Source of the DNA: Symbiodinium sp. CCMP2592
Lineage: Eukaryota; Sar; Dinophyceae; Suessiales; Symbiodiniaceae
DNA: 64,000 bases
NCBI GenBank assembly: GCA_905221615.1
Contig: CAJNDT010006187.1
Coordinates: forward strand, 62,001 to 126,000
Reading direction: 5' to 3'
How positions within the stretch are numbered: the stretch's first letter is position 1; every line of letters starts with the position of its first letter. Position numbers and translations under genes: made by a program. The notes beneath the pieces are model-generated. The model made no database searches, was not told where the DNA came from, and worked only from the letters and a program-made list of their open reading frames with translations. Below, piece by piece: positions 1-64,000 of the stretch.

Positions 1-484
1 GTACTTGTAGGTTTTACAGTTTTTCTTTCCACCTCGGCCCCATGGTCGACTGCGCCCAGATTTGAAGACTTCTTTTGACCAGAAGAAGCCGATTCAGTGG
101 GTTCGCTACGTCGACCATGCTCTCATATTCCGGCAAAGGATTCCGGGCCTTCTGTAGATGGCCAAACACAGAAGCCATCTTTTCCTCTCACAACCTCCTC
201 ACAACATGCATCTTGACATGGAAGAAGATAGGCATGTCACTAGTCACGAAGGGGAGGGGCATTCCAGGCCATTGTGTTGATGTTAGTGGTGATGCCAACG
301 AGGGCTTGGGCCCGCCAGGTGCAGGTGCCGTAGCACAGCACGCCCCTTTGTGCTGGTTTGACACTTTTTGCGAGATCTACTCTACAGGGAACCCTCACGA
401 GTGTCCCGCAAATACAACGGCACCTTCATGATTTTGTGCAGGTTGCATTGACTTTACAGCTTCCAGCTAGATATGGCAAATGGC

Positions 485-560
485 AATTTTAAATCGTAGC
501 CCCAATCATAACCCTAAACCCCCCAAATCCTAAACCTCAAACCCTAAAGCCCAAAGCATA
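485..560. repeat. Degenerate telomere-like tract (CCCTAAA)
   Basis: Five to six imperfect CCCTAAA units occur in a row. This is the complement of the TTTAGGG telomere repeat of dinoflagellates and plants. The same motif recurs at 9,453, 13,505, 16,045, 16,650 and 62,881, so this is interstitial debris rather than a chromosome end. Confidence 0.6.
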
Positions 561-1048
561 AATCCAACACCTCTTTGCATTGCTTCGTTTTTATTCGCCT
601 CATCTGCTTGGCGGTAGCCGAAGCGCCCAGGCCTTGGCGCAGACACAAGGAGCCATGGAGGGCCCCCTGAGTTTCAAAGGCGAGGCCAGTGTGGGGTGCG
701 GAACCCAGGCAGATAGTCAGGATCGGTTCCTCGGGTCTCTGTTGTGTGATCAAGGTTCCTGATCTCGAACGATACCGAGCGTGTGGACGAGGTGGAACCT
801 TTGCAGGCCTGTTGAGCCTGGCCAGTTTCAAAATATCTCGAAGATTCAACAGCTGACAGGCGTTGCAGTCAAGGGTGGCCTTGGAGGCTGGCAGTCTGCA
901 GTTTTCAGATTCAACTCCAGCCTTGAAGTGGGATTGTCCGCGTCATGATGACATCTCTGACCGGTCGTCTGCGAAGAACCCAATACATGTCCATGCAACG
1001 AAGCGGTGAAGACAAGCGGCAAGCAAACCACCGCGGCAGCTGGCTTTC

Positions 1049-1465
1049 TGCGGCGACGACTTTCGTGGCTCCCTGGGCAGCGATGCCTCTGTGGAGGCGC
1101 AGTCAGGGGTGCGCTGCAACATGCTGCAACTCAGTTTTGCTGAACCAACCCCCCGCGAGGCTGCGGTCCGCGCTGCGCTGCTGCAGGCTGCTACGACTTT
1201 CCCTGTTTATTGTCAGGACTACAGGTTAGAGCTGCGCCGGGAGAGCTCAAGGTTCAAGGCTTTGTGAATGCGAAGCACCAGACCCTTCCTTTGTAGCTTT
1301 TGATGTGAAGGTCGGCGTCGTACCACCCTTGCAGAAGCCGCCTTTCCAACGCGCGGGCCCCAGCTGCGCCGCTGCGCCGACACCGTCTAATCTGTTCTTT
1401 CTCTCAAGCAAGTGCGGGGACCATGCCACCGGAGTCCTCGAGCTGCAGAAGTGCGATGGCAGAAC
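1049..1465 (+). CDS. Two linked exons of an unrecognised protein
   Basis: A frame open from about 1,049 to 1,258 includes FAEPTPREAAVRAALLQAA and reads like real protein. It can end at an AAG|GC donor (1,259) and splice in phase 0 to an exon at 1,335-1,465 after a TTGCAG acceptor, a 76-nt GC-AG intron. The second exon ends in phase 2 before a GTAGTG donor. No start codon or family is recognised. The position just before a pseudouridine-synthase exon (1.66 kb) may mean one gene or two. Splice sites are inferred; the coding character rests on amino-acid composition and the matching phases. Confidence 0.42.
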
Positions 1466-1614
1466 GTAGTGGCATGCCTTGACGCCCTCAAGAAGAATTT
1501 GAGAGGTCGTCGTTCGCCATGCACATGTATACGGGGCGGTGTTAGGAACGGAGGCAGGCTTGCAGGCAGGCAGTCATCGAGCCATATGTGTTTCAAGCAG
1601 GAAAGGAAACATCG

Positions 1615-1755
1615 AAGCCAGAAGGTCCTTGTCCTTGCGCTTCTGGCCGAGGCTTAAGCCGCACGGATGCCGGCGTCCACGCGCGCAGTTTCCGGCTTGT
1701 GGTGCCACTCCTGAGAGTGCAGGCCAAATCAGACACATTTCTTGCGAAGAGGCTT
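1615..1755 (+). CDS. tRNA pseudouridine synthase (TruA/PUS-type) catalytic exon
   Basis: The frame open from about 1,615 to the stop at 1,756 contains GLSRTDAGVHARSFRLVV; RTDAGVHA is at 1,660-1,683. RTDxGVxA is the signature of the TruA/PUS1/PUS3 family and its Asp is the catalytic residue that isomerises uridine to pseudouridine in tRNA. The exon is under 60 codons and has no Met, so it is easily missed. Its ends are not certain: a donor should lie before the stop, perhaps near 1,715. I did not find the N-terminal HGxQ region or the C-terminal half nearby, so either they are separated by long introns or this is a remnant. The match to the signature is exact over eight residues. Confidence 0.55.
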
Positions 1756-1758
1756 TGA

Positions 1759-4060
1759 ATTCCAAGACATTCAGCATGCAGGCCTCGGACCTCCAAGCAG
1801 ATGGCCGCTGTCCGGGGCTCCAGGCCGCGCTGAACAGTGCGGGCCCCGGCTCTCTCGGAATTTTACATCCGCGTGTCCTGTCCTAGCACGAGGACGCCTT
1901 CCCAACAGTCTGCGGATCCTAGAGGCCGGGCTACTGCCACTTCACTCCACAGACTGGTTCCGTGATGATGGGCAACTAGAAACAAGGGCACTTGATCATA
2001 CGATTCACATCTTGATTTCAGCTTCATTTCAAAAAGCCTCAGCAACGGCCGTGCGTAAGATTCGCGACTTTGAGGTTGCGAGAGTTCCGTACATGGCTGA
2101 CATCCCATCTGCGTGTGTCGCTCGGGAGTACCGCCAGGATCTCGGGTATACTCAAGCCATGTGCTTGTGATCGTATGCCAATCATGCGTCTGTGCGAGGC
2201 TACTACCTTCCACGGCCTCTACCTCGGAGGGTCGCGGGGCCACGGCTGCAGCTCTCTTTTACTGACCCGGTCCTTAATCCTAAGCCTGCGGGAATACACA
2301 GCTTGAAGCTCCGGGTTTGGGATTGACAGGGTTCAGGGTGTAGGGGCAACGGAGACGATTCTTGCGTTTCTTGGGCGTTCTAAGGATTGCTGCTGTTGTG
2401 ATTGTGCCGTATGTCTGGCTGATAAAGGCCCACCTCGAAGGATGCGTAGCGACAGCATTGTGCCTCAAGGTCGCTCATGGGTCCCGGAGCAGGAGATGTG
2501 GATCCTGCGGTACGGCCCTAAGTCTACAACTTTCAGCACCTGTGGTGGTTTTGATGATCCTTGGGCAATGCTGGCGGTGCCTCGTCATTTGCAAATTTTC
2601 AGACATGGGCTCGGACAGCAGAAGTGGGGATGTGCGTGGCGTTCTATCAACGAGGGCCGAGGGAAAGTGAAGTACCATACAAGAGCAAGTGGCTGTTTGT
2701 TGAAGAAGGGCTTGTCCTCTGACCACAAGCAGCAAACACTTCCGAAGAGGAAGATGTTTGCATATGCACCCCCAGCTTGGGACGAAGTGCGAATAGGTTA
2801 CATCAGCCATGTCATGCCCAGGTCGAGCGTCGTCTGGCCTTGGCGCTGCAGTGCTGTCAGGGCAGGCGTCTTTGCGCTTTGGCATCCGAGGGACCGGCTT
2901 TGGGGCTCGTATGAAATCTCAGGGACGAATTCATCCTGAAGCATCGACACGGCCGCTCCGCCTGCAGGTGGCCGTTCCTGAACTTTACAAAGCGGAGGGC
3001 CCAGACGACAGTCTCAATGTTGATGTTCCAGGTCATTATTCCCCTGCACCGGCACATTGGCTGTCTTGTCACCTTGATGCTTTTTGTGGCTGGGCGAGCT
3101 TTCCTTTGGTTTTCGAAAAGGGCTGTATTCCAGTCTAGCGAGGCCAGAGCTCTACCGTGCCCTCGAGGACCGGGGGGGCTCGATGGGGCTGGGTATCGCT
3201 GGGTAGTGGTATTTGTGTTGGAGGATTCTGTCTGAAGGTTGCGCATCGGTCGCCTTCCGTCCAGCACCCCGTGCTTTTGCACTAGTTAATCAAGGTCTCT
3301 GACTTCTGAACAGTCCAGAGTCGCAGTGCCGTGGCAGGAAAACTTGCGCAGCACGCCCGAGACAGAGCGCACTCTCCTCGGTGTCAAGCTTCAGAAAGGT
3401 AGTGTGTGTGTGTGTGTGTGTGGCATTTCAAGCGTTCACTGATACGATGAGCAGCTGTCAACTAGTACCGATCCCTCGAACAACGTCTCTGAGAGAGGTT
3501 GGCTTCGGGAGCTGTACGGCCACCGGCGGCGACGCCGGGAGCGAGGCGAGCCATGTCAGAGATCCATCGTCGTTGGCGATGCTTTTAGCGCCAGCTGTCC
3601 TGGCTCCAGGCTATCCCCCAGACAACCGTGTCGCAGACTTGCCGGCGCTGCTGCCGGTTCCGGAGGTGAGGGGGAGGGTTAGTGCAACGGGGCAGGGAGC
3701 TCGACAGTTGTTTCTGCGGTTTTGCATGCAAGTCATCAGAAGTCGTAAGCGGCAGTTCGCTGCCTTTTCGCAGGCTCAAACCTCCATGCATGTCGTACTT
3801 GGTGGTTGTGAGCGGATGCAAATGCAAGTCGATGTATTGGACTTCTGCAGATCATCGAAGACATGCGTGCATGGATCTTGGAGAACTTCTGGGCCTTTTG
3901 GGTCACATGTCCCCCTTCCGGACGGATGCTGTGCAGGAGGGCCGGGACTTGACGGTCCGGGAAGTACGTGCGCCCGACGAGTGCAACTGCTGAGCTGAAG
4001 ATTTGAGGTGTTGGGGAAGCACTCTGGTGTTCGTGCAGGAAAGTAGACAGTTTAACCGGC
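1759..4060. other. Stretch with no supported gene
   Basis: Open frames exist on both strands (for example 2,442-2,939 plus and 1,863-2,243 minus) but none carries a recognisable motif or convincing splice context. A frame around 3,580-3,679 ends in a good CCGGAG|GTGAGG donor and could be an exon. A short (GT)n run lies at 3,402-3,422 and a weak telomere-like tract near 2,310-2,345. Confidence 0.4.
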
Positions 4061-4417
4061 TTGATTCCTGGAGTGGCACCTGTCATTGCTTCTTGCTGCC
4101 GATCAGCCTCAAGCTGTTATGACAATGAGCCACGGAAGATGCTGCCAGGCGTCTGCGAACTTCTCCCAGAGCCGGTGACTGCCACCGACTCTACGCAGGA
4201 GTTGCTGTGTGTGCGCCTAGTCCGGCTCCGAGTGGAGCCTGGAGCCACTACCCGGCTGTGGCATCTGAATCTTTGCGAAAGGGAAGATGCCTTGACCGTC
4301 TTGATGCATGTTTCTGCCGCCTGCGCTTTCCCTAACCGAAGCTGGGGTTACTGCTGGACGAGTCAAGGTGGGCGAGGGATTCCTGAACAGTATGGTGGTC
4401 GGCTGAGACGTGTCTGA
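4061..4417 (+). CDS. Possible exon, unrecognised
   Basis: A 118-codon plus-strand frame contains TQELLCVRLVRLRVEPGATT, with a composition that looks coding, and runs up to a stop shortly before a large microsatellite. No domain is recognised and there is no neighbouring exon with matching phase that I can defend. It could be a chance ORF. Confidence 0.25.
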   Translation: MIPGVAPVIASCCRSASSCYDNEPRKMLPGVCELLPEPVTATDSTQELLCVRLVRLRVEPGATTRLWHLNLCEREDALTVLMHVSAACAFPNRSWGYCWTSQGGRGIPEQYGGRLRRV

Positions 4418-4575
4418 CATGGCATGGCTTACGGTGTTTGCATGCGATTTTGTGCAGAAGCTCTTGTGCCGCATGCTCTAAGCCTCGTGCATTTGAGTAA
4501 GGTCCGACTCATCGTAGGCTCTTGCTGCGCTGTGGCACGGGGAGTGCTACCGATCACAGAGCAGGAGGCTCGGTT

Positions 4576-4721
4576 GGTGCTGCAGCGACGACGACAACAG
4601 CCGCCGCTGCTGCTACTGCTTTCGCTACTGCGACGACGACTACTACTGCTCCTTCTGCTTCTACTGCTGCTGCGACTACTGCGGCTGCTGCTGCTACCAC
4701 TGCTGCTACCACTGCTGCTGT

Positions 4722-4800
<79 letters not shown>

Positions 4801-5246
4801 GCTACTGCTACTGCTACTGCTACTGCTACTGCTACTGCTACTGCTACTGCTACCGCTACCGCTACCGCTACCGCTACCGCTACCGCTACCGCTACGGCTA
4901 CGGCCATCGCCACCGCCACCGCCACCGCCACCGCCACCGCCCCCGCCGCCGCCGCCGCCCCCGCCCCCGCCACCGCCACCGCCACCGCCACCGCCACCGC
5001 CACCGCCACCACCGCCACCGCCACCGCCACCACCACCACCACCACCACCACCACCACCACCACCACCACCACCACCACCACCACCACCACCACCACCACC
5101 ACCACCAGCACTGCCACAACTACCAACTGCCACGACAACCACGACGACGACTGCTACGACTACTACCATCACCCAGGCAACGATTGCTGCTACCGCTGTG
5201 GTGGTGGTGGTGGTGGTGGTGGTGGTGGTGGTGGTGGCGGTGGTGG

Positions 5247-5278
<32 letters not shown>

Positions 5279-5340
5279 CTGTGCTCCTGCTCTGCCGCTG
5301 CTGCTGCTGCTGACGCTGTGCAGCTTCTGCTACTGCTCTG
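4576..5340. repeat. Compound trinucleotide microsatellite
   Basis: About 760 bp of nearly pure triplets in blocks: (CTA/CTG), then (CTA)n at about 4,727-4,800, (CTGCTA)n, (CCGCTA)n, (CCACCG)n, (CCA)n at about 5,030-5,107, then (GGT)n and (TGC)n after 5,200. All six frames stay open through it (poly-Leu, poly-Pro, poly-Thr/Ala, poly-Val, poly-Gly, poly-Ser), which is a consequence of the repeat and not evidence of a gene. Confidence 0.9.
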
Positions 5341-7842
5341 AGATGACAATCACGTCTTCGTGAGAGTTGACATGCTTGAGCCGAGGGTTGGCGAAGTAAT
5401 AGTAACGATTGATGCGTTTGTTTCTCCACGCCCTTTGCCTGCCAAGGCTGAAGGCGGCCTTGGCGGCCGAGCAGGTGCCTTGCCTGACTTGGCTTTCGAT
5501 CCCAACATGTTGTGCTTGCCAGCACCGCCAGCACTGCCGCCAGAAGTATACCATACCGATGACAAGGCATCAACGTCCAAGGTCGATTCATTCAGGAGTT
5601 TCACGGGTTGAAGCGCTGGACTCTGCACAGAAAGCTTTCACTCAGGTCGTTGATCTATCCGAGTTCGTGGCGCCGGCTGCTGGCACGGCGCTGAGCGCTG
5701 AGGGATCTGCGGCGTGCCTCGTGCTGTCAGCCGTCCATTCCGAAACTCAGGGCTGGTGCTGTACCAGCAGCATTTCGATGAGGAGAAGATGCCGCCAGCT
5801 CAGTCTGGTCAGTACCCGAGCCAGTGCCTTTCCAAAGCCCTCTTGCAGACCTTGGCTGCCGCTGGACCGCAGTGCCGAGGAGGGCGAGGCTCTGCCACTG
5901 CACACGTGCAGCGATTCTCCCTCTGGAGAGAGCTGGGGGTTTTTGTTGTCTGACCAGGCCTTCTTCCGCGATGCGATTCTCTCGCGGGTAGAAAGGGTGC
6001 TGCGCTCGGTAGGTAGCCGTGGTGCAAGCTTGAGGACTTAGTGAGAGACCAGCCAAACCAAGTGTATGTTCGCGCATCTCGACTTTCGATTCCGTATCAA
6101 TCGGTGAGATGTCCATAGTACGGTAAGCAAGCCGGGGAACTCCATGAAGGGCGCAGTCAGTGCTCACAGTGCCCAGGCCTGGGGGAAGACTCGCAGTCTG
6201 GGGCCCTGGTACCAGCCGAGCCCTGAGGAGCCTCCGGCCCAAAGAAAGGAGCATTTTCTGGAGCTTTCTTTTTGTGCATGCGGCGCAACCCTGTTGCTCT
6301 GAGGCCTGGGCCTGCGGCCTCGTCCTCAGCTTTTCCTTAGGGCCTTTCCTTAGGGCGTCAAGTCTCAGAAAGGGTGGTTTCACGGGCATGTATTGGGGCC
6401 AAGTATGGGGCCGTGACGAGGTGTCGCGTGAGGCTGGTGTCTCGTCAGTAGCGGCCACGAGGTCCTCGAGGAGGATGACTTGGAGGCGGAGGACTAGCGA
6501 CTTGTGCTTGCTGTCGTGCCGGAGTCCCAGAAATCCCTGCGTGATTCTACGCAGCAGTGATTTTAATCCTGAGCCGTGCAAATTCCTTTCACAATCTTGC
6601 AATCCAGTGGTTCAAGTTGCCTCGGCAGTTCTCTTTTTTTTTGGTGTGTCTCCGTTCGTGCGGCTCCTTTCGGCTCCCAGGGAGCCAACACCTATGATCA
6701 GAGCAACCAGAGATGCAGATACAGCATTCGGCAGCTGCTTCACTCGTAGCTTCCAGACTTTTGGGAATTGCTTCAGGGAGCTTCAAGATACGAAAAAAAG
6801 GAAGGTACATAGCTACAGTCCATTGGTTCGGCATGGTTGGACAGACGGTGTCGCCGGCAAGCCCCTCTGACAGCCTTGGTGTCCCGACTGCATCTAAACC
6901 TCCAGGATGTCGTGCAGGGTGGAGCAAGAATGCTTCAGCGAAGACGGCATCCCTTCACGGTGGAGTCCCGTTCATGCCCCGCAAATCCGAGGCTGTGGTG
7001 GTCGGCACCCCGGTGAACGGAGGGGCTCAGGGTTCTGGGTTCCTGCGTTCTGTAGCTGTAGAGCCGAGCGGAGTCTTGCAGACAGGGTACCGAGGTGCCG
7101 AGCACATCTGCTTCGAACGAGATGTCGAGCATGTGAGGCGTGGATAGGTAAGTTCTGCTAGTTTTGAGATCCAATGAAGTGCTGTGCTCTGTCTTGGGAT
7201 ACAAGATGCCCATGAAACATGAGATGGACATAAATTGGAACCGTCGGCTTCGGTTGGCAACCTTTGCTATCTCGGCTGCAGGCCGGGAAACTGGATTCAC
7301 ACGGGCCAGGGCCGGGGCGCCTACGAGAAAATAGAGGACAGTGTGGTTGTCGTCCGGTTTTCCATGGTGGTTTAAGATCTATCTTTAGCAAGGGAGCCCT
7401 TTCGCCATGGAAAAAGCTGCTGAGACTCCCGAGCCCAATGTGTAGCGGATGATGCGTTGAGTCCCAGAGTTCTTGCGGAGCTAGGACATGCAGTTCGTCG
7501 GCCAGGCCAGGGCTTCAGGGCTCATTCAGTGCGTCGGAACGGCAGCATATTCAGAATCAGGAGTTTCTTCCTGCATGATCAGTCAAGGGAAGAGCACAGA
7601 TGTTCATCGGCAACAATGCATTGGCGATATTCTGTTACATTCCTCAACGCCTTGTGAGCTCATCCTTAGCCGTTTATGCGCCGAGCGGTTGTTGTGATTG
7701 CAGGGAAGAGGGAGCTGGGACCGTGAACGGCTTCCTGTTTACGGCTGGCGCTGCAACATCTGCTGCTACTCGGAGTAATTGGTTTCAACTACATGCAGCG
7801 CTATTGCGCGACTACGTTAACACGTGACACTACTACACTACA
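5341..7842. other. Stretch with no supported gene
   Basis: Several overlapping open frames occur on both strands (5,409-6,041 plus, 5,727-6,602 minus, 6,160-6,870 plus). None has a motif, signal peptide or linked exon I could support. I see no tRNA or large repeat here. Confidence 0.4.
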
Positions 7843-8095
7843 GCTGCTATTGGTTCTGCTACGCCTACCACGACGACTACGGCGACTGCTACCGCTGCTG
7901 TTACTACTGCTGCCGCCACTGCCACTGCCACTGCCACTGCCACTGCGCCTGCGCCTGCGACTGCGACTGCGACTGCTGCTGCTCCTGCTACTGCCACTAC
8001 TGTGCCTGCGCCTACGCCCACGCCTACGCCCACGCCTACGCCCCTACGCCTACGCCCACGCCTGTGCCTACTGCAGCTACTGTTGCAGCTGCTAC
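7843..8095. repeat. Degenerate triplet/hexamer repeat
   Basis: Runs of GCTACx, GCCACT, GCGCCT, GCGACT and finally ACGCCC/ACGCCT hexamers give an Ala/Thr/Pro-rich frame on the plus strand. The tract is less pure than the one at 4.6 kb and shifts frame near 8,040, which argues against selection for coding. Confidence 0.8.
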
Positions 8096-9848
8096 ACTCT
8101 CACTAACAATGACATCAAGCGGACTTTGACGTGCTAACGCGGCCAGCTGACGGGTGGTCGGAAGAGCTCTGGGACTATGCGGTGCCGGCCTGCAGCTGCT
8201 GGCTGGCTTTCACAGCAAAAGTGAGCAGGGACCTACCTGGCCTAAGGCTCACAAGTCCATTAGAGCAGATCAAGCCGCCAGCTGCGGCCCATCAACATAG
8301 GGGCTGCAGTTGATCGAGTGTGGTCTGTTAGCAGGATGATGCTGCACAACAATGAAGTGTTCGAATTTGTGACACTTGAAATCACGGAAGCGTCTTTCCG
8401 TCTTTGTCAGCATTGGTATATCATATGTACAGTTCTCTGAAGGTCTTGCTTGAGTCAAGCAGCTAAGCGAGAAACTCCCCAGCACGAGGCCTCTGCTTCT
8501 GCGGCTTGCTGCTTCTTGCGGTCATTGTGTCGCTCCTGATGGGAATCTTCTGGAGGTGCCCTTTCCTCGTGTTTGGAGGTTGTTGGGCCTGGAAAGGCGG
8601 CTTGCATTGAAGGGCATGGTGGGATCTCAAAGATTGGAAAGAGAGATCCTGCATCGAGAAGAGGGAGCTTCAGCCTTCAGCTGTGTCTCCTTCGAGTTCG
8701 CGTTCGAGCCTCATGAACTGATGATCGCGTTGCCAAGCTCGCCAGGCAGTGGACCTTTGCCGCTGACCACCGTCCACACTCTGGTATCATGTCCAGACTC
8801 AGGGCGAGACTTGAGCTTCGATGCGCGAGTTGGAGTTTCTGAATAAAAAGACTTAGGGAGTGATCCTGGGATGTGGTTGATGCCATCCTAGATCCGAAGG
8901 ATGGAGTCGTCAAGAGAACTCTGAGTCCAATCTTTGCAACCCTCCTGCCCACAGCCGAGATGCCCTGCAGATTCAGATGCTCGGCCGCGGTTGGGACAAG
9001 CGTTTGTGCAGAGTGGTTGCCAGCTGTTCCTTTCTATTCCTTTCCCGCCTCTTAGGCACAGCCAGTTGGGTGTTGTGAAGATCGAAATCCAGAGCAGACG
9101 AGTGTTCATTGTGGTGGGATGCAGCAGTCAAGGTTCGATTGCGCGCTGGACTACTTCCACTGGGAGACTGTCTGGACTGATGAGAAGAAAGATCCTCGGC
9201 TGTGAAAGCCCCCGTCTGTACGCAATGTAACGACCCTCAGAACCAGCCAGAGCTCCAGCGCCCCGCAAGCCGTGCTGCAGAGCTGGAGTAGAGGTTTGCG
9301 GAGTGCGGGGACCCCTCAACACCGAACGAAGCTGCCCGAGGCCTTCTGCTGCTCACAGCTGGGAAAAGGTTGCGCCGTCACCACGCAAGCGCCTGCGCCT
9401 GGAACCCAGCCTCTCAGCCTCTCCCGGAGGCGATCTCAGCCGCAGAGGCTCAATGGTTTAGGTAGGGTTTGGGGTGTAGGGTTCAGGCTCAACGCCTGAT
9501 GCTTCTTGTAAGCTCGGACAGGCGAAAAAGGCCGCTATGCGAACTCGCCCCGTGAAAGCCAAAGGTTCGACTGCGATGCAGCCTACGACAACTGGCATGC
9601 TGCCTGGTCCAAGGCAGACACCTGGTTTTTGCTGGTGAGGGAAGTTCCAGGTTTGGGCGAGCTTCGAGAGGGCTCTGCACATCAGGCGGCAAGCAGAATT
9701 TAAACAGACCCAGGGTGACCAAAGTTTCCAAGAGCTCTGTGGAAGCAGTGATTTGATTCGGTGAGCAGGTCTTGCATAATTTCAAGCGCTCGTGGACTCT
9801 TTTCCTTTTGCGCAGCGGCAAGAAGCTTAAACTCCAAACCAGCTGCGG
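8096..9848. other. Mostly non-coding, weak exon candidates
   Basis: A plus-strand frame at about 8,660-8,846 reads like protein but is unplaced. A telomere-like tract (GGTTTAGGTAGGGTTTGGGG) begins at 9,453. Nothing else is recognised. Confidence 0.35.
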
Positions 9849-9904
9849 TTGAGTGCCAGGCCAAGAAGGTCCATTGCTGCGCAACGGAGCAGAAGGGTTG
9901 CACA

Positions 9905-10330
9905 GGCCATGCCGTGGTATGGTACTGTGTTGTGTTGCATGGTATGGTATAGTATGGTACCGGTATCGTATCGGTATTGTGTCGGTATATCGGTCTCGGC
10001 ATCGTTTCGTATCGCATGGTATCGCAAGGTGTCGCAAAGTTCCGTTTGACATGGAATGGTATCGGCATCGTATCAGTGTATATATATTCGTATCAGTGTA
10101 TATATACATATACATCGGGATAGTATCGTCTGTATTGTGTTCTGTTGTATTACATTGTATTGTTATTGCATTGTATGTACGAAGCGCCACACATCAACCT
10201 CACAAACAATGCTGGAGCTTGGACCAAGAACAAGTATGCATGGATGCATGCATGCGTGCATACATGTACGAATATGACTGTATGTATACGTATGTATGTA
10301 TGCATGTATGTATGTAGGTAAGAACATGTG
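9905..10330. repeat. GGTATCG-type and TGTATG simple repeats
   Basis: From about 9,915 to 10,110 the sequence is built from imperfect GGTATNG / TATCG units, followed at 10,225-10,320 by TGTATG/GCATG units. Tyr/Cys/His-rich open frames across it are artefacts of the repeat. Confidence 0.75.
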
Positions 10331-10805
10331 CATGCATGTATGTGAGGTGAGGTGTGAGGTAAGCTGTAGATGCATTGCAATGCTATGCAGCGTAATGGAA
10401 TATCATGTAAGGTATCGTAACATGATGTAGGGCATGCGTACAAGTGTACATGTAGGTGCCTGAATGATCTCGCGGTTCCGCTCAATTCTACTGTAGTAGT
10501 CATATGCGTGTATGCGTGGATTATCTACTCGTTGCTCGTTGATTCAATGATGTGATGCATGTAACATGTCTCAGCAACACAGCTGTTTAGGCCCTAGGCT
10601 GCCATAGCAACTTTGTTTCGGAGTCAGAGCTGGAAGAGCCAAGAGCCTAAGTTGTCGTCCCTGCTCTCCAAAGCTATCCCTGAAGGCGACGACTGCTATG
10701 ACGGCGACCAGGACTTATCGTCTCTTCCTTGTCGGTAATCCATGCTCACCACTTCAAAATGAGCCTGCATGTCGTTGATCCGTGGTTCAGAGGAGGAGTG
10801 GCTGT

Positions 10806-11810
10806 GATAGTTCTCCCGCCGCGCCGGATGCTGTAGACACTCTTTGCAACCAGGACACCTGGACCGATCCGAAGCGAACCTGGTGTTGCGAGAAGCATGA
10901 CTCTTGTCTTCAACTTGCGGCTTTTTCTCCGGATTGCAGTGGATCGAGTGGATCGAGGCTTCTCAGAGCTTGCATGAGGAGCTACTTCAATTCGGAGCCT
11001 CTTCACTTGCTGGGGCATCGCGAATGCGAGCAACATTCAGAGTATATGTTTCAATCAGGATATCCAAACCCAAAGCGTCTTGGGGCTCAGCCGTTTGCAA
11101 ACGCTCACTGCGTGAAAGTGCTAAGTCAGAGGTGCTCAGGTCTGGTTCAGCTTAGAGAGGCGACCCGGAACTGTACTGCAAGGCCCTGGGCTGCCCGAAG
11201 GACGACTACGACTGTCGTGCTGGGGCGTGGGCCCTGGATGCAGGGTGGTTTGCCTTCGGACTTTCCGAAGGAGTAGAAGAAGTAGTACTCGTTATAGTCA
11301 TCGTCGGAGGGGGAGGAGAGGAGAGGGGGGAGGGGGAGTGGTAGAGGTGGTTGTGGTGGTTGTGGTGGTAGGAGTGGCAAGAGCCGTCGAAGAGGACTTG
11401 GAAGGCGGGACGAGTACGGAGGATTTCGAAGATCGCAATGACGACTTTTAGGGCTGCTGCTGCTGTCGCTGCTGCTGCCGCTGCTGTCCCACTATGTTCG
11501 CCACTCCAGGATGACGAAGACTGAAGAGGAGGAGAAGGTGGTAATTAAAGGAGGTGTGGACTGGGAAGATGGGGAAACGCAAGGACCACGTGACGTCGCC
11601 TCGTCGAGTCGTTCGTCCGAATTGATTAGCTCATGCCGAAGGTCACGAACTGGCGGCACGGTTGGAGCGAGTCCAAGAAGCCACTCGGCCGCATGAGGTT
11701 GCGCTTGGGGTTGAGAGGCACTCATATCGAGATCATTCTCGCACGTTGTCAACTCCGAGGTACTTCTGCTGCAAGAAGTACGATGTCGCCTGCCCGGACT
11801 CAGCTCCCTG
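10806..11810 (+). CDS. Exons with Cys-rich 'WCC' modules
   Basis: Three short plus-strand frames match one module type. At about 10,830-10,915 the frame reads CNQDTWTDPKRTWCCEKHD; at 11,167-11,260 it holds GCPKDDYDCRAGAW; at 11,762-11,806 it holds FCCKKYDVACPDS. A fourth half-module, AKKVHCCATEQKGC, lies outside this span at 9,849-9,905, after a GCCAG acceptor, and a fifth at 39.85 kb. I recall modules of the form YDC..G....W....K..WCC......C in many dinoflagellate secreted or surface proteins; their function is not known to me. Exon borders are not resolved and the pieces may belong to more than one gene or to decayed copies. Confidence 0.4.
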
Positions 11811-12789
11811 GATGCATGACTTCAACTTGACTCAGGCCTTCTGTGTTTTTCATCGAAACTGGGCGCAGTTTGCATCTCTTTGATGCCCACGGTGGCAGAC
11901 ATGAGCGGTTTTGAGTTTTTTCATGTAAGTCAGGATGCTTGCACAAATCCTGCCGCCTGTTGCACATTTCCGTCTCAAACCAAGAGGCGACATGACACTG
12001 GTGCCCAGGTGGTTTACGACTGCAGCTCGGGGATTCCGATCCACTGGCCCTCAGCGAAGCAGGCTGGGGCAACAGTGTTCTTACGAGTCGGACTCAAGTC
12101 GTTGCACCTCCAGACCTTGCTCGACCTCCATGCGTGGCTCTTAGGCTCGAGCCCCGGGTCTGAAAACGGCGTTCTCTCCATGTAGCAAGAGCACCCAAGA
12201 CGTACTCATCGTTGGAGTTTGCAGACGGAAGTTGCAAGATCCTGCCTTTGGGTGCGTCCTTGGCTGGCCATGGGAGTGCGATCGAGCTGCTGCGCAGAAG
12301 AAGACCTGGCGGAGGGCCCAAAGGATTCTTACAGATTTGTTCTCCAGACAGTCTTCGTAAATGATTATGTGATTGTCACTGGTGAAGTTTTATGTCTCTG
12401 CTCGGTTGAGATCAGAGAGAATGCAAGCCGGGTAATTACGCGTGGCGTAATTCCCTCCCAATTTTGGCACAGTCTTTGTCTTCCAGCAGTTGAGCTGTAA
12501 CATGCCAGTGGGTCGGTGCTTGTTTATGGCTAGATGACTCCGTCATTGTCATCATATCATGACATTCTTGTTCGTGTCCTGTGCATTGCCCTGAACCATT
12601 ACCCTATGCACAAGAAGACCCAAAATTCAGGAGGCGCCGGAGGTCGTGAGCAGCTACACAGACAAAGCCGATTCGCCTGCACCTTTGGCCCCTTGGCCGA
12701 AAGACTTCAGACCTTCCAGTGTTGATTTGCGCTTGCACCTTGCGCGTGTCATAGTAAGACTGCGGAGCCTCGATCAAACCGTCGCTGCA
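11811..12789. other. Stretch with no supported gene
   Basis: Short open frames only; no motif, repeat or RNA gene recognised. Confidence 0.4.
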
Positions 12790-13245
12790 GCAGGCGGAGC
12801 TGAGCGAGTTGCGGACGGCGGTCACGCAGGATCCATCGGCCTCGAGGGTTCCCAGCAGCTTGGCAGAGTGGGCTTCTGGATTTGATGGGTACGCGTTGGG
12901 CTGTTGCCCTTTGATGTCCGCGAGCCATGACGAGGCAAGTGGAGCCGATTGCAGCACATGCGACACCTTGAGGTGCTGGTTTGGGCGATGTGCGAGCATT
13001 TGGCTTTGCTTGTATACGCATCATACCTATGCACAATCAAGGTGGATCTGGTTGGTTTTGGGCGACAGTGCCGGAAGTTGATTCTTGTAGAGACCGGTAG
13101 TCGGAAGGCTGAAAATCCGACATGAACGGCATGAGCGGAAAGTCCGAGTTAGTCCGAGAATCATCGTGAGCCGCGCCCAGCAGGTGGATGCGGAAATTTT
13201 GCGTGGCATCCCGCTCCAGGACCGAACCTTGGAGTTTGATGTGAG
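12790..13245 (+). CDS. Probable 5' exons of the left TIR-like gene copy
   Basis: Two stretches have counterparts upstream of the right paralog. The frame over about 12,800-13,000 contains EASGADCSTCDT, matching EASGAGFRTCDT at about 34,648-34,690, and an 18-base stretch over EASGA is identical in both copies. The frame over about 13,170-13,240 contains QQVDAEILRGIPL, matching KKVDAEIVRGISL at about 34,742-34,780. The conserved order supports one gene extending upstream of the TIR-like exons. Start codon and splice sites are not determined. Confidence 0.4.
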
Positions 13246-13321
13246 AATGTTAACATCAATGTTGGGATTCGACTCGCATGCTCTAGGCAACTCCCAGAGC
13301 TGCAGCTGCAGCCACTACTAA

Positions 13322-13323
13322 GC

Positions 13324-13376
<53 letters not shown>

Positions 13377-13402
13377 GCTACTGCTGCTGCTGCTACCACT
13401 GA
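13322..13402. repeat. (CTA)n microsatellite
   Basis: About 20 CTA units followed by CTGCTG units. It lies in what should be an intron of the left TIR-like gene copy. Confidence 0.9.
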
Positions 13403-13502
13403 TAACATGCAAATACCTTCAACAGTTGGAAGGTATCCCTGCGTGCCCTTGGCGAGCTTTGGCGGCGCTCTCCCGTGGACCTGCCGGAAGAGGCCGGCCC
13501 GA

Positions 13503-13550
13503 TTAGGGTTTGTGGTTCAGGTTTTTAGGGTTTGGGGTTTAGGTTTATCC
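13503..13550. repeat. Telomere-like TTTAGGG tract
   Basis: Imperfect units (ATTAGGG, TTTTTAGGG, TTTGGGGTTTAGG) sit directly before an exon of the left TIR-like gene copy. The final TTTAG could serve as its 3' splice site. Confidence 0.6.
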
Positions 13551-13559
13551 AAGGGCGTC

Positions 13560-15259
13560 GTCCTCAAAGCCATCTGCAACTGATCAGGCCCGGCGAGGGC
13601 TCTACGACCTGGCCGCGCCTGTGGAGGGCTTCGATGTCTTCCTGTCCCACACCTGGATGAGTCCCGGGAGGCCGCATGAAAACAACCATGGGATTGGCCA
13701 CCAGAGTGTTTACAGGCCGAGGTCCGAGGTTTTATGCTTAGCCTGAAAACCGGCGATCTTGGGAGAGTCAGAGATGGAGACGTTTGAGCCAGGTACAAAG
13801 TTCTCAACCTGCTCTTCCAAGCAGGTTGGAAGCAGGTGCTTCTGAGCCAAAGCCTCTTCGTGATGGCTGGAATGGTGCTCAGTCTTCTGCGCTGGCTTCC
13901 ACTGCCTTTTGTCCTTCCACCCGAGTTTGAAGAGTATTCGCATCTCGAAAGCCCATTCTTCCCTTGGTGCCTCGTCATGGCTTTCGTGGGAAGCTCATTG
14001 GGGCTCATGCTGACGCCCTATTTTCCGGCTCTCTGCGGCTGGCATCCTGTTTGCTTCCTGGATGTGGTCAGCATCCACCAAGTGGACAAGGAGTTGATGG
14101 AGCGAGGTATTTATGGCTTAGGAGGATTTTTGCGAGTCTCAAGAGAGCTCCGCGTCCTCTGGTCCGCCCCCTACCTCTCGAGGCCGGGGACATGGCTAGC
14201 AGCTTCTTGCAAAAAGGGGGGCCCAGGTCAAGCTGATGTAGCATGTCTCGTCCCAGTGGCCGAGGCTGTGGTGCGTGTTCGAATTGGCAGCCTACCGGAT
14301 GGCAAATCCGAGTGGGCGCATCGTTGTATCCCCGATCTTTGTGGAAGTGGGTGCCCTCGTAACAATTCTCTTCACATACTTCGTGGCTATCCTCTTTTCA
14401 CTGGTCTTTGTGCTCAGTTGGCAAGAAGTCGGGCGAGTCATGACCTACGTCATTGCGTGTCTTGTCCATAGAATTGAGGTGCCACAAGCAACTCTGGCCG
14501 TCACTAGCCACTCGTGATGAGCAGTAGTGCATGACTCTAAACGTATCCGCTCTCGTCAAGGAATCACAGCTGCAAGCCAAGCCATTCTTTGTCTTTGGAC
14601 CGAGGCTTGTTCCCCTCATCCTGCTGTTGCACCTCATGCGTCGGAACCTCATGTCGAAGCACAGGCTCATGTCAGACCTGCGCTTGTTCGACCTCGAGAA
14701 GGCCTATTGTCGCACGGACTTTGACCGAGAATTTATCCACAGGGCCATTATTGAGTGGTATGGGAGCAAGGAGGCCTTTACACAATACGTGCGCGGGCCA
14801 CTGCGCGAAGAGTTGCTTCGCAGCACTAAGTCCGCTTTCCCCTTACGATATCTCTTCATGGTGACGGCTGTCACCTTCAGTGCTTCGCTGGACAGCTTAG
14901 TGGCCTTGTGGCTTGGCGGCATGACATGGGAGGTGGTTTTGTCCGAGTTTGTGGGAAACAGCATCGGCTTTCATCTGGGCTATTTTCTTGGGCTCTTGAA
15001 CTTCGTGGTGTATCTTTGTGACCGGTTCGCGGCTCCAAAATGCAGTGGCGTACTGCTGGACTATCTGCAATCAGTCGTGATGTTCCTAGTTTTCTTCGGC
15101 CTATATTATCTTGGACAAGTTGTGAATCGCCGAGCATACACGACCAGCCTATGGTCGGCGGTGATTTGGGCAAGCGCTGCATTGCTCTGGGCTGGCCTTT
15201 CTCTTCGCCTCTTTCAGAATCGCGGGTGTTGTAAAGCTGACAAAACTCCCAGAAGCTAA
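13560..15259 (+). CDS. TIR-like multi-pass membrane protein, left copy
   Basis: Exons: about 13,560-13,673, 13,793-14,182, 14,265-14,456 and 14,605-15,259 (TAA stop). The first encodes FDVFLSHTW (13,630-13,656), a TIR beta-A-like start. The second adds two hydrophobic segments, then FLDVVSIHQVDKELM and LRVLWSAPYLSR. The third opens with LWCVFELAAY, whose Glu matches the catalytic-type Glu of TIR NADases, followed by a membrane segment. The last exon has several more. Introns 13,674-13,792 and 14,183-14,264 use GC donors, 14,457-14,604 uses GT; all acceptors are AG|G and phases agree. Compared with the right copy, exon 2 has the same length (390 nt) but three introns are absent. The TIR assignment rests on motif order. 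NADase activity, location and partner are unknown. Confidence 0.72.
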
Positions 15260-15642
15260 TGTTCCTTGTCGCAGACTGGAGCTTCTCAGATGCCACAAAG
15301 CAGGCATCAAAAGCAATTCGACGCCAATCGTGGCCACCGGGCCTGAGTGAGTTCCAAAGACTGGAATTCTTTCGCCAGCGGCCATTGGCCTCTGCAGCTG
15401 CCGAATTCCGGCGACGGCTGGGAAAATCTGCTTCTCAATGGAGAATTCAGCATTCGGCTCTGTAACAGCTGTTGAAAACTGCTGAACTCATACTCTGCAG
15501 CCACCAGTGCCCACAGGGCCCCTCGGGCCAGAAATGCCTAAGTGTTTAGAAAGCCTACCGAAATTTGCTCTCCCTCGCTACACGGTGTACCACGCGTCTG
15601 ATTCTGTTTGCATGTACGTGCATGCACATATTAATCTATATA

Positions 15643-15727
15643 TATATATAAGTATGTATGTATGTATGTATGTATGTATGTATGTATGTATGTATGTATG
15701 TATGTATGTATGTATGTATGTATGTAT
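15643..15727. repeat. (TGTA)n microsatellite
   Basis: About 20 perfect GTAT/TGTA units, ending about 45 bp outside the left end of the large element. Confidence 0.95.
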
Positions 15728-15767
15728 ATGTGTGCGCGCCATAAACTGCTGCTACGCAAAGCATGCT

Positions 15768-15772
15768 TCATT
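15768..15772. repeat. Target-site duplication, left copy (TCATT)
   Basis: TCATT lies directly outside the left terminal inverted repeat and recurs at 34,144-34,148 directly outside the right one, in the same orientation. A 5-bp match alone is weak; its placement at the exact ends of long inverted repeats is what makes it convincing. Confidence 0.7.
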
Positions 15773-15820
15773 TCATGGAGTAGGTGGGGGGGTCCTGGGG
15801 GGGGGGGTCCTTTGCTTATC
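15773..15820 (+). repeat. Left terminal inverted repeat
   Basis: Begins TCATGGAGTAGGTG, followed by seven G, TCCT, eleven G and TCCTTT, ending in CTTATC. The reverse complement of 34,096-34,143 matches it with three substitutions before position 40 and a one-base length difference near the inner end. The identical 7-G and 11-G run lengths are notable for such slippage-prone sequence. Confidence 0.82.
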
Positions 15821-16035
15821 ATTTTTTACAGGATAAGCAATGATTGGTATAAGCTGGGAGTAAGCCACGTATAAGGTCTTAGTAAGCACTTATCTTGGGT
15901 GTATGCGTTGCTTATATGATAAAGGCTTGATAAGCAACACTTTAAGACAACATAACGACTAGAGGCTTAACCATCAGCAAGTCGCGAGTATTCCTTACAT
16001 GTGGCTTATCCTTTCTGTCTGAAACTAATGTCCCA
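15815..16035. repeat. Left subterminal GATAAG/CTTATC cluster
   Basis: Many copies of CTTATC, GATAAG, TAAGC or ATAAGC in both orientations in about 220 bp. Comparable spacing occurs near the right end (33,983-34,102). Subterminal motif clusters are typical transposase-binding regions in large DNA transposons; that role is inferred here. Confidence 0.6.
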
Positions 16036-16044
16036 TAAGCGGCT

Positions 16045-16115
16045 TGGGTTTAGGGTTTAAGGTTTAGGGTTCTTGGGTTTCAAAGTTTAGGGTTTAAAGA
16101 GTTTTGGGCTATTCA
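16045..16115. repeat. Telomere-like TTTAGGG tract inside the element
   Basis: Several imperfect GGGTTTAGGGTTTAAGG units. A second, weaker tract lies at 16,640-16,692. Both are inside the left end of the large element, between the terminal repeat and the last exon. Confidence 0.6.
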
Positions 16116-16295
16116 GGTTATTCAGGTTTTCAGGGCACACACGTGCAAACATTTAAGGTTTATGGGTTTGGGGCTGAAGGTTCCGGGTTTTCGGATTGCA
16201 AAGCTCGGGAGTATTAGGGTTGAGGTGTGAGGGCACACACGTGCAAACACCCTTGGACAGCCAGCGAAGTTCGTTTCGATCCTGCACACACTTCG

Positions 16296-16613
16296 TCACT
16301 GCTTCCGCCGCTTCGCGGCTGGCTCTGCCGACACTTCCTCAGGAACACCGGCGGCCTTGGTTTTACGAGTCTGCCGCTTTGCGGCTGGCTCTGCCGACTC
16401 TTGCTCGCCGGCACCCCTGCCTCTACGACCTCTACCTCCTCTGCCTCTGGAAGAAGCCTTTGCCTTCGCATCGGCACCAGCAGCACCACTGCTAGCAGCA
16501 GCACCACTGCTAGCTGCCAACGCTGGCGCACTACTGCAAGTGGCCGCTGGTGGATCTGCGGGAGCTACATCGCGCTCACGCTCTTCACGCAGCCTCTCCA
16601 GTAGCTCCCGCAC
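16296..16613 (-). CDS. C-terminal exon with RG-rich and basic NLS-like tail
   Basis: The minus frame ends in the stop at 16,296. It begins with a charged helix (VRELLERLREERERD), then an Ala/Ser-rich linker, an RGRGGRGRRGRG tract, and two copies of SAEPAAKR, the second ending AAKRRKQ before the stop. The basic ends suggest nuclear import. This is the last coding piece before the left end of the element and is most simply the C-terminus of the large leftward gene. The splice connection to the exons at 16.9-18.2 kb is not resolved. Confidence 0.5.
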   Translation of the reverse strand: MRELLERLREERERDVAPADPPAATCSSAPALAASSGAAASSGAAGADAKAKASSRGRGGRGRRGRGAGEQESAEPAAKRQTRKTKAAGVPEEVSAEPAAKRRKQ

Positions 16614-16710
16614 TTGCTGACGTGATGGCCTTTGTAGGTTTCTGTGGTTCAGTGTTTCGGGTTCACGGGGTCTGGGGTTAAGGGTTTAGGGCCCAAGGTT
16701 ATCTTATAGG

Positions 16711-16847
16711 ATCCTTAAGGGAGGGTGGTTCAAGGGGGGAGGGTATAAGGAATCCTTAGGGGACTGTAAGGGAACCTTAGGGAGTACTAGAGAGAATTAG
16801 GGATCACTAGGCTATATACCCCCCTTGGACCCCCCTCCCTTAAGGAT
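16711..16847. repeat. Small foldback (MITE-like) sequence
   Basis: ATCCTTAAGGGAGGG at 16,711-16,725 is repeated inverted as CCCTCCCTTAAGGAT at 16,833-16,847, with partly matching sequence inward (CAAGGGGGG against CCCCCCTTGG). The interior repeats CCTTAGGG-like units. No clear target duplication is visible, so it may be a MITE or a local hairpin. It is nested inside the large element. Confidence 0.5.
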
Positions 16848-16940
16848 ACTACAATTATCTGGTAGACTGCAGGCTACACCTGAGATTAGCAAGCACATCA
16901 ATCAAGGTAACATCTGAATATTCTTGAACTGGTTCAGAAG

Positions 16941-18166
16941 TCAACACTGCACCACAAAGACACACCTGCCCATCCAGAAAGATCCGAGGGTCTGCTCTTC
17001 ACCAGGCTGGATGTGCTTGCCATACAGGAAATGCAAGGTCCAAATTTTCTCGACGACCTCCTGCAGTGCTTCTTCTTCACTCAGGTTGCGTTGGGCGCCG
17101 CCCCAGGTGCAGCATCTCGATCCCGATCCAAACCCGGCGGCACGGTCGACTCGGAAAGGGTATAACACTGATGTAAAAAACAGCAATAGGCTCAATAGGC
17201 GGTACGTGAAGCAGCGATGTTGCAACCAAGACACCTGGATAAAATGCCTGATACGTGCGCGCAACCGGATTGCGCTGCAGGTAGCACTCTCTCAGTTGGC
17301 CACGCCCAGGAAGCAGCTCATTCCTTGGCAAAGGCACATGTACATTTAGCTCGCGCATGGGAACGCATAACGTCCTACACTGTATGAGCCGGGAATCAAA
17401 CTGGCTGGAGTGAAATTTCTGCGGGGCTGGTTGGGTCCAGCACCCTCGCCTCGACGTTTCTTGATCTCAGCCTCAATCATGTGTTCATCCTTGATCTTCG
17501 AGGCCATCTGGCGAAGCCCCGAGAATTTTTGCTGGTTGTCCTGATCAAGGGCAAGAACTCCTGAAAGCACGTCTTCCGCAACGTCCTCTGACATTCTCAC
17601 CGACGTGGTGCCTAGGACACCGTTCAAGATCTTGGTGTGTTCAGGGCTTCCTTGCTCGAGGTCAGGAAATATGGCTGCCAGCAATGCCAAAGCTCGGTCA
17701 CGCTTGACGACGTTGCGTCGGCCGGCCTTGTTCAGCTTCCCAGTTGGTACTGGCTGCGAGGCATTGTTCGCCAGAGAGCATTTTTTGAGGGTTGGTACGT
17801 CCAAAAAACATTGGCCGGAACGAAGTGCGGCCTTGACGAGGGGCTCGATGGGGCTCGCTTGCTGTAGAAGGCAGCTGTGCTGCCGCTGTGCATGGGGGAC
17901 GCATGCAGGGTGCAGAACCTGCACCGTGCACGCCTTGAACTGCGTATCAGTCGCGTCGGCTGAGGTAGCCCACAGCCAATACGGCCGCTGAACCTCTCCC
18001 TCCTGCAGAGGAGGCAGGCGGAAGAGGAGGTTGCCATCGGGACCCTTCTGGATGTCGAGGGGGATACTCTGAGCTGCCCACTTGCGCCAGCCTAAGCACA
18101 AGTTTGCACCGTCCTCGTCAGCATTGAGTATGACCATGCCCTTCAGCAAGAACATACCTTAGAAGC
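16941..18166 (-). CDS. Exons of the large element-encoded protein (part 1)
   Basis: The largest exon covers about 17,346-18,166 and encodes around 265 residues, including GRRNVVKRDRALALLAAIFP, an acidic helical segment, and IKKRRGEGAGPNQPRR near its end. Downstream on the minus strand a frame at 16,945-17,150 holds LSEEEALQEVVEKIWTLHFL. I recall 'VVKRDRALALL.A.FP'-like segments in repeated Symbiodiniaceae proteins but cannot name the domain. Its place in the same strand and element as the methyltransferase gene suggests a transposition-related role. That is inference only. Confidence 0.6.
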
Positions 18167-18179
18167 CCAATATATGCTA

Positions 18180-19565
18180 TCAGCGAACAAAAGCCTTGAG
18201 TTTATGTATGGCTTGATTGCCGGGGCCTGCCCAGAACTTGTCCAAATCCTGGAAGTCTTCGGAATAGCATTTCGCCAGGGTCATTGTGGCAGCAGCCATC
18301 CTCATGTCGGCCAATGTTCCTGCTTTCCCCCACTTCTTGCTGACCTGCTTCGATAGAATAGGAAATCGACTCAGGATTGGGAAGTTTGGGAGGTTGAGGG
18401 TTCAAGGATTATTCGAAGTGGGGAGCCTGGTTGGCTAGGTATACTAGGATTCCAAATGACAAATTCAACTTTGTTGTGCTCCGTTGACTTGGAAGTAGAT
18501 CAGAGACCCTAGCCCTAGCCTGCTCCACGGAGTCCAGCTGCAAGTGGCTGGGAGGCGCTTGCGTTGCGCCGAAGTACAAGCCATATCTCTCCGATTTCAG
18601 GCGCTCCACTGTGCCATAGTCGGCCGCGGCGCAAGTGATGTGCTTGTATCCATTCTCACGTGTGGACTGGCAAGTTGTACAATAGAAAAACTTCGACCAC
18701 CTCAGCAGAAGAAACCGCGCGACATGGCATGGCACCGTATCGTGCGGACGTAGCGATGATGACAGGCACGCCTCAAGACCCTCAACCCTACAAGCACCCG
18801 TACCCGGGACTCAACACCCTAGCCGCCAGCCAAAGCCACTTGGACATGCGTAGGTTCCCTTTTTGGCTGCGAGCAGCCACGTGGTGAAGGTGTGCGAAGA
18901 CGTCTTCCGCCGCGTGCTTTGTGTTCGATGGTCCGCCGAAGCAGCTAAACGCGATGGTAAGCAGCTCGTCATCATCGGCCGCATACCCTGCGTTTCTGCA
19001 CGCTTGGAAAACCTCAAGCACCAACGGGCAACGATGAAACCAGACATCCTCCAGCAGTTCTCTTACGGCAGCACCGATGCTGTCGTCCTCGTCTCTGCCG
19101 GCTTCCAAGAAGCGGTGTGCGCGATCCAAGGCTCTGTCAAGCTCGCGTATGAGACGCATGCCTTCCTGCTGCGCTCCCTCGGAGGCAAAGATGCAGGCCA
19201 GGAGGAAGGGCAGACAGCTCCAGTACATTGCTTGTGACCACGCCCTGGCATGCACTGCGGTGTGTGCACGTGATGAGCAACTTGCCTAGTATCTTTCTTA
19301 GTAGGCTTAGCAGCTACCAGCGGCAGTCAGTCATGCGGTGAAGAACAGGCCTAGCCGAAGCCAGCTCAAGGATCACCTTCCATGCGTCCGCCAGCAGGTC
19401 TGCTTCCTCTTGGACCCATGCCAGTCGAGCACATGAGGCTGGGTCTGGAGAGGGCCAGAGTGTGATCCGCAGCTTCTGCAGGAAGGGCACGTTGTGTATC
19501 TTTCGCAAGGTTCGGTGTAGAGTGACATATCCACTCCCTTCAAATCGATCAGCTGTCCAGCGCAG
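18180..19565 (-). CDS. Exons of the large element-encoded protein (part 2)
   Basis: Four minus-strand frames read as protein. 19,318-19,565 (after a CCAG acceptor) contains RFEGSGYVTLHRTLRKIHNV. 18,800-19,230 contains ELLEDVWFHRCPLVLEVFQA and then NTKHAAEDVFAHLHHVAARS. About 18,465-18,715 contains FYCTTCQSTRENGYKHITC, a zinc-ribbon-like CxxC. About 18,190-18,350 contains KKWGKAGTLADMRMAAAT. The TKxxxExxF pattern resembles the region around the last acidic residue of some DDE transposases, but I cannot place the other catalytic acids. Borders and phases are approximate except at 19,565. Confidence 0.55.
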
Positions 19566-19689
19566 CTGGTGATCCTGTTAGCAACAGCAGCATCGCTGGC
19601 AATTAGTGATTGGTTACGAATCAGTGAGTAATGACTATTCAATTACACGGAGACTGCCCTAGAGGCCCTAGCATGTTGCCGTTGCCGTC

Positions 19690-21120
19690 CTGTCCACTCT
19701 TCTGTGCTTTGTTTGTCCGATAGAACTCCTTGCTGACCTCCTCCGTTGTCAGGGCTATCATCCGGATGCGCGACTGCAAGCGCCTGGCAAGCGCCCAGAA
19801 AGGAGGCAACGGAGGCACGTGGTTACATTGAGTTGAGGGCTGGATATGATGTTGAGTCCAAGGCTCCGGTCCTGCAGCATTTCTGCACTGAGTTGGACAT
19901 TGTTCGCAAACTTGGCCCTCCACTTTTGAAACTCCTTGGTCGTTGTGGGCTCCTCAGGCTCTTCATCGACGAAGTCAATCTTTTCTTCGGGAGGATCCTC
20001 GAGGTCTTTGTCCTGTTGTTCCTGCCACACAAGAGCGAGGCACTGACAGCACAGAAAGCCTAGTGCCTGCATCTCCAGCACCCAGCATTGAAGGACGCGG
20101 GGAGAAGGGTGGGGGGAGAGAGGGGGGGAGCAGTGGGGAAGGCCACCAGAAACCCCCTTATAGCTTACAGAGCCGTAACCCGAAAATAGCTTGACCTGAC
20201 AACACCTAATGATCAATGATCCCTGGACCCGGAATTTCCGCGAGGCTCGGCTGCCAAGTCTGCCATGATCTCGGCACTGACGGTCCACTCCGCGGCGAGT
20301 GTGCCGCAGCGCTCGGTTAGAGCAAACCACCCCTTTCCGCGAATCTTAGCTTGAGAGCAGGAAGTGCGAGGTCACACCTCCCCAACTGAGTTATGCGAAA
20401 CTGTAGACAACAGTGACGGCCGCGATCTTTAAGCTGACTAGCATTGATTGCTGCCATGAAGCGTACATTCCACGCTTCCGCGCGGCCTCGTGATCAGCCC
20501 ATGTCTCAATGAACCTAGGTACCTCATCCTCGTCGACTTCCTGGCTCTGGTCCAAGAGGAGCAATTCCGAAATCTCCAGCCATTTGTCCCTGTCGTGTCG
20601 ATGTTTCTGGATGTACTTCTGAGCAACCTCTTGCTTTGACAACCACGTGGCGCCCCCCTGGAACCTGGAAACAAGACAGAAACTCCACTGAGAATTCGTG
20701 CCCGGCCCTACGTGTTCAGTCGACAGTCTGCAGCCTTTCCCCCTAAGCAAACACCAGCAACATCAAAGTAACCGGCGTCACCTTATCAATGCCCAAGTGG
20801 CGGTCCGTGGGAAGTAGCGCTGAGGATCGTGGCCTTAAGCATGTTGATTGCTTGGCCTCCGCGAACCAAGGCATTTCCTGGCCGGACACATGGGAGAGGC
20901 GACAAGGCATCTGGGTAGGGGCTTGCGGATGAAGCGCTCGATTCATGACTTGCATTGCTTTGTGCTGTCGTGGTTTCGGCAATCGTTCCAGAGTCCATGG
21001 AGACAGTCTGGCTCGTAGAGTGCTCGCAGCTGGCTGGCCAGCAATTTCATGCTCTTGACGCCGACCTTCTCTTGATCGGCCACCTTGGCTATGGTGGACT
21101 CGTTTAGCATGCCAAAACAA
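19690..21120 (-). CDS. Exons of the large element-encoded protein (part 3)
   Basis: 19,827-20,021 is a clean 65-codon exon, phase 0 at both ends, after TGGCAG and before GTAACC; it is strongly acidic (DKDLEDPPEEKIDFVDEEPE). About 20,440-20,664 follows a TTTCCAG acceptor and contains GGATWLSKQEVAQKYIQKHR. About 19,690-19,790 contains MIALTTEEVSKEFYRTNKAQ. About 20,960-21,110 contains KVGVKSMKLLASQLRALYEP. The order is consistent with one leftward gene. No family recognised. Confidence 0.55.
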
Positions 21121-22014
21121 ATAGCTGAACAACCAGTATGAAGAGACAAGACACGCCCTTCAGCAGGGGGCGCTCTCGACCGTCTGGCGGCTGCAGCGGC
21201 ATGGTCTGTGCCGAGTACACGAGGTCTTTGTGCACAGCGAAGTGGGAAAGGTCACGGCCAATGCTGCTCTTCAAAGTTGTGTTGATTGCACGCAGCGTGA
21301 CCTGCGCAGGGTCTCTGCAAGTGTTGAAATGGAGAAGGTTAGGTAAGGCTGGGTATGATCGCAGAATTGCACAATGGAGCAGAGCACCATGCCTGAACGT
21401 TTCTCAAGTTGTGCGTGGTCTTCCTCACAACAGTCCCGGAGCCTGAAGCCGACCTTCATTGCAGCGTGATTACTTGGCGCCACACTTTAAGAACAAACGT
21501 GTGCAGTCTAGGGAAACGGCTCATCACTTCGCTTGGAGGCAACTGCCTGCGCCTGGCTGCTCTCAGCGTGCTTCGTCAGGGCCTAGGCAGGACGGGGAGC
21601 GATAGCTCTAGGAAGACTGTCGATGCTAGCAGCAGACTTAGGTGCACATGCAGCAGTGAGCAGCAATCGAAGCTGTGCCTGTTTTGCTCTCTGAAACGCA
21701 TGGACGGGTGGCAGGGCATCAGAGCCTGCCCCCGACGGTGCACCGGATCCCTACTGTGCAGGGCACGAACACACAACGACAGCACCCGGTAACTCAGTAA
21801 GTTGCAATGGAGTACGTGCGCATTACACTGCAGCCAGCTCAGTGCCACGGACAGCAAGGCGATGTGATGTAAACTAGTCGTGTGAGGCACTCAATCACAA
21901 AACGGTGCTCACTTCTGAACTCGGCAATCAGTCCGAGTCTGAAATTGGACATGGCAGGACCTTCGGGACGGGCACCGATGGCGCCGCGGCCTCGCACAGA
22001 AGTTAAGCTAGTAC
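21121..22014. other. Intron or spacer inside the element
   Basis: No frame on either strand is convincing; I see no repeat or RNA gene before the microsatellite that starts near 22,015. Confidence 0.4.
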
Positions 22015-22580
22015 TGCTGCTGCTGCTCTAGCTGTTGTTGCCTTTGCTGTGGCCGTTGCTGCTTCTGTTTGTCGTGGTTGTCCTGGTTGTGTTTGTGTTC
22101 TGTGTTGTGGTTGCTGCTGTAGACGATGGTGGTGGTGTCGTTGTAGTAGTAGTAGTAGTAGTCGTCGTCGTAGTAGTCGTAGTAGTAGTCGTCGTCGTAG
22201 TAGTAGTCGTAGTAGTAGTAGTAGTAGTAGTAGTACTACTAGTAGTAGTAGTAGTAGTAGTTGTTGTTGTTGTTGTTGCTGTTGTTGTCGCTGTGGTTGT
22301 TGTTGTTGTGGTTGTGGTTGTTGTGTTTGTGGCTGTGGTTGTGACATGTGGTTGTGGTTTTCGTGGTTGTGGTTGTGGTCGTGGTTGTGGTTGTGGCTAT
22401 GGTGATTGTTGTTGTTATTGTGGTTGTTTTGTTGTTGTTGTTGTTGTTGTTGCTGTTGCTGCTACTGCTGCTGCTGTTGTTGTTGATGGTGGTGGTGGCG
22501 GTGGTGGTGGTGGTGGTGGCGGTGGTGGCGGCGGTGCTGTTGCTAGTGACTTTGATTTCTTGGTGTTGGTGGTGCTTGTG

Positions 22581-22622
<42 letters not shown>

Positions 22623-22670
22623 ATGCGGTTGCTACTGTTGCTGCTGCTGGTGTTGTTGTTGTTCTTCTTC
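22015..22670. repeat. Compound GTA/GTT/GTG/GCT microsatellite
   Basis: About 650 bp of triplets: TGCTGC, GTAGTA with interspersed GTC, GTTGTT, GTGGTT, GGTGGT and finally (CTG)n at 22,586-22,622. It lies within a presumed intron of the leftward gene. Confidence 0.9.
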
Positions 22671-22916
22671 TTGCACTGGTTCCTGCGATGTGTAGTGGGC
22701 TTGGCGTCACGAACTAGGTTATAACTGCTTCCAAGACCCCAGCCCAAGCACCAACACAGACCTGCGCCCGTGTGTCCCAATTCTTTAACCGGGCTTCCGA
22801 ATTTGCCAATAGCCCTCCCCCATCCACATATCATATCCGAAGTGCCGCCTAAACCCAACATCTCACTGATCCATAGCCGCAACTCTCTAATCCCTACACC
22901 TCCCAATTCTAGCCCA

Positions 22917-23649
22917 CTATGTCGAGGGGAAGTATTGATTAAGGGTCGGTTCTCCTAGACTATAGTCTCTGGCCTTTAGCTGCTCCTCAGCCCGGGCCGT
23001 CTTAGGCGGCGGGCTGGTTCCGCTCCCAACAGCTGTAGCTGGCAGGCTCAGCACCGGCGCAGGCGAGCTCGCTTTGGACGGACCTGCTTCCGCAGGCACG
23101 GGTGCAGGGCTGGCTTTCTTCGGATTTGCCTGGACAGGGCAAGGTGGGCTCGCTTTAGCCAAGTTTCCCTGGCGGGCTCGTTGTGGAAGGATCTGCCTTC
23201 GTAGGCGGTGGCGGGCTGGGCACAACTGGGCTCGCTTTGGCTGGATCTGCCTGCACAGGCACCGGTGAGCTTTCCGGCTTCGGTGGGGCACCAGTGCTGG
23301 GATCTGGATTGACCTGCACAGGCACGGGTGAGCCTTCCTGCTTCGGTGGCAGGGCACCAGCGCTGGGATCTGGATTGACGGGCACGGGTGGGCTGGGCAC
23401 GGGTGTCAGCTGAGCAGGCGCGAGCAAGGTCCCGGGCACAACTGTGGTGAGCTGCACAGGAGCAGGCACGGCTTGGACGGGCGCGGGTGGCACAGCTGGG
23501 CTGGAAACCGTGTCCAGCTGCTCAGGAACCGGCGGCGGGGTGACAGGCTCCAGTGGCTTCACGGGCACGGGTGGGCCAGCGAGATTGCCGGGGCCCTCGG
23601 GTGTTGTGCCTGGCTTTTTCCCACCCGTCTCCTTGCTGGGCGTAGCCGC
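22917..23649 (-). CDS. Proline-rich exon with a reading-frame break
   Basis: After a TGCGTCAG acceptor the frame encodes a Pro/Val/Ala-rich segment with degenerate repeats (SPVPVQVNPDPSTGAPP, SPVPVQADPAKASP) and stops at about 23,155. The same style continues one base out of frame (LAKASPPCPVQANPKKASP) to a stop at 22,917, ending EPTLNQYFPST. The DNA shows an approximately 66-bp tandem repeat around 23,255-23,390. Either an unseen intron joins the frames or a one-base change broke the exon. The segment is probably disordered. Confidence 0.45.
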
Positions 23650-23876
23650 CTGACGCAAACAACACATAACAGCAGCTCTGGCGTCTAGTCTAGAACATGT
23701 ATTATATAGAAGAGACATGTGCGGATCTTTTCTTGCCTTTGGGAACGAGCTCAAGTCTAGATTGCAATGAGATGGAAGCTGTGACAGGCAGCCAGACTAT
23801 GCAGTAGTGCTGCTGCAGAAACGCAGAACCCCCCCTAGCACTACTACACGCAGGCGCCGTGCAAAATTGGAACACT

Positions 23877-24521
23877 TCAGCTGCGCTTCATGTCGGAATA
23901 GCATCGCTTGCCCTGGCTTGTGCAGAGGTTGTTGTCTTGGCTTTCAACGATGCTGACCTGCTCTGCAGGAAGAGGATCCACTACTGGAACACCTGGCTCA
24001 CTGCAAGGGCCCGGCACAAGTGCCTTCTGGCGAAGATACTCCTTGGCATCATCCTTGGATCCTAGCTCCTCGGCCAGCTCCTCTAGAGTTTCCTGGCTCA
24101 AGGACTTAATGCAACGTCGTTTGCAGGGGCGCGAAGGAGGTTCAGGAGTGTCGAGACCCTTGTCAGAGCAACCCGTCGGAGGACTGATTACCACGGCCTT
24201 GCGTGTTTGAGGTGTCATCGGTGGTGAGATCATAGACATCCGAAGCTTCTGAGGTGTCATGGGCGGAGACACCAAGCTTTGAGTGCAGCACGAGCCATCA
24301 CCCGCAGTGCAGCTGGTGGCTGGCGAGGGCCTCACTGTGTCGGCTGCATCTGCTCCCACACCTTGCTCGGCGGCAACACTGCGGCAATGGACTAGCATGG
24401 CCGCCATTGCGGCTGCCAGCTGTTCATCCGCTGACCCTGTGCTGCGCGCTGGAGATGCCGCGCTAGATGTGGCTTGAAGAGTCACCATGGACGCGTGGGA
24501 GGATTTGCCAGGCGAGCTCTG
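23877..24521 (-). CDS. Ser/Thr-Pro-rich exon with SPPMTPQ repeats
   Basis: The minus frame after a TTCGCAG acceptor (24,521) encodes about 215 residues. It contains SPPMTPQ twice and a third SPPTG, spaced about 16 residues apart, then a basic patch RPCKRRCIKSLS, then an acidic helix LEELAEELGSKDDAKEYLRQ. The SP/TP motifs resemble proline-directed kinase sites and the basic patch could be an NLS; both are inference. The upstream intron holds the GATAAG minisatellite. Confidence 0.55.
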   Translation of the reverse strand, partial: QSSPGKSSHASMVTLQATSSAASPARSTGSADEQLAAAMAAMLVHCRSVAAEQGVGADAADTVRPSPATSCTAGDGSCCTQSLVSPPMTPQKLRMSMISPPMTPQTRKAVVISPPTGCSDKGLDTPEPPSRPCKRRCIKSLSQETLEELAEELGSKDDAKEYLRQKALVPGPCSEPGVPVVDPLPAEQVSIVESQDNNLCTSQGKRCYSDMKRS

Positions 24522-24611
24522 CGAAGAATGCATGGCACGCGTGCGTGCTGTACAACAAGCACAGTCTACAAAGAGATGAGCTTGGCTGCGCCTTGTGCCC
24601 GAGAGGTCTGT

Positions 24612-25540
24612 CTGTCACTGGCGCATAGGCCCCGATAAGCTCCGCAACACTCCCTGAAACAAGCTCCGGACAGGCATCGGATAAGCCTAGGATAAGCCCA
24701 GGACAAGCCCAGGATAAGCCTAGGACAAGGCTAGGATAAGCCCCAAAACCTTCAAAAGCCCTAAGGGAAAGCTCTGCCGAAGCCCTGGATAGCCCCCGGA
24801 TAAGCCTAGGATAAGCCTAGGATAAGCCCAGGATAAGCCTAGGATAAGCCTAGGATAAGCCCAGGATAGGCCCCAAAACCTTCAACAGCCCTAGGGAAAG
24901 CCTTGGATAAGCCTAGGATAAGCCTAGGCTAAGCCCAAAACCTTGGAAAACCCTAGGATAAGCCTAGGATAACCCCCGGATAGGCACCGGATAAGCCTAG
25001 GATAAGCCTAGGATAACCCCCGGATAGGCACCGGATAAGCCTAGGATAAGCCTAGGATAAGCCCAGGATAAGCCTAGGATAAGGCTAGGATAGGCCCAAA
25101 AACCTTCAAAAGCCTAGGGAAAGCTCTGCCGAAGCCCCGGATAAGCCTAGGATAAGGCTAGGATAAGCCTGGGATAAGCCCAGGATAAGCCTAGGATAAG
25201 CCTAGGATAAGCCTAGGATAAGCCCCAAAACCTTCAAAAGCCCTATGGATAAGCCTAGGATAAGCCTCGGCTAAGCCCAAAACCTTGAAAAACACTAGGA
25301 TAAGCCAAGGATAAGCTCCGGACAGGCACCGGATAGGCACCGGATAAGCCTAGGACAAGCCTAGGATAACGCTAGGACAAGCCCGAAACCTTGAAAAAAC
25401 ACTGGGGAAAGCTCTTCACGAAGCCCTGGATAGCCCCAGAAGAAGCCCCGGATGGGTCCCGGCTAAGGCTGGGATAAAAGCAGGACAAGGCTAGGATAAG
25501 CCCAAAACCTTGACAATACCCCCGGATACTTCCAAAAAAA
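24612..25540. repeat. GATAAGCCTAG minisatellite
   Basis: About 900 bp of tandem units, mostly an 11-mer, GATAAGCCTAG, with CCCAG and AGGCTAG variants, interrupted every 100-200 bp by a longer spacer (CCCAAAACCTT then AAAGCCCTAGGGAAAGC). It shares GATAAG with both ends of the large element. It lies in an intron of the leftward gene. Confidence 0.92.
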
Positions 25541-25559
25541 TGAAGAAGCACTCGAGCAC

Positions 25560-25890
25560 AGAAAGGGCCATCACCCTGCTTACAGCCTACTTACAGTCCC
25601 ACTAGAGTTCTTTTTTGGCTATGCAGGTTTATTGTTAGGAGCCCATCGTAGTGGATAACAACCCAACTCTTCTGCAAGCCTTCAGCAGGTCAGACATTTT
25701 AGAGCCCCGAGAAAGCCCTCATGTGCACACCATGACAATCACTGAGTACACCCAGTCTCGCACAAACAAGCAAAGACATGACGGCTCAAGAGCGAATGGG
25801 TTATCAAATAGGACTGCCACACTGAACACATATAGTATCTCCCCCCTCTGCTTGTATCAGTCACATGATAGGTAACCCTATGTTCCAGTC
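25560..25890. other. Intron sequence
   Basis: No supported gene between the minisatellite and the exon near 25.9 kb; the single minus ORF here overlaps that exon and runs on without a motif. Confidence 0.4.
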
Positions 25891-25904
25891 GCAGGGATCC
25901 GGCC

Positions 25905-26290
25905 TGCCCCATGATGTTGTTCACCCACATAGCCTTGCAGGACTTGCTCGGGCTGGCCACATAGTACTGGTTGTAGCGCTTGTGTCCGTCCTAGGGAATG
26001 GGTTGTTCCATTCATTGCGACGCAGGGCACTCACTAGCATCAGGATACTAGCTTTAAGGCTGGAGTGCGCTGTCCGCACCAAGGCACGCGAGTCTCTCGC
26101 TGCAACACCCAGTCGGAGGCAGTCGTGGGAAGCGTCCGGCTTTCCTTTGTTTTCGTGCAAGTGAGGACGTGCACCCCGGCTGTCGCGTCGAACTTGATTG
26201 CGTAGTCCTGCCACGGGGCACACATTGCACGGAAGATGCCTGAAACCTGATTGCTCTTGCCAGTCCTCTGGATCTTCCTCGGATGAAGAG
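25905..26290 (-). CDS. Two exons of the large element-encoded protein
   Basis: About 26,046-26,290 encodes SNQVSGIFRAMCAPWQDYAI followed by KFDATAGVHVLTCTKTKES. About 25,905-25,991, after a CCCTAG acceptor, encodes HKRYNQYYVASPSKSCKAMW and ends before a possible GC donor (CAG|GCCGGA). Both read as well-composed protein; no domain is recognised. Confidence 0.5.
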
Positions 26291-26864
26291 GGCGCGTCGC
26301 AGTGCGGGGCAGGAGCCTAGGCTAGGCGGGCACATGCTAAATTACTAAACACGACAAGACCAGTTCTATATCTTCGAGGACATGCAGGTCACCAGGTGCG
26401 TAAGTAAGTACCATTGCGCAACCACTGCTTTCATACTACTGTCGTGGTTTGCTGGCTCTGTCCGCGAGGGCAAGAGCTACAGCTACGCTGGATCCACCCC
26501 CTCGGCTTTCACACCCCGAGCCCAGTCCCAGAAGAAGTCCCTGCGTCTTCCAAGTGACCTTGTCTCTGACACCAGGCGCAGCATTCTTAGTGCCGGCTGG
26601 CGGTGGCAGCAAGGGCGCAGGGACGCTCGGCGGAGAGGCATTGAGACTGAGAGTCTCGATGCTTGGCACACCTGCAGATAAAGTTTTGCGGCGCTCGGCT
26701 TTGTGGCTTCAGGGTTCAGGGTTGTGTTCCTTTGTGAGTATCTTTGTCTGCTTCTTGGTTTCAGGCTACTGGAGCATTAACCTGGCTATGTACTTACAGC
26801 TACCAGCTATAAGCTTTGGAATAGGAGCTGTCGTTCTAAGAAACTACGGGATCGGCTGTCCAGG

Positions 26865-26968
26865 AGAAATGTGTGTGTGTGTGTGTGTGTCTCTGTGTGT
26901 GTGTGTGTGTGTGTGGGTGTGGGTGTGGGGGTGTGGGGGTGTGGGGGTGTGGGGGTGTGGGGGTACGA
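26865..26968. repeat. (GT)n and (GGGTGT)n tract
   Basis: Alternating GT followed by GTGGGG units, in an intron of the leftward gene. A second such tract lies at 27,385-27,618. Confidence 0.9.
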
Positions 26969-27131
26969 CGACGAGGACCACTACTAGTACTCAAGTAAAA
27001 TAGTAACATGTGGGTGGAAAACCTTCTGCAACCGAACGGAGCGCCCTTAACTAGCATCCTCTTTTGGCCAGGCAGGGGCCGAGCATCATGTGCATCAGCG
27101 GGTCTTTTTGGGGTTCAAACCTCGTCAAATT

Positions 27132-27164
27132 CAAGTCCAACGGATTTTAAATCCGTTGGACTTG
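27132..27164. repeat. Perfect 16-bp inverted repeat (palindrome)
   Basis: CAAGTCCAACGGATTT at 27,132-27,147 is followed, after a single T, by its exact reverse complement at 27,149-27,164. It would form a tight 16-bp hairpin or cruciform. It lies between the two GT tracts. Confidence 0.8.
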
Positions 27165-27171
27165 TACATGG

Positions 27172-27332
27172 GTGCGATTTGTTGCCGTTTTTGGGCCTCC
27201 AAGTGGTGTCCCAGTGCTAAGAAGTATGATTTGTTGCCGTTGGTTTGGCCTCGCAGCGGTGCCCAGTGCTACGAAGTGCGAGTTGTCGCAGATGTATTTC
27301 GCATCCAAGCAGTGCCCCAGTGCTAAGATCGG
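27172..27332. repeat. Three tandem copies of a 50-60 bp unit
   Basis: Three units each carry GATTTGTTGCCG or a variant, then a GCCTC-AG-GGTG segment, then CCCAGTGCTAAGAAGT or a variant. Similarity falls from copy 1 to copy 3. Confidence 0.6.
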
Positions 27333-27384
27333 CGCTGGCGCCGTGCCCCACTCATTCCCTCATTCCCTGCTAAAGACCGCCCAG

Positions 27385-27618
27385 GTGGGGGTGTGGGGGT
27401 GTGGGTGTGTGTGTGGGGGTGTGTGTGGGGGTGTGGGTGTGGGTGTGGGTGTGGGAGTGTAGGGGTGTGGGGGTGTGGGGGTGTGGGGGTGTGGGGGTGT
27501 GGGGGTGTGGGTTTGGTGGGTGTGTGTGGGTGTGTGGGTGTGTGGGTGTGTGGGTGTGTGGGTGTGTGGGTGTGTGGGTGTGTGGGTGTGTGGGTGTGTG
27601 TGTGTGTGTGTGTGTGTT
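27385..27618. repeat. (GGGTGT)n / (GT)n tract
   Basis: About 230 bp of GTGTGGG units ending in (GT)n. It directly follows, in the direction of transcription, an exon of the leftward gene. The His/Thr/Pro frames over it are artefacts. Confidence 0.9.
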
Positions 27619-27629
27619 TGGGCTTGGAA

Positions 27630-29231
27630 TGCCTGGAGGTGTCGCCCCCAAGCCAGGCAGCGTCGTCGTGGCCAACGTTCCCGGTGCCAACAGGCTAGCA
27701 AGCACAGGAGCCTGTTCTGCTGCAGGCGGGGCTGGTGCAGGCACTAGCCTCTCCACTGCAGGGAAACCTGATGCCGCAGATGCTTGCTCGGCTCCTCTGC
27801 TGACCACGGTGTCTGCAGGAGACGTCGCTGGAGGCATGAATGACAGGTGGAAGGATTGTGCCTGCGGAGACAGCAGGTGCCTTATCTGGACCTTGGCGTA
27901 TACTTCAGCTGGCAGCGTTGTCGTATTCACGCACGGGGCAAGCACAGTGTCGCAGTAGAGCACCTGCGGGGTGATGCGATTCAGACCTCGGTGTGCTTTT
28001 TCGCTAGCATACATGTTTCACCGGTGTAACACACTAGGACCACACTGATTGTCGCACATCTGCTTGAATCTTTGAGTCCTCTGCTCGACTCAGCAACGAC
28101 ATATGTACGCCCGGAGCCCTTGTCCAGGCGCAGCGTAAAGGTCTCCCGGTACGGGTCGGGAAGCCGGGCACTAATGTCAATCTCCGTCATGCTGTTGTCA
28201 AGCATCCAGTGACCATTGTGGCTGCTGAGGCGGTACTGGTCCTGGCCGGACTGCATCGCTTTGGACACCCAAAGCAAAGCCTCCGCGGTGAGTCCCTTTC
28301 CAGGCTCGCCACGGCGGATGTATTCTTTGGCGAGGTCTGCCGCCGTCGTGACGGAGTTCTCTTTCCTGCTAGCCAACATGGGAGGACCGAGCACCAAGAC
28401 TCAAGCACGCGAAAGTCCACCAAACATGACTGCGCAGTGCTGCTGAGGTGCTCGGCTGGGGACAAACGTTGGTTGGGGAGCTTGCCCCAGTACACAAAGC
28501 ACATGGCTTGCAGTGTGCTCGTGTCGAGGGAGTCCAGAAAGGACCGATTGGCATAGGGCCCACCAGAGACCTCCAACATGTCCTTCATGATGTAGTCCTG
28601 ATGGAAAACACAGTCACAAACAACAACAGATAAATACAGTCTGGTACTGTGCATTGTTGGCGTGGGAGCAGACAGCATGGACAACACTTGAGGCCCCAAC
28701 GACAACTTGAGACCAGACGCTCGCGTAGATGGTGTGCCCGCCTCCCTTCTTATTGTCCGTCTGGTCCTCTCCCGCCTTGGCCTTGCGGCGGCGCTTCTTG
28801 CCACCACCGTCTGTCGATGTCTCCATCGGTGCTCCTGTTGGTGCTGGAGTCAGGCCAGCAGGAAGTCCCATGAAACCACCGGGCATGGAGGCTCCCGCTG
28901 AGGCGGCATGATGTGCTGCCAGCATCCCGGGATACATAGGCATCACCGAGCCAGGCATGTTCGAGGAACCGGCCATCACCGAGCCAGGCATGTTCGAAGA
29001 ACCGGCGGCCGACATCATAGCCATGGGCGCTGGGTGGTGCAGTGGGCTTGGCAAAGCCATCCCAGGCATGCTGGCCACGGGTCCCGTGGGGCTCGTAGCC
29101 GTACTGCCGCATGGAACCAGACCTGCAGCATTGGATGCAGGGGCTGCCGTGCCACCCAGTGGCATCTGCATCGGATGGCCACCTGGAGGCAGTGGCATTG
29201 GCTGGCCAGCGTTTCCGCGAAGTGGTTCCAT
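27630..29231 (-). CDS. N-terminal exons of the large element-encoded protein
   Basis: A candidate start ATG at 29,231 follows a CTATAAG acceptor-like site by 15 bases, as in a spliced-leader gene. The first exon (29,231 to about 28,690) is Met/Pro/Gly-rich with a repeated SSNMPGSVM and a basic NLS-like KKRRRKAK. Next is 28,407-28,597 (after ATCAG; includes DSLDTSTLQAMCFVYWGKL), spliced to an exon from 28,378 (RKENSVTTAADLAKEYIRRG) that runs to about 28,045. Another exon runs from about 27,985 (VLYCDTVLAPCVNTTTLP) to about 27,630. The stop of the methyltransferase gene lies 320 bp upstream, so this is probably a separate downstream gene. Function unknown. Confidence 0.6.
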
Positions 29232-29552
29232 GCTACCGACTACGTCCTTATAGACAGTCCTACAGCAAAAGATCTCGTCTGTCGGACACGGACACAGGTA
29301 CCCTACATGGTGCCCAGGACATGTTATCGGCAGCACACAAGAAGCCTTTGCGGAATCCGCTCTTTCCGGAAGTCCCCCGGCACTGTTGGTGCGCGCAACG
29401 AGATTCCCGTGCATCTGCCCTGGTCCCAAACTTCCCACCATAACACTGTTCTAGTAAAGGCCTCTGTGCCTGCAGAAACTGCGACTACAGCATTGATCCA
29501 ACACCGAAACCCCAGAGACTATGCCCCAAGCCCCAGCCAGGGCTCCGAACAC

Positions 29553-32500
29553 CTAGGCTGGCCCGGGAACTTCTGCTACCGGTGAAAAGCAGCTAAGTGC
29601 CACCATCTGTACAAGGCCGGCAACTTGCAACGCCATGGCGTTTCCAGCTAGCTGCGAGGCACGCTTCACATCCATGGCCTGTAGCACAGGCAGTCCTGCA
29701 GCTTGTCCCACAGGACTGCGTACTGGAAAGGTGAGAGCTGTCAGCCTCAGCGACATTGTAAGAGTTTCACACACATATACATATACATATAGAAAGAGAG
29801 AGGTAAGTCCACAGGATCGGTTTCAAGTTTTCGGTGGATGTGCAAGCAGCTCTGCCAGACGTGCCAAGTCACTTCTCTAGATTCGTGAGCCACCGCTTCT
29901 CGCATGGAAACCAGTACTTAGCACTCCCAGCATTGCGGCGGAACGTAGGAATCTTCCTTGACGTGGCGCTCCACGTGCACCACTCGGCACTGTCTCCAAG
30001 GAAGAACACCAGGTCACGGTCGGATTCTGCTGGGGTTCCAAACATCTCCTCGTACTTCCTGCTCAGCTTCTCCACCACTTCACGCTCTCGTGCACTCAGC
30101 AGGTATGTAAGGTCGCTCTGGTCGGGCTGGTAAAGTTTCTTCCCGAGTCCTGCAGTTGCGCAGCAAGCAGAGTTCGAAAACAAAGTACTTCTTACTTGTT
30201 CCGCTGAACTTAAACTCATCTGGGCAAGGTGCGCGCAGCTTCCAGAGCTTCGCACTGAACTTCCAGACTGCTTGCTGTGAGGTAGTCCCACGGTCTGGTA
30301 AAGAATCGCAATCGCAACTCCCGTGCGACCTTCTCGTAGATGTCTTGTGGATTCGCCAGCACGCGATACATCTTCGTGACGACGACAACATAAACCCTAG
30401 AGCGAGCTACGCCAGCATGACCAACGTCCTCCAGATCCACATAGAGCGGGTAGATGTTGTAGGCGTCAGCAAGCAAGGTCCGGAGTATGTCTACATGGAA
30501 ATCCTTTGCAAAGGTCACAGTCACAAACGGCAAGGGCATTAGTTCCTCATGTCTATGTGCACGCAGAAAGACCAGCAAGACCATACAAACGAACAAGGAC
30601 GAGGTTCTGGAGTGTTCTCAACAATGCCAAGAGGGATAGCGAATCTGCGCATTCGTGCGGCCCACACGGCAAAGATTGGCCCGGTAGGACCTTCCTCAAA
30701 CCGCCTGCCCTTGTTGATGCGGCTGTTGTCCGTGCAAGGCAAGCCAGACATATCAAAATCAACAAACGGCACAGGACAGTGCCGACCATGTGTGTGGCAG
30801 TATGCCTGCTGGGCCGCTTGCGCTTGAAACACCACTGCACACTTTTCCTTGAAGCCTCAGTCGCAACAGGCAGCCGCAGCTCTTGGCTGATTGGAACCGT
30901 AGCAGGTGCAACATCAAGGAAGCAGGCTCGTTGCTGACACAGAACTGGTTCCTGGACACATCCGGTGCGCCGCTGGCACCAAGTCCAGGACGTCTTCAAA
31001 GAGGCATGGCGGTGCCGAGTTCCTTTGCAAGGTCTCCTCCACCCATTGGTGATTGTCATAGAGGCACTGATGGCAGGCCTTTTCTTTCTCCTCAATGACT
31101 CGCCACTGCACATGACAAACCACACCAAGTCGATCTGATTTCCAGACATGACATCTTAGCCCCACACCCATGCTGCAAGAGATCGGAAATCCACGCGAAA
31201 GGGCAGGTACCCGGAGTCGTTTACCACCTTGCAGACGTGCGCCAAAGCCATCTCGGCCGTGTACACGCCGGAGCACATGCTGGAGCATGTGCGTGTGGAC
31301 TTCCACAACGACTCCTGCAGCATCGCACTGCAACGTGAGCGACTTGAAGCCACATGGTCCGTGCGCACCTCCAACTGTTTGCCCAGTGCCGACTGAAGTA
31401 TTTGCCATGCATCCTGAGGTCCCGTAAGCGCTGTGCTTGGAAGACCAATTCACTCCCCTTGCAGCAAAGTAGCCACCAGAGAGCTGGAGGCAGCAATCAC
31501 AGGAGCTGGAAGTGAGGCTTCCTCGCATAATGATGAGTCCCAGCATATGTGGCTAGCCGCGGCTAGCCCTGTCTTGTCCAGTGGCTGTCGAGTCTAGTGA
31601 AAATGGACGTGATGACACCCCCCCAAATAACGATGTCCTGCTGCTGCCTTGATCGTCGAGTTGACATATCGGTCTCCGTCACGTAAGATGTGGAGACCAC
31701 CGTGCGAGCACGCTTCGCCGACATTGACATGGCTTCGCAAAACTCTACACAAGCATGCACCGCACACAATGCCTGATGCCATATTCGTTGCTACGACCCC
31801 TAGCCATAGCAAGTGCACACGCTTGTTGCAGCAATGACTTGGAACCGCGTCAGCGGCACTTCGCATACAAAACAATGACCAACAGAAGCTCAAACACCTC
31901 CCGGCTGAACTGTTGAGCACCGCACCAGCGGAGGAGCAAAACCACCGAGGGATTTCCATGGGCCTGCAAGCGTGTCAAATGCGGAACGATCAGATCCACT
32001 CTAATCAGAATATCTCATACTGTTTATGAGGACCACACAGAAAATCCAGAAGACTTCGGTGGGAACTTTGGCAATGTTGGAGCCGTCGAAGACAATCTGG
32101 CAACATAAAGAAAACCATGGTGACCACGGGTAAACAGGTGAGGAATCTAAGTCTGGAACGTGAAACACATGCTCCTCCGCGAACTCCGCCCGCATTCGCT
32201 TTGCGTAAGTCACCTGCTAGAGACATGACCTATATTACATTGACGACATGCACCGACCAACGCAGACCGCGGCAGCAGTCAAGGTACCATCTCGCGCTGT
32301 GAAAATTCACATGGATGAAGGGGCCACTGGCCCAACGCCCGACTGATCAAAAACTCCTGCCAAGGAGGCACATGCTGACCCAGTAAAATTGTAGTTTGTC
32401 ACAACACAACGGCCTTCCCGTCACGCAACTTCCGCAAACTTTCCAAGAAGCAGCTGATGGGGATTTTGCGGTGGGCATGATGACGGACTTGCGAAGGAGG

Positions 32501-33969
32501 AATGCACAGCTGTAGACCCCGTTGGTCCTTGGCGCGGGATGCGCAACACGCACAAGGAAACCCTCACGGCAAGTGAACCCAAACCAGCCGAACGACTAAA
32601 GCCTTCGCGGCTTGCGCAAGTAGGCTTGTGGCCACAGATCGCAAAAGTTTCACATCCTCATGAACGTCCTCGGGATCGTCCTTGTACCATTGCCTTAGGA
32701 ATGAGGCGGCTAGTATTACAGTATGGAGTGCAATGCAATGGCATAATGTCTTCATGTAAGATGAGACATGTAAGCAACACGGCAAGATCAGGTTTAAAAA
32801 AAAAGGCTGGCAGGAAACCTGCTGAATGCAAAGAGAACCACGTCTGCCAGGTGTGGTGTGTGATGCAAGCTTTTCACACACAACCCGTCAGCCATGTCCT
32901 GAGTCGTTGACATCTAAGAACGTCTGATGTTCAAAATTCTAAAGACAGTGTCGCAGTGTCGCACACCAAGGCTTACAAGCCCTCAGATTCAGCAAAGTAG
33001 CCGTCTGCCGACACCACATGTCCAGCAGACGACGTTTCCGCGGACAATCTGCTCCCCAAAGAATGTTGCCGGCAAAGGTCCCGTCTCTGTTTGGCACAAA
33101 CTGGCGAGGGGCAAGCCATTGTAGCTCCCAGACAACAACTGTCCAGGAGTGTTCTCTGCAAAGCATGGATACCAAATCCCTGAAAAAAACTGTGCGCTTG
33201 CTTGACCGTGACCGCCCGCTTCTCAGAATCTGCTATCATCCAGGCTAAGCTAGCAATTAGCACGGAGGTGTGAACTGTTCGCTCCGGCATGCGCCCCAGC
33301 TCACCACGCATCCTGTAAGGGAGCTCCTCGGGCACGGGCATTCCCGGCCAAATCTTGGCATGCCATTCCGCAATCTGGACTTGTGTTTGGGGCTTGTAGA
33401 ACTTCTTCTTCAAGCTCTTGTTCCGATCGGATGCGTTTGCATCAGTTTTTTCATACTCGATGTATATGAAACGGAGAACATATGGCATCGCCCATTGCAG
33501 TTGCACTCCCTGCAGGGTGACATGGGCCAGGGAAGAAGAATGCACGCATACAGATGCACCGCACGGCACACACACACACACGCTTGCAGTTACTAACACG
33601 CTCCAAAGCAATCTCAACAACACATGTGTCTCGGCCTGCACTTGCCACACGGGCACTCTTTGGCCAAGAATCACAAGCTCACCTGGACTACGGATTACCA
33701 GCATCTACTCGAAGAGGACTCACGACTCAAGATGCCAAAACAAAACTCAGGCATCAGCGCTCTTGCAGTATCTGCACCGGTTCTGTGTCCATGGCGGATC
33801 AACGCTGCATCTGCTAGCTCGGGTCAAAGATCTGGGACTTGTGTTTAGAATCACAGCGCCACTATTTAACAGTATGTATGAAACACGGAAATGGACTACG
33901 CATCGTCCACGCTACCTTCTGCGTTGTGCGCATGACGCACTCGAGCTCTTGCAGCTGCCTGTGCCTCAT
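29553..33969 (-). CDS. Cytosine-5 DNA methyltransferase-like protein
   Basis: The candidate start at 33,969 opens an 18-codon exon (33,916-33,969) before GTAGCG. Further exons: 33,305-33,509, 33,015-33,179, about 32,640-32,702, about 30,960-31,460, about 30,830-30,587, 30,221-30,503, 29,873-30,149, and a last one from about 29,720 to the stop at 29,553. The last four agree in phase; the intron after 30,221 appears to use a GA donor. The catalytic exon has FDMSGLPCTDNS (motif IV, Pro-Cys at 30,734-30,739) and IVENTPE (motif VI). Later come GVARSRVYVVV (motif VIII) and RASQLAGNAM (motif X). C5 methyltransferases transfer methyl from SAM to cytosine through that Cys. I did not find a classical FxGxG motif I. 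The long N-terminal part is unrecognised. It is carried by the mobile element. Confidence 0.72.
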
Positions 33970-33982
33970 GTCTAAAATGCTG

Positions 33983-34102
33983 AGCTTATCCGAGGCTTAT
34001 CCTCAATTGCAACTGTCCCACACCTAACCATGACTTATCCTTAGCTTACCCTCAATTTATCCACATAAAATACACGCTTTCAAGCTTTAAGCTTTGGATA
34101 AG
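33983..34102. repeat. Right subterminal GATAAG/CTTATC cluster
   Basis: Five CTTATC or TTTATCC motifs and a terminal GATAAG occur between the right terminal repeat and the methyltransferase start codon. In the direction of that gene they lie in its first 150 bp upstream, so they could serve transposition, transcription or both. Confidence 0.6.
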
Positions 34103-34143
34103 GAAGGGCCCCCCCCCCCGGGACCCCCCCACCTACTTCATGA
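34096..34143 (-). repeat. Right terminal inverted repeat
   Basis: Read on the minus strand it begins TCATGAAGTAGGTG, then seven G, TCCC, eleven G and CCCTT. It is the partner of 15,773-15,820. Confidence 0.82.
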
Positions 34144-34148
34144 TCATT
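34144..34148. repeat. Target-site duplication, right copy (TCATT)
   Basis: Directly follows the right terminal repeat and matches 15,768-15,772 in sequence and orientation. Confidence 0.7.
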
Positions 34149-34209
34149 GCCACACTACATCCAGCACGAAGCCATAACTGCCGACAGTGCTAACCACCCC
34201 ACAAGAACG

Positions 34210-34900
34210 TGGGGGTTTCTCGGAATCGGATCGTGACCGATGGGTTTGAGCAGCAGCAGCTGCTGTCAAGAGGAGGAGCTGGTGGAAGGACCCAAGGCGC
34301 GCCCGAGGGCTCTCGATGCAGCCTTGCAAAGCTCCTGAAGGGTCCGTATCTCGCTAGGAGCCTCCAGAAGTGGTTCACAGCCACAGCCGTGCTCCGTCCA
34401 GCTCGTCCTCCAGCAATGCTGCGGCTGGGCCAGAATACGAGGTCGTATTCGGGGACAGGAATCCGAGCGGCATGCAGCATTGAACGATCTGCGCAGTGCG
34501 CCCATTGCGACTGAAAGGTGCCTCCGGCGGCAGTGCCGCCTCTGATGTCACCCTCGGCTGGGACGATGGGCTCAGAACCCTCACGTACGCTGAGCCACTT
34601 AGCCGAGCGAAGTCGCTGTTGTGAATTGTGCAGTGAGCCCGGAGTTCGCAACGAGGCAAGTGGAGCCGGCTTCAGGACATGCGACACCTCGAGGCCAGTT
34701 TGCTTTTCGCAGACTGAGACACGCACCGAAAGTGGATGCAAGAAGGTGGACGCCGAAATCGTTCGCGGGATTTCCCTTCATGCTTCCCTTCGCAACCTGG
34801 GACTCCTATGGTGCAAGTCTCCCATCGATTTGGCCGAGGAGGCACCTTGGGAGCCCACGGGGTTCGGCAGGTGTCAGGTGCAGGGGCTCGGGTTCGGAGC
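34210..34900 (+). CDS. Probable 5' exons of the right TIR-like gene copy
   Basis: The frame over about 34,518-34,900 contains EASGAGFRTCDTSRPVCF and KKVDAEIVRGISLHASL, both with counterparts at 12.8-13.2 kb. A frame from about 34,209 with a FEQQQLLSRGGAGG segment may be an earlier exon. Splice sites and start are not resolved. The region starts about 60 bp beyond the inserted element. Confidence 0.4.
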
Positions 34901-34989
34901 CAGGAGCTGAGCTACGAGTCTCTAAGCCACTAAGCCAGCATTGATCCTGTTTCTCCTGTTCCTCTCTTGCGGAAAGGGCCGCCGGCACT

Positions 34990-35962
34990 TGTACGACCGT
35001 TCAGCGCCGGTGGCGGCCTACGACATCTTCTTGTCGCACACATGGCAGACGCCAGGGAGGCATGAGCGAGCATTGAGGGTGTGTGCGGTTTTGCGATTTT
35101 GCTGGCTTCGTTCTTCAGTGATGAGTGACACGATGTTTATCCCAGCCGCGACAGGTACAAAGTCCTCAGCCTTTTGTTTCAGGCAGGGTGGAAGCATATG
35201 CTTCAACTTTGGTCCATCAGTGTGGTCTCAGCTTTTGTGCTGAGCTTGTGCAACGTACTTCCACTTCCCTTCACCATTGTGCCGGAGTTCGCGGAATACC
35301 ATGCGCACCATTGTCCATACTTCCCTTGGTGCCTCGTCATGGCTTTCGTGGGAAGCTCATTGGGGCTCTTGCTGACGCCCTATTTTCCGGCTCTCTGTGG
35401 CCAGCATCCTGTTTGCTTCCTGGATGTGGTCAGCATCCACCAAGTGGACAAGGAGTTGATGGAGCGAGGTATTTATGGCTTAGGAGGATTTTTGCGAGTC
35501 TCAAGAGAGCTCCGCGTCCTCTGGTCCGCCCCCTACCTCTCGAGGCTCCCAATCGTCCAAGATGCTTTTGATCAAGGAGTCTCCGAGTTCTGCCATTTGC
35601 TTTCTACCGAAGCTGCCTCTGCTACTGCCACTGCTATTACTACTGTAGTGGTACTCGTGGTACTAGTAGTATTAGTACTACCAGTTCTACTAGTATTACT
35701 AGAACTACGAGTACCACCAGTACTACTAGTACTACCCGTACTATTGGTTCTACTAGTGGCTACTAGTACACCACCAGTACTACTAGCACTACTAGTACTA
35801 CTAGTATCATTACTGCGACTCCTACTCCCATCCCACTGCTACTGCTCCTACTACGACGACTACTACTAACTACAGCTACAACTACAACTACAACAGCAAC
35901 AACTGCTGCTACTGCTACTGCTACTGCTACTGCTACTGCTACTGCTACTGCTACTGCTACTG

Positions 35963-35997
<35 letters not shown>

Positions 35998-36034
35998 GCT
36001 ACTGCTACTGCTACTGCTACTGCTACTGCTACTG

Positions 36035-36075
<41 letters not shown>

Positions 36076-37474
36076 GCTACTGCTACTGCTACTGCTACTA
36101 CTGCCACTACGCCTAGCCTTACTGCTGACGACGGCAACTGTTGGCACTGCGACGACGACGGCGATCACCACTAGTATGACAGCTGGTGCGACTGCTTCGG
36201 CCAGGCTCTGGTGTGTCTTCGAATTGGCGGCTTACCGCAAAGCCAACCCCGATGGGCGTATGGTCTTGGCACCTCTCTTTATCGAAGCCGGAGTCCTCTT
36301 GCGACTCGGTGATCCGAACTTGCAAGCCTCAGTCTCATGCCACACTTTCAACCGTGCTGATGTCGCAAGCTGCTTTCGCAGATGATGTCAAGGAGTCTCT
36401 TGGGAACCTACTTTGCAGCTTTCCTCTTTGCAGTGGGCTTTGTGCTGGACTGGCAGTTCGAACTGCGCTTCGTGGGCTACGTGATTGCGTGGCCCTGCTG
36501 CAATACTGGATGGGGAGTTTGGAGTGCCGGGTTGTGTGGAGGCGGAGGCTTGGGTCGGGGTCGGACGAAGCTTTGTCGAAGTGGAGCTTCAGCCCAACGC
36601 CGAGAGAAAGCCGTCTCCAGGCTGGCACCCATCTATGTGCTCATGCACCTCTTCCGTCGGACGAACATGGCCAAGCTAAAGCTTCTGTCAGATTTGCAAA
36701 CTTTTGATCTGGCACGAGCTTCCTGACTGCACAGGTTCTGTGACTCAGGGCTGGCACTTCTTGGTAGCAGCAACTTAGCACATACTGACAGCGGGTGTGG
36801 GTTCTTTCGGTCACCAGGCTGACTGCAGAACGGACTTCGACCGCGAGTTCATACACCGTGCAATCACTGAGTGGTATGGGAGCAAGGAGAAGTTCACACA
36901 GCATGTTCGCGGGCCGTTGCGTGACGAACTGCTGGGTGGCAACAAGGAAATCCTTCCGCTGCAGTACATTTTGCTGGTTTCCACGGTGACATTTAGTGCA
37001 TCGCTGGACAACATCATCGCATTGGATTTGGGAGGGGTGCCGCTGTATTGGCAGCTGGCCCAGGCCATCGCGAACTGTTGTGGCTTCCACTTGTTCTGGC
37101 TTCTTGTCTCAAGTTGAAGCGAGTGGTGGCTCTCCAGCTGGCTTGAGGCTGTGCTACTAGGGTCATGCTGTGAACTCAGGTTCGTGATGTTTCTCAAGCT
37201 TTGCATCTTTCTCTGCGATCGCTTTGCCGCTCCGATGTTCCCGGGGCTGCTAGACTTTGTGCAGACCTTCGTCCTTTTTGGGGCGGCTGTTGGCTTTTAC
37301 TACGTTGGTGCGGAGCTCACTCGTAGAGCCTACCTGGCGAGTTTGGAGGCAGCTGTTGCGTGGACTCTTTCTGCGTGCCTTTTGGCCGTCCTCTCTTTCT
37401 TCACCGATCGGCTGGTAAATCACCGGTTTCACTCATCAAGGGCGAACAGGTCCGCTGCATGCTCTGGTACCTGA
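34990..37474 (+). CDS. TIR-like multi-pass membrane protein, right copy
   Basis: Exons: about 34,990-35,065 (YDIFLSHTW at 35,019-35,045), 35,155-35,544, 36,205-36,300, 36,393-36,488, 36,621-36,717, 36,818-37,098 and 37,180-37,474 (TGA). All phases agree. Five of six introns have GC donors (35,066; 35,545; 36,301; 36,718; 37,099); only 36,489 uses GT; all acceptors are AG|G. Motif order matches the left copy: beta-A-like FLSHTW, membrane segments, FLDVVSIHQVDKELM, LRVLWSAPYLSR, LWCVFELAAY with the conserved Glu, then more membrane segments and DFDREFIHRAI. Intron 35,545-36,204 is expanded by a microsatellite to 660 nt, against 82 nt in the left copy. Introns at 36,301, 36,718 and 37,099 have no counterpart on the left. 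The function is unknown; the fold assignment is from motifs only. Confidence 0.75.
35628..36115. repeat. Intronic triplet repeat with ACTAGT-rich part
   Basis: The first half (35,640-35,815) is a degenerate AGT/ACT tract with many ACTAGT and AGTACT palindromes; the second half (35,900-36,105) is (CTACTG)n and (CTA)n. The whole lies inside one intron of the right TIR-like gene copy. Confidence 0.9.
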
Positions 37475-37479
37475 ACTTG

Positions 37480-39832
37480 GGAAACCAAGAGCGCAGCCAA
37501 AGAGGGACCAAGAATCTCCCCCTCAGGGACGTGCCAGAACAGACCCACGGCCCACGGCACAACATGGCCAGGCTTGAAGCTCCTGAGCAGTTTCGGTAAC
37601 AGAGAGCGTACCAAAGCTCACTGCAGCCCCCGAGCTTTGAAGCAGGCTTGGTGCTGCCGGGGGCCCTGGCATATGCTCGTGCGGGCAACTGCAGGCATGG
37701 AATCGAACACCATTGTCATGTTGTGAAGCAGTTGCAATAAAATTTTGGCGACAGACGACACTCGGGCTTTGCAGATTGGGGAAGATTGTCTTGAAGACCC
37801 GTTGGCTGAGGTCATCACGGTGGCCATTGCGTGACTACTACTTACGATTGCTCTGCAGGTTGGGCACAACTGAGTTTTGAGAGTTTGGGGTCCGAGTCCT
37901 CTAATTTTCTTCAGCTCTTCTGTCGGAGGCTGGTCGGCTAGGAGTGCTCGACGGTTCAATTGCTCTCGTTCAAAAGGACTAGACAAAACCCTGGCAGCAG
38001 TCCAACCTCGGCATACCTCAGCTTTGATGCCACAGAGAACGTAGCCAGGCTACGCTGACTGGCAGTCTCGGTGGTCAGATGCCAAAGCTGATTGGTGCTT
38101 CTGGGCTGCAAGCCAGGCGGTTTCAATGTTCCGTCAGCTTTCTCTTTCTCTCCCTGTGTGGCCACCACTCGTGAAATACTTGGCGATCATGCAAGCTGGA
38201 CTAGAAATACTAGAGACAGAGCTTGCCTTGTGGAAGGCGGAGCCTTTAAAGCTTTTGCTTCATGCCCAGCCGAGGTTGCAGCCACGAGCAGAAGGGTTGC
38301 CGCGAAATGGGCACTTCCGTTCCTCGGACGGGTTGCGGAAACTGATCGATTACTTTCCGTCTTGGTTTGCAGAACTGTTGACTTGAATTCGTATCGCTAG
38401 CGGGCCGGTGCAGTAACATCGGTCCCTGAGATGTTTGTTAGCATCACTTTGAAAGAAACATCGAGATTCCGCCTTTGCCATCGTCTGCTACCTGCTGTCC
38501 TGGCCTCAGAGGTCACAGAGGTCGTGCATCACGTGCCGGTGCCTGTCCCTGTGCCCGTCCACCAGACGCACGTGGTCTACCACAGCAGCTTGGAGCTATT
38601 GTGATAAACAGTACGTTTGGGCAGCGAGGGATGAGGTTTTTTATGGCAGGATCGGAAACAGCGAGTTTTTGCACAATGATCTGCTCGCAGCTTCAAATGC
38701 CTGCAAGTCCTTGCAAAGATGGCCAGAAGTGCAGGCGGTTGAACTGCGTGTGGTGAAGTAGCGAAGCACATGCAAGCTCGGCACGCGACTGTAACGCAAG
38801 GACCTACGCCTGCATATAAGTTACTCTACAAGGGCCCTCTTTCCCGCCGGTTTCCCGGCCTGATCCGAGGCCATCCTGTGCCTGTGCCCGTGGTGGTGCA
38901 TGTGCATCAGCCGTTGCCTGAGGTGATTTTGCTATGGGCAGATTAGGGTCTGTGGGTCTGGCAGGCATCACGGCTACGACTGCTGGCATGGGGCCACCTG
39001 GTCTCCAGCCAAGAGGCCCTCTGTGAGCTGGGATGTTTGGCATGCGGTAAAGTCCTAAAACTGCTTCGAGAAAGCAGACTTCTGATAAAGTCCGAAGGCT
39101 GTGTGCGTTCACTAAGACACCTAATCACGATCCCTAACGTGCAGTGGCCGTGCTTTGCATTCCTGCAGAAAGCGTGCTGGACACTCCAACGGGAAAGATA
39201 AACTTGAGTTCAGCCAGGTGTTTTGTGCTTGCGCTTGGAATGCGGAGCCAGGCACTACTGTTGTTCAAAACACAACCTGGGCTGCTCGTCCCACGTGCAC
39301 GTGGCTACTTGGCAAGATCCTGCACCAAGAGACTTGTCGGTGAACTCCTTCTGGTTCATGCTTGTGCAGTAGTAATCACACTGCTGTGTAGCAGACATGT
39401 CTAAGAAGCATGTTATTCTGCTTGTATCAGGATGCTAGCAACTGGTATCAACGGAAAGTCACTGAAAGATCCGATCCCATTCCTCTGTCAGGGACGTCTC
39501 ATTATGATCATAGCTGTAGCATATCAGCATACTGTAGCATAACTGCATAACAGCATACTGTAGCTGGCGCAACTGCAGCTTCTTAGGTTCACGTCTACCA
39601 CCACGTTCGTGGGCATTTTGACTGCCAAGCAGGGCAGTCCAGCTGGCAGGCGCAGTATGCGAAGAAGCATCCCGAAAGCTCAGACTCAGTCCGCAGACAA
39701 GAAGCCTGGACCCAGTTCTCAATTGCATTCATTCGCACAACGCAAACACACTGGTTCACACTCGATATTCGCTTGAACTTTCGGGAAACGTTGATCCAAT
39801 GTTTAGGGAGTGCTGCAGGTAGGATGGTCCGT
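37480..39832. other. Mostly non-coding, weak ORFs
   Basis: A minus frame starting at 37,986 (SSPFEREQLNRRALLADQPP) might be a first exon. The plus ORF at 38,126-38,386 is listed separately. A run of ACTGTAGC/CATAACTG units lies near 39,520-39,560. No other gene is supported. Confidence 0.35.
38126..38386 (+). CDS. Possible small ORF or terminal exon
   Basis: An 86-codon ORF begins with a hydrophobic stretch (MFRQLSLSLPVWPPLVKYLA) and contains GLEILETELALWKAEPLKL, ending in a TGA at 38,386. Composition is protein-like; no family or linked exon is recognised. Confidence 0.28.
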   Translation: MFRQLSLSLPVWPPLVKYLAIMQAGLEILETELALWKAEPLKLLLHAQPRLQPRAEGLPRNGHFRSSDGLRKLIDYFPSWFAELLT

Positions 39833-39900
39833 TGCCAAGAAGCACTGGTGCTGCGTGCAGTACATGGTGGGCTGTCCGGAGGACTTCATGTCCTTGATGC
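39833..39900 (+). CDS. Cys-rich 'WCC' half-module exon
   Basis: After a TTGCCAAG acceptor-like site the frame reads KHWCCVQYMVGCPEDFM, ending before a possible GTTTGG donor. It matches the half-modules at 9.85, 10.85 and 11.77 kb. Whether it joins the acidic exon at 40.05 kb is not shown by phase. Confidence 0.35.
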
Positions 39901-40048
39901 CTGGTTTGGGTTTGCTTGCTTGATTGCTCTAGGACTCTGGTGCTTCGCCTTCAGTGACGCACAGCGTCGTCCACACTTATGCGTCTGGGTACTGTCTGGG
40001 AGTGACATGGCTGGTGAAGAAAAGTGACAACAGCGGTTCGGGCAGCTT

Positions 40049-40365
40049 AGGAGAACGGCGATGATTTCCCCGGCGGATCAGTGGATGGCCTCGTGGGCGG
40101 CATCGCGGATGGCGACTTAGCCAGTGGCCCCGTCGACGACGATTTTGCCAGTGAGACAGAGGAGGGTGACTCTGTGGATGGTGACATCGTGGAAGAGTCC
40201 GGCGTCCCAACTGAATCCTCAGTGGACACACCCGAGGTCGAATCAGAGGAATCCGGCTCCGTGTCAGAGGGTCTCGGAAGCGACAGCTCTTCGGGGCATC
40301 CGTTTCTAGCCACTCCCCTCAGCGATGAAGTGACGGAGGACGTCACAGACGAGGCGAAGAAGTAA
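40049..40365 (+). CDS. Acidic Ser-rich terminal exon
   Basis: A frame open after CAGCTTAG (40,048) encodes about 105 residues rich in Asp, Glu, Ser and Gly (VDDDFASETEEGDSVDGDIV, PEVESEESGSVSEG) and ends TDEAKK before TAA. It is probably disordered. The opposite strand is also open and Ser/Pro-rich, so the strand choice rests on the splice-like start and natural end. Confidence 0.38.
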
Positions 40366-40931
40366 GCTCCAAGCTCCGGCCCAGCGCTGCTCTTAATAGG
40401 TCACAGGGCCTCGAAAGGCACCCTTAGTATACTCGTTGCTGCATCCACTTACACTCGCTTGCGGTTGCGGCGGGGGCTGACTAATTCATTGCCGGCGGCT
40501 TCAAAGGCAGTTGCCGGTGTTCAGTTAGCAGGATGGTGCTGTGGGAACCGCACTTCACAAGTTGTGAGCTTCAAAGAATCCAATGAAGTGCGAGGCTCCG
40601 GCCAACCTTTCGTCTGGTCTGCGAACCTTCCGTCGACAAAGATCCGGGCTGCTCTTGGACCCTTCATCAGCCTTAACCCTTACAGGACCTGCAGTGGGGT
40701 AACAGCTTCGACCTGGCCTGCTGCGAAGTGGCAGCTATGATCGATCAATGGATGTTCCGACGAAGTCACCATGGCTATTGTTCAAAACGCCTCCCTTCTA
40801 GGTCCCAGACCTTGTCGGCGGGATAGCTCAGCAAAAGTTTAGGTTCGTGTCACTTCGACGGATTCGCTGCAGGCCTCACGCCACGGAGGGCCCCAAAGGG
40901 GCTTCAGGGTCTCCGGGCTGTGGGTGGGGAT

Positions 40932-41853
40932 TCAGGCTTGTGGGTGGCTGGTGCCTGGTAAGCAAGACTCATCGGATGCGTGTCTTAGAGAGCTCAGCGC
41001 TTCCCAAGCTTTGGCCCGTGCCTGTCCGTGATTCCATGTAGTCTTTTCGCCGAAGTCGGCTTCGGGCAATGGAAACAGGCGTCTGCTGCACCGAATTGAA
41101 GTAATGTAAAGCCGTGTGCCACTCAACCAATTGTAACGCCGTACTTTGAGAAGCCAGCGGGTCGCAGCAACCTCTGCCGGCTCTGTGAGGTTGATGAGTT
41201 GCGCTGATGCGCATCCTTTGCGCTGGCTGTCGGCTTTAAAATGCTGGCGACCTCTTTGAGAGTATCATCGCGCGCAGCACGGCGGATCATGTGAATGCCA
41301 TCGGTAAAGGTATGCAAAGGTCTTCAAAGATGCTGGCCCGAATGCCCCCGTCCCCAAGCAAATCCTCCAAAGATGCCTGTGTAAACTCCTTGGTTCCTTG
41401 AAGGAGATCCCTGCGCCTCCGAGCCCACCGCAGACAAGGAGGCTCCCGAGAAGGGCCTTTTTTTACGCGATCGAAAGAATCTAAACGGTTAGCAGTTCGC
41501 AGTCCTTGAGCAGCTTGCCTGTGCTGTGCCATTGGGAGACCTTCCGTCCAAGCGACTTTGCACGAATACCTTAAACGCTTAGATGGGAAGTGGCTAGCAA
41601 CCCAATCTGAAGCCATTCCTCCCCGCCGACGCCGATTCATGATACTTTGAGTTGATTTGTTTATTTCTCTACACATGTCTATACATGCCTGTTGCTGCCA
41701 ACGCAGCATGTGACCTGTCATCTTCGAGGCGGCCTCTTTTTGAGGCCCACGGGGCGCCAGCAGGGAGCTTGGCATCTGCGACGCAGACGCAGAAACTGGA
41801 AAGTAGGAAATCCAGTGTGGTGAAGAGGTGTTTGCCTCAGGCTGTCTAAGCAC
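40932..41853 (-). pseudogene. Decayed fragment of a repeated dinoflagellate protein
   Basis: Three successive minus frames each read as good protein but do not join. About 41,290-41,853 contains FTQASLEDLLGDGGIRASIF. About 41,190-41,310 contains MIRRAARDDTLKEVASILKP. About 40,932-41,205 contains SAQLINLTEPAEVAATRWLL and VRRYNWLSGTRLYITSIRCS. I recall a similar continuous sequence in Symbiodiniaceae multi-copy proteins, so the breaks look like frameshifts rather than introns; no splice sites fit. A multi-exon gene cannot be excluded. No catalytic motif is seen. Confidence 0.45.
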
Positions 41854-42286
41854 TCCGAAGATTTCAAGCCGAGTGCACTCGGCCTTCTCCGTGAGATCTC
41901 AGGCTCCCCCCAAGTCCTATCAGATCTTCGCCACAGGTCCAGTCCAGGGCCCTGGCCGCACACATGCGAGGCACCCCGCGCCAAGCCGTATAGGACCAGG
42001 GACACTCGGGTTGCCAGGGTTGCCTCTATAGGCCTCTACCAGCACAGGACGGGAAGCATTTGGACATATGATGGTACGGTCAAGAGTCTGGTCAAGCCTG
42101 CTGTCAGTGAACGCTTAGCAAGCTTGGAGCAAGCAGTCGCCATAAGCTGCCGACGGCCCAAGGGCAGTGGTCGTGAACCATTCGGCAAATCGTGTCTTCG
42201 AAGACTATGCATTGCAATGAATCCAGTTTGGGCAAGCGTAGCCATTCATTGGGCTCTGGGGGGGCTCGCGTTCCACCACCGCCGCC

Positions 42287-42590
42287 ATGCCGGCTGACTG
42301 GCCTGCAGCGATTGTGGACGCCCCAGTTGCGCGTGAAGGCTCAGCGGCCCTTAGCCTCTCGTAGGTCTCAAGTCTGTTGATCTCGAGCGTAGGATGCAGT
42401 GATCTACAGTGTCATTGCTCGAAGTCTTCAAGATGCCACGCCTTCGGTGCGAGCATCTCTTCTCAGATGCGTGAGCACGACGGCCCAAGGTTCTGGGGAT
42501 CGTGGTGGGTTCTTTGCTCACCCTCTTGGTGGTCGCCGCGGTCATCAAGAAGCAGGCCATCGGAGTGACGCAGCCTCAGCTGTGCTTTGA
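42287..42590 (+). CDS. Small two-exon gene, unrecognised
   Basis: ATG at 42,287 (MPADWPAAIVDAPVAREGSA) runs to a GTAGGT donor at 42,361 in phase 2. A CTACAG acceptor at 42,409 gives a 49-nt intron and, in the right phase, VIARSLQDATPSVRASLLRC to a stop at 42,590, about 84 residues in all. The second exon has a HEAT-like feel but is too short to assign. A competing frame from 42,491 to 42,627 encodes a membrane segment (VLGIVVGSLLTLLVVAAVI), so the true splicing is uncertain. Confidence 0.38.
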
Positions 42591-42629
42591 GACCTGCAAA
42601 GTAGCAGGAGTGCTGCAGAGCATTTGAGC

Positions 42630-43570
42630 ATCTCCTTTGGAATCCAAGGAAGGCTACGGAGTGATCGCGACAGGCTGGCCCCGGCTTGGGATCCCAGCCG
42701 ACTCAGCTAGAAGCCTTGGCAGGCTGCGGCCGGATGTCACGTGAATCGTGGAGGGCTGCAAGTCGGAAGCCAAGGCCGTGTGCTGACAGTCTTTTTAGAT
42801 TGGGAGCTGGGAAAACACGGCTTGCTGGGAAGGAGGAGGCTCCTTGGAGGAGACGAGTGGAGCGAGAGGTTGTGAGCGGTTCTCCCGCAAGGTAAGAGGA
42901 CACCACAGCCATAAGAAAGGCACATCTTGTACAGTGCCTGGTATTTCTTCCAAGCTTCTGTCCCGCATGCCAGCCTGCGAGGGCAGGACCTTGGCATGTT
43001 TCACCACATCAGGCCTTCGTTTAGTTAATGGCTATGGCTATGGCTCCTGATTGGGAGCGATGCCTTGCAGTCCTTGCAGTCCAAGGTAGGGTTTCAGGCA
43101 CTGGTGGACTGTGAGAGTGCGCAGCGGAGATGATGGCTGCTTCGACATTCCGTGTCGCCACTCGGAGGTATTTGTACACCATTGATGTTCAGAGTTGGTC
43201 GCTGAGGTTCCAGGCGCTCCACTGCTCGCGTGACCCGACTCGCGCCAAGTCAAACAGTGCCTGTAGTAAGTGGTACGCATGAAGCCCAAACTCACTTACC
43301 AGATCATCGGTCGACGAAGCAGCGGGCCAAGACACGATGAGTAGAGGCTAGCCAGTCTAGCCAAACATGCAGAATTAGCTAACACAGCACTAACAAGCGA
43401 GAGTATGAGACTGCAGTGTATTGGCTGCCCGGATTCTGCAGAACTTGCCAGAGCCTGGTGAAGACACTCGGAACGTCTTGGGCCTCCGGTTCGGTGGGTT
43501 CTTGCTCTTAGGCTTGTTTGGGGTTGAGGGTTTAGGGAAGATTGCAGAGTTTAGCAGTGAGAATTGGCAT
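42630..43570. other. Stretch with no supported gene
   Basis: Overlapping minus ORFs at 42,703-43,007 lack motifs. No repeats or RNA genes recognised. Confidence 0.4.
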
Positions 43571-43571
43571 C

Positions 43572-43855
43572 ATGCTTCCTCCTTCCTCGCACGCCATGGC
43601 CATAGTGCTCTTTGCCTTGCTTTGGCCAGCGGCAGTGTGGGCGTCGGGACCTCGGGGGTTTGCCAGGACAGGACCAGTGAAATCTGCAAGCGACTATCTT
43701 TTGTGAGCCCAGGAGCCGCTGAAGGAAAGTCCCCTCTGCTTTCCAGTAAGCTAAGGTCCTTGAGTCCTTGCGATGCACCTGGAACTAGGCGGGCTGATGG
43801 GTTCGTCCATGTTCGGCCCGATTTTTATGCCAATGTCGGTGCCATTCATCGGTGA
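43572..43855 (+). CDS. Possible small secreted protein
   Basis: ATG at 43,572 opens a frame with a clear signal-peptide-like core (MAIVLFALLWPAAVWASG, from the second Met at 43,596) ending at a GTGAGC donor (43,703) in phase 2. A CTAG acceptor near 43,787 continues in phase with LRADGFVHVRPDFYANVGA to a stop at 43,855. Another frame over 43,757-43,889 encodes a hydrophobic segment and is an alternative. Function unknown. Confidence 0.38.
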
Positions 43856-44427
43856 AGTGCTGCTGTGCCAGGTTCCGTGGTGACCCACTCGGAATTCTCC
43901 GTGGGAGTCTCAGCCGCCGTCCGGCTTCCAGGTCTTTCAGTCTCATGATGTGATTCTTCTCATGTCATTTTGCAGCAATCTTGAACTTGATGGTGCTAAT
44001 AACAGAAGTGGCAATGCTGCAAACTGTAGCCTTGTCAGCAATACCGTAAGTGACAGCTAGCACCCCGATGCCTACCCGGCAGTGAAGTCTGTTCCAGCGC
44101 TCGTTCCAACATGCAGTGCCCTGTTTGGCCTCCCGATCCGGCAGGTCACCAAGATTTCTTGCTGGTACGTCCCTGCTGTTCAAGTAGCGATGAATGGCTG
44201 ATCTCATCACGGTTCCCAGTTGCCACAAACTAAAACAGCTTTGACTTCCATGCTCTGATGGGCAGCTGCTCGCATTGGCGACGCCTAGGAGGTAATGTTG
44301 CTGTCCTCATAGGCGAGGCGGAGCGAGCTTCCACTCTCACCGACTGCAGTCCTTAGCCCTTAGCCCACCTGCGTTTGACTCTAGCTGCCGCGGCTCGAGA
44401 CAGCCACCGAAACGAAACATCCCAGCC

Positions 44428-47400
44428 ATGCTCCGCCTGACCACGATCACGGTTTTTCTGACCTGTGGCATCGCTTCTGGGTCGGAGTGCTTGGACTGTG
44501 CTGGAGATGAAATTCAGCTGGTGCAGTTGAAGCCACTCAGTTGCACATGGGAAACGTTTGTCTACAGAGACGGGGTGCTTGAATGAGCTTGCCACACACT
44601 GTGAGCACACTCGGATCAACCAGCAGTTTCTATGGCCCTATGCCGTCAAAGCCCTCGCATGCATCCCGTCAGGGAGGTGCACAGCCACCAAGTTGGCAAG
44701 AGCAACGCCAACGCAGCCACGCAGGAGGTCGAATTGGGATGAATGCCAGAATTTTGTAAGCATAGTTCGGCAAGCCATAAATCTGATGCCGCTTCTTGCA
44801 CACTAGTAGCGTGTGTGTGTGTGTATAGATAGGTTGGTAGCAAGATAGAGAGATAGATGGTAGATAGAGATGCTCAGCATTCAAAATCTCAGCTGGAAGC
44901 TCAGCAGCTGTACGCTGTACACTGCTGCCAAACTCTCTCGAGTAATTGGTGATTAGTACTTCTGTTCCTGGTATCCGGGTGCAGTTTCCGTTCTTTTTTT
45001 CATCTTCTACTCTGCAGGTGGAGTTGGAAGGATCCGAAAATGATCCTCCTCTTTACTGCCTCTCGGGAAAAAGCATACGTGGTCATCCAGCTGTTTTTGG
45101 GGATGTGATCCCTGATGCTTCGCTCGTCCATCCACGAATGCATTTGCTCGACCGGACCGAGGCAGGGACGCAGAGCCACAGTCACCTCGAGACGTGAGCT
45201 CGGGGCTGCGGGCTCAGCGGAAAAGACGAATCATGGGCTTTGTGAAATCAAAGCCAACGCAGGTTTGTGGGTGACATGCGGGCGCGGATGAAGCCGCTGG
45301 ATGGCGATGCCATCAAGGACTTTACTCAGGTCTGCTGTGTTGAGCTTTCGGGAGCTCGTGGGTGTCGTGTGGCTCCATAAGAGAGTGATTGGTGGAAGCT
45401 GTTCTGCGAAGCCGTGTTGACGCCCTTCTAGGTAAACCTCCATTGGCACCTGGGCGCCGAGCACTACAGCAAGGGCGAGTACGACATCCCTGTCGGAAAG
45501 CATCTCCATTACCGCGACTGGGTTGATCAGTAGCCCCAACGGGTGACTTGTAGATCCCAGCACTTCAGGGTTGCAGGGTTGCGATGTATAAGCAATCAGT
45601 TGTCACAGCAGTGAGGAACCAATGAATGATGATACTGGGAATGTAAGGGACGTCAACTCCGAGCTGAGAACGCAATCATTCCTGTCCTGGACAGTGGAAG
45701 ATGTCAGCCGTCTTCTGCAGTCCTGCTCAGGTCATGGTGTGCCGGAATGGGATGGCCACCCCCTCGTGCCAGAGGGTACGCAGCCGGGCTTCTTCTGCAA
45801 CCTCAGGTGCCCGTGCTGCTGCGTTTGTTAGAGCAAAACATAGCTTCCGCTGTTGTAGTGACAAATCGCAAGCGTGGATGGTGGGGTGAACATTGTCCCG
45901 CCCGTGGCCATTTCGGTCTCAAGGACGACACCCATGTTTTACCCACCCACCGACTCCTGGGTGTCTTGCCCTCTTGAGTCCTCCGGTGCAAAGCCCAGAT
46001 TAGCAAGCGGTGCGGCATTGCGACCAACCGTGAAAAGTACCTCTGCTGTCTGTGTTGGACTTGTATGGTGGTTGCTTGCGGAGCGGCAAACGATTTTGGG
46101 TTTCGCACAGCCCGAAGATCAACTCCTCCAAACGCATAAGAGGGACAGTGCATGAAGCACTTACCAAAAGCAAGAAACTTAAATGCTACGGCTGCGACCA
46201 CGACATTCACCACCACTGTCACTGCAGCCGCTGCCCCTTCTGCTGCGGTAGCCACGAGAAACACAAGAAGAAGAAGCAGAAGAACACAAGGGCAGTACCC
46301 TCTAGTAGTAGTCGGTAGTGGTAGTGGTAGTGGTAGTGGTAGCGGTAGTGGAAGTAGTAGCAGGAGGTGCTAGTAGTAGTCGTCGTAGTAGTCGCAGCAG
46401 AAGAAGTAATTCTGTAGTACTGATTAGCAGCGGCAATAGTCCGTACAGCCGAGAGGGCAAGAGGGCACTCCAGGACCTGTCATTTCGCAGCTTGCGTAGA
46501 GTCGGAGACTATGTGTCTATTCATGTACGCCGCCAGAGAGACCAGGCACTACGATGACTACCTCAAGCCGTACGATTTCCAATACTGCAAGCACGCCAAG
46601 GTCGTGAGCCTGCCGTGACGCCCCACCAGCCCAGCATCTCCAGCGTGTGCGTCCTCAGGTCGGCTACACCTACGAATTCCACTGGGTCTTCTCCTCCGCA
46701 GGGCCACTCGAGAGGGAGTTCCTCGGCCTTAGCTCGGTCACGTTCCTTTTTGTCTTGGAGTCTTTTCGGCTTCAAGGCAGCGCCTGATGTACCAAATAAC
46801 GGCCGGTGTACACGTGAGTTCTGGACGTTAGGCCGGCACGCATGCAGCAAGCAGGTTCCGGATCTTCAACGGTTTGGGGCAAGCCTTTAATCGCTCGAAG
46901 AACCCGACGGCCATCGTCCGCGGACAGGCGGGCAGCCAATGAAGCGCAAGTTTCTGTTCAGGGCCTCGGTGGGTTGGAGGATGTTGAGCATGCTGTGAGA
47001 CTCGGCAGCTCCGTCCGTGGCCCTGTATTACGATGCTGCCAGAGCCGCTGTCTACGGTGTAAGCGTCGATCATCCCCCTGTGTAGTTCTGTCGCACTGGT
47101 GCCTTTCGCAACGTCGTAGAGCCTCTGCTAAACGGCTTGGTTCGTAGAGTAAAGTATGTCGCTTGCTTTGATAAGCTTGCTCCACGAATTTCCACAGCAG
47201 CACCAAAGCCAGCAGTTCCCCAGTCGAAATTTCATAATGTGTCCAATATGGAAATTTTCGCAGACGACGGCCGCAAGCCGATTTGACATGTGAGCAAGGT
47301 TGTCAAACTGCCCTGCCCTACACCTTTAAGATGCAAATCTGCATGTGTGCACGGTGGTACACCGGCTCTTCAACGAGGCTCGACTGAGCAGTAGATTTGG

Positions 47401-47854
47401 CGGGCAGTATCATGATCAGCATGTTTCCCATTGATGTGGGTTACGGGTTAAAAATGTTTGTCTGTGTGAGTGGGTGAGTGAGTCTGTGTGAGGTCACCTG
47501 TGGATTTTGGAATGAGAGACATCGAACGGTATATTTGGATTGTGTGATTATGAATGAAACTACATTACACGCAGTCTGCAAGTGAATGTTGCAGCGCGTT
47601 TACCAGCTTTCAAGAATTCCTGGTAGTTTGCAGGAAGAAGCTTGAGGTGGTATTGCGTCTGTGTGCCTGGGTTGTAAAAGCCTTCGCAGCCAGTCCAATT
47701 CTGCGCTGCGTATGTCAAAAGCACTGAGCCGCTGTGCCAGACTAGATAGGCCATGATGTGCAGGTATGTCGCATCATCAACGATGAGCGCCTGAGGACGG
47801 AGGATCAAATCGAGGAAGTTCCTCAGCTCTGCGACTACGACGACGACGACTAAT

Positions 47855-47951
<97 letters not shown>

Positions 47952-49325
47952 CACTACTACTCCTAATTCTACTGCAACGAACGCTAGTCTGGGTTTGGGT
48001 GCCAGACTGCTCATATTTCTGCCGCAGGCTTGTTGCTGTTACTGCCCGCCTCAGCATGACAACGCGAATCACCTACTACAGCAGCACCCATGCAAGCAAC
48101 AGATCACAACGAGCACGAGATGGCGAGTAGTAAGTGAGGAAACAAGCGGGGATTGACTGTTGTTGTTTAAACGCCACAGCCTCAACGTGCAGCAACCAGC
48201 GCCAACCCAGCTTCCTGTGTTGTCTTCTTCTTGGTATAGATATCTTCCACTTCGTTTCAGCTCCATAATTGCTACCATCATTGCTCACTTTTGTTTCGGT
48301 GATGCCGTTGCTGCGGTCCTTCGTGTATTCACGTAATGTTTGGCTGGATTATGCCTGCAACGAAGATGAGGACGCCCCGGATGCATGTTGATTGTGACGA
48401 TGAATACCGTAGCCCTCCGAAGATGTTGAATGGAGCCTAGGATTACAACAACTTCATCGAGCAATGGCGAGAGCCCTACCTGGGAGATGCCGCTCCTTGG
48501 CTTTCCGAACAGATCTTCATGATGTTGAGCTGCAGACTGCCCTTTGCTGAATTCCTTGGCAGACTTCTTGTCGTCGTGGGGATGGTGGTGGTTGTTGTGG
48601 TAGTGGTGATGGCGCGTGGTGTTGCCATCTCGGTCGCCGCCGCCGTCGTCGTCGATGATGAAGATGGTGGTTATGATGGTGTGGTGGGGTGATGATGATA
48701 CTCACTATGGTTTTGATGCCAGATGCTCACCAAATCTAACTTAGTTGAATTTGCTTTTGCCTTGATCGTCAAGTCTTGCCAAACGCCTCCTTCCTTCCTC
48801 CCTTCCCGTCTCTCCCCGGTCCCTTCCTCTCGCCTTCCCTTTAATCACGCGATGGTTGTAATGATGGTGTTACCGATGAGCTACGGATCACTGATGCGAG
48901 CTTGCGCGAAGAACTTCTTTGTAGATCTTGTCTCGATACCGTTGCAGCAGGTTCGGTATGTCGGCTCCACTACCGGGCCCTCCTATAACAACGAGGTGCG
49001 GCACTCGATCCACTGCCGTGTCTTTAACTCCCCTCTTAGCCGTTCGCCACCAGGTGTGGGATCCGCTGATTTCAACGTTTCAGCTACAGTAAGAGTGACT
49101 ACAAGTTAAAGTGAAGAAGACGTGAGGGCTGGGATGTGTCGGCATGCTAGCATGCGCGTCAACTCAAGAAAGCGAGACTTCAGCCGCCAGTGGTTGTTCC
49201 GACAGTTCCAGACGGAGTCTCCTTTGGTTGCTGCAGGTTTGCTCGCCGCTCCAGGTCAACTGGCACGTGGACACGACCCTTCCACGCACATGGGAGGGCT
49301 TCATCTCGGTGATTTGCTTGGTCCT
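44428..49325 (+). CDS. Secreted delta-class carbonic anhydrase
   Basis: Exons with continuous phase: 44,428-44,574 (MLRLTTITVFLTCGIASG, signal peptide; AG two bases before the ATG), 45,018-45,193, 45,263-45,329, 45,432-45,513 (VNLHWHLGAEHYSKGEYD), 45,731-45,806 (PEGTQPGFFCNL), 46,537-46,603 (PYDFQYCKHAKV), 46,659-46,702 (VGYTYEFHWVFSSAG), 46,855-46,927 (GLGQAFNRSKNPTAIVRGQ). Later: about 47,010-47,053, 48,441-48,488, 48,951-48,995 (VRYVGSTTGPSYNNE), and 49,237 onwards (VCSPLQVNWHVDTT). HWHLGAEH, YEFHWVxSSxG and RYxGSTTGxSYN are hallmarks of TWCA1-type delta carbonic anhydrases; the His residues bind zinc. The enzyme interconverts CO2 and bicarbonate, and the signal peptide suggests an external role in carbon supply. 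Donors are GT or GC. The 3' end beyond 49,325 is not found. Confidence 0.75.
46310..46415. repeat. (GTAGTG)n and GTA/GCA repeat
   Basis: Simple-sequence tract in the intron before the 46,537 exon of the carbonic anhydrase gene. Confidence 0.85.
47600..47829 (-). CDS. Possible minus-strand exon nested in a carbonic anhydrase intron
   Basis: After a TCGCAG acceptor (minus strand, 47,830) the frame reads NFLDLILRPQALIVDDATYL, later AYLVWHSGSVLLTYAAQNW and GFYNPGTQTQYHLKLLPANY, ending before a GTAAAC donor near 47,607. The composition is very protein-like and the plus strand here has no matching carbonic anhydrase exon. A (CTA)n tract lies just beyond the acceptor. No family recognised. Confidence 0.38.
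47845..47962. repeat. (CTA)n microsatellite
   Basis: About 37 CTA units with two CCA interruptions. Confidence 0.92.
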
Positions 49326-49344
49326 GTGAGTAGTGCGCGAAGGG

Positions 49345-49533
49345 ATCACCGCCACCGCCCCCGCCGCCACCGCCGCCGCCACCGCCGCCGCCACCGCCGC
49401 CGCCACCACCGCCGCCACCGCCGCCGCCACCGCCGCCACCATACCACTACCACTGCCACGACCACGACCACGACCACGACCACTACCACTACCACTACAA
49501 CTGCTATTATTACTACTACTACTACTACTACTG

Positions 49534-49578
<45 letters not shown>

Positions 49579-49990
49579 CTACTGCTGCTAGTACTGCTAG
49601 TACTGCTAGTAGTACTGCTCGTGCTGCTAGTTCTGCTAGTTGTGCTAGTACTAGTACTAGTTTTAGTACTACAAGTACTGGTACTGGTACTGGTAGTAGT
49701 AGTAGTATTAGTAGCAGTAGTACTACTACTGCTGCCTCTTATACTCCTCCTCCTCCTCCTCCTCCTCCTACAACACTACACTACAGCAACAACAATAACT
49801 ACTACTACTACTACTACTACAACTACTACCTCTGCTGCTGTTTATGATACTGCTGCTGCTACTGCGACTGCAACGTCTACGGCTACGGCCACGGCTACTG
49901 CTACTGCTGTCGCTACTGCTACTAACTGCTGCTGCTACTACTCCTCACTACCGCTCCTACTGCTACTGCTGCGGCTCCTTCTGGTGCTGG
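49345..49990. repeat. Compound CCG/ACC/CTA/AGT microsatellite
   Basis: Blocks of (CCGCCA)n, (CACGAC)n, (CTA)n, a degenerate AGT/GCT part and (CTC)n follow the last carbonic anhydrase exon found. It fills the next intron or the 3' flank. Open frames over it are artefacts. Confidence 0.9.
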
Positions 49991-50142
49991 TCTCGGATTA
50001 CCTCTTGCATCCTGTAGTACTCTGTGCTATTCTGAGAAGCACTGGCGCGAAGGAAGTGTTGCACACTCACTGCGCAGACAATGGACAGGACCTGCCAAAG
50101 AATGCCGCTCGGGCCTGCACGTAGAAGACACAGAATTCACAT

Positions 50143-50244
50143 GGGTGGTTGTCAAAATTATGGTCCCTTGTTGGGTCCCCCATTATAATACGGCACCTAT
50201 TATTTGGGGTACCCAAAAAGGGACCCTGATTTTGACAACCACCC
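50143..50244. mobile_element. 102-bp MITE with 4-bp target duplication
   Basis: The ends are inverted repeats of about 40 bp: GGGTGGTTGTCAAAAT at 50,143 and ATTTTGACAACCACCC ending at 50,244, with matching sequence continuing inward (GGTCCCTT against AAGGGACC, TTGGGT against ACCCAA). ACAT flanks it on both sides (50,139-50,142 and 50,245-50,248). It has no coding capacity. It could be a non-autonomous partner of an unseen transposase. Confidence 0.75.
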
Positions 50245-50249
50245 ACATC

Positions 50250-52150
50250 CTCGCCACCTTTAGGGTAGGCCGGGTATGCCGGTGAGGTCTTGTAGCTACA
50301 GCCAGCCCTTGCATCGAAAGCACCCACGGAAGGGCAGAGCTGGGCCTTACGACGGACTTGGCTCCACATGGGTCACGAAGCCTGGATGCGGTTGAGCTTG
50401 TGACACCACGTTTGTGACCTGGAGTCTTCGGAGCTCGGTAGTGATCTTGTTCGGAACCTCACCTTAACCACTCAGGGGCTGCCAAGAAGTGTTCTGAAAG
50501 ACCACAGCTGGCTCTGCATGAAAGCACATGAGGGCACCATGCGCGTGAAGGTTGCCAAGAACCTGTACCTTGAAGGGGATTTAGGGTGACTGCCAGAACC
50601 CCACACATCCATGTCAGTCTCTGTGAGGAGAATTGGTGGATAGGGCGTACTCATCTGTTGTGGCCTACCCTCTGAACGACGAGGACATGCGCCACTGATT
50701 GCAGCGGAACTGCGCCATGCTCGAGTTTTAAATCCTTGGCTGTGTGATCTCAGCGGATGCACGTATTAAATTCCAGTTTTTATTTAGCTGCATGAAGTAG
50801 GGATCTCGTGGTGCTCTTCTCTGACGAGAAACCTATGTTTCTGCGCCTTCGGTTTGACCCGAAGGGTCTTCAGACGGGATTGCGGTGCACCTCGGCAAAC
50901 CGCCGTGAGGCGAGACGCATCCCTGTCTACTGGGCTAAAGCCCTGGGAGGCGCAAAGCACAATGCTCGACAGTTTTGCCAAGGAAACTTGGGCGTCTGCA
51001 CCGGGTTCGCCTGAGCAGGATTGCACGGGACCTGAAGGTGCTGGGGTTCGTGGACTAGGGTTAGCAAAGTTGGCAGTGCTGCTGAGCTGAGCACCGTACC
51101 CTTTTCTGACGGGATTCCGAAGGTATCCTGAAAAGCCGTATGCAATCGTCATATGTGAGGTTGAAGGATAAGGACTTACGAAAGGAACAGCCCTCATGGG
51201 CCCTCATGCCAGGAAGGTTTCTAGGATTCATTTGCGAGGACGCAGCCCCAACGCCTCCCAGTCTCCCGAAACAGAGCTGTGCTAAGGACTGGAGACTCTT
51301 GCAGATTGTCGCGCCGCCTGCGCGGGAGCCCTAGAAGGATCTGGATGAGCAGGTTGGTAGCCATGGCAAAGCAAACACTGTTTCATATGATGACGATGTC
51401 AGATGTTATTCAGGGTCATGATACTGTTTGACTTTCGAAGGCCCAAAGCGGGATTAATGGTAGCCGAGTGGGGCCTGAGTAGGGTGTCCCACTGCTTTAT
51501 TCTGGACATGGAGCCTTTCTACCCGATACGATGTTTAGAGCTGTCTCGAGCTGTGCAAATTTTCCAAGGTTTTCTTCCTGGAGTTTGCGCTTTCGAGTTC
51601 CAGCTTCTTGTGAGGTTTACAGTTTCTTAGCTTCGTCGTGATATTCACTATGTTTCGTGCTATTGTGCCCTTACTGGCTGACTAGTCCTTCGTTCACTGT
51701 GACCAGCTTTTCTCCGGGCATTTCAATATTTCTGGGGTTGAGTGGGCGGGCTAGTTTTCAACCGACCCCAAAGCCCATTAGAACCACTGTGTAGACCTCA
51801 AGCGCCCCGTCCCCCGCCCCTAATGAACTCGCCGCAACCAATCATGGCAACAGCAAAGCTGCCGATGTTTTCGCTTTGTTGCGGACTGTCCTCGTGTTAC
51901 CTGCTGTAGGAAGGCCCCGCGCATGCTGTAGTTTAGGGTACTTGCGGCTGATGTTTCCCTCACAAGGTGTTATTGATGTCACACCTCGCATTGCTCTGAC
52001 TCTCAATCTCCTGGCCTTTATGGCATGCCTCCGAACAGCAACAGAAATACTAGTGACAAATGAAGACAATGATATGATGAGACATCATCGTCACCACTGC
52101 TTCTATCATTGACAGTCACAAGTCACAGCAACATCACCATCAACATATTG
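50250..52150. other. Stretch with no supported gene
   Basis: ORFs at 50,784-51,197 (both strands) and 51,403-51,630 carry no motif. No repeats of note. Confidence 0.4.
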
Positions 52151-52152
52151 GA

Positions 52153-52341
52153 GAGTGGAAGAAGCACGGGATCCCAAAACAAGGTGAAGCAGATCGACTG
52201 CTGGCAGTTCTCTTTCATCACGAGCCAGGAGGGAAAATCAGTCGCTTCTGTGATAAGTGGGTCGACCTTTTTGTTCCATCTCTCGCATTGCAGACTGTCA
52301 TTCCTAGCTGCGATCGGATCGAGGAGGGATCAAGTTCATGA
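52153..52341 (+). CDS. Terminal exon of an unrecognised protein
   Basis: A frame lacking any Met reads EWKKHGIPKQGEADRLLAVL, then KISRFCDKWVDLFVPSLALQ, to a TGA at 52,339-52,341. The composition is convincingly protein-like. The start is open; the acceptor is probably just upstream, near 52,150. No family recognised. Confidence 0.42.
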   Translation, partial: EWKKHGIPKQGEADRLLAVLFHHEPGGKISRFCDKWVDLFVPSLALQTVIPSCDRIEEGSSS

Positions 52342-52344
52342 TTG

Positions 52345-54780
52345 CTAAGCACAGCAGCCCCACCAGAACCAGTTCCTGTCAGGGGGTAGTACGGTTTGCA
52401 CCAGGACCGACGGCTAGTGGACGCACTGCCCACCTTACCGCCACAGGCGCTTGCTCAGGTTGAGCTGGAACGGTTCGTCTTGAGCTAAGTAGTCACCAGG
52501 GTCAGGTTGCTTGTGCTGTCAGGCATGCGAGCACTCCGACACTAAAGGTTGGCAGATCTCGGAGTTTCCGTAAATCTGTCGCTCATAGCGCTTACGACCG
52601 ACTAGCTACGCTCACAACCTCAAAAGAAGACAAGAACGGCTAGGGAGGCCTTCAAGCGCAACAGAATGTAACTCTGCAGATTGAAAGCAGCTGCCACATG
52701 TTCGATGCCACCGCCGAGAAGGAGCCGGGCACCGCACAAAAGAAGAGTCTCTGTCACCATCTCTTTTTTTTTGTAGTGGATTGTCGGATGGTCTGTCAGT
52801 CTTCGTATGTCGGTATCTGCATGACCAACGTTCCTGCCAGGAGCCTGCGGGCCAGGGAGCCATCTCAGGCGAACGTCGGCTTAGGGCTTTAAGGTTGTCA
52901 AAACCTCCCGGGCGGTCACGCATCGCATTGAATGTTTAATAGGGACTTACGAAGTTTCCCACTGTTCCCTGATGGAACTCTAGGGTTTCAGGTTGATGAG
53001 CAGGACGTAGGGTTGCCTTAGCGTGACGATTTGCTTGCCTGCCAGAACTAAGCCACGGGCCGACGAAGGTTGCAGCAAGTATCGACGTGGTGTGTACAAA
53101 GGAAGCAACCCCAAACTCCCAAATTGCTAAACCCCAAAACGCCTGAACATGCCTGAACCCTGAAGCCGAGAGATCGCGCAGACAGGTCCTGTGGTTTGTG
53201 CCCCCAGTGAGAGCCGTCCTCCTCTCAGCGACAGGGCCGTGCCGTTTCTGGAGGCGAGACCATGTGCCCTTTCGGTACTGGGTTATCAGGCTTTGTTTGG
53301 ATCGAGTTTTAAAGTTAGCTATAAGGCTATGAGAAGCCTCCATAGTTTCTTCTCAGGCGTTCGATCTGGCGCTGTGCACACCCCTCATGGATGTCTTAGT
53401 CTGGTCTCAAGCCCACACGGCCGCAGGTTGATCGAGAGGGTGAAGCAGCTCCCTCCGGCCGCTTCGGCCGAGACGGTGCGAAGCCAACAAATGCCTGGCG
53501 CGGCCCTCAGTGCTTGACGTGACAACCGCAAAGACTACGCCAGCCATTACTGGCGTGATTAGCTGGCCTCGAGGGCAGGTTGATATGATGTGATGGCAGG
53601 CTGCGCGGCGCACTTCGTTGGTTTCTCGTCTGATGCAAGGACTTGTTTGGAAGCTGTCTGTGCTGAGACTGAGGTGGACGACCATGACAATCAACAAGGA
53701 GCTCGGTGTCATGTCCAACTTCATGACGCAGATGTGGGGGATCTCAGGAGGGGAGGGAGCATGGCACTGCGCACATGCCACATGGCATGTACGCCCTGCC
53801 AGCCAAGCTACCAAGTAGACTTATGCTTGTGTTCCCGTTGCAATGTGTTCTTGTCGACACGTGGCGTCTTCGCGTCTTAACTAGGACTGCTGGCTTCCTT
53901 GATAGAGACAGCCCCTTCCGATTTCCGTGCCCCGTGGCTTTGCCGCCATTTGCTGATTCCGACAGATCCGAGGCCCTACATCCTCGGTCCAGCTGAACGT
54001 GGAGCCACCTCCTCGACACGTAGTTTTTGCCTTCCGGCTGGTGGAGTCGGGTGCAGCGATCTCGTGAAATTCTCTCCGAGTGCGCAGCATTCGCATAGAT
54101 TCAGATCAAGAGATGTCACAAGTCCCTAACATCTTCGATGCAGAGCCGCTCTCACTGGCTTCTTACTGGCATTCGTAAGCGCTCACCGCAAGACAGCCGT
54201 GGGTCCTGTGAGCCTCAGGGCAGTGAGCCTTAGCTTTCGATCTCAAGCCAAATAAAGCCGTCAGAGCCCGTCAAAGCCCTGGCATCCGTCGCCATGCCGC
54301 CAACCGCCTGTGCATGGGAACTCTGGGACCAAAGCCGGCCTCCAGGAGGGCTTTCCAGGCCCGGCTACCAGAAATAGCCTATACTAACAGCAATACTGAC
54401 AACAAGCATCCTTCTAGTAGTAAGACTTGCAGTCCTAGTAATTGTAATCCCAGTACTCGTAGCAAAAAATAACAGCAGCAACAGCAATCATAACAATAAC
54501 ACTACAAAAGCAATCTTACTAGAAACAAGAACAACAATAAGAGCATTCAGGGCCCTCCCTTCAACCTTACTCTGGCGCCTGCGAGGCACACTTCTGTCGG
54601 GATGCCCACGGTCTTCGAGGTCTGAAAGGGGTGCTGAGTGTTCCGTTTCCGGCCACAAGCTAGAGGCCTTTAGCCAACTTCTCCAAAGGAGAGGCTCTGA
54701 AATCGAAGCCAAGGCCTTCCATCGTCACGAGTTTGTTGCAGCCTCAGCGCCGGCGAAGATCCGGACGCTGCCAACACCGC
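52345..54780. other. Mostly non-coding
   Basis: A plus frame at 53,618-53,818 (TMTINKELGVMSNFMTQMWG) is a possible exon. A degenerate CAA/TAG triplet tract lies at 54,400-54,540. Nothing else recognised. Confidence 0.35.
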
Positions 54781-54784
54781 TGCC

Positions 54785-55362
54785 TGCACTCCAGACACCG
54801 CTCGACGAGGTGCCGAGTGCGCATGCCATGCTGTGATTGGCAGAAGCCTTTCAAACAAAGCGCAATCTTTTCTGGAAATTCCTGACAAAGCTCGTGTCAA
54901 GGAGGAGATGGCTGCCTCCCGGCCGAGGGTTCAGGTGACCCGCCTGTTTTCGGACAGATGCCTTGCGAGTCCAGGTCGAGACGGGGAGTCGCCCCAAGCG
55001 TAAGACTCGGGCGGCTTGTCAACCGAAAGTGTTCTTTAGAAGCTGCCAGGAGCTTCCACCAGAAGAGATGCCAAAGGCGGCTGCTCCAGATAAACTGACC
55101 GGGCAGACTGGCGGCTGTAGCCGTGATATGGTACGAGAGCATCAGAGATTGGGCCCGTCCTGTGGAGTGCCATCTCTAGAGGGACTCTTAATGCGCCGAC
55201 AGCTTGTCGCCAGGTTCGCACCATCGACGAGGAGGATGACCTTCGCTTTAAGGACAGCGAAGAAGTTCCCCAGCTTATCTTTAAGGGTGTTGTGCGACCT
55301 CGGCTACGCATGCACCGCTTCACAGCCGTGGAGTCCGCCCTATGTTTTGGCTTATCTCTGTG
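54785..55362 (+). CDS. Two exons of an unrecognised protein
   Basis: A frame over about 54,785-54,933 contains SLSNKAQSFLEIPDKARVKE and ends at CAG|GTGACC. A second, from a CGCCAG acceptor (55,214), contains TIDEEDDLRFKDSEEVPQLI and then FKGVVRPRLRMHRFTAVES, running to a possible GTGTGT donor near 55,362. Both have good composition and plausible splice sites, though a direct join is not proven. No family recognised. Confidence 0.42.
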
Positions 55363-55979
55363 TGTATATATACATACGTATTTTTGGTATATATGTAATA
55401 GATGAGCATGTCTAGCGTATCTGGATTACATATAACTATACATACATGTACGTACATACATGCACACATACATACGTGCGAAAAGCTCTGTGTGTACCTA
55501 TGTGCGGTCGTCTCTTGTATGGGGAAAAGTGTGCAGACATTGAATGTTGCACACATGTAGTAGAAGCTTCAGGTCTTGTCCTACTTCCTTAGATTAACGA
55601 GTCTCTCCAGAGCCTGTGTTGCCAAGGATCCGCAAATTGCGCGGCTGGGGACGACGTCACATGGCGATGTGTGTGTGTGTGTGTGTATAGTGTGCGTATA
55701 GATGGGTCGAGGTGAGGGTTGTTCAGAGAGAGATGTGCGAGAGAGGGAGACGGAGCGGCACGGGCTCCGAGTGGTGATTGCAGAGCGTAGTACTACTTGC
55801 GGACTGATCATGGCATAGCGGCAGCCGTGGCAGTCGAAGCGCGGCTCCATCACATGCAGCGAGTATAATCCTGTGCATGGACAGAGGTGCAAGCAGAAGT
55901 TAAGGCCTACTCAACTCTGAGTGCTGTTCAGTGGAGGGTGGTGAGTTCGGGTCTGCATGTTCAGTGAATCGTATGCTTG
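55363..55979. other. Simple repeats and spacer
   Basis: TATACA/TACATA-rich sequence at 55,365-55,480 and a (GT)n run at 55,669-55,686. No gene supported. Confidence 0.4.
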
Positions 55980-56345
55980 CTGCCATGGCTGCGCCAGACT
56001 CCTGCGAGGGACGTGCCATGCGCGTTTTGCGCCTGCGATGGGCATCATGGGTTTCGTGCTGCTGTCATGGTTCTTGAGCATATGTGAGCAAGCTCAGCTT
56101 TCGATATGTTCTTACTCATACGTGCAATGGGCGCCATGGATGCTTCACCGCCGCTGCACTGCCATGGGTGCAACGAGCGCTTGGGTTTCCGCCATGGCAC
56201 CCTAAATAGGTCGCAACTGCCATGGATGCCATGAGCGCCGCACAACCTCGGTGGAAGCCATGGAAACTGTCCAAGATTTCTTCACACTCCAAGTTCCGTA
56301 GCATGCGACTGCCATGGCCTTCATGGATACTGAATGATGCCATGG
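55980..56345. repeat. Cluster of CCATGG-containing units
   Basis: CCATGG occurs eight times in about 360 bp, mostly as TGCCATGG, together with extra CATGG and GCCAT pieces, spaced 20-60 bp apart with a gap of about 150 bp after the first. The units do not form a regular tandem array. Confidence 0.55.
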
Positions 56346-56854
56346 GTGCCAAACGTGTGTAACCCTATCCATCATGAGGAAACGAAGGATGAAACGAACA
56401 AAGACTCACACACAAGCACGCAAATAACATTTGACAGATTTTCCAATCTGCAAAAAAGGTATCAAAGGCTGTCGTAGTCTGGCAATGCGAAGACTCCTGA
56501 CAATGACACTGCCATGAAGTTGCCATGATACGCCCTTGCCGTGAGGCCATGGGACGCACGGATGTTGAAGGGCTGTGGCATGAATCTGTTGTTAGGATCC
56601 GGAGTACAGCTAGGCAGCATGAGTGTTTTCCTTATCGGGGTACCTTAAAAGGGGTCCTGATAATATGGATCCTACCATTTAGGGTAGTATATGAGGGTCC
56701 CCTATTTATGATCCTTATCCAACATTGGCGGCACAGAATGCCAAAGGCAGGCTCAGAATCCCGAGTCCGCATCCGACGCGCGAATAGTGTGTTCCTTAAG
56801 GATGGACGAGAAGATAGACAAGCTCGAGGAGTGCCGGGCTGGGCTTGTAATGGT

Positions 56855-56876
56855 GTATACATATATACATATATAC

Positions 56877-56909
<33 letters not shown>

Positions 56910-56965
56910 TATGTATATGCAGGGGGGCGGGGGTGACCATGTATATATATATATATATATATCAC
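56855..56965. repeat. (TA)n / TATACA microsatellite
   Basis: AT-rich dinucleotide repeat in two blocks separated by a G-rich 18-bp spacer. Confidence 0.9.
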
Positions 56966-57109
56966 ACCGGTATACTATATAGACTATTACCATAGGGAAG
57001 TATAGGATGTTACTTTATTGAAGAGTCGGTTTAGGCCGGCCACTACAGAGAAAGCAACTTCGGTTGGCTGAAGCCTTTGTCGAATTTGATTCTTTAACTG
57101 TCTGTAGCC

Positions 57110-57406
57110 ATGGACGTTCTGTCTGCGTTTGAGTACATTGAATACGTGTTGTTGATCTCTGAGATGCTGCATGTTCCATGTCTAGAGAGACTTCAAGAAG
57201 AGCCCGATGTCGGTCAGCATCCCAGCCCGAAGGACCGGTTCCTGAGCGGCGCCGCTTGGCCTATGTCAGATTTGGGAGGGCTCCATCGGCTTTGGGGATC
57301 AGCCGAGCCGCATAACTTTGTGCAAGGTCGGGCTATCCGAGGAACTTTAACAAGAGAAAGCACACGGAACTTGAAGAGGCTACTGCGAAGGGTCCCTGGA
57401 GAATAG
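57110..57406 (+). CDS. Possible small ORF, unrecognised
   Basis: A 98-codon ORF starts MDVLSAFEYIEYVLLISEML and ends KRLLRRVPGE before TAG. The composition is protein-like; no family, signal or partner exon is recognised. Confidence 0.32.
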   Translation: MDVLSAFEYIEYVLLISEMLHVPCLERLQEEPDVGQHPSPKDRFLSGAAWPMSDLGGLHRLWGSAEPHNFVQGRAIRGTLTRESTRNLKRLLRRVPGE

Positions 57407-57409
57407 CAT

Positions 57410-58122
57410 CCCATGCAGCAAGATGCGGAACCTCTGAGGGTTTAGGGGAGCCGTGATCCGCAGATCATCGCAGATCCGAGGAGCTCCAAAACCTCGTGGT
57501 CCCGTTGCCCTCTGCTCCCGTGGTGCCTGCGGCCTCGAAGGCCGGCTTAGGAAGCTCCGATGGAACGGTTGCGCAAGTTGCCTAGTGCTTTGATGGCTTT
57601 AGTAGCTGCTGTAGATTAGTGCTGCTGCAAGCCTGCTGATTCGAAGACGCCGTATTGCAAGCACCATCAAGCACAGGAAGAAGTCTTCTTGCTGCGGCTG
57701 AATCTGCTTCCCTCGAGCTTGTGCAAGCCTATCCGCCCCGCATGCCCTGTCGGCCACTCGAAGTTCTGTTGGTGCTCCGAAAACTAAGAGCGATCCTCGA
57801 TAGACCCAGCATGCCCAAGCATCCTCGCACGGACACACCACGGTCATCCTTGTCCTGCTTAAGGTCCTAGTATGTCTGCACTGTGTCAACTTCTGGTCCT
57901 GTGGTTGGTTCTTTTGCAGGTCCACTTCTTGCAGGGCAAACCATCGACTCCCGCATGCATCTTTGAGCAGCCTACGATTTGGGTCTGGCTTACAGCTGCG
58001 CGCTCCGGGTGTGGGACCAATGGGTGACCAGGGCTTCATTAGCCGTCTTGCCTCTTTCGTCTACGTCTACAGCCCGCACGGGTACCTAGGCTGGTTCTTG
58101 CAGCCCACTTGGCTCGATCCTC
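57410..58122. other. Stretch with weak ORFs only
   Basis: 57,655-57,870 plus (SLLAAAESASLELVQAYPPR) could be an exon; the minus ORF over 57,599-58,039 looks like its shadow. No repeat or RNA gene. Confidence 0.35.
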
Positions 58123-59699
58123 ATGTCAGGCATGGATGTCATGCATCGCCAAGCTTCACACATTCGATCCAGCAGCCCATCTCAAGCTCCCCAAAACACC
58201 ACAAAACCCAAGAGAAGCTGGATGGACTCTGCCGGCGACGCGCAAGCGCTGTGCGCCCAGTTGGAGCTGAGCCGGGAGGCCACCCCCTTCGGGAGCCGAC
58301 GCGAGCAAAGTGTTCTTCTTTGTTGTTGTGGGGAGGGCCCCACAATCCCTACACCCCGCAGAGCTGCTGCAGGCTTTCGAGGCTGATGAAGCGGCGCGGG
58401 CAGAGGCCCTCATGCGCGAGGTGGGGCTCCTGGATGAACCAGACTTGTCGGAGCCCGTGCCCGAAGTGAATGCGGCGGAGTCCGACCTCGTGAAGCAGGC
58501 GGAGCGCTTCCTCCTGCCCTTTGTTACAGATGCCAGCATGCCCAGTCAGACGAGCACAACTTCTCCGAATCCTTCGCACGTGGCAGCTCCTGGCCAACTG
58601 CCAGCACCACTGCTGGACGCGGCGCCACCACCGCAGTCGCCAAGCTCTCCTTTGATAGACGGAGACGGAGAGGGAGAGCTACCACCGCTGTCGCCACGGC
58701 GGGAGCCGCCGGGCCCGGCGGGCCGAGAAGAGGCCGCTGGCCAGGAATCGCTCACCTTCGACGTCGCAAGCGAGCTCAGAAGGGCGCCTCCGCATGGTGA
58801 GCCACGTTGTGCCGCGGCGGCGGCGATCCCGCCGCAAGAGGAGTCTGAGTCCGGGGATGGCCGTTCGCCATCACTGGAGCTACGGTCGCCGCCGAAGGCT
58901 AAGCGGGTTCAGCCCAAGGCCAAGACGCAGATTCTTCATCCTTCGGAGGCCGCCCCGGCGAAAGTTGAAGGCTTTAAGGTGAGAGGGACGCCGCAAGGAA
59001 ATGCTGGGACTAGGACTAATATGGACAAGGCATAGCATCGGCTAAGTATCCAGACTGGGGTTCTGCATTTCAGAATAGGACCTAGCTCCGGACTGTGACA
59101 GGTCGAGCATCCAAGCTGGGGTTGACCTCTTTTGGCTTGTCACCCGGTTTTGCCACCCTTATGTAACATCCGACGGATATTGCGACTTGGTATGTATCGA
59201 ACGTGAGGCAGACTCTTTATGGTACGATGCGACTCAAAGCGGTGCTCTGGGGCCACGGGTACTCGTTTCACAGAGCAACACACTTGAACAAGTGCCAGGG
59301 TCAACATGCAGATTCGCTCGGTACGTGAATCTCTGTGGGTCTGGGTAAACCACATCTGAGAGAATCAACGCTCAGCATGCAGATTTCGGCATCACACAAA
59401 GAACTAGCGTCTCCTGCCTAAAGAATCGACGTCGGTGAGATGCAGTGAGGTTTTTGAGGCATCCGGCATTGACACAGGCCTGTCGCATAGGCAGGGGTTT
59501 TCACGAAAGTCTCTAGGATCTTTGATGCACAGTCTTGCTACAGACGCGTTGTTTGCAACCAGCCCCAGTGACTAACAGCCCCTAGATGCAGTTGTTTTTT
59601 GTCTCCTTACCACATTCTTCCAAGAAGGATGAGGACGCAGCTCTCTTGCTCCTGCCCCCTGCAGAGCGCAAGCGGAGGCGGATCGAATTGCTGACGCAG
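58123..59699 (+). CDS. Disordered Ser/Pro/Glu-rich protein, at least three exons
   Basis: ATG at 58,123 follows a TTGCAG acceptor-like site by 22 bases. Exon 1 (58,123-58,309) is spliced through a 52-nt GT-AG intron to exon 2 (58,362-58,978), with phases matching. Exon 2 starts with a charged helix (LLQAFEADEAARAEALMREV) and then is Pro/Ser/Glu-rich (PPLSPRREPPGPAGREEA). It ends at a consensus TTTAAG|GTGAGA donor. A phase-0 exon at 59,625-59,699 (KDEDAALLLLPPAERKRRRI) is the likely continuation, ending at CAG|GC. Total so far about 293 residues; 3' end unknown. No known domain; the protein appears mostly disordered with basic patches. Confidence 0.55.
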
Positions 59700-61568
59700 G
59701 CCTGGCTCTTCTTGGGCTTCTGTGGCTCGCGGGGCTGTGCTTGTCGGGTCTTGATGGTGCTTGTGTGGCGAAGGTCGATGAGAGATTTTGGTAACCGCTC
59801 AGCCCATGCTTGCCTTGCTGCTTGATGGAGGCTGAAGACGAGGCGTTGATCAAGCGACAACTTCTTGAGAAGATGGTGCCCGTGCTCGCACTTAGAAACA
59901 CTTTGACAGGAAGGTCCGCAGAAACCATGGGGAACTGCCAGAAGTAACGGGATTTGTTGAAGCTGCTTGCATCGCCGACGTTCTCGTGACGAGAGGCATG
60001 CTTGGCGCAGGCCGCTCATGGTCACTCCGCTGCATTTCAGAGTCGAGTGCAGCGTCTCATTCTTCGGCTTGACGCTATCTCGCCGGGGGACATGCCTTGT
60101 TCTACCATGCCTTGTTGTGTCATGTCGCTTCGGGTTTGAAGCCTTATCCCAAGCGCTACGTTTCTAAAGGGTTTACTTGCCTGCTCAGAAGATATGCACG
60201 ACCTTCGAGCCGTAGATACAAGAGGCCGCCGTCCTACGTCAGTGTTTTTAGTCCGCGTGTGTAGGGATACACTTTTCAACTGTGTACAGCTCCTGGTGTG
60301 TGTGTTACATCAGCCATGCAGGTGTGCAGCGTAGACTTTCGACTATACGGTTCCTGTCGTAAGCATTCAGAGCGTGGCATCACCCACAAGAAAAGCAAAA
60401 TACAAGAGGTGAAGTGCCAGAAGAGCACCTGGAAATGCCATTTGCTGGACCTGACGTTCAATGGGACGAGGCTGCCTGAACAACACGTTCCTTCGTAGTG
60501 CTTCAAAGCCGCTGCATACAGAGGGAGCGATGCCTCGTTCCCGCCTGTGTTCTGCCGTCGTTTCGGAGGGTTTCAGGCCTTTAGGTGACGTGTTACAGGT
60601 CTTGTGCCGTTATGTTGTTTCTGAGTGTTTCGGTGACAGGTCGGGGTGCAGGATGGGGGCATGGGCGAGACGGGGCGGCGGGTGGTATTTCTTTTCGTGA
60701 GAGCAGCTGCCACGTCACTTCTCGCTGGTGCGGCTTCTGCTTTCAGTGACCCTGGCAGTGATATCATGGCAGCGTGCTCAGGCGTTGAAGCAGACTTGGT
60801 TTCACTATTCCTGCCCACATCGGCTGTCGAAACTGGAGAGAAGCCTACCCTGCCCAACAAAAGTAAAGGCCAGCCGTCTGCAACCTCGCCCGAAAGCAAG
60901 GGAGCTCTGCTGAGGGAAACTGCAATTAAATGCCCTCGACCTTCCACTCTCCTCCCGTAAGCCTCAACCCCTCTTCAACACTCCTGAGATGCTTCATGTC
61001 CCCCCGTTGTACGACGCAGTACAGAATGCCCAGTGCTTCCTCAGATTGCATTGAATTTCCTACATAGGAGCTGATTTCAGACATGTCTCCGTAAGCAACT
61101 AGGGTCTTATGCGGTGGGCTGCTGCAGATGCAGTGGTTGCCAGTCGAAGCCCGCAAGTGGAGGAGCCATCTCATACCACAACCGATGGTGCAGCCGTTAC
61201 AGACCTCGTGGACAGCATCGAGCAAGAGGAACCGAGGCAACTGCATTGCAAACTCTGAGATGTGTGATATGCGATTATGCTGTATGGTCGTCCATGGCAG
61301 CCCTACGCATCCACACGTGCTGAAGTCTGGGACAGTTCTGAGGTCCAGAACCCCTGAGCCCTTGAATCCCTGAACCCCGAAGGCTCCCACCCCTCCCACC
61401 CGGCTCGGCGAGGGCCAGGGAAGACGAGCAAAGCCGGCAGCTCTCCGAACTGAAGGCACAGAAGGGGCTGAAAGGGTTGGGGTTTGCATCTCCATGTCTT
61501 GCTCCGGGATGTTGACAGAGCCGTGCTACAGCTCAGGGCTTTGCGGCCTGCAGTGATAAGTGGCGATC
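59700..61568. other. Stretch with weak ORFs only
   Basis: 60,646-60,960 plus (GVEADLVSLFLPTSAVETGE) may be an exon; 60,926-61,495 minus has no motif. No repeats of note. Confidence 0.35.
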
Positions 61569-62267
61569 ATGCCACTGGGTAGCAACGTCGCCATGGTTTT
61601 GTACCGTTGGGTGGATCACCGCCGAGCGGCTCGTGCGGTGGTCGTTGCAGTGCTTCTCATGCTGGCCCGCCTGTGGCATTTCATGCAACGACGAGTACAC
61701 GGTGTGCACCGCATAAATTTTCCGTTCAAGACTTTGCTTCCGCAACCTCCAGCAGAAGCACCCGAGTCAGCTTCTTGTCACGCCAATGACTGTGGGCAGC
61801 ACGAATTGAAAGCAGAGGCCCCTGAAGTCTTCTCCGTGGTTTACGAGTGCATGAATTTCCGGGTCGGGGACTTTGTGACCTATCCTGACGCCCACCGTGG
61901 GCAGATTACGGCCATTGATGAGGATGGGGACCTGATCGTACGTACCGACCACGGCCGCAAGGCTGTCTGGTACGTAAGCAAATGCAGCAAATCCCTCAGC
62001 GAGGGGGACCGAGTCCGATACTCATGTGGAGCAGTGGCTCACGTTGTGGATTTCGATGAGGACGGTGATTTGTACGTTCAGAAGACAGATGGATCCAGCG
62101 CACGCTGGTATGTTTCAAAATCGACACGACTTCTCAGCGTCGGAGATGCAGTGAAGTACGTCAGTGGTGACATGGCAACCGTCATCGGCTTTGATTCGGA
62201 CGGGGACGTCCTGATCACCACACCTGGTGGCCGCAGGGCCACCTGGTTCGCGAGCAAGTGCCTCTGA
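61569..62267 (+). CDS. Membrane-anchored protein with three SH3-like repeats
   Basis: An uninterrupted 232-codon ORF starts at ATG 61,569 (the upstream in-frame GTG at 61,560 is a less likely start). Residues 20-38 form one hydrophobic helix after a basic stretch, suggesting a signal anchor. From residue 97 to the end, three 45-residue repeats follow a pattern VGDxVxY..G..A.V..FDxDGDL.V.T..GR.A.WYVSK. The third repeat ends exactly at the stop codon. The 'DEDGDL ... W' pattern resembles the small SH3-like repeats of Mind bomb/HERC2-type proteins; binding partner unknown. Three near-identical repeats imply internal duplication. Intron-free, unlike most genes in the window. Confidence 0.8.
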   Translation: MPLGSNVAMVLYRWVDHRRAARAVVVAVLLMLARLWHFMQRRVHGVHRINFPFKTLLPQPPAEAPESASCHANDCGQHELKAEAPEVFSVVYECMNFRVGDFVTYPDAHRGQITAIDEDGDLIVRTDHGRKAVWYVSKCSKSLSEGDRVRYSCGAVAHVVDFDEDGDLYVQKTDGSSARWYVSKSTRLLSVGDAVKYVSGDMATVIGFDSDGDVLITTPGGRRATWFASKCL

Positions 62268-63329
62268 TTTTATCAAGTATTATCATTCCTCCTCACTTCT
62301 CTTTTCTGTGTATGATGCGATGAATATACAAACCAACACCGATGCCAATATTGCAGCGTCGTCGATTGTTTTCATGCTTTCGTTTCACCTGCTTGGCCAC
62401 GGCTTGGAGACAGCCAATGCAGAAATCGCTGGGTATTGACGCACACCTGTGTTGTGAGCGAGCAGCCCTTTGTGGCGGTACGTCTCAAAAGGAGCTTCAC
62501 CCTTGCTGCATTGCTGTCTGGGCACTTCGACATTTGTCCGATATCTCGATGTCAATGAGCTCAGTTCTATATCGTAAGCTGATGCATCAATGATTGCTTC
62601 TTAGAAGATGTGATCCCCCGCCATGGTCTAGTGAGGGGGTGGGCTTCAGAACTGCGATCGCCAAACAAAGGCCCGGCTTATTGGATATGCAATCAATCAC
62701 CACCGCAGTTGAGGGGGCTGGTTTGCGAAATGGTGTGATAAACCGCCATCGCCTGATGTCGAGAGGTGCATTAAAGACACGGATCAAACGACATCGCATG
62801 AAGAACTGTCAGAAACTCCCGCTATCACTTATTTAGACGGGCCGGTTCACGAGACACGATCTACCACGGTCGCCACATGAGGTTTAGGGTTAGGGTTATA
62901 TGTGGCTTCGGGATTTGGGCATGATCTAATCGGCGAGCCCAAAGCTGCAGGCTGAGGCGCGTTGCGTTCCAGGTCATCGTGGTGTCAAAGGTATCTTTGC
63001 TTTCCATGGGTGCCGGTTTGCGATGCATCCGCAGCCTGTTGTCTTCGTCATCTCACAGAGGATTCTGGGGCCCGTCATGACGTCATACAATGTCATTATT
63101 TCACAGTAAGACCTTGTGGAACAACGAAATAGTTCTAGAGTCTAGAGGACAGCTCAGGAGCCAACATTCTTGAGTGTTGACCGTTGACCACTCCTCAATG
63201 AAACACTCAAGTCCCTGACAGGCGAAACTGCGCGGCCTGAAGCAACACCTTGAGGTGGCCACTGCCGAAACATTATTCAGGATTGAAGTCCTGAGCCTGT
63301 CGGGAGGGTTTCTCGACGCAACTTTGCCA
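62268..63329. other. Spacer with a short telomere-like tract
   Basis: GGTTTAGGGTTAGGGTTA lies at 62,881-62,898. No gene supported. Confidence 0.4.
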
Positions 63330-63560
63330 GCAATGTGGATCGCAGCCTCTCGCGGAAATGTGGCAGGCGGACAAAGACTATCTGCCGAAGCTTGCGTTCA
63401 ACATCCACAAGAAGGTGGGAAGATTGGAGCTCACATCGAGTCTTTTCGAAAAGAGGCTTTGATCAGCGCTGCGGGGTACGGTCTGAAAGTCAGCCTGTTC
63501 GCGCAGGTGCTGAGTCGAGGATCGCCGGACAAAGTTTCGTACCCGGTCCTGCAGGTGTTC
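63330..63560 (+). CDS. Probable exon, unrecognised
   Basis: One plus frame contains LAEMWQADKDYLPKLAFNIH and KKVGRLELTSSLFEKRL up to a TGA near 63,460. Another contains LFAQVLSRGSPDKVSYPVLQ ending at CAG|GTGTTC (63,557). Both look coding; an intron between them may switch frame, but I could not fix its ends. Confidence 0.38.
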
Positions 63561-63721
63561 AGCAACTCGGTCTGCACCGTAGCCATGCAGATAGCTGCAA
63601 AGACGGAGGGAGTGTGAATCTGCATTCCGAGCGGGAGGCCCTGGAAGAAGTCATACTAGTCACGTGCTCCTGCTATCGAACATCAACAATCTACCCCCTG
63701 ACACCTGCGACCAACTGCTGG

Positions 63722-64000
63722 CTGCCACTGCTGCTGACAGTACTAGTACTAGTGCTAGTACCAGCGAGTACCAGCAACAGTGGCAGTAGAAGTAGCAGCA
63801 GCCGTAGCGGTAGCGGTAGCAGCAGCAGCAGGAGGAGTAGGAGCAGGAGCAGGAGCAGTAGCAATGGCAGTGGCAGTGGCAGTGGCAGTGGCGGTGGCGG
63901 TGGCGGTGGCAGCTGCAGTGGCAGGAGCAGCAGCAGCGGCAGCAGGAGCAGGAGCAGTACCAGTACCAGTACCAGTACTAGTACCAGCCAGGACGAGTGC
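63722..64000. repeat. AGT/AGC/GGT triplet repeat at the window edge
   Basis: Degenerate AGT/AGC units, then GGCAGT and GGCGGT units, then AGTACC units continuing past the end of the window. Confidence 0.88.

Follow-up and report, generated by a model that had tools for sequence, protein, structure and literature searches.

A probable family of giant, intron-rich DNA transposons with an apparent cytosine methyltransferase in Symbiodinium

What is the 18.4-kb block of coding segments that separates two related genes in the genome of Symbiodinium sp. CCMP2592? The block lies within a stretch of 64,000 nucleotides (contig CAJNDT010006187.1, positions 62,001 to 126,000; hereafter, the window, in whose numbering all window positions are given). 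The initial annotation, made from the sequence alone, took it for a cargo-bearing DNA transposon of unknown superfamily with a cytosine methyltransferase. That assignment is borne out by copies with the same tip at other sites, one of them two-ended, and very probably the interval 15,773-34,143 is a full-length member of a Symbiodinium family of giant TIR-type DNA transposons, 18-19 kb long.

Ends of the element and its insertion site

The inverted repeats that had been noticed at the two borders are present at 15773-15812 (plus strand; 3' with respect to the genes) and 34104-34143 (minus strand; 5' with respect to them). The arms match at 37 of 40 complementary nucleotides, are 18,291 nucleotides apart, and G/C runs of 7 and 11 bases occur at both ends. 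The pentanucleotide TCATT abuts both outer edges (15768-15772 and 34144-34148), exactly where a target-site duplication had been placed. Among 300 pairs of 1.5-kb blocks drawn at random from the window, 3 scored 37/40 or better, so that the window repeat taken alone is suggestive only; what settles the reality of the ends is the existence of other copies with the same tips.

Next to the repeats are zones with GATAAGC/GCTTATC motifs (15813-16272 and 33644-34103; of the 42 window motifs, 4 fall within 500 bp of the left element end and 2 within 500 bp of the right one). Another 33 belong to an array in the interior (24600-25560), where a unit of 11 bp that includes GGATAAGCC is repeated, and altogether 39 of the 42 are inside the element.

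The neighbors on either side are indeed paralogs in tandem: 13790-14184 and 35152-35546 are 82% identical over 404 aligned bases, and further collinear matches connect 12930-15163 with 34651-37357. Two details of the initial annotation were not confirmed. Excision of the element would leave the nearest matched parts of the paralogs about 1.1 kb apart, and the distance of 0.6 kb was not reproduced; the proposed TIR-domain character of these genes found no support in Pfam searches of whole-frame translations, which covered all three left plus-strand frames and two of the three right ones and gave no match at E<=0.01. A FLSHTW motif, which we take to be associated with TIR domains, is visible.

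Copies elsewhere in the genome

A search of the terminal sequence, as the initial annotation had proposed, was made in the 1.1-Gb Symbiodinium genome that contains the window, and same-tip copies were found. The additional ends share the tip TCATG[G/A]AGT..., the G-runs and the GATAAGC motifs, and are set in different flanking DNA; an exact end shared by unrelated sites is a property of TIR-type DNA transposons. In the C788 copy, 98.1% identity over 738 aligned bp starts precisely at 15773. The C179 and C2291 copies are 99.4-99.5% identical as far as the tip, after which their flanks diverge; the 5' end of C2291 was sought at 573,701-574,900, where no match was obtained. C2335 has the tip and the motif cluster 1.7 kb past the downstream gene discussed below, and C4989 has the tip and methyltransferase matches, with no downstream-gene match in the genome protein searches.

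Both ends are seen in two copies only, the window element and C179. The latter, read across an assembly fold-back and an N gap, has the tip type at both ends, about 19.4 kb apart when the fold-back is discounted, and CTCTT at either outer edge, so that both copies display 5-bp duplications. The C179 flanks (left, CTCTTGGCACTCTT; right, CTCTTGGCAC) form a local near-repeat, and its 5-bp match is therefore less independent than it appears.

Pattern searches were judged against reversed controls. The tip pattern alone gave 15 matches (control, 9), eight of them with the subterminal motif cluster; the other seven (C544, C935, C999, C1768, C2791, C2902, C3779) are without it and were taken as chance. 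The tip followed by YTTATC was matched in 15 rows, which fall at 13 places; the control gave 4 rows. Nine of these places are family ends, and strict tips were recognised only there; C446 and C657 were discarded since their sequence has no G-runs, and C5235 and C5257, outside the count of nine, could be additional ends. Allowing one mismatch in the tip produced 632 matches (control, 318), which were excluded from the evidence. The exact tip had no match in viral contigs.

Could these be host genes of an ordinary kind that lie between repeats formed by chance, or might the assembly be at fault? The tips are G-rich, random blocks occasionally equal the repeat score, and fold-backs do occur in the assembly, as at C179; yet the same tips with subterminal motifs recur at other loci, homology stops exactly at the tip in differing flanks, and 5-bp flanking matches are found at two loci, which makes such an explanation highly improbable.

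Ends without internal genes, which the initial annotation considered damaging to the transposon hypothesis, occur twice: at C788, a one-ended fragment in which just the 3' part of the gene array survives, and at C4993, on whose contig the protein searches gave no match. We read these two as partial copies. The shape of C788 also resembles a 5'-truncated insert of a retrotransposon, and SymbioLINE-Dnmt and SymbioDIRS-Dnmt3 are multicopy Symbiodinium retrotransposons of the LINE and DIRS types that carry a DNMT gene (PMC5890265), much as the window element does. Those elements, however, combine reverse transcriptase with an intronless DNMT, whereas the window element has many introns, is bounded by inverted repeats at both ends, as is C179, and gave no reverse transcriptase frame, beside the methyltransferase or elsewhere, in whole-frame Pfam scans. 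A retrotransposon origin is thus extremely improbable.

Methyltransferase, candidate transposase, and their linkage

Comparison of the window element with C179, for which minus-strand frames were used, revealed at least 29 collinear protein segments in common, covering 33.7-16.9 kb of the window, while DNA similarity is almost nil outside the internal motif array. The order of the genes is the same in both copies, and C179 has an array at the matching place. Homolog matches, given for 10 of the 30 proteins listed, all lie on the minus strand within the element; none of the 30 matched the window outside it, and whole-frame Pfam scans of the plus strand of the element gave no match. The initial claim that exons are confined to one strand agrees with these observations, which fall short of proving it. 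Segment limits given here are alignment limits, not splice sites.

The upstream gene, at 29601-31317 (minus strand), was delineated by homolog matches, motifs and the C179 comparison, and comprises six conserved segments (31317-31168, 31093-30974, 30856-30608, 30506-30225, 30168-29872 and 29747-29601). C5 cytosine DNA methyltransferases have PC, ENV-like, RxR and GN motifs in that order, and the same order is seen in the homolog alignment and in the window segments, as GLPC, ENT, RSR and GNA. A profile of ten homologs matched M.HhaI with E 1.9e-6; four of the ten matched PF00145 at E<=1 (best, 5.8e-5), and one homolog scored against this family reached 21.4 bits, just under the curated cut-off of 22. 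The hand-joined window exons on their own matched nothing in Pfam, nor, in a phmmer search, in PDB, and the homolog profile was therefore required for the M.HhaI match. Judged by sequence, the gene belongs to the C5 cytosine methyltransferases. A genome protein search also returned a group of near-identical frames of 393-404 amino acids with about 27% identity, which may be the SymbioLINE/SymbioDIRS DNMT.

Other minus-strand segments shared with C179 include five upstream of the methyltransferase (31905-33683), in the same gene or a separate one, two between the methyltransferase and the array (27805-28367), and one, KRYNQYYVASPSKSCKAMWV, at 25901-25981.

Downstream of the array, homologs P0023-P0026 and the C179 comparison define a second minus-strand gene with 15 conserved segments at 16977-21440 (21440-21390, 21304-21143, 21089-20979, 20890-20798, 20669-20457, 20371-20243, 20090-19860, 19785-19642, 19568-19332, 19246-18839, 18702-18517, 18347-18225, 18158-17436, 17328-17236 and 17162-16977). 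An open frame at 16299-16685, minus strand, resembles the P0023 C-terminus by eye and is probably the basic C-terminal exon; this last frame adjoins the element tip. The motif VADQEKVG...LHGLWND (20979-21089, minus strand) is found also in distant family members and may be a catalytic acidic motif. Among 22 further contigs inspected, 8 retain its D[QE]E...WND core and one more, C5256, retains DQE but not WND; a TK...E motif is present in all six aligned members. Homolog searches with this protein scored 7,998 and 7,996 candidates, the latter adding few homologs. Between C179 and C2291, the exons of the gene differ by few changes (4 nonsynonymous at 2284 sites and 6 synonymous at 680).

Pfam offers no fitting family for this gene. 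No relevant transposase domain was detected in whole-frame translations of the element in all six frames, in hand-joined exons or in homologs; specifically, hAT, MuDR, piggyBac, CACTA, Harbinger, mariner and KDZ domains were absent at E<=0.1 in the six frames and at E<=1 in the joined exons and homologs. The 5-bp duplication and the TCATG tips differ from the usual types of these superfamilies, but a length of 5 bp would still fit a hAT5 group. Whole-frame negatives are weak for exon-split genes, because the methyltransferase was missed in the same way. A whole-frame match to PFF1_TM was weak (E 0.0044; 17 bits against a cut-off of 32.3). An AlphaFold2 model of P0024 built from eight sequences had mean pLDDT of 45.7 and is useless for the fold; with regard to a DDE/RNase H-like fold, what the family shows is its conserved acidic motifs. 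Of the element's genes, the downstream one is the best candidate for a transposase.

Searches of the genome yielded 36 clusters of downstream-gene matches, of which 34 have a methyltransferase upstream on the same strand, in 33 of them at a distance of 23.2 kb or less (median 9.7 kb); strict tips are recognised at 9 places, and most of the clusters are without demonstrated tips. Such linkage suggests that the methyltransferase belongs to the regular equipment of the element and is no chance passenger. The initial annotation was right that the element carries this gene; since it accompanies the candidate transposase so regularly, "cargo" is too weak a word.

Might the element be moved by something else? 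The enzyme responsible could come from a gene outside the element or from the upstream exons at 33.7-31.9 kb, with the downstream protein in an accessory role; we consider this rather unlikely. The encoded proteins have no recognised transposase domain, and the upstream segments are conserved in C179 as well; against this, the downstream family keeps its D[QE]E...WND and TK...E motifs, which are not catalytic proof, and its final frame sits beside the tip. An endogenous virus or Polinton-like element, integrated via terminal repeats, is very unlikely. The length of 18-19 kb, the inverted repeats and the short duplications are compatible with one, and endogenized polinton-like viruses are reported for the dinoflagellate Oxyrrhis (PMC12721341). 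Whole-frame Pfam scans, however, found no polymerase (PolB), capsid, ATPase or integrase domain, a weak negative for exon-split genes; the conserved segments are short, numerous and on a single strand; and named-organism matches of the element proteins are to dinoflagellates without exception.

Relation to known elements and possible role of methylation

Association of DNA transposons with cytosine modification has precedents. Mariner-1_OLpv, a mariner integrated in a virus, also bears a C5 cytosine methylase, next to a transposase and an EcoRII-like endonuclease, but encodes just these three proteins, whereas the window element is intron-rich, about 18-19 kb long and located in a nuclear genome (PMC3627910); whole-frame Pfam scans of the latter gave no mariner or restriction-enzyme domain. 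Fungal DNA transposons of the Kyakuja, Dileera, Zisupton, hAT, EnSpm, Harbinger and other groups carry TET/JBP genes, which likewise act on methylcytosine (PMC12730594). There the gene is an eraser and the transposases are from described superfamilies; the window element carries a writer, and its candidate transposase matched none of those superfamilies in Pfam. Among duplication lengths given in the same source (Zisupton, 8 bp; Kyakuja, 7 bp; hAT5 group, 5 bp), that of hAT5 is compatible with the window element (PMC12730594). Large size and accessory genes recall Starships and Teratorn, the latter reported to measure 180 kb. The transposases of both differ from the candidate described here. 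Within the literature searched, which takes in few subscription journals and no bioRxiv collection, we recognised in titles and the beginnings of abstracts no DNMT-bearing cut-and-paste transposon of a dinoflagellate.

The ends, the gene set of C179 and the linkage at 34 of 36 clusters together argue for a giant, intron-rich TIR transposon family with a methyltransferase as core equipment, apparently undescribed. The downstream protein would be the transposase; it would bind GGATAAGC motifs close to both tips, cut with a 5-bp stagger, and move the element as DNA. Less certainly, the methyltransferase might modify the DNA of its own element, at the tips, in the internal array or in a new insert, and this methylation might adjust transposase binding, timing of excision or silencing by the host; the internal motif array could serve as a second binding platform or as a decoy that regulates transposition. 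A broader proposal, which we regard as evenly balanced between right and wrong, is that these giant elements form a superfamily of their own, new among eukaryotic DNA transposons and both ancient and diversified within dinoflagellates. The element-encoded methyltransferase would then be an obligate component of transposition or self-regulation, working with an unrecognised transposase on the GGATAAGC repeats, both those at the two tips and those of the conserved internal array.

Transposons are normally silenced by DNA methylation. Here, a family of large DNA transposons has apparently retained a methyltransferase gene over a time in which similarity between its copies faded at the DNA level, with the protein, and its position beside the candidate transposase, conserved despite that divergence. 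The capture of DNMT genes, known from dinoflagellate retrotransposons, would also extend to the other class of mobile elements, and the downstream gene may represent a transposase lineage so far unrecognised in poorly annotated genomes. The family would allow a direct test of whether a cut-and-paste element makes its own use of cytosine methylation for movement.

Element ends and their recurrence in the genome

The initial annotation read window positions 15,773-34,143 as a transposon, citing inverted repeats, G/C runs of 7 and 11 bases, and TCATT duplications at the outer edges. All of these are present in the window where they were claimed, and the arms of the inverted repeat are complementary at 37 of 40 positions. 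Random block pairs from the window reach equal repeat quality in 3 of 300 trials, so that the repeat alone is no proof of an element. A GTAT microsatellite (15,656-15,728) lies immediately left of the insertion point. Near the left end, two 36-nt arms (16,704-16,739 and 16,819-16,854; 89%) form an inverted repeat around a 79-nt loop, possibly a nested small element or a hairpin.

The element is bordered on either side by tandem paralogs sharing an FLSHTW motif (12,930-15,163 and 34,651-37,357), whose scanned frames match no Pfam family. They are encoded on the strand opposite to the element genes, and this arrangement fits intergenic insertion, consistent with the gap between the paralogs having been the target.

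In the contigs of this 1.1-Gb genome (C numbers; the window is C5325:62,001-126,000), a search for further copies of the ends, as had been proposed, finds the left end once more, on C788. The match is 98.1% identical over 738 aligned bp, starts exactly at tip base 15,773, and stops inside the element at a GCAGCAG run; its flanking DNA differs from that of the window, and this copy is a one-ended fragment. Two other regions, on C179 and C2291, are near-identical to each other (99.4-99.5%); their likeness extends up to a tip of the same kind, poly-C followed by CCACTCCATGA, outside which the sequences diverge. The tip pattern has 15 exact matches in the genome versus 9 with a reversed control, and subterminal GATAAGC motifs accompany 8 of the 15. 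When YTTATC is required as well, there are 15 rows, with 13 places listed, versus 4 control rows; nine of the 13 are ends of the family: C5325 and C179 have two each, and C788, C2291, C2335, C4989 and C4993 have one each. Two more of the 13, C5235:374,221 and C5257:33,241, could be further element ends. The C2335 tip (60,294) has a motif cluster and lies 1.7 kb past the downstream gene described below; a second end of this copy was not found.

On C179, CTCTT precedes the 5'-type tip at 66,281 and also follows the 3'-type tip at 114,264. The left flank, CTCTTGGCACTCTT, and the right flank, CTCTTGGCAC, together form a local near-repeat, which makes the CTCTT match slightly weaker evidence than a clean duplication would be. 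Within the 48 kb from tip to tip, sequence is repeated in forward, reverse and again forward orientation: 69,184-77,439 equals 97,745-106,000 at 99.98%, and 85,774-90,000, which follows a gap of 100 N (85,674-85,773), exactly matches the reverse complement of 81,129-76,903. This is probably an assembly fold-back inside a transposon copy; since one 1.75-kb stretch of the reverse arm differs by 0.6%, it may instead be a real rearrangement. With the fold-back discounted, the single C179 copy measures 19,423 bp. At C2291:528,080-571,128, the methyltransferase and candidate transposase parts are 37.7 kb apart and homology to C179 breaks beside the position of the motif array, which suggests a nested insertion or rearrangement.

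Conserved content of distant copies

Comparison of the window element with C179, using minus-strand frames only, gives at least 29 collinear protein segments (E<0.02) from 33.7 to 16.9 kb, not counting a handful of weak matches that broke collinearity or fell in a second frame; protein identity is about 30-70%. At the DNA level (blastn, E<=1e-5), the only matches above 40 bp are the array and one 44-bp stretch. Similarity of protein without that of DNA is the pattern expected of old copies selected for protein. Between the young copies C179 and C2291, the downstream-gene exons differ at 4 of 2284 nonsynonymous and 6 of 680 synonymous sites, against 0.3% substitutions outside exons; this weakly supports selection on the protein, the changes being few and the synonymous rate higher than that outside exons.

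Of the 42 copies of the motif GATAAGC/GCTTATC in the window, 39 lie within the element: four in its first 500 bp, two in its last 500 bp, and 33 in an array at 24.6-25.6 kb. In the C179 copy, too, the motif is clustered at either end, and an array stands at the matching position in the gene order. Motifs common to both tips of an element are a typical trait of transposase binding sites; the conserved internal array may have a regulatory role.

The candidate transposase and its methyltransferase partner

The downstream gene (16,977-21,440, minus strand) has homologs in Symbiodinium CCMP2456 (P0023, 53%), S. necroappetens (P0024, 42%) and S. pilosum (P0026), and a further one, P0025 (43%); no Pfam family fits them. 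Just upstream of the gene, inside the element, is a long trinucleotide-repeat stretch (22,006-22,721). The combination of D[QE]E with a later WND, a pattern composed after viewing the window and C179, is found on 8 of 22 other contigs examined, two spurious matches being ignored; a ninth, C5256, has WNV for WND, and the 1.5-kb flanks searched are possibly too short to reach the motif at the remaining loci. Further along, [ST]K...E[DS] is common to six aligned members. We infer that the acidic residues in these motifs are candidates for the catalytic acids of a DDE-type enzyme.

The methyltransferase (31,317 to 29,601, minus strand) is represented by six segments, which span the family from an N-terminal SMCSG-type motif through a GNA motif. 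Its joined exons are matched by 22 proteins, those with a named organism being all from dinoflagellates (Symbiodinium, Durusdinium, Polarella, Effrenium); one, from Symbiodinium sp. CCMP2592, is 97% identical over 69% of the exons. In Pfam and PDB searches the window exons alone match neither PF00145 nor M.HhaI. A profile built from 10 of the homologs matches M.HhaI (E 1.9e-6), and four of the 10 match PF00145 (best E 5.8e-5).

Searching the genome with P0024 gave at least 63 matches among the best 53 of 167 candidates scored, in 36 clusters; the methyltransferase query, P0011, gave at least 117 among the best 111 of 194, in 83 clusters. By raw count, 34 of the 36 clusters have a methyltransferase upstream in the same orientation, and independent events are fewer than 34, since both C179 fold-back arms and several near-identical contig pairs (duplicates or haplotypes?) are included. 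The distance is 5.9 to 37.7 kb, with 33 clusters within 23.2 kb, and is shortened at C4101 and C5326 by a piece of exon beyond the methyltransferase in P0011. Among the matches scored, the two clusters without an upstream methyltransferase are on C513 and C5250; the reverse arrangement (methyltransferase downstream or on the opposite strand) is seen only at C179 itself and in two neighbouring C5197 pairs. Unlinked methyltransferase clusters number 49 of 83 and include C4989, which bears a family tip, as well as a large set of 393-404-aa frames that are nearly identical to each other and about 27% identical to the query (for example on C1112, C5052 and C557). The latter are perhaps the known LINE-borne DNMTs.

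A probably mobile family and comparable known elements

LINE and DIRS elements with DNMTs are known from Symbiodinium (PMC5890265, which also mentions DNA transposons with DNMT in marine viruses), and PMC3627910 reports a virus-integrated mariner bearing a C5 methylase. The fungal DNA transposons with TET/JBP enzymes (PMC12730594) are a mirror image of a methyltransferase-bearing element. Searches of open-access literature listed no DNMT-bearing cut-and-paste family from a dinoflagellate.

The reading of the interval as a transposon is borne out by the same tips with different flanks elsewhere. On the sequence comparisons, our confidence is high that the family is mobile, moderate that the downstream protein would move the element, and low as to any role methylation may have for it. 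What is mainly added to the initial view is that the window element is one member of a family, in which the methyltransferase, judging by gene order, regularly accompanies the candidate transposase gene.
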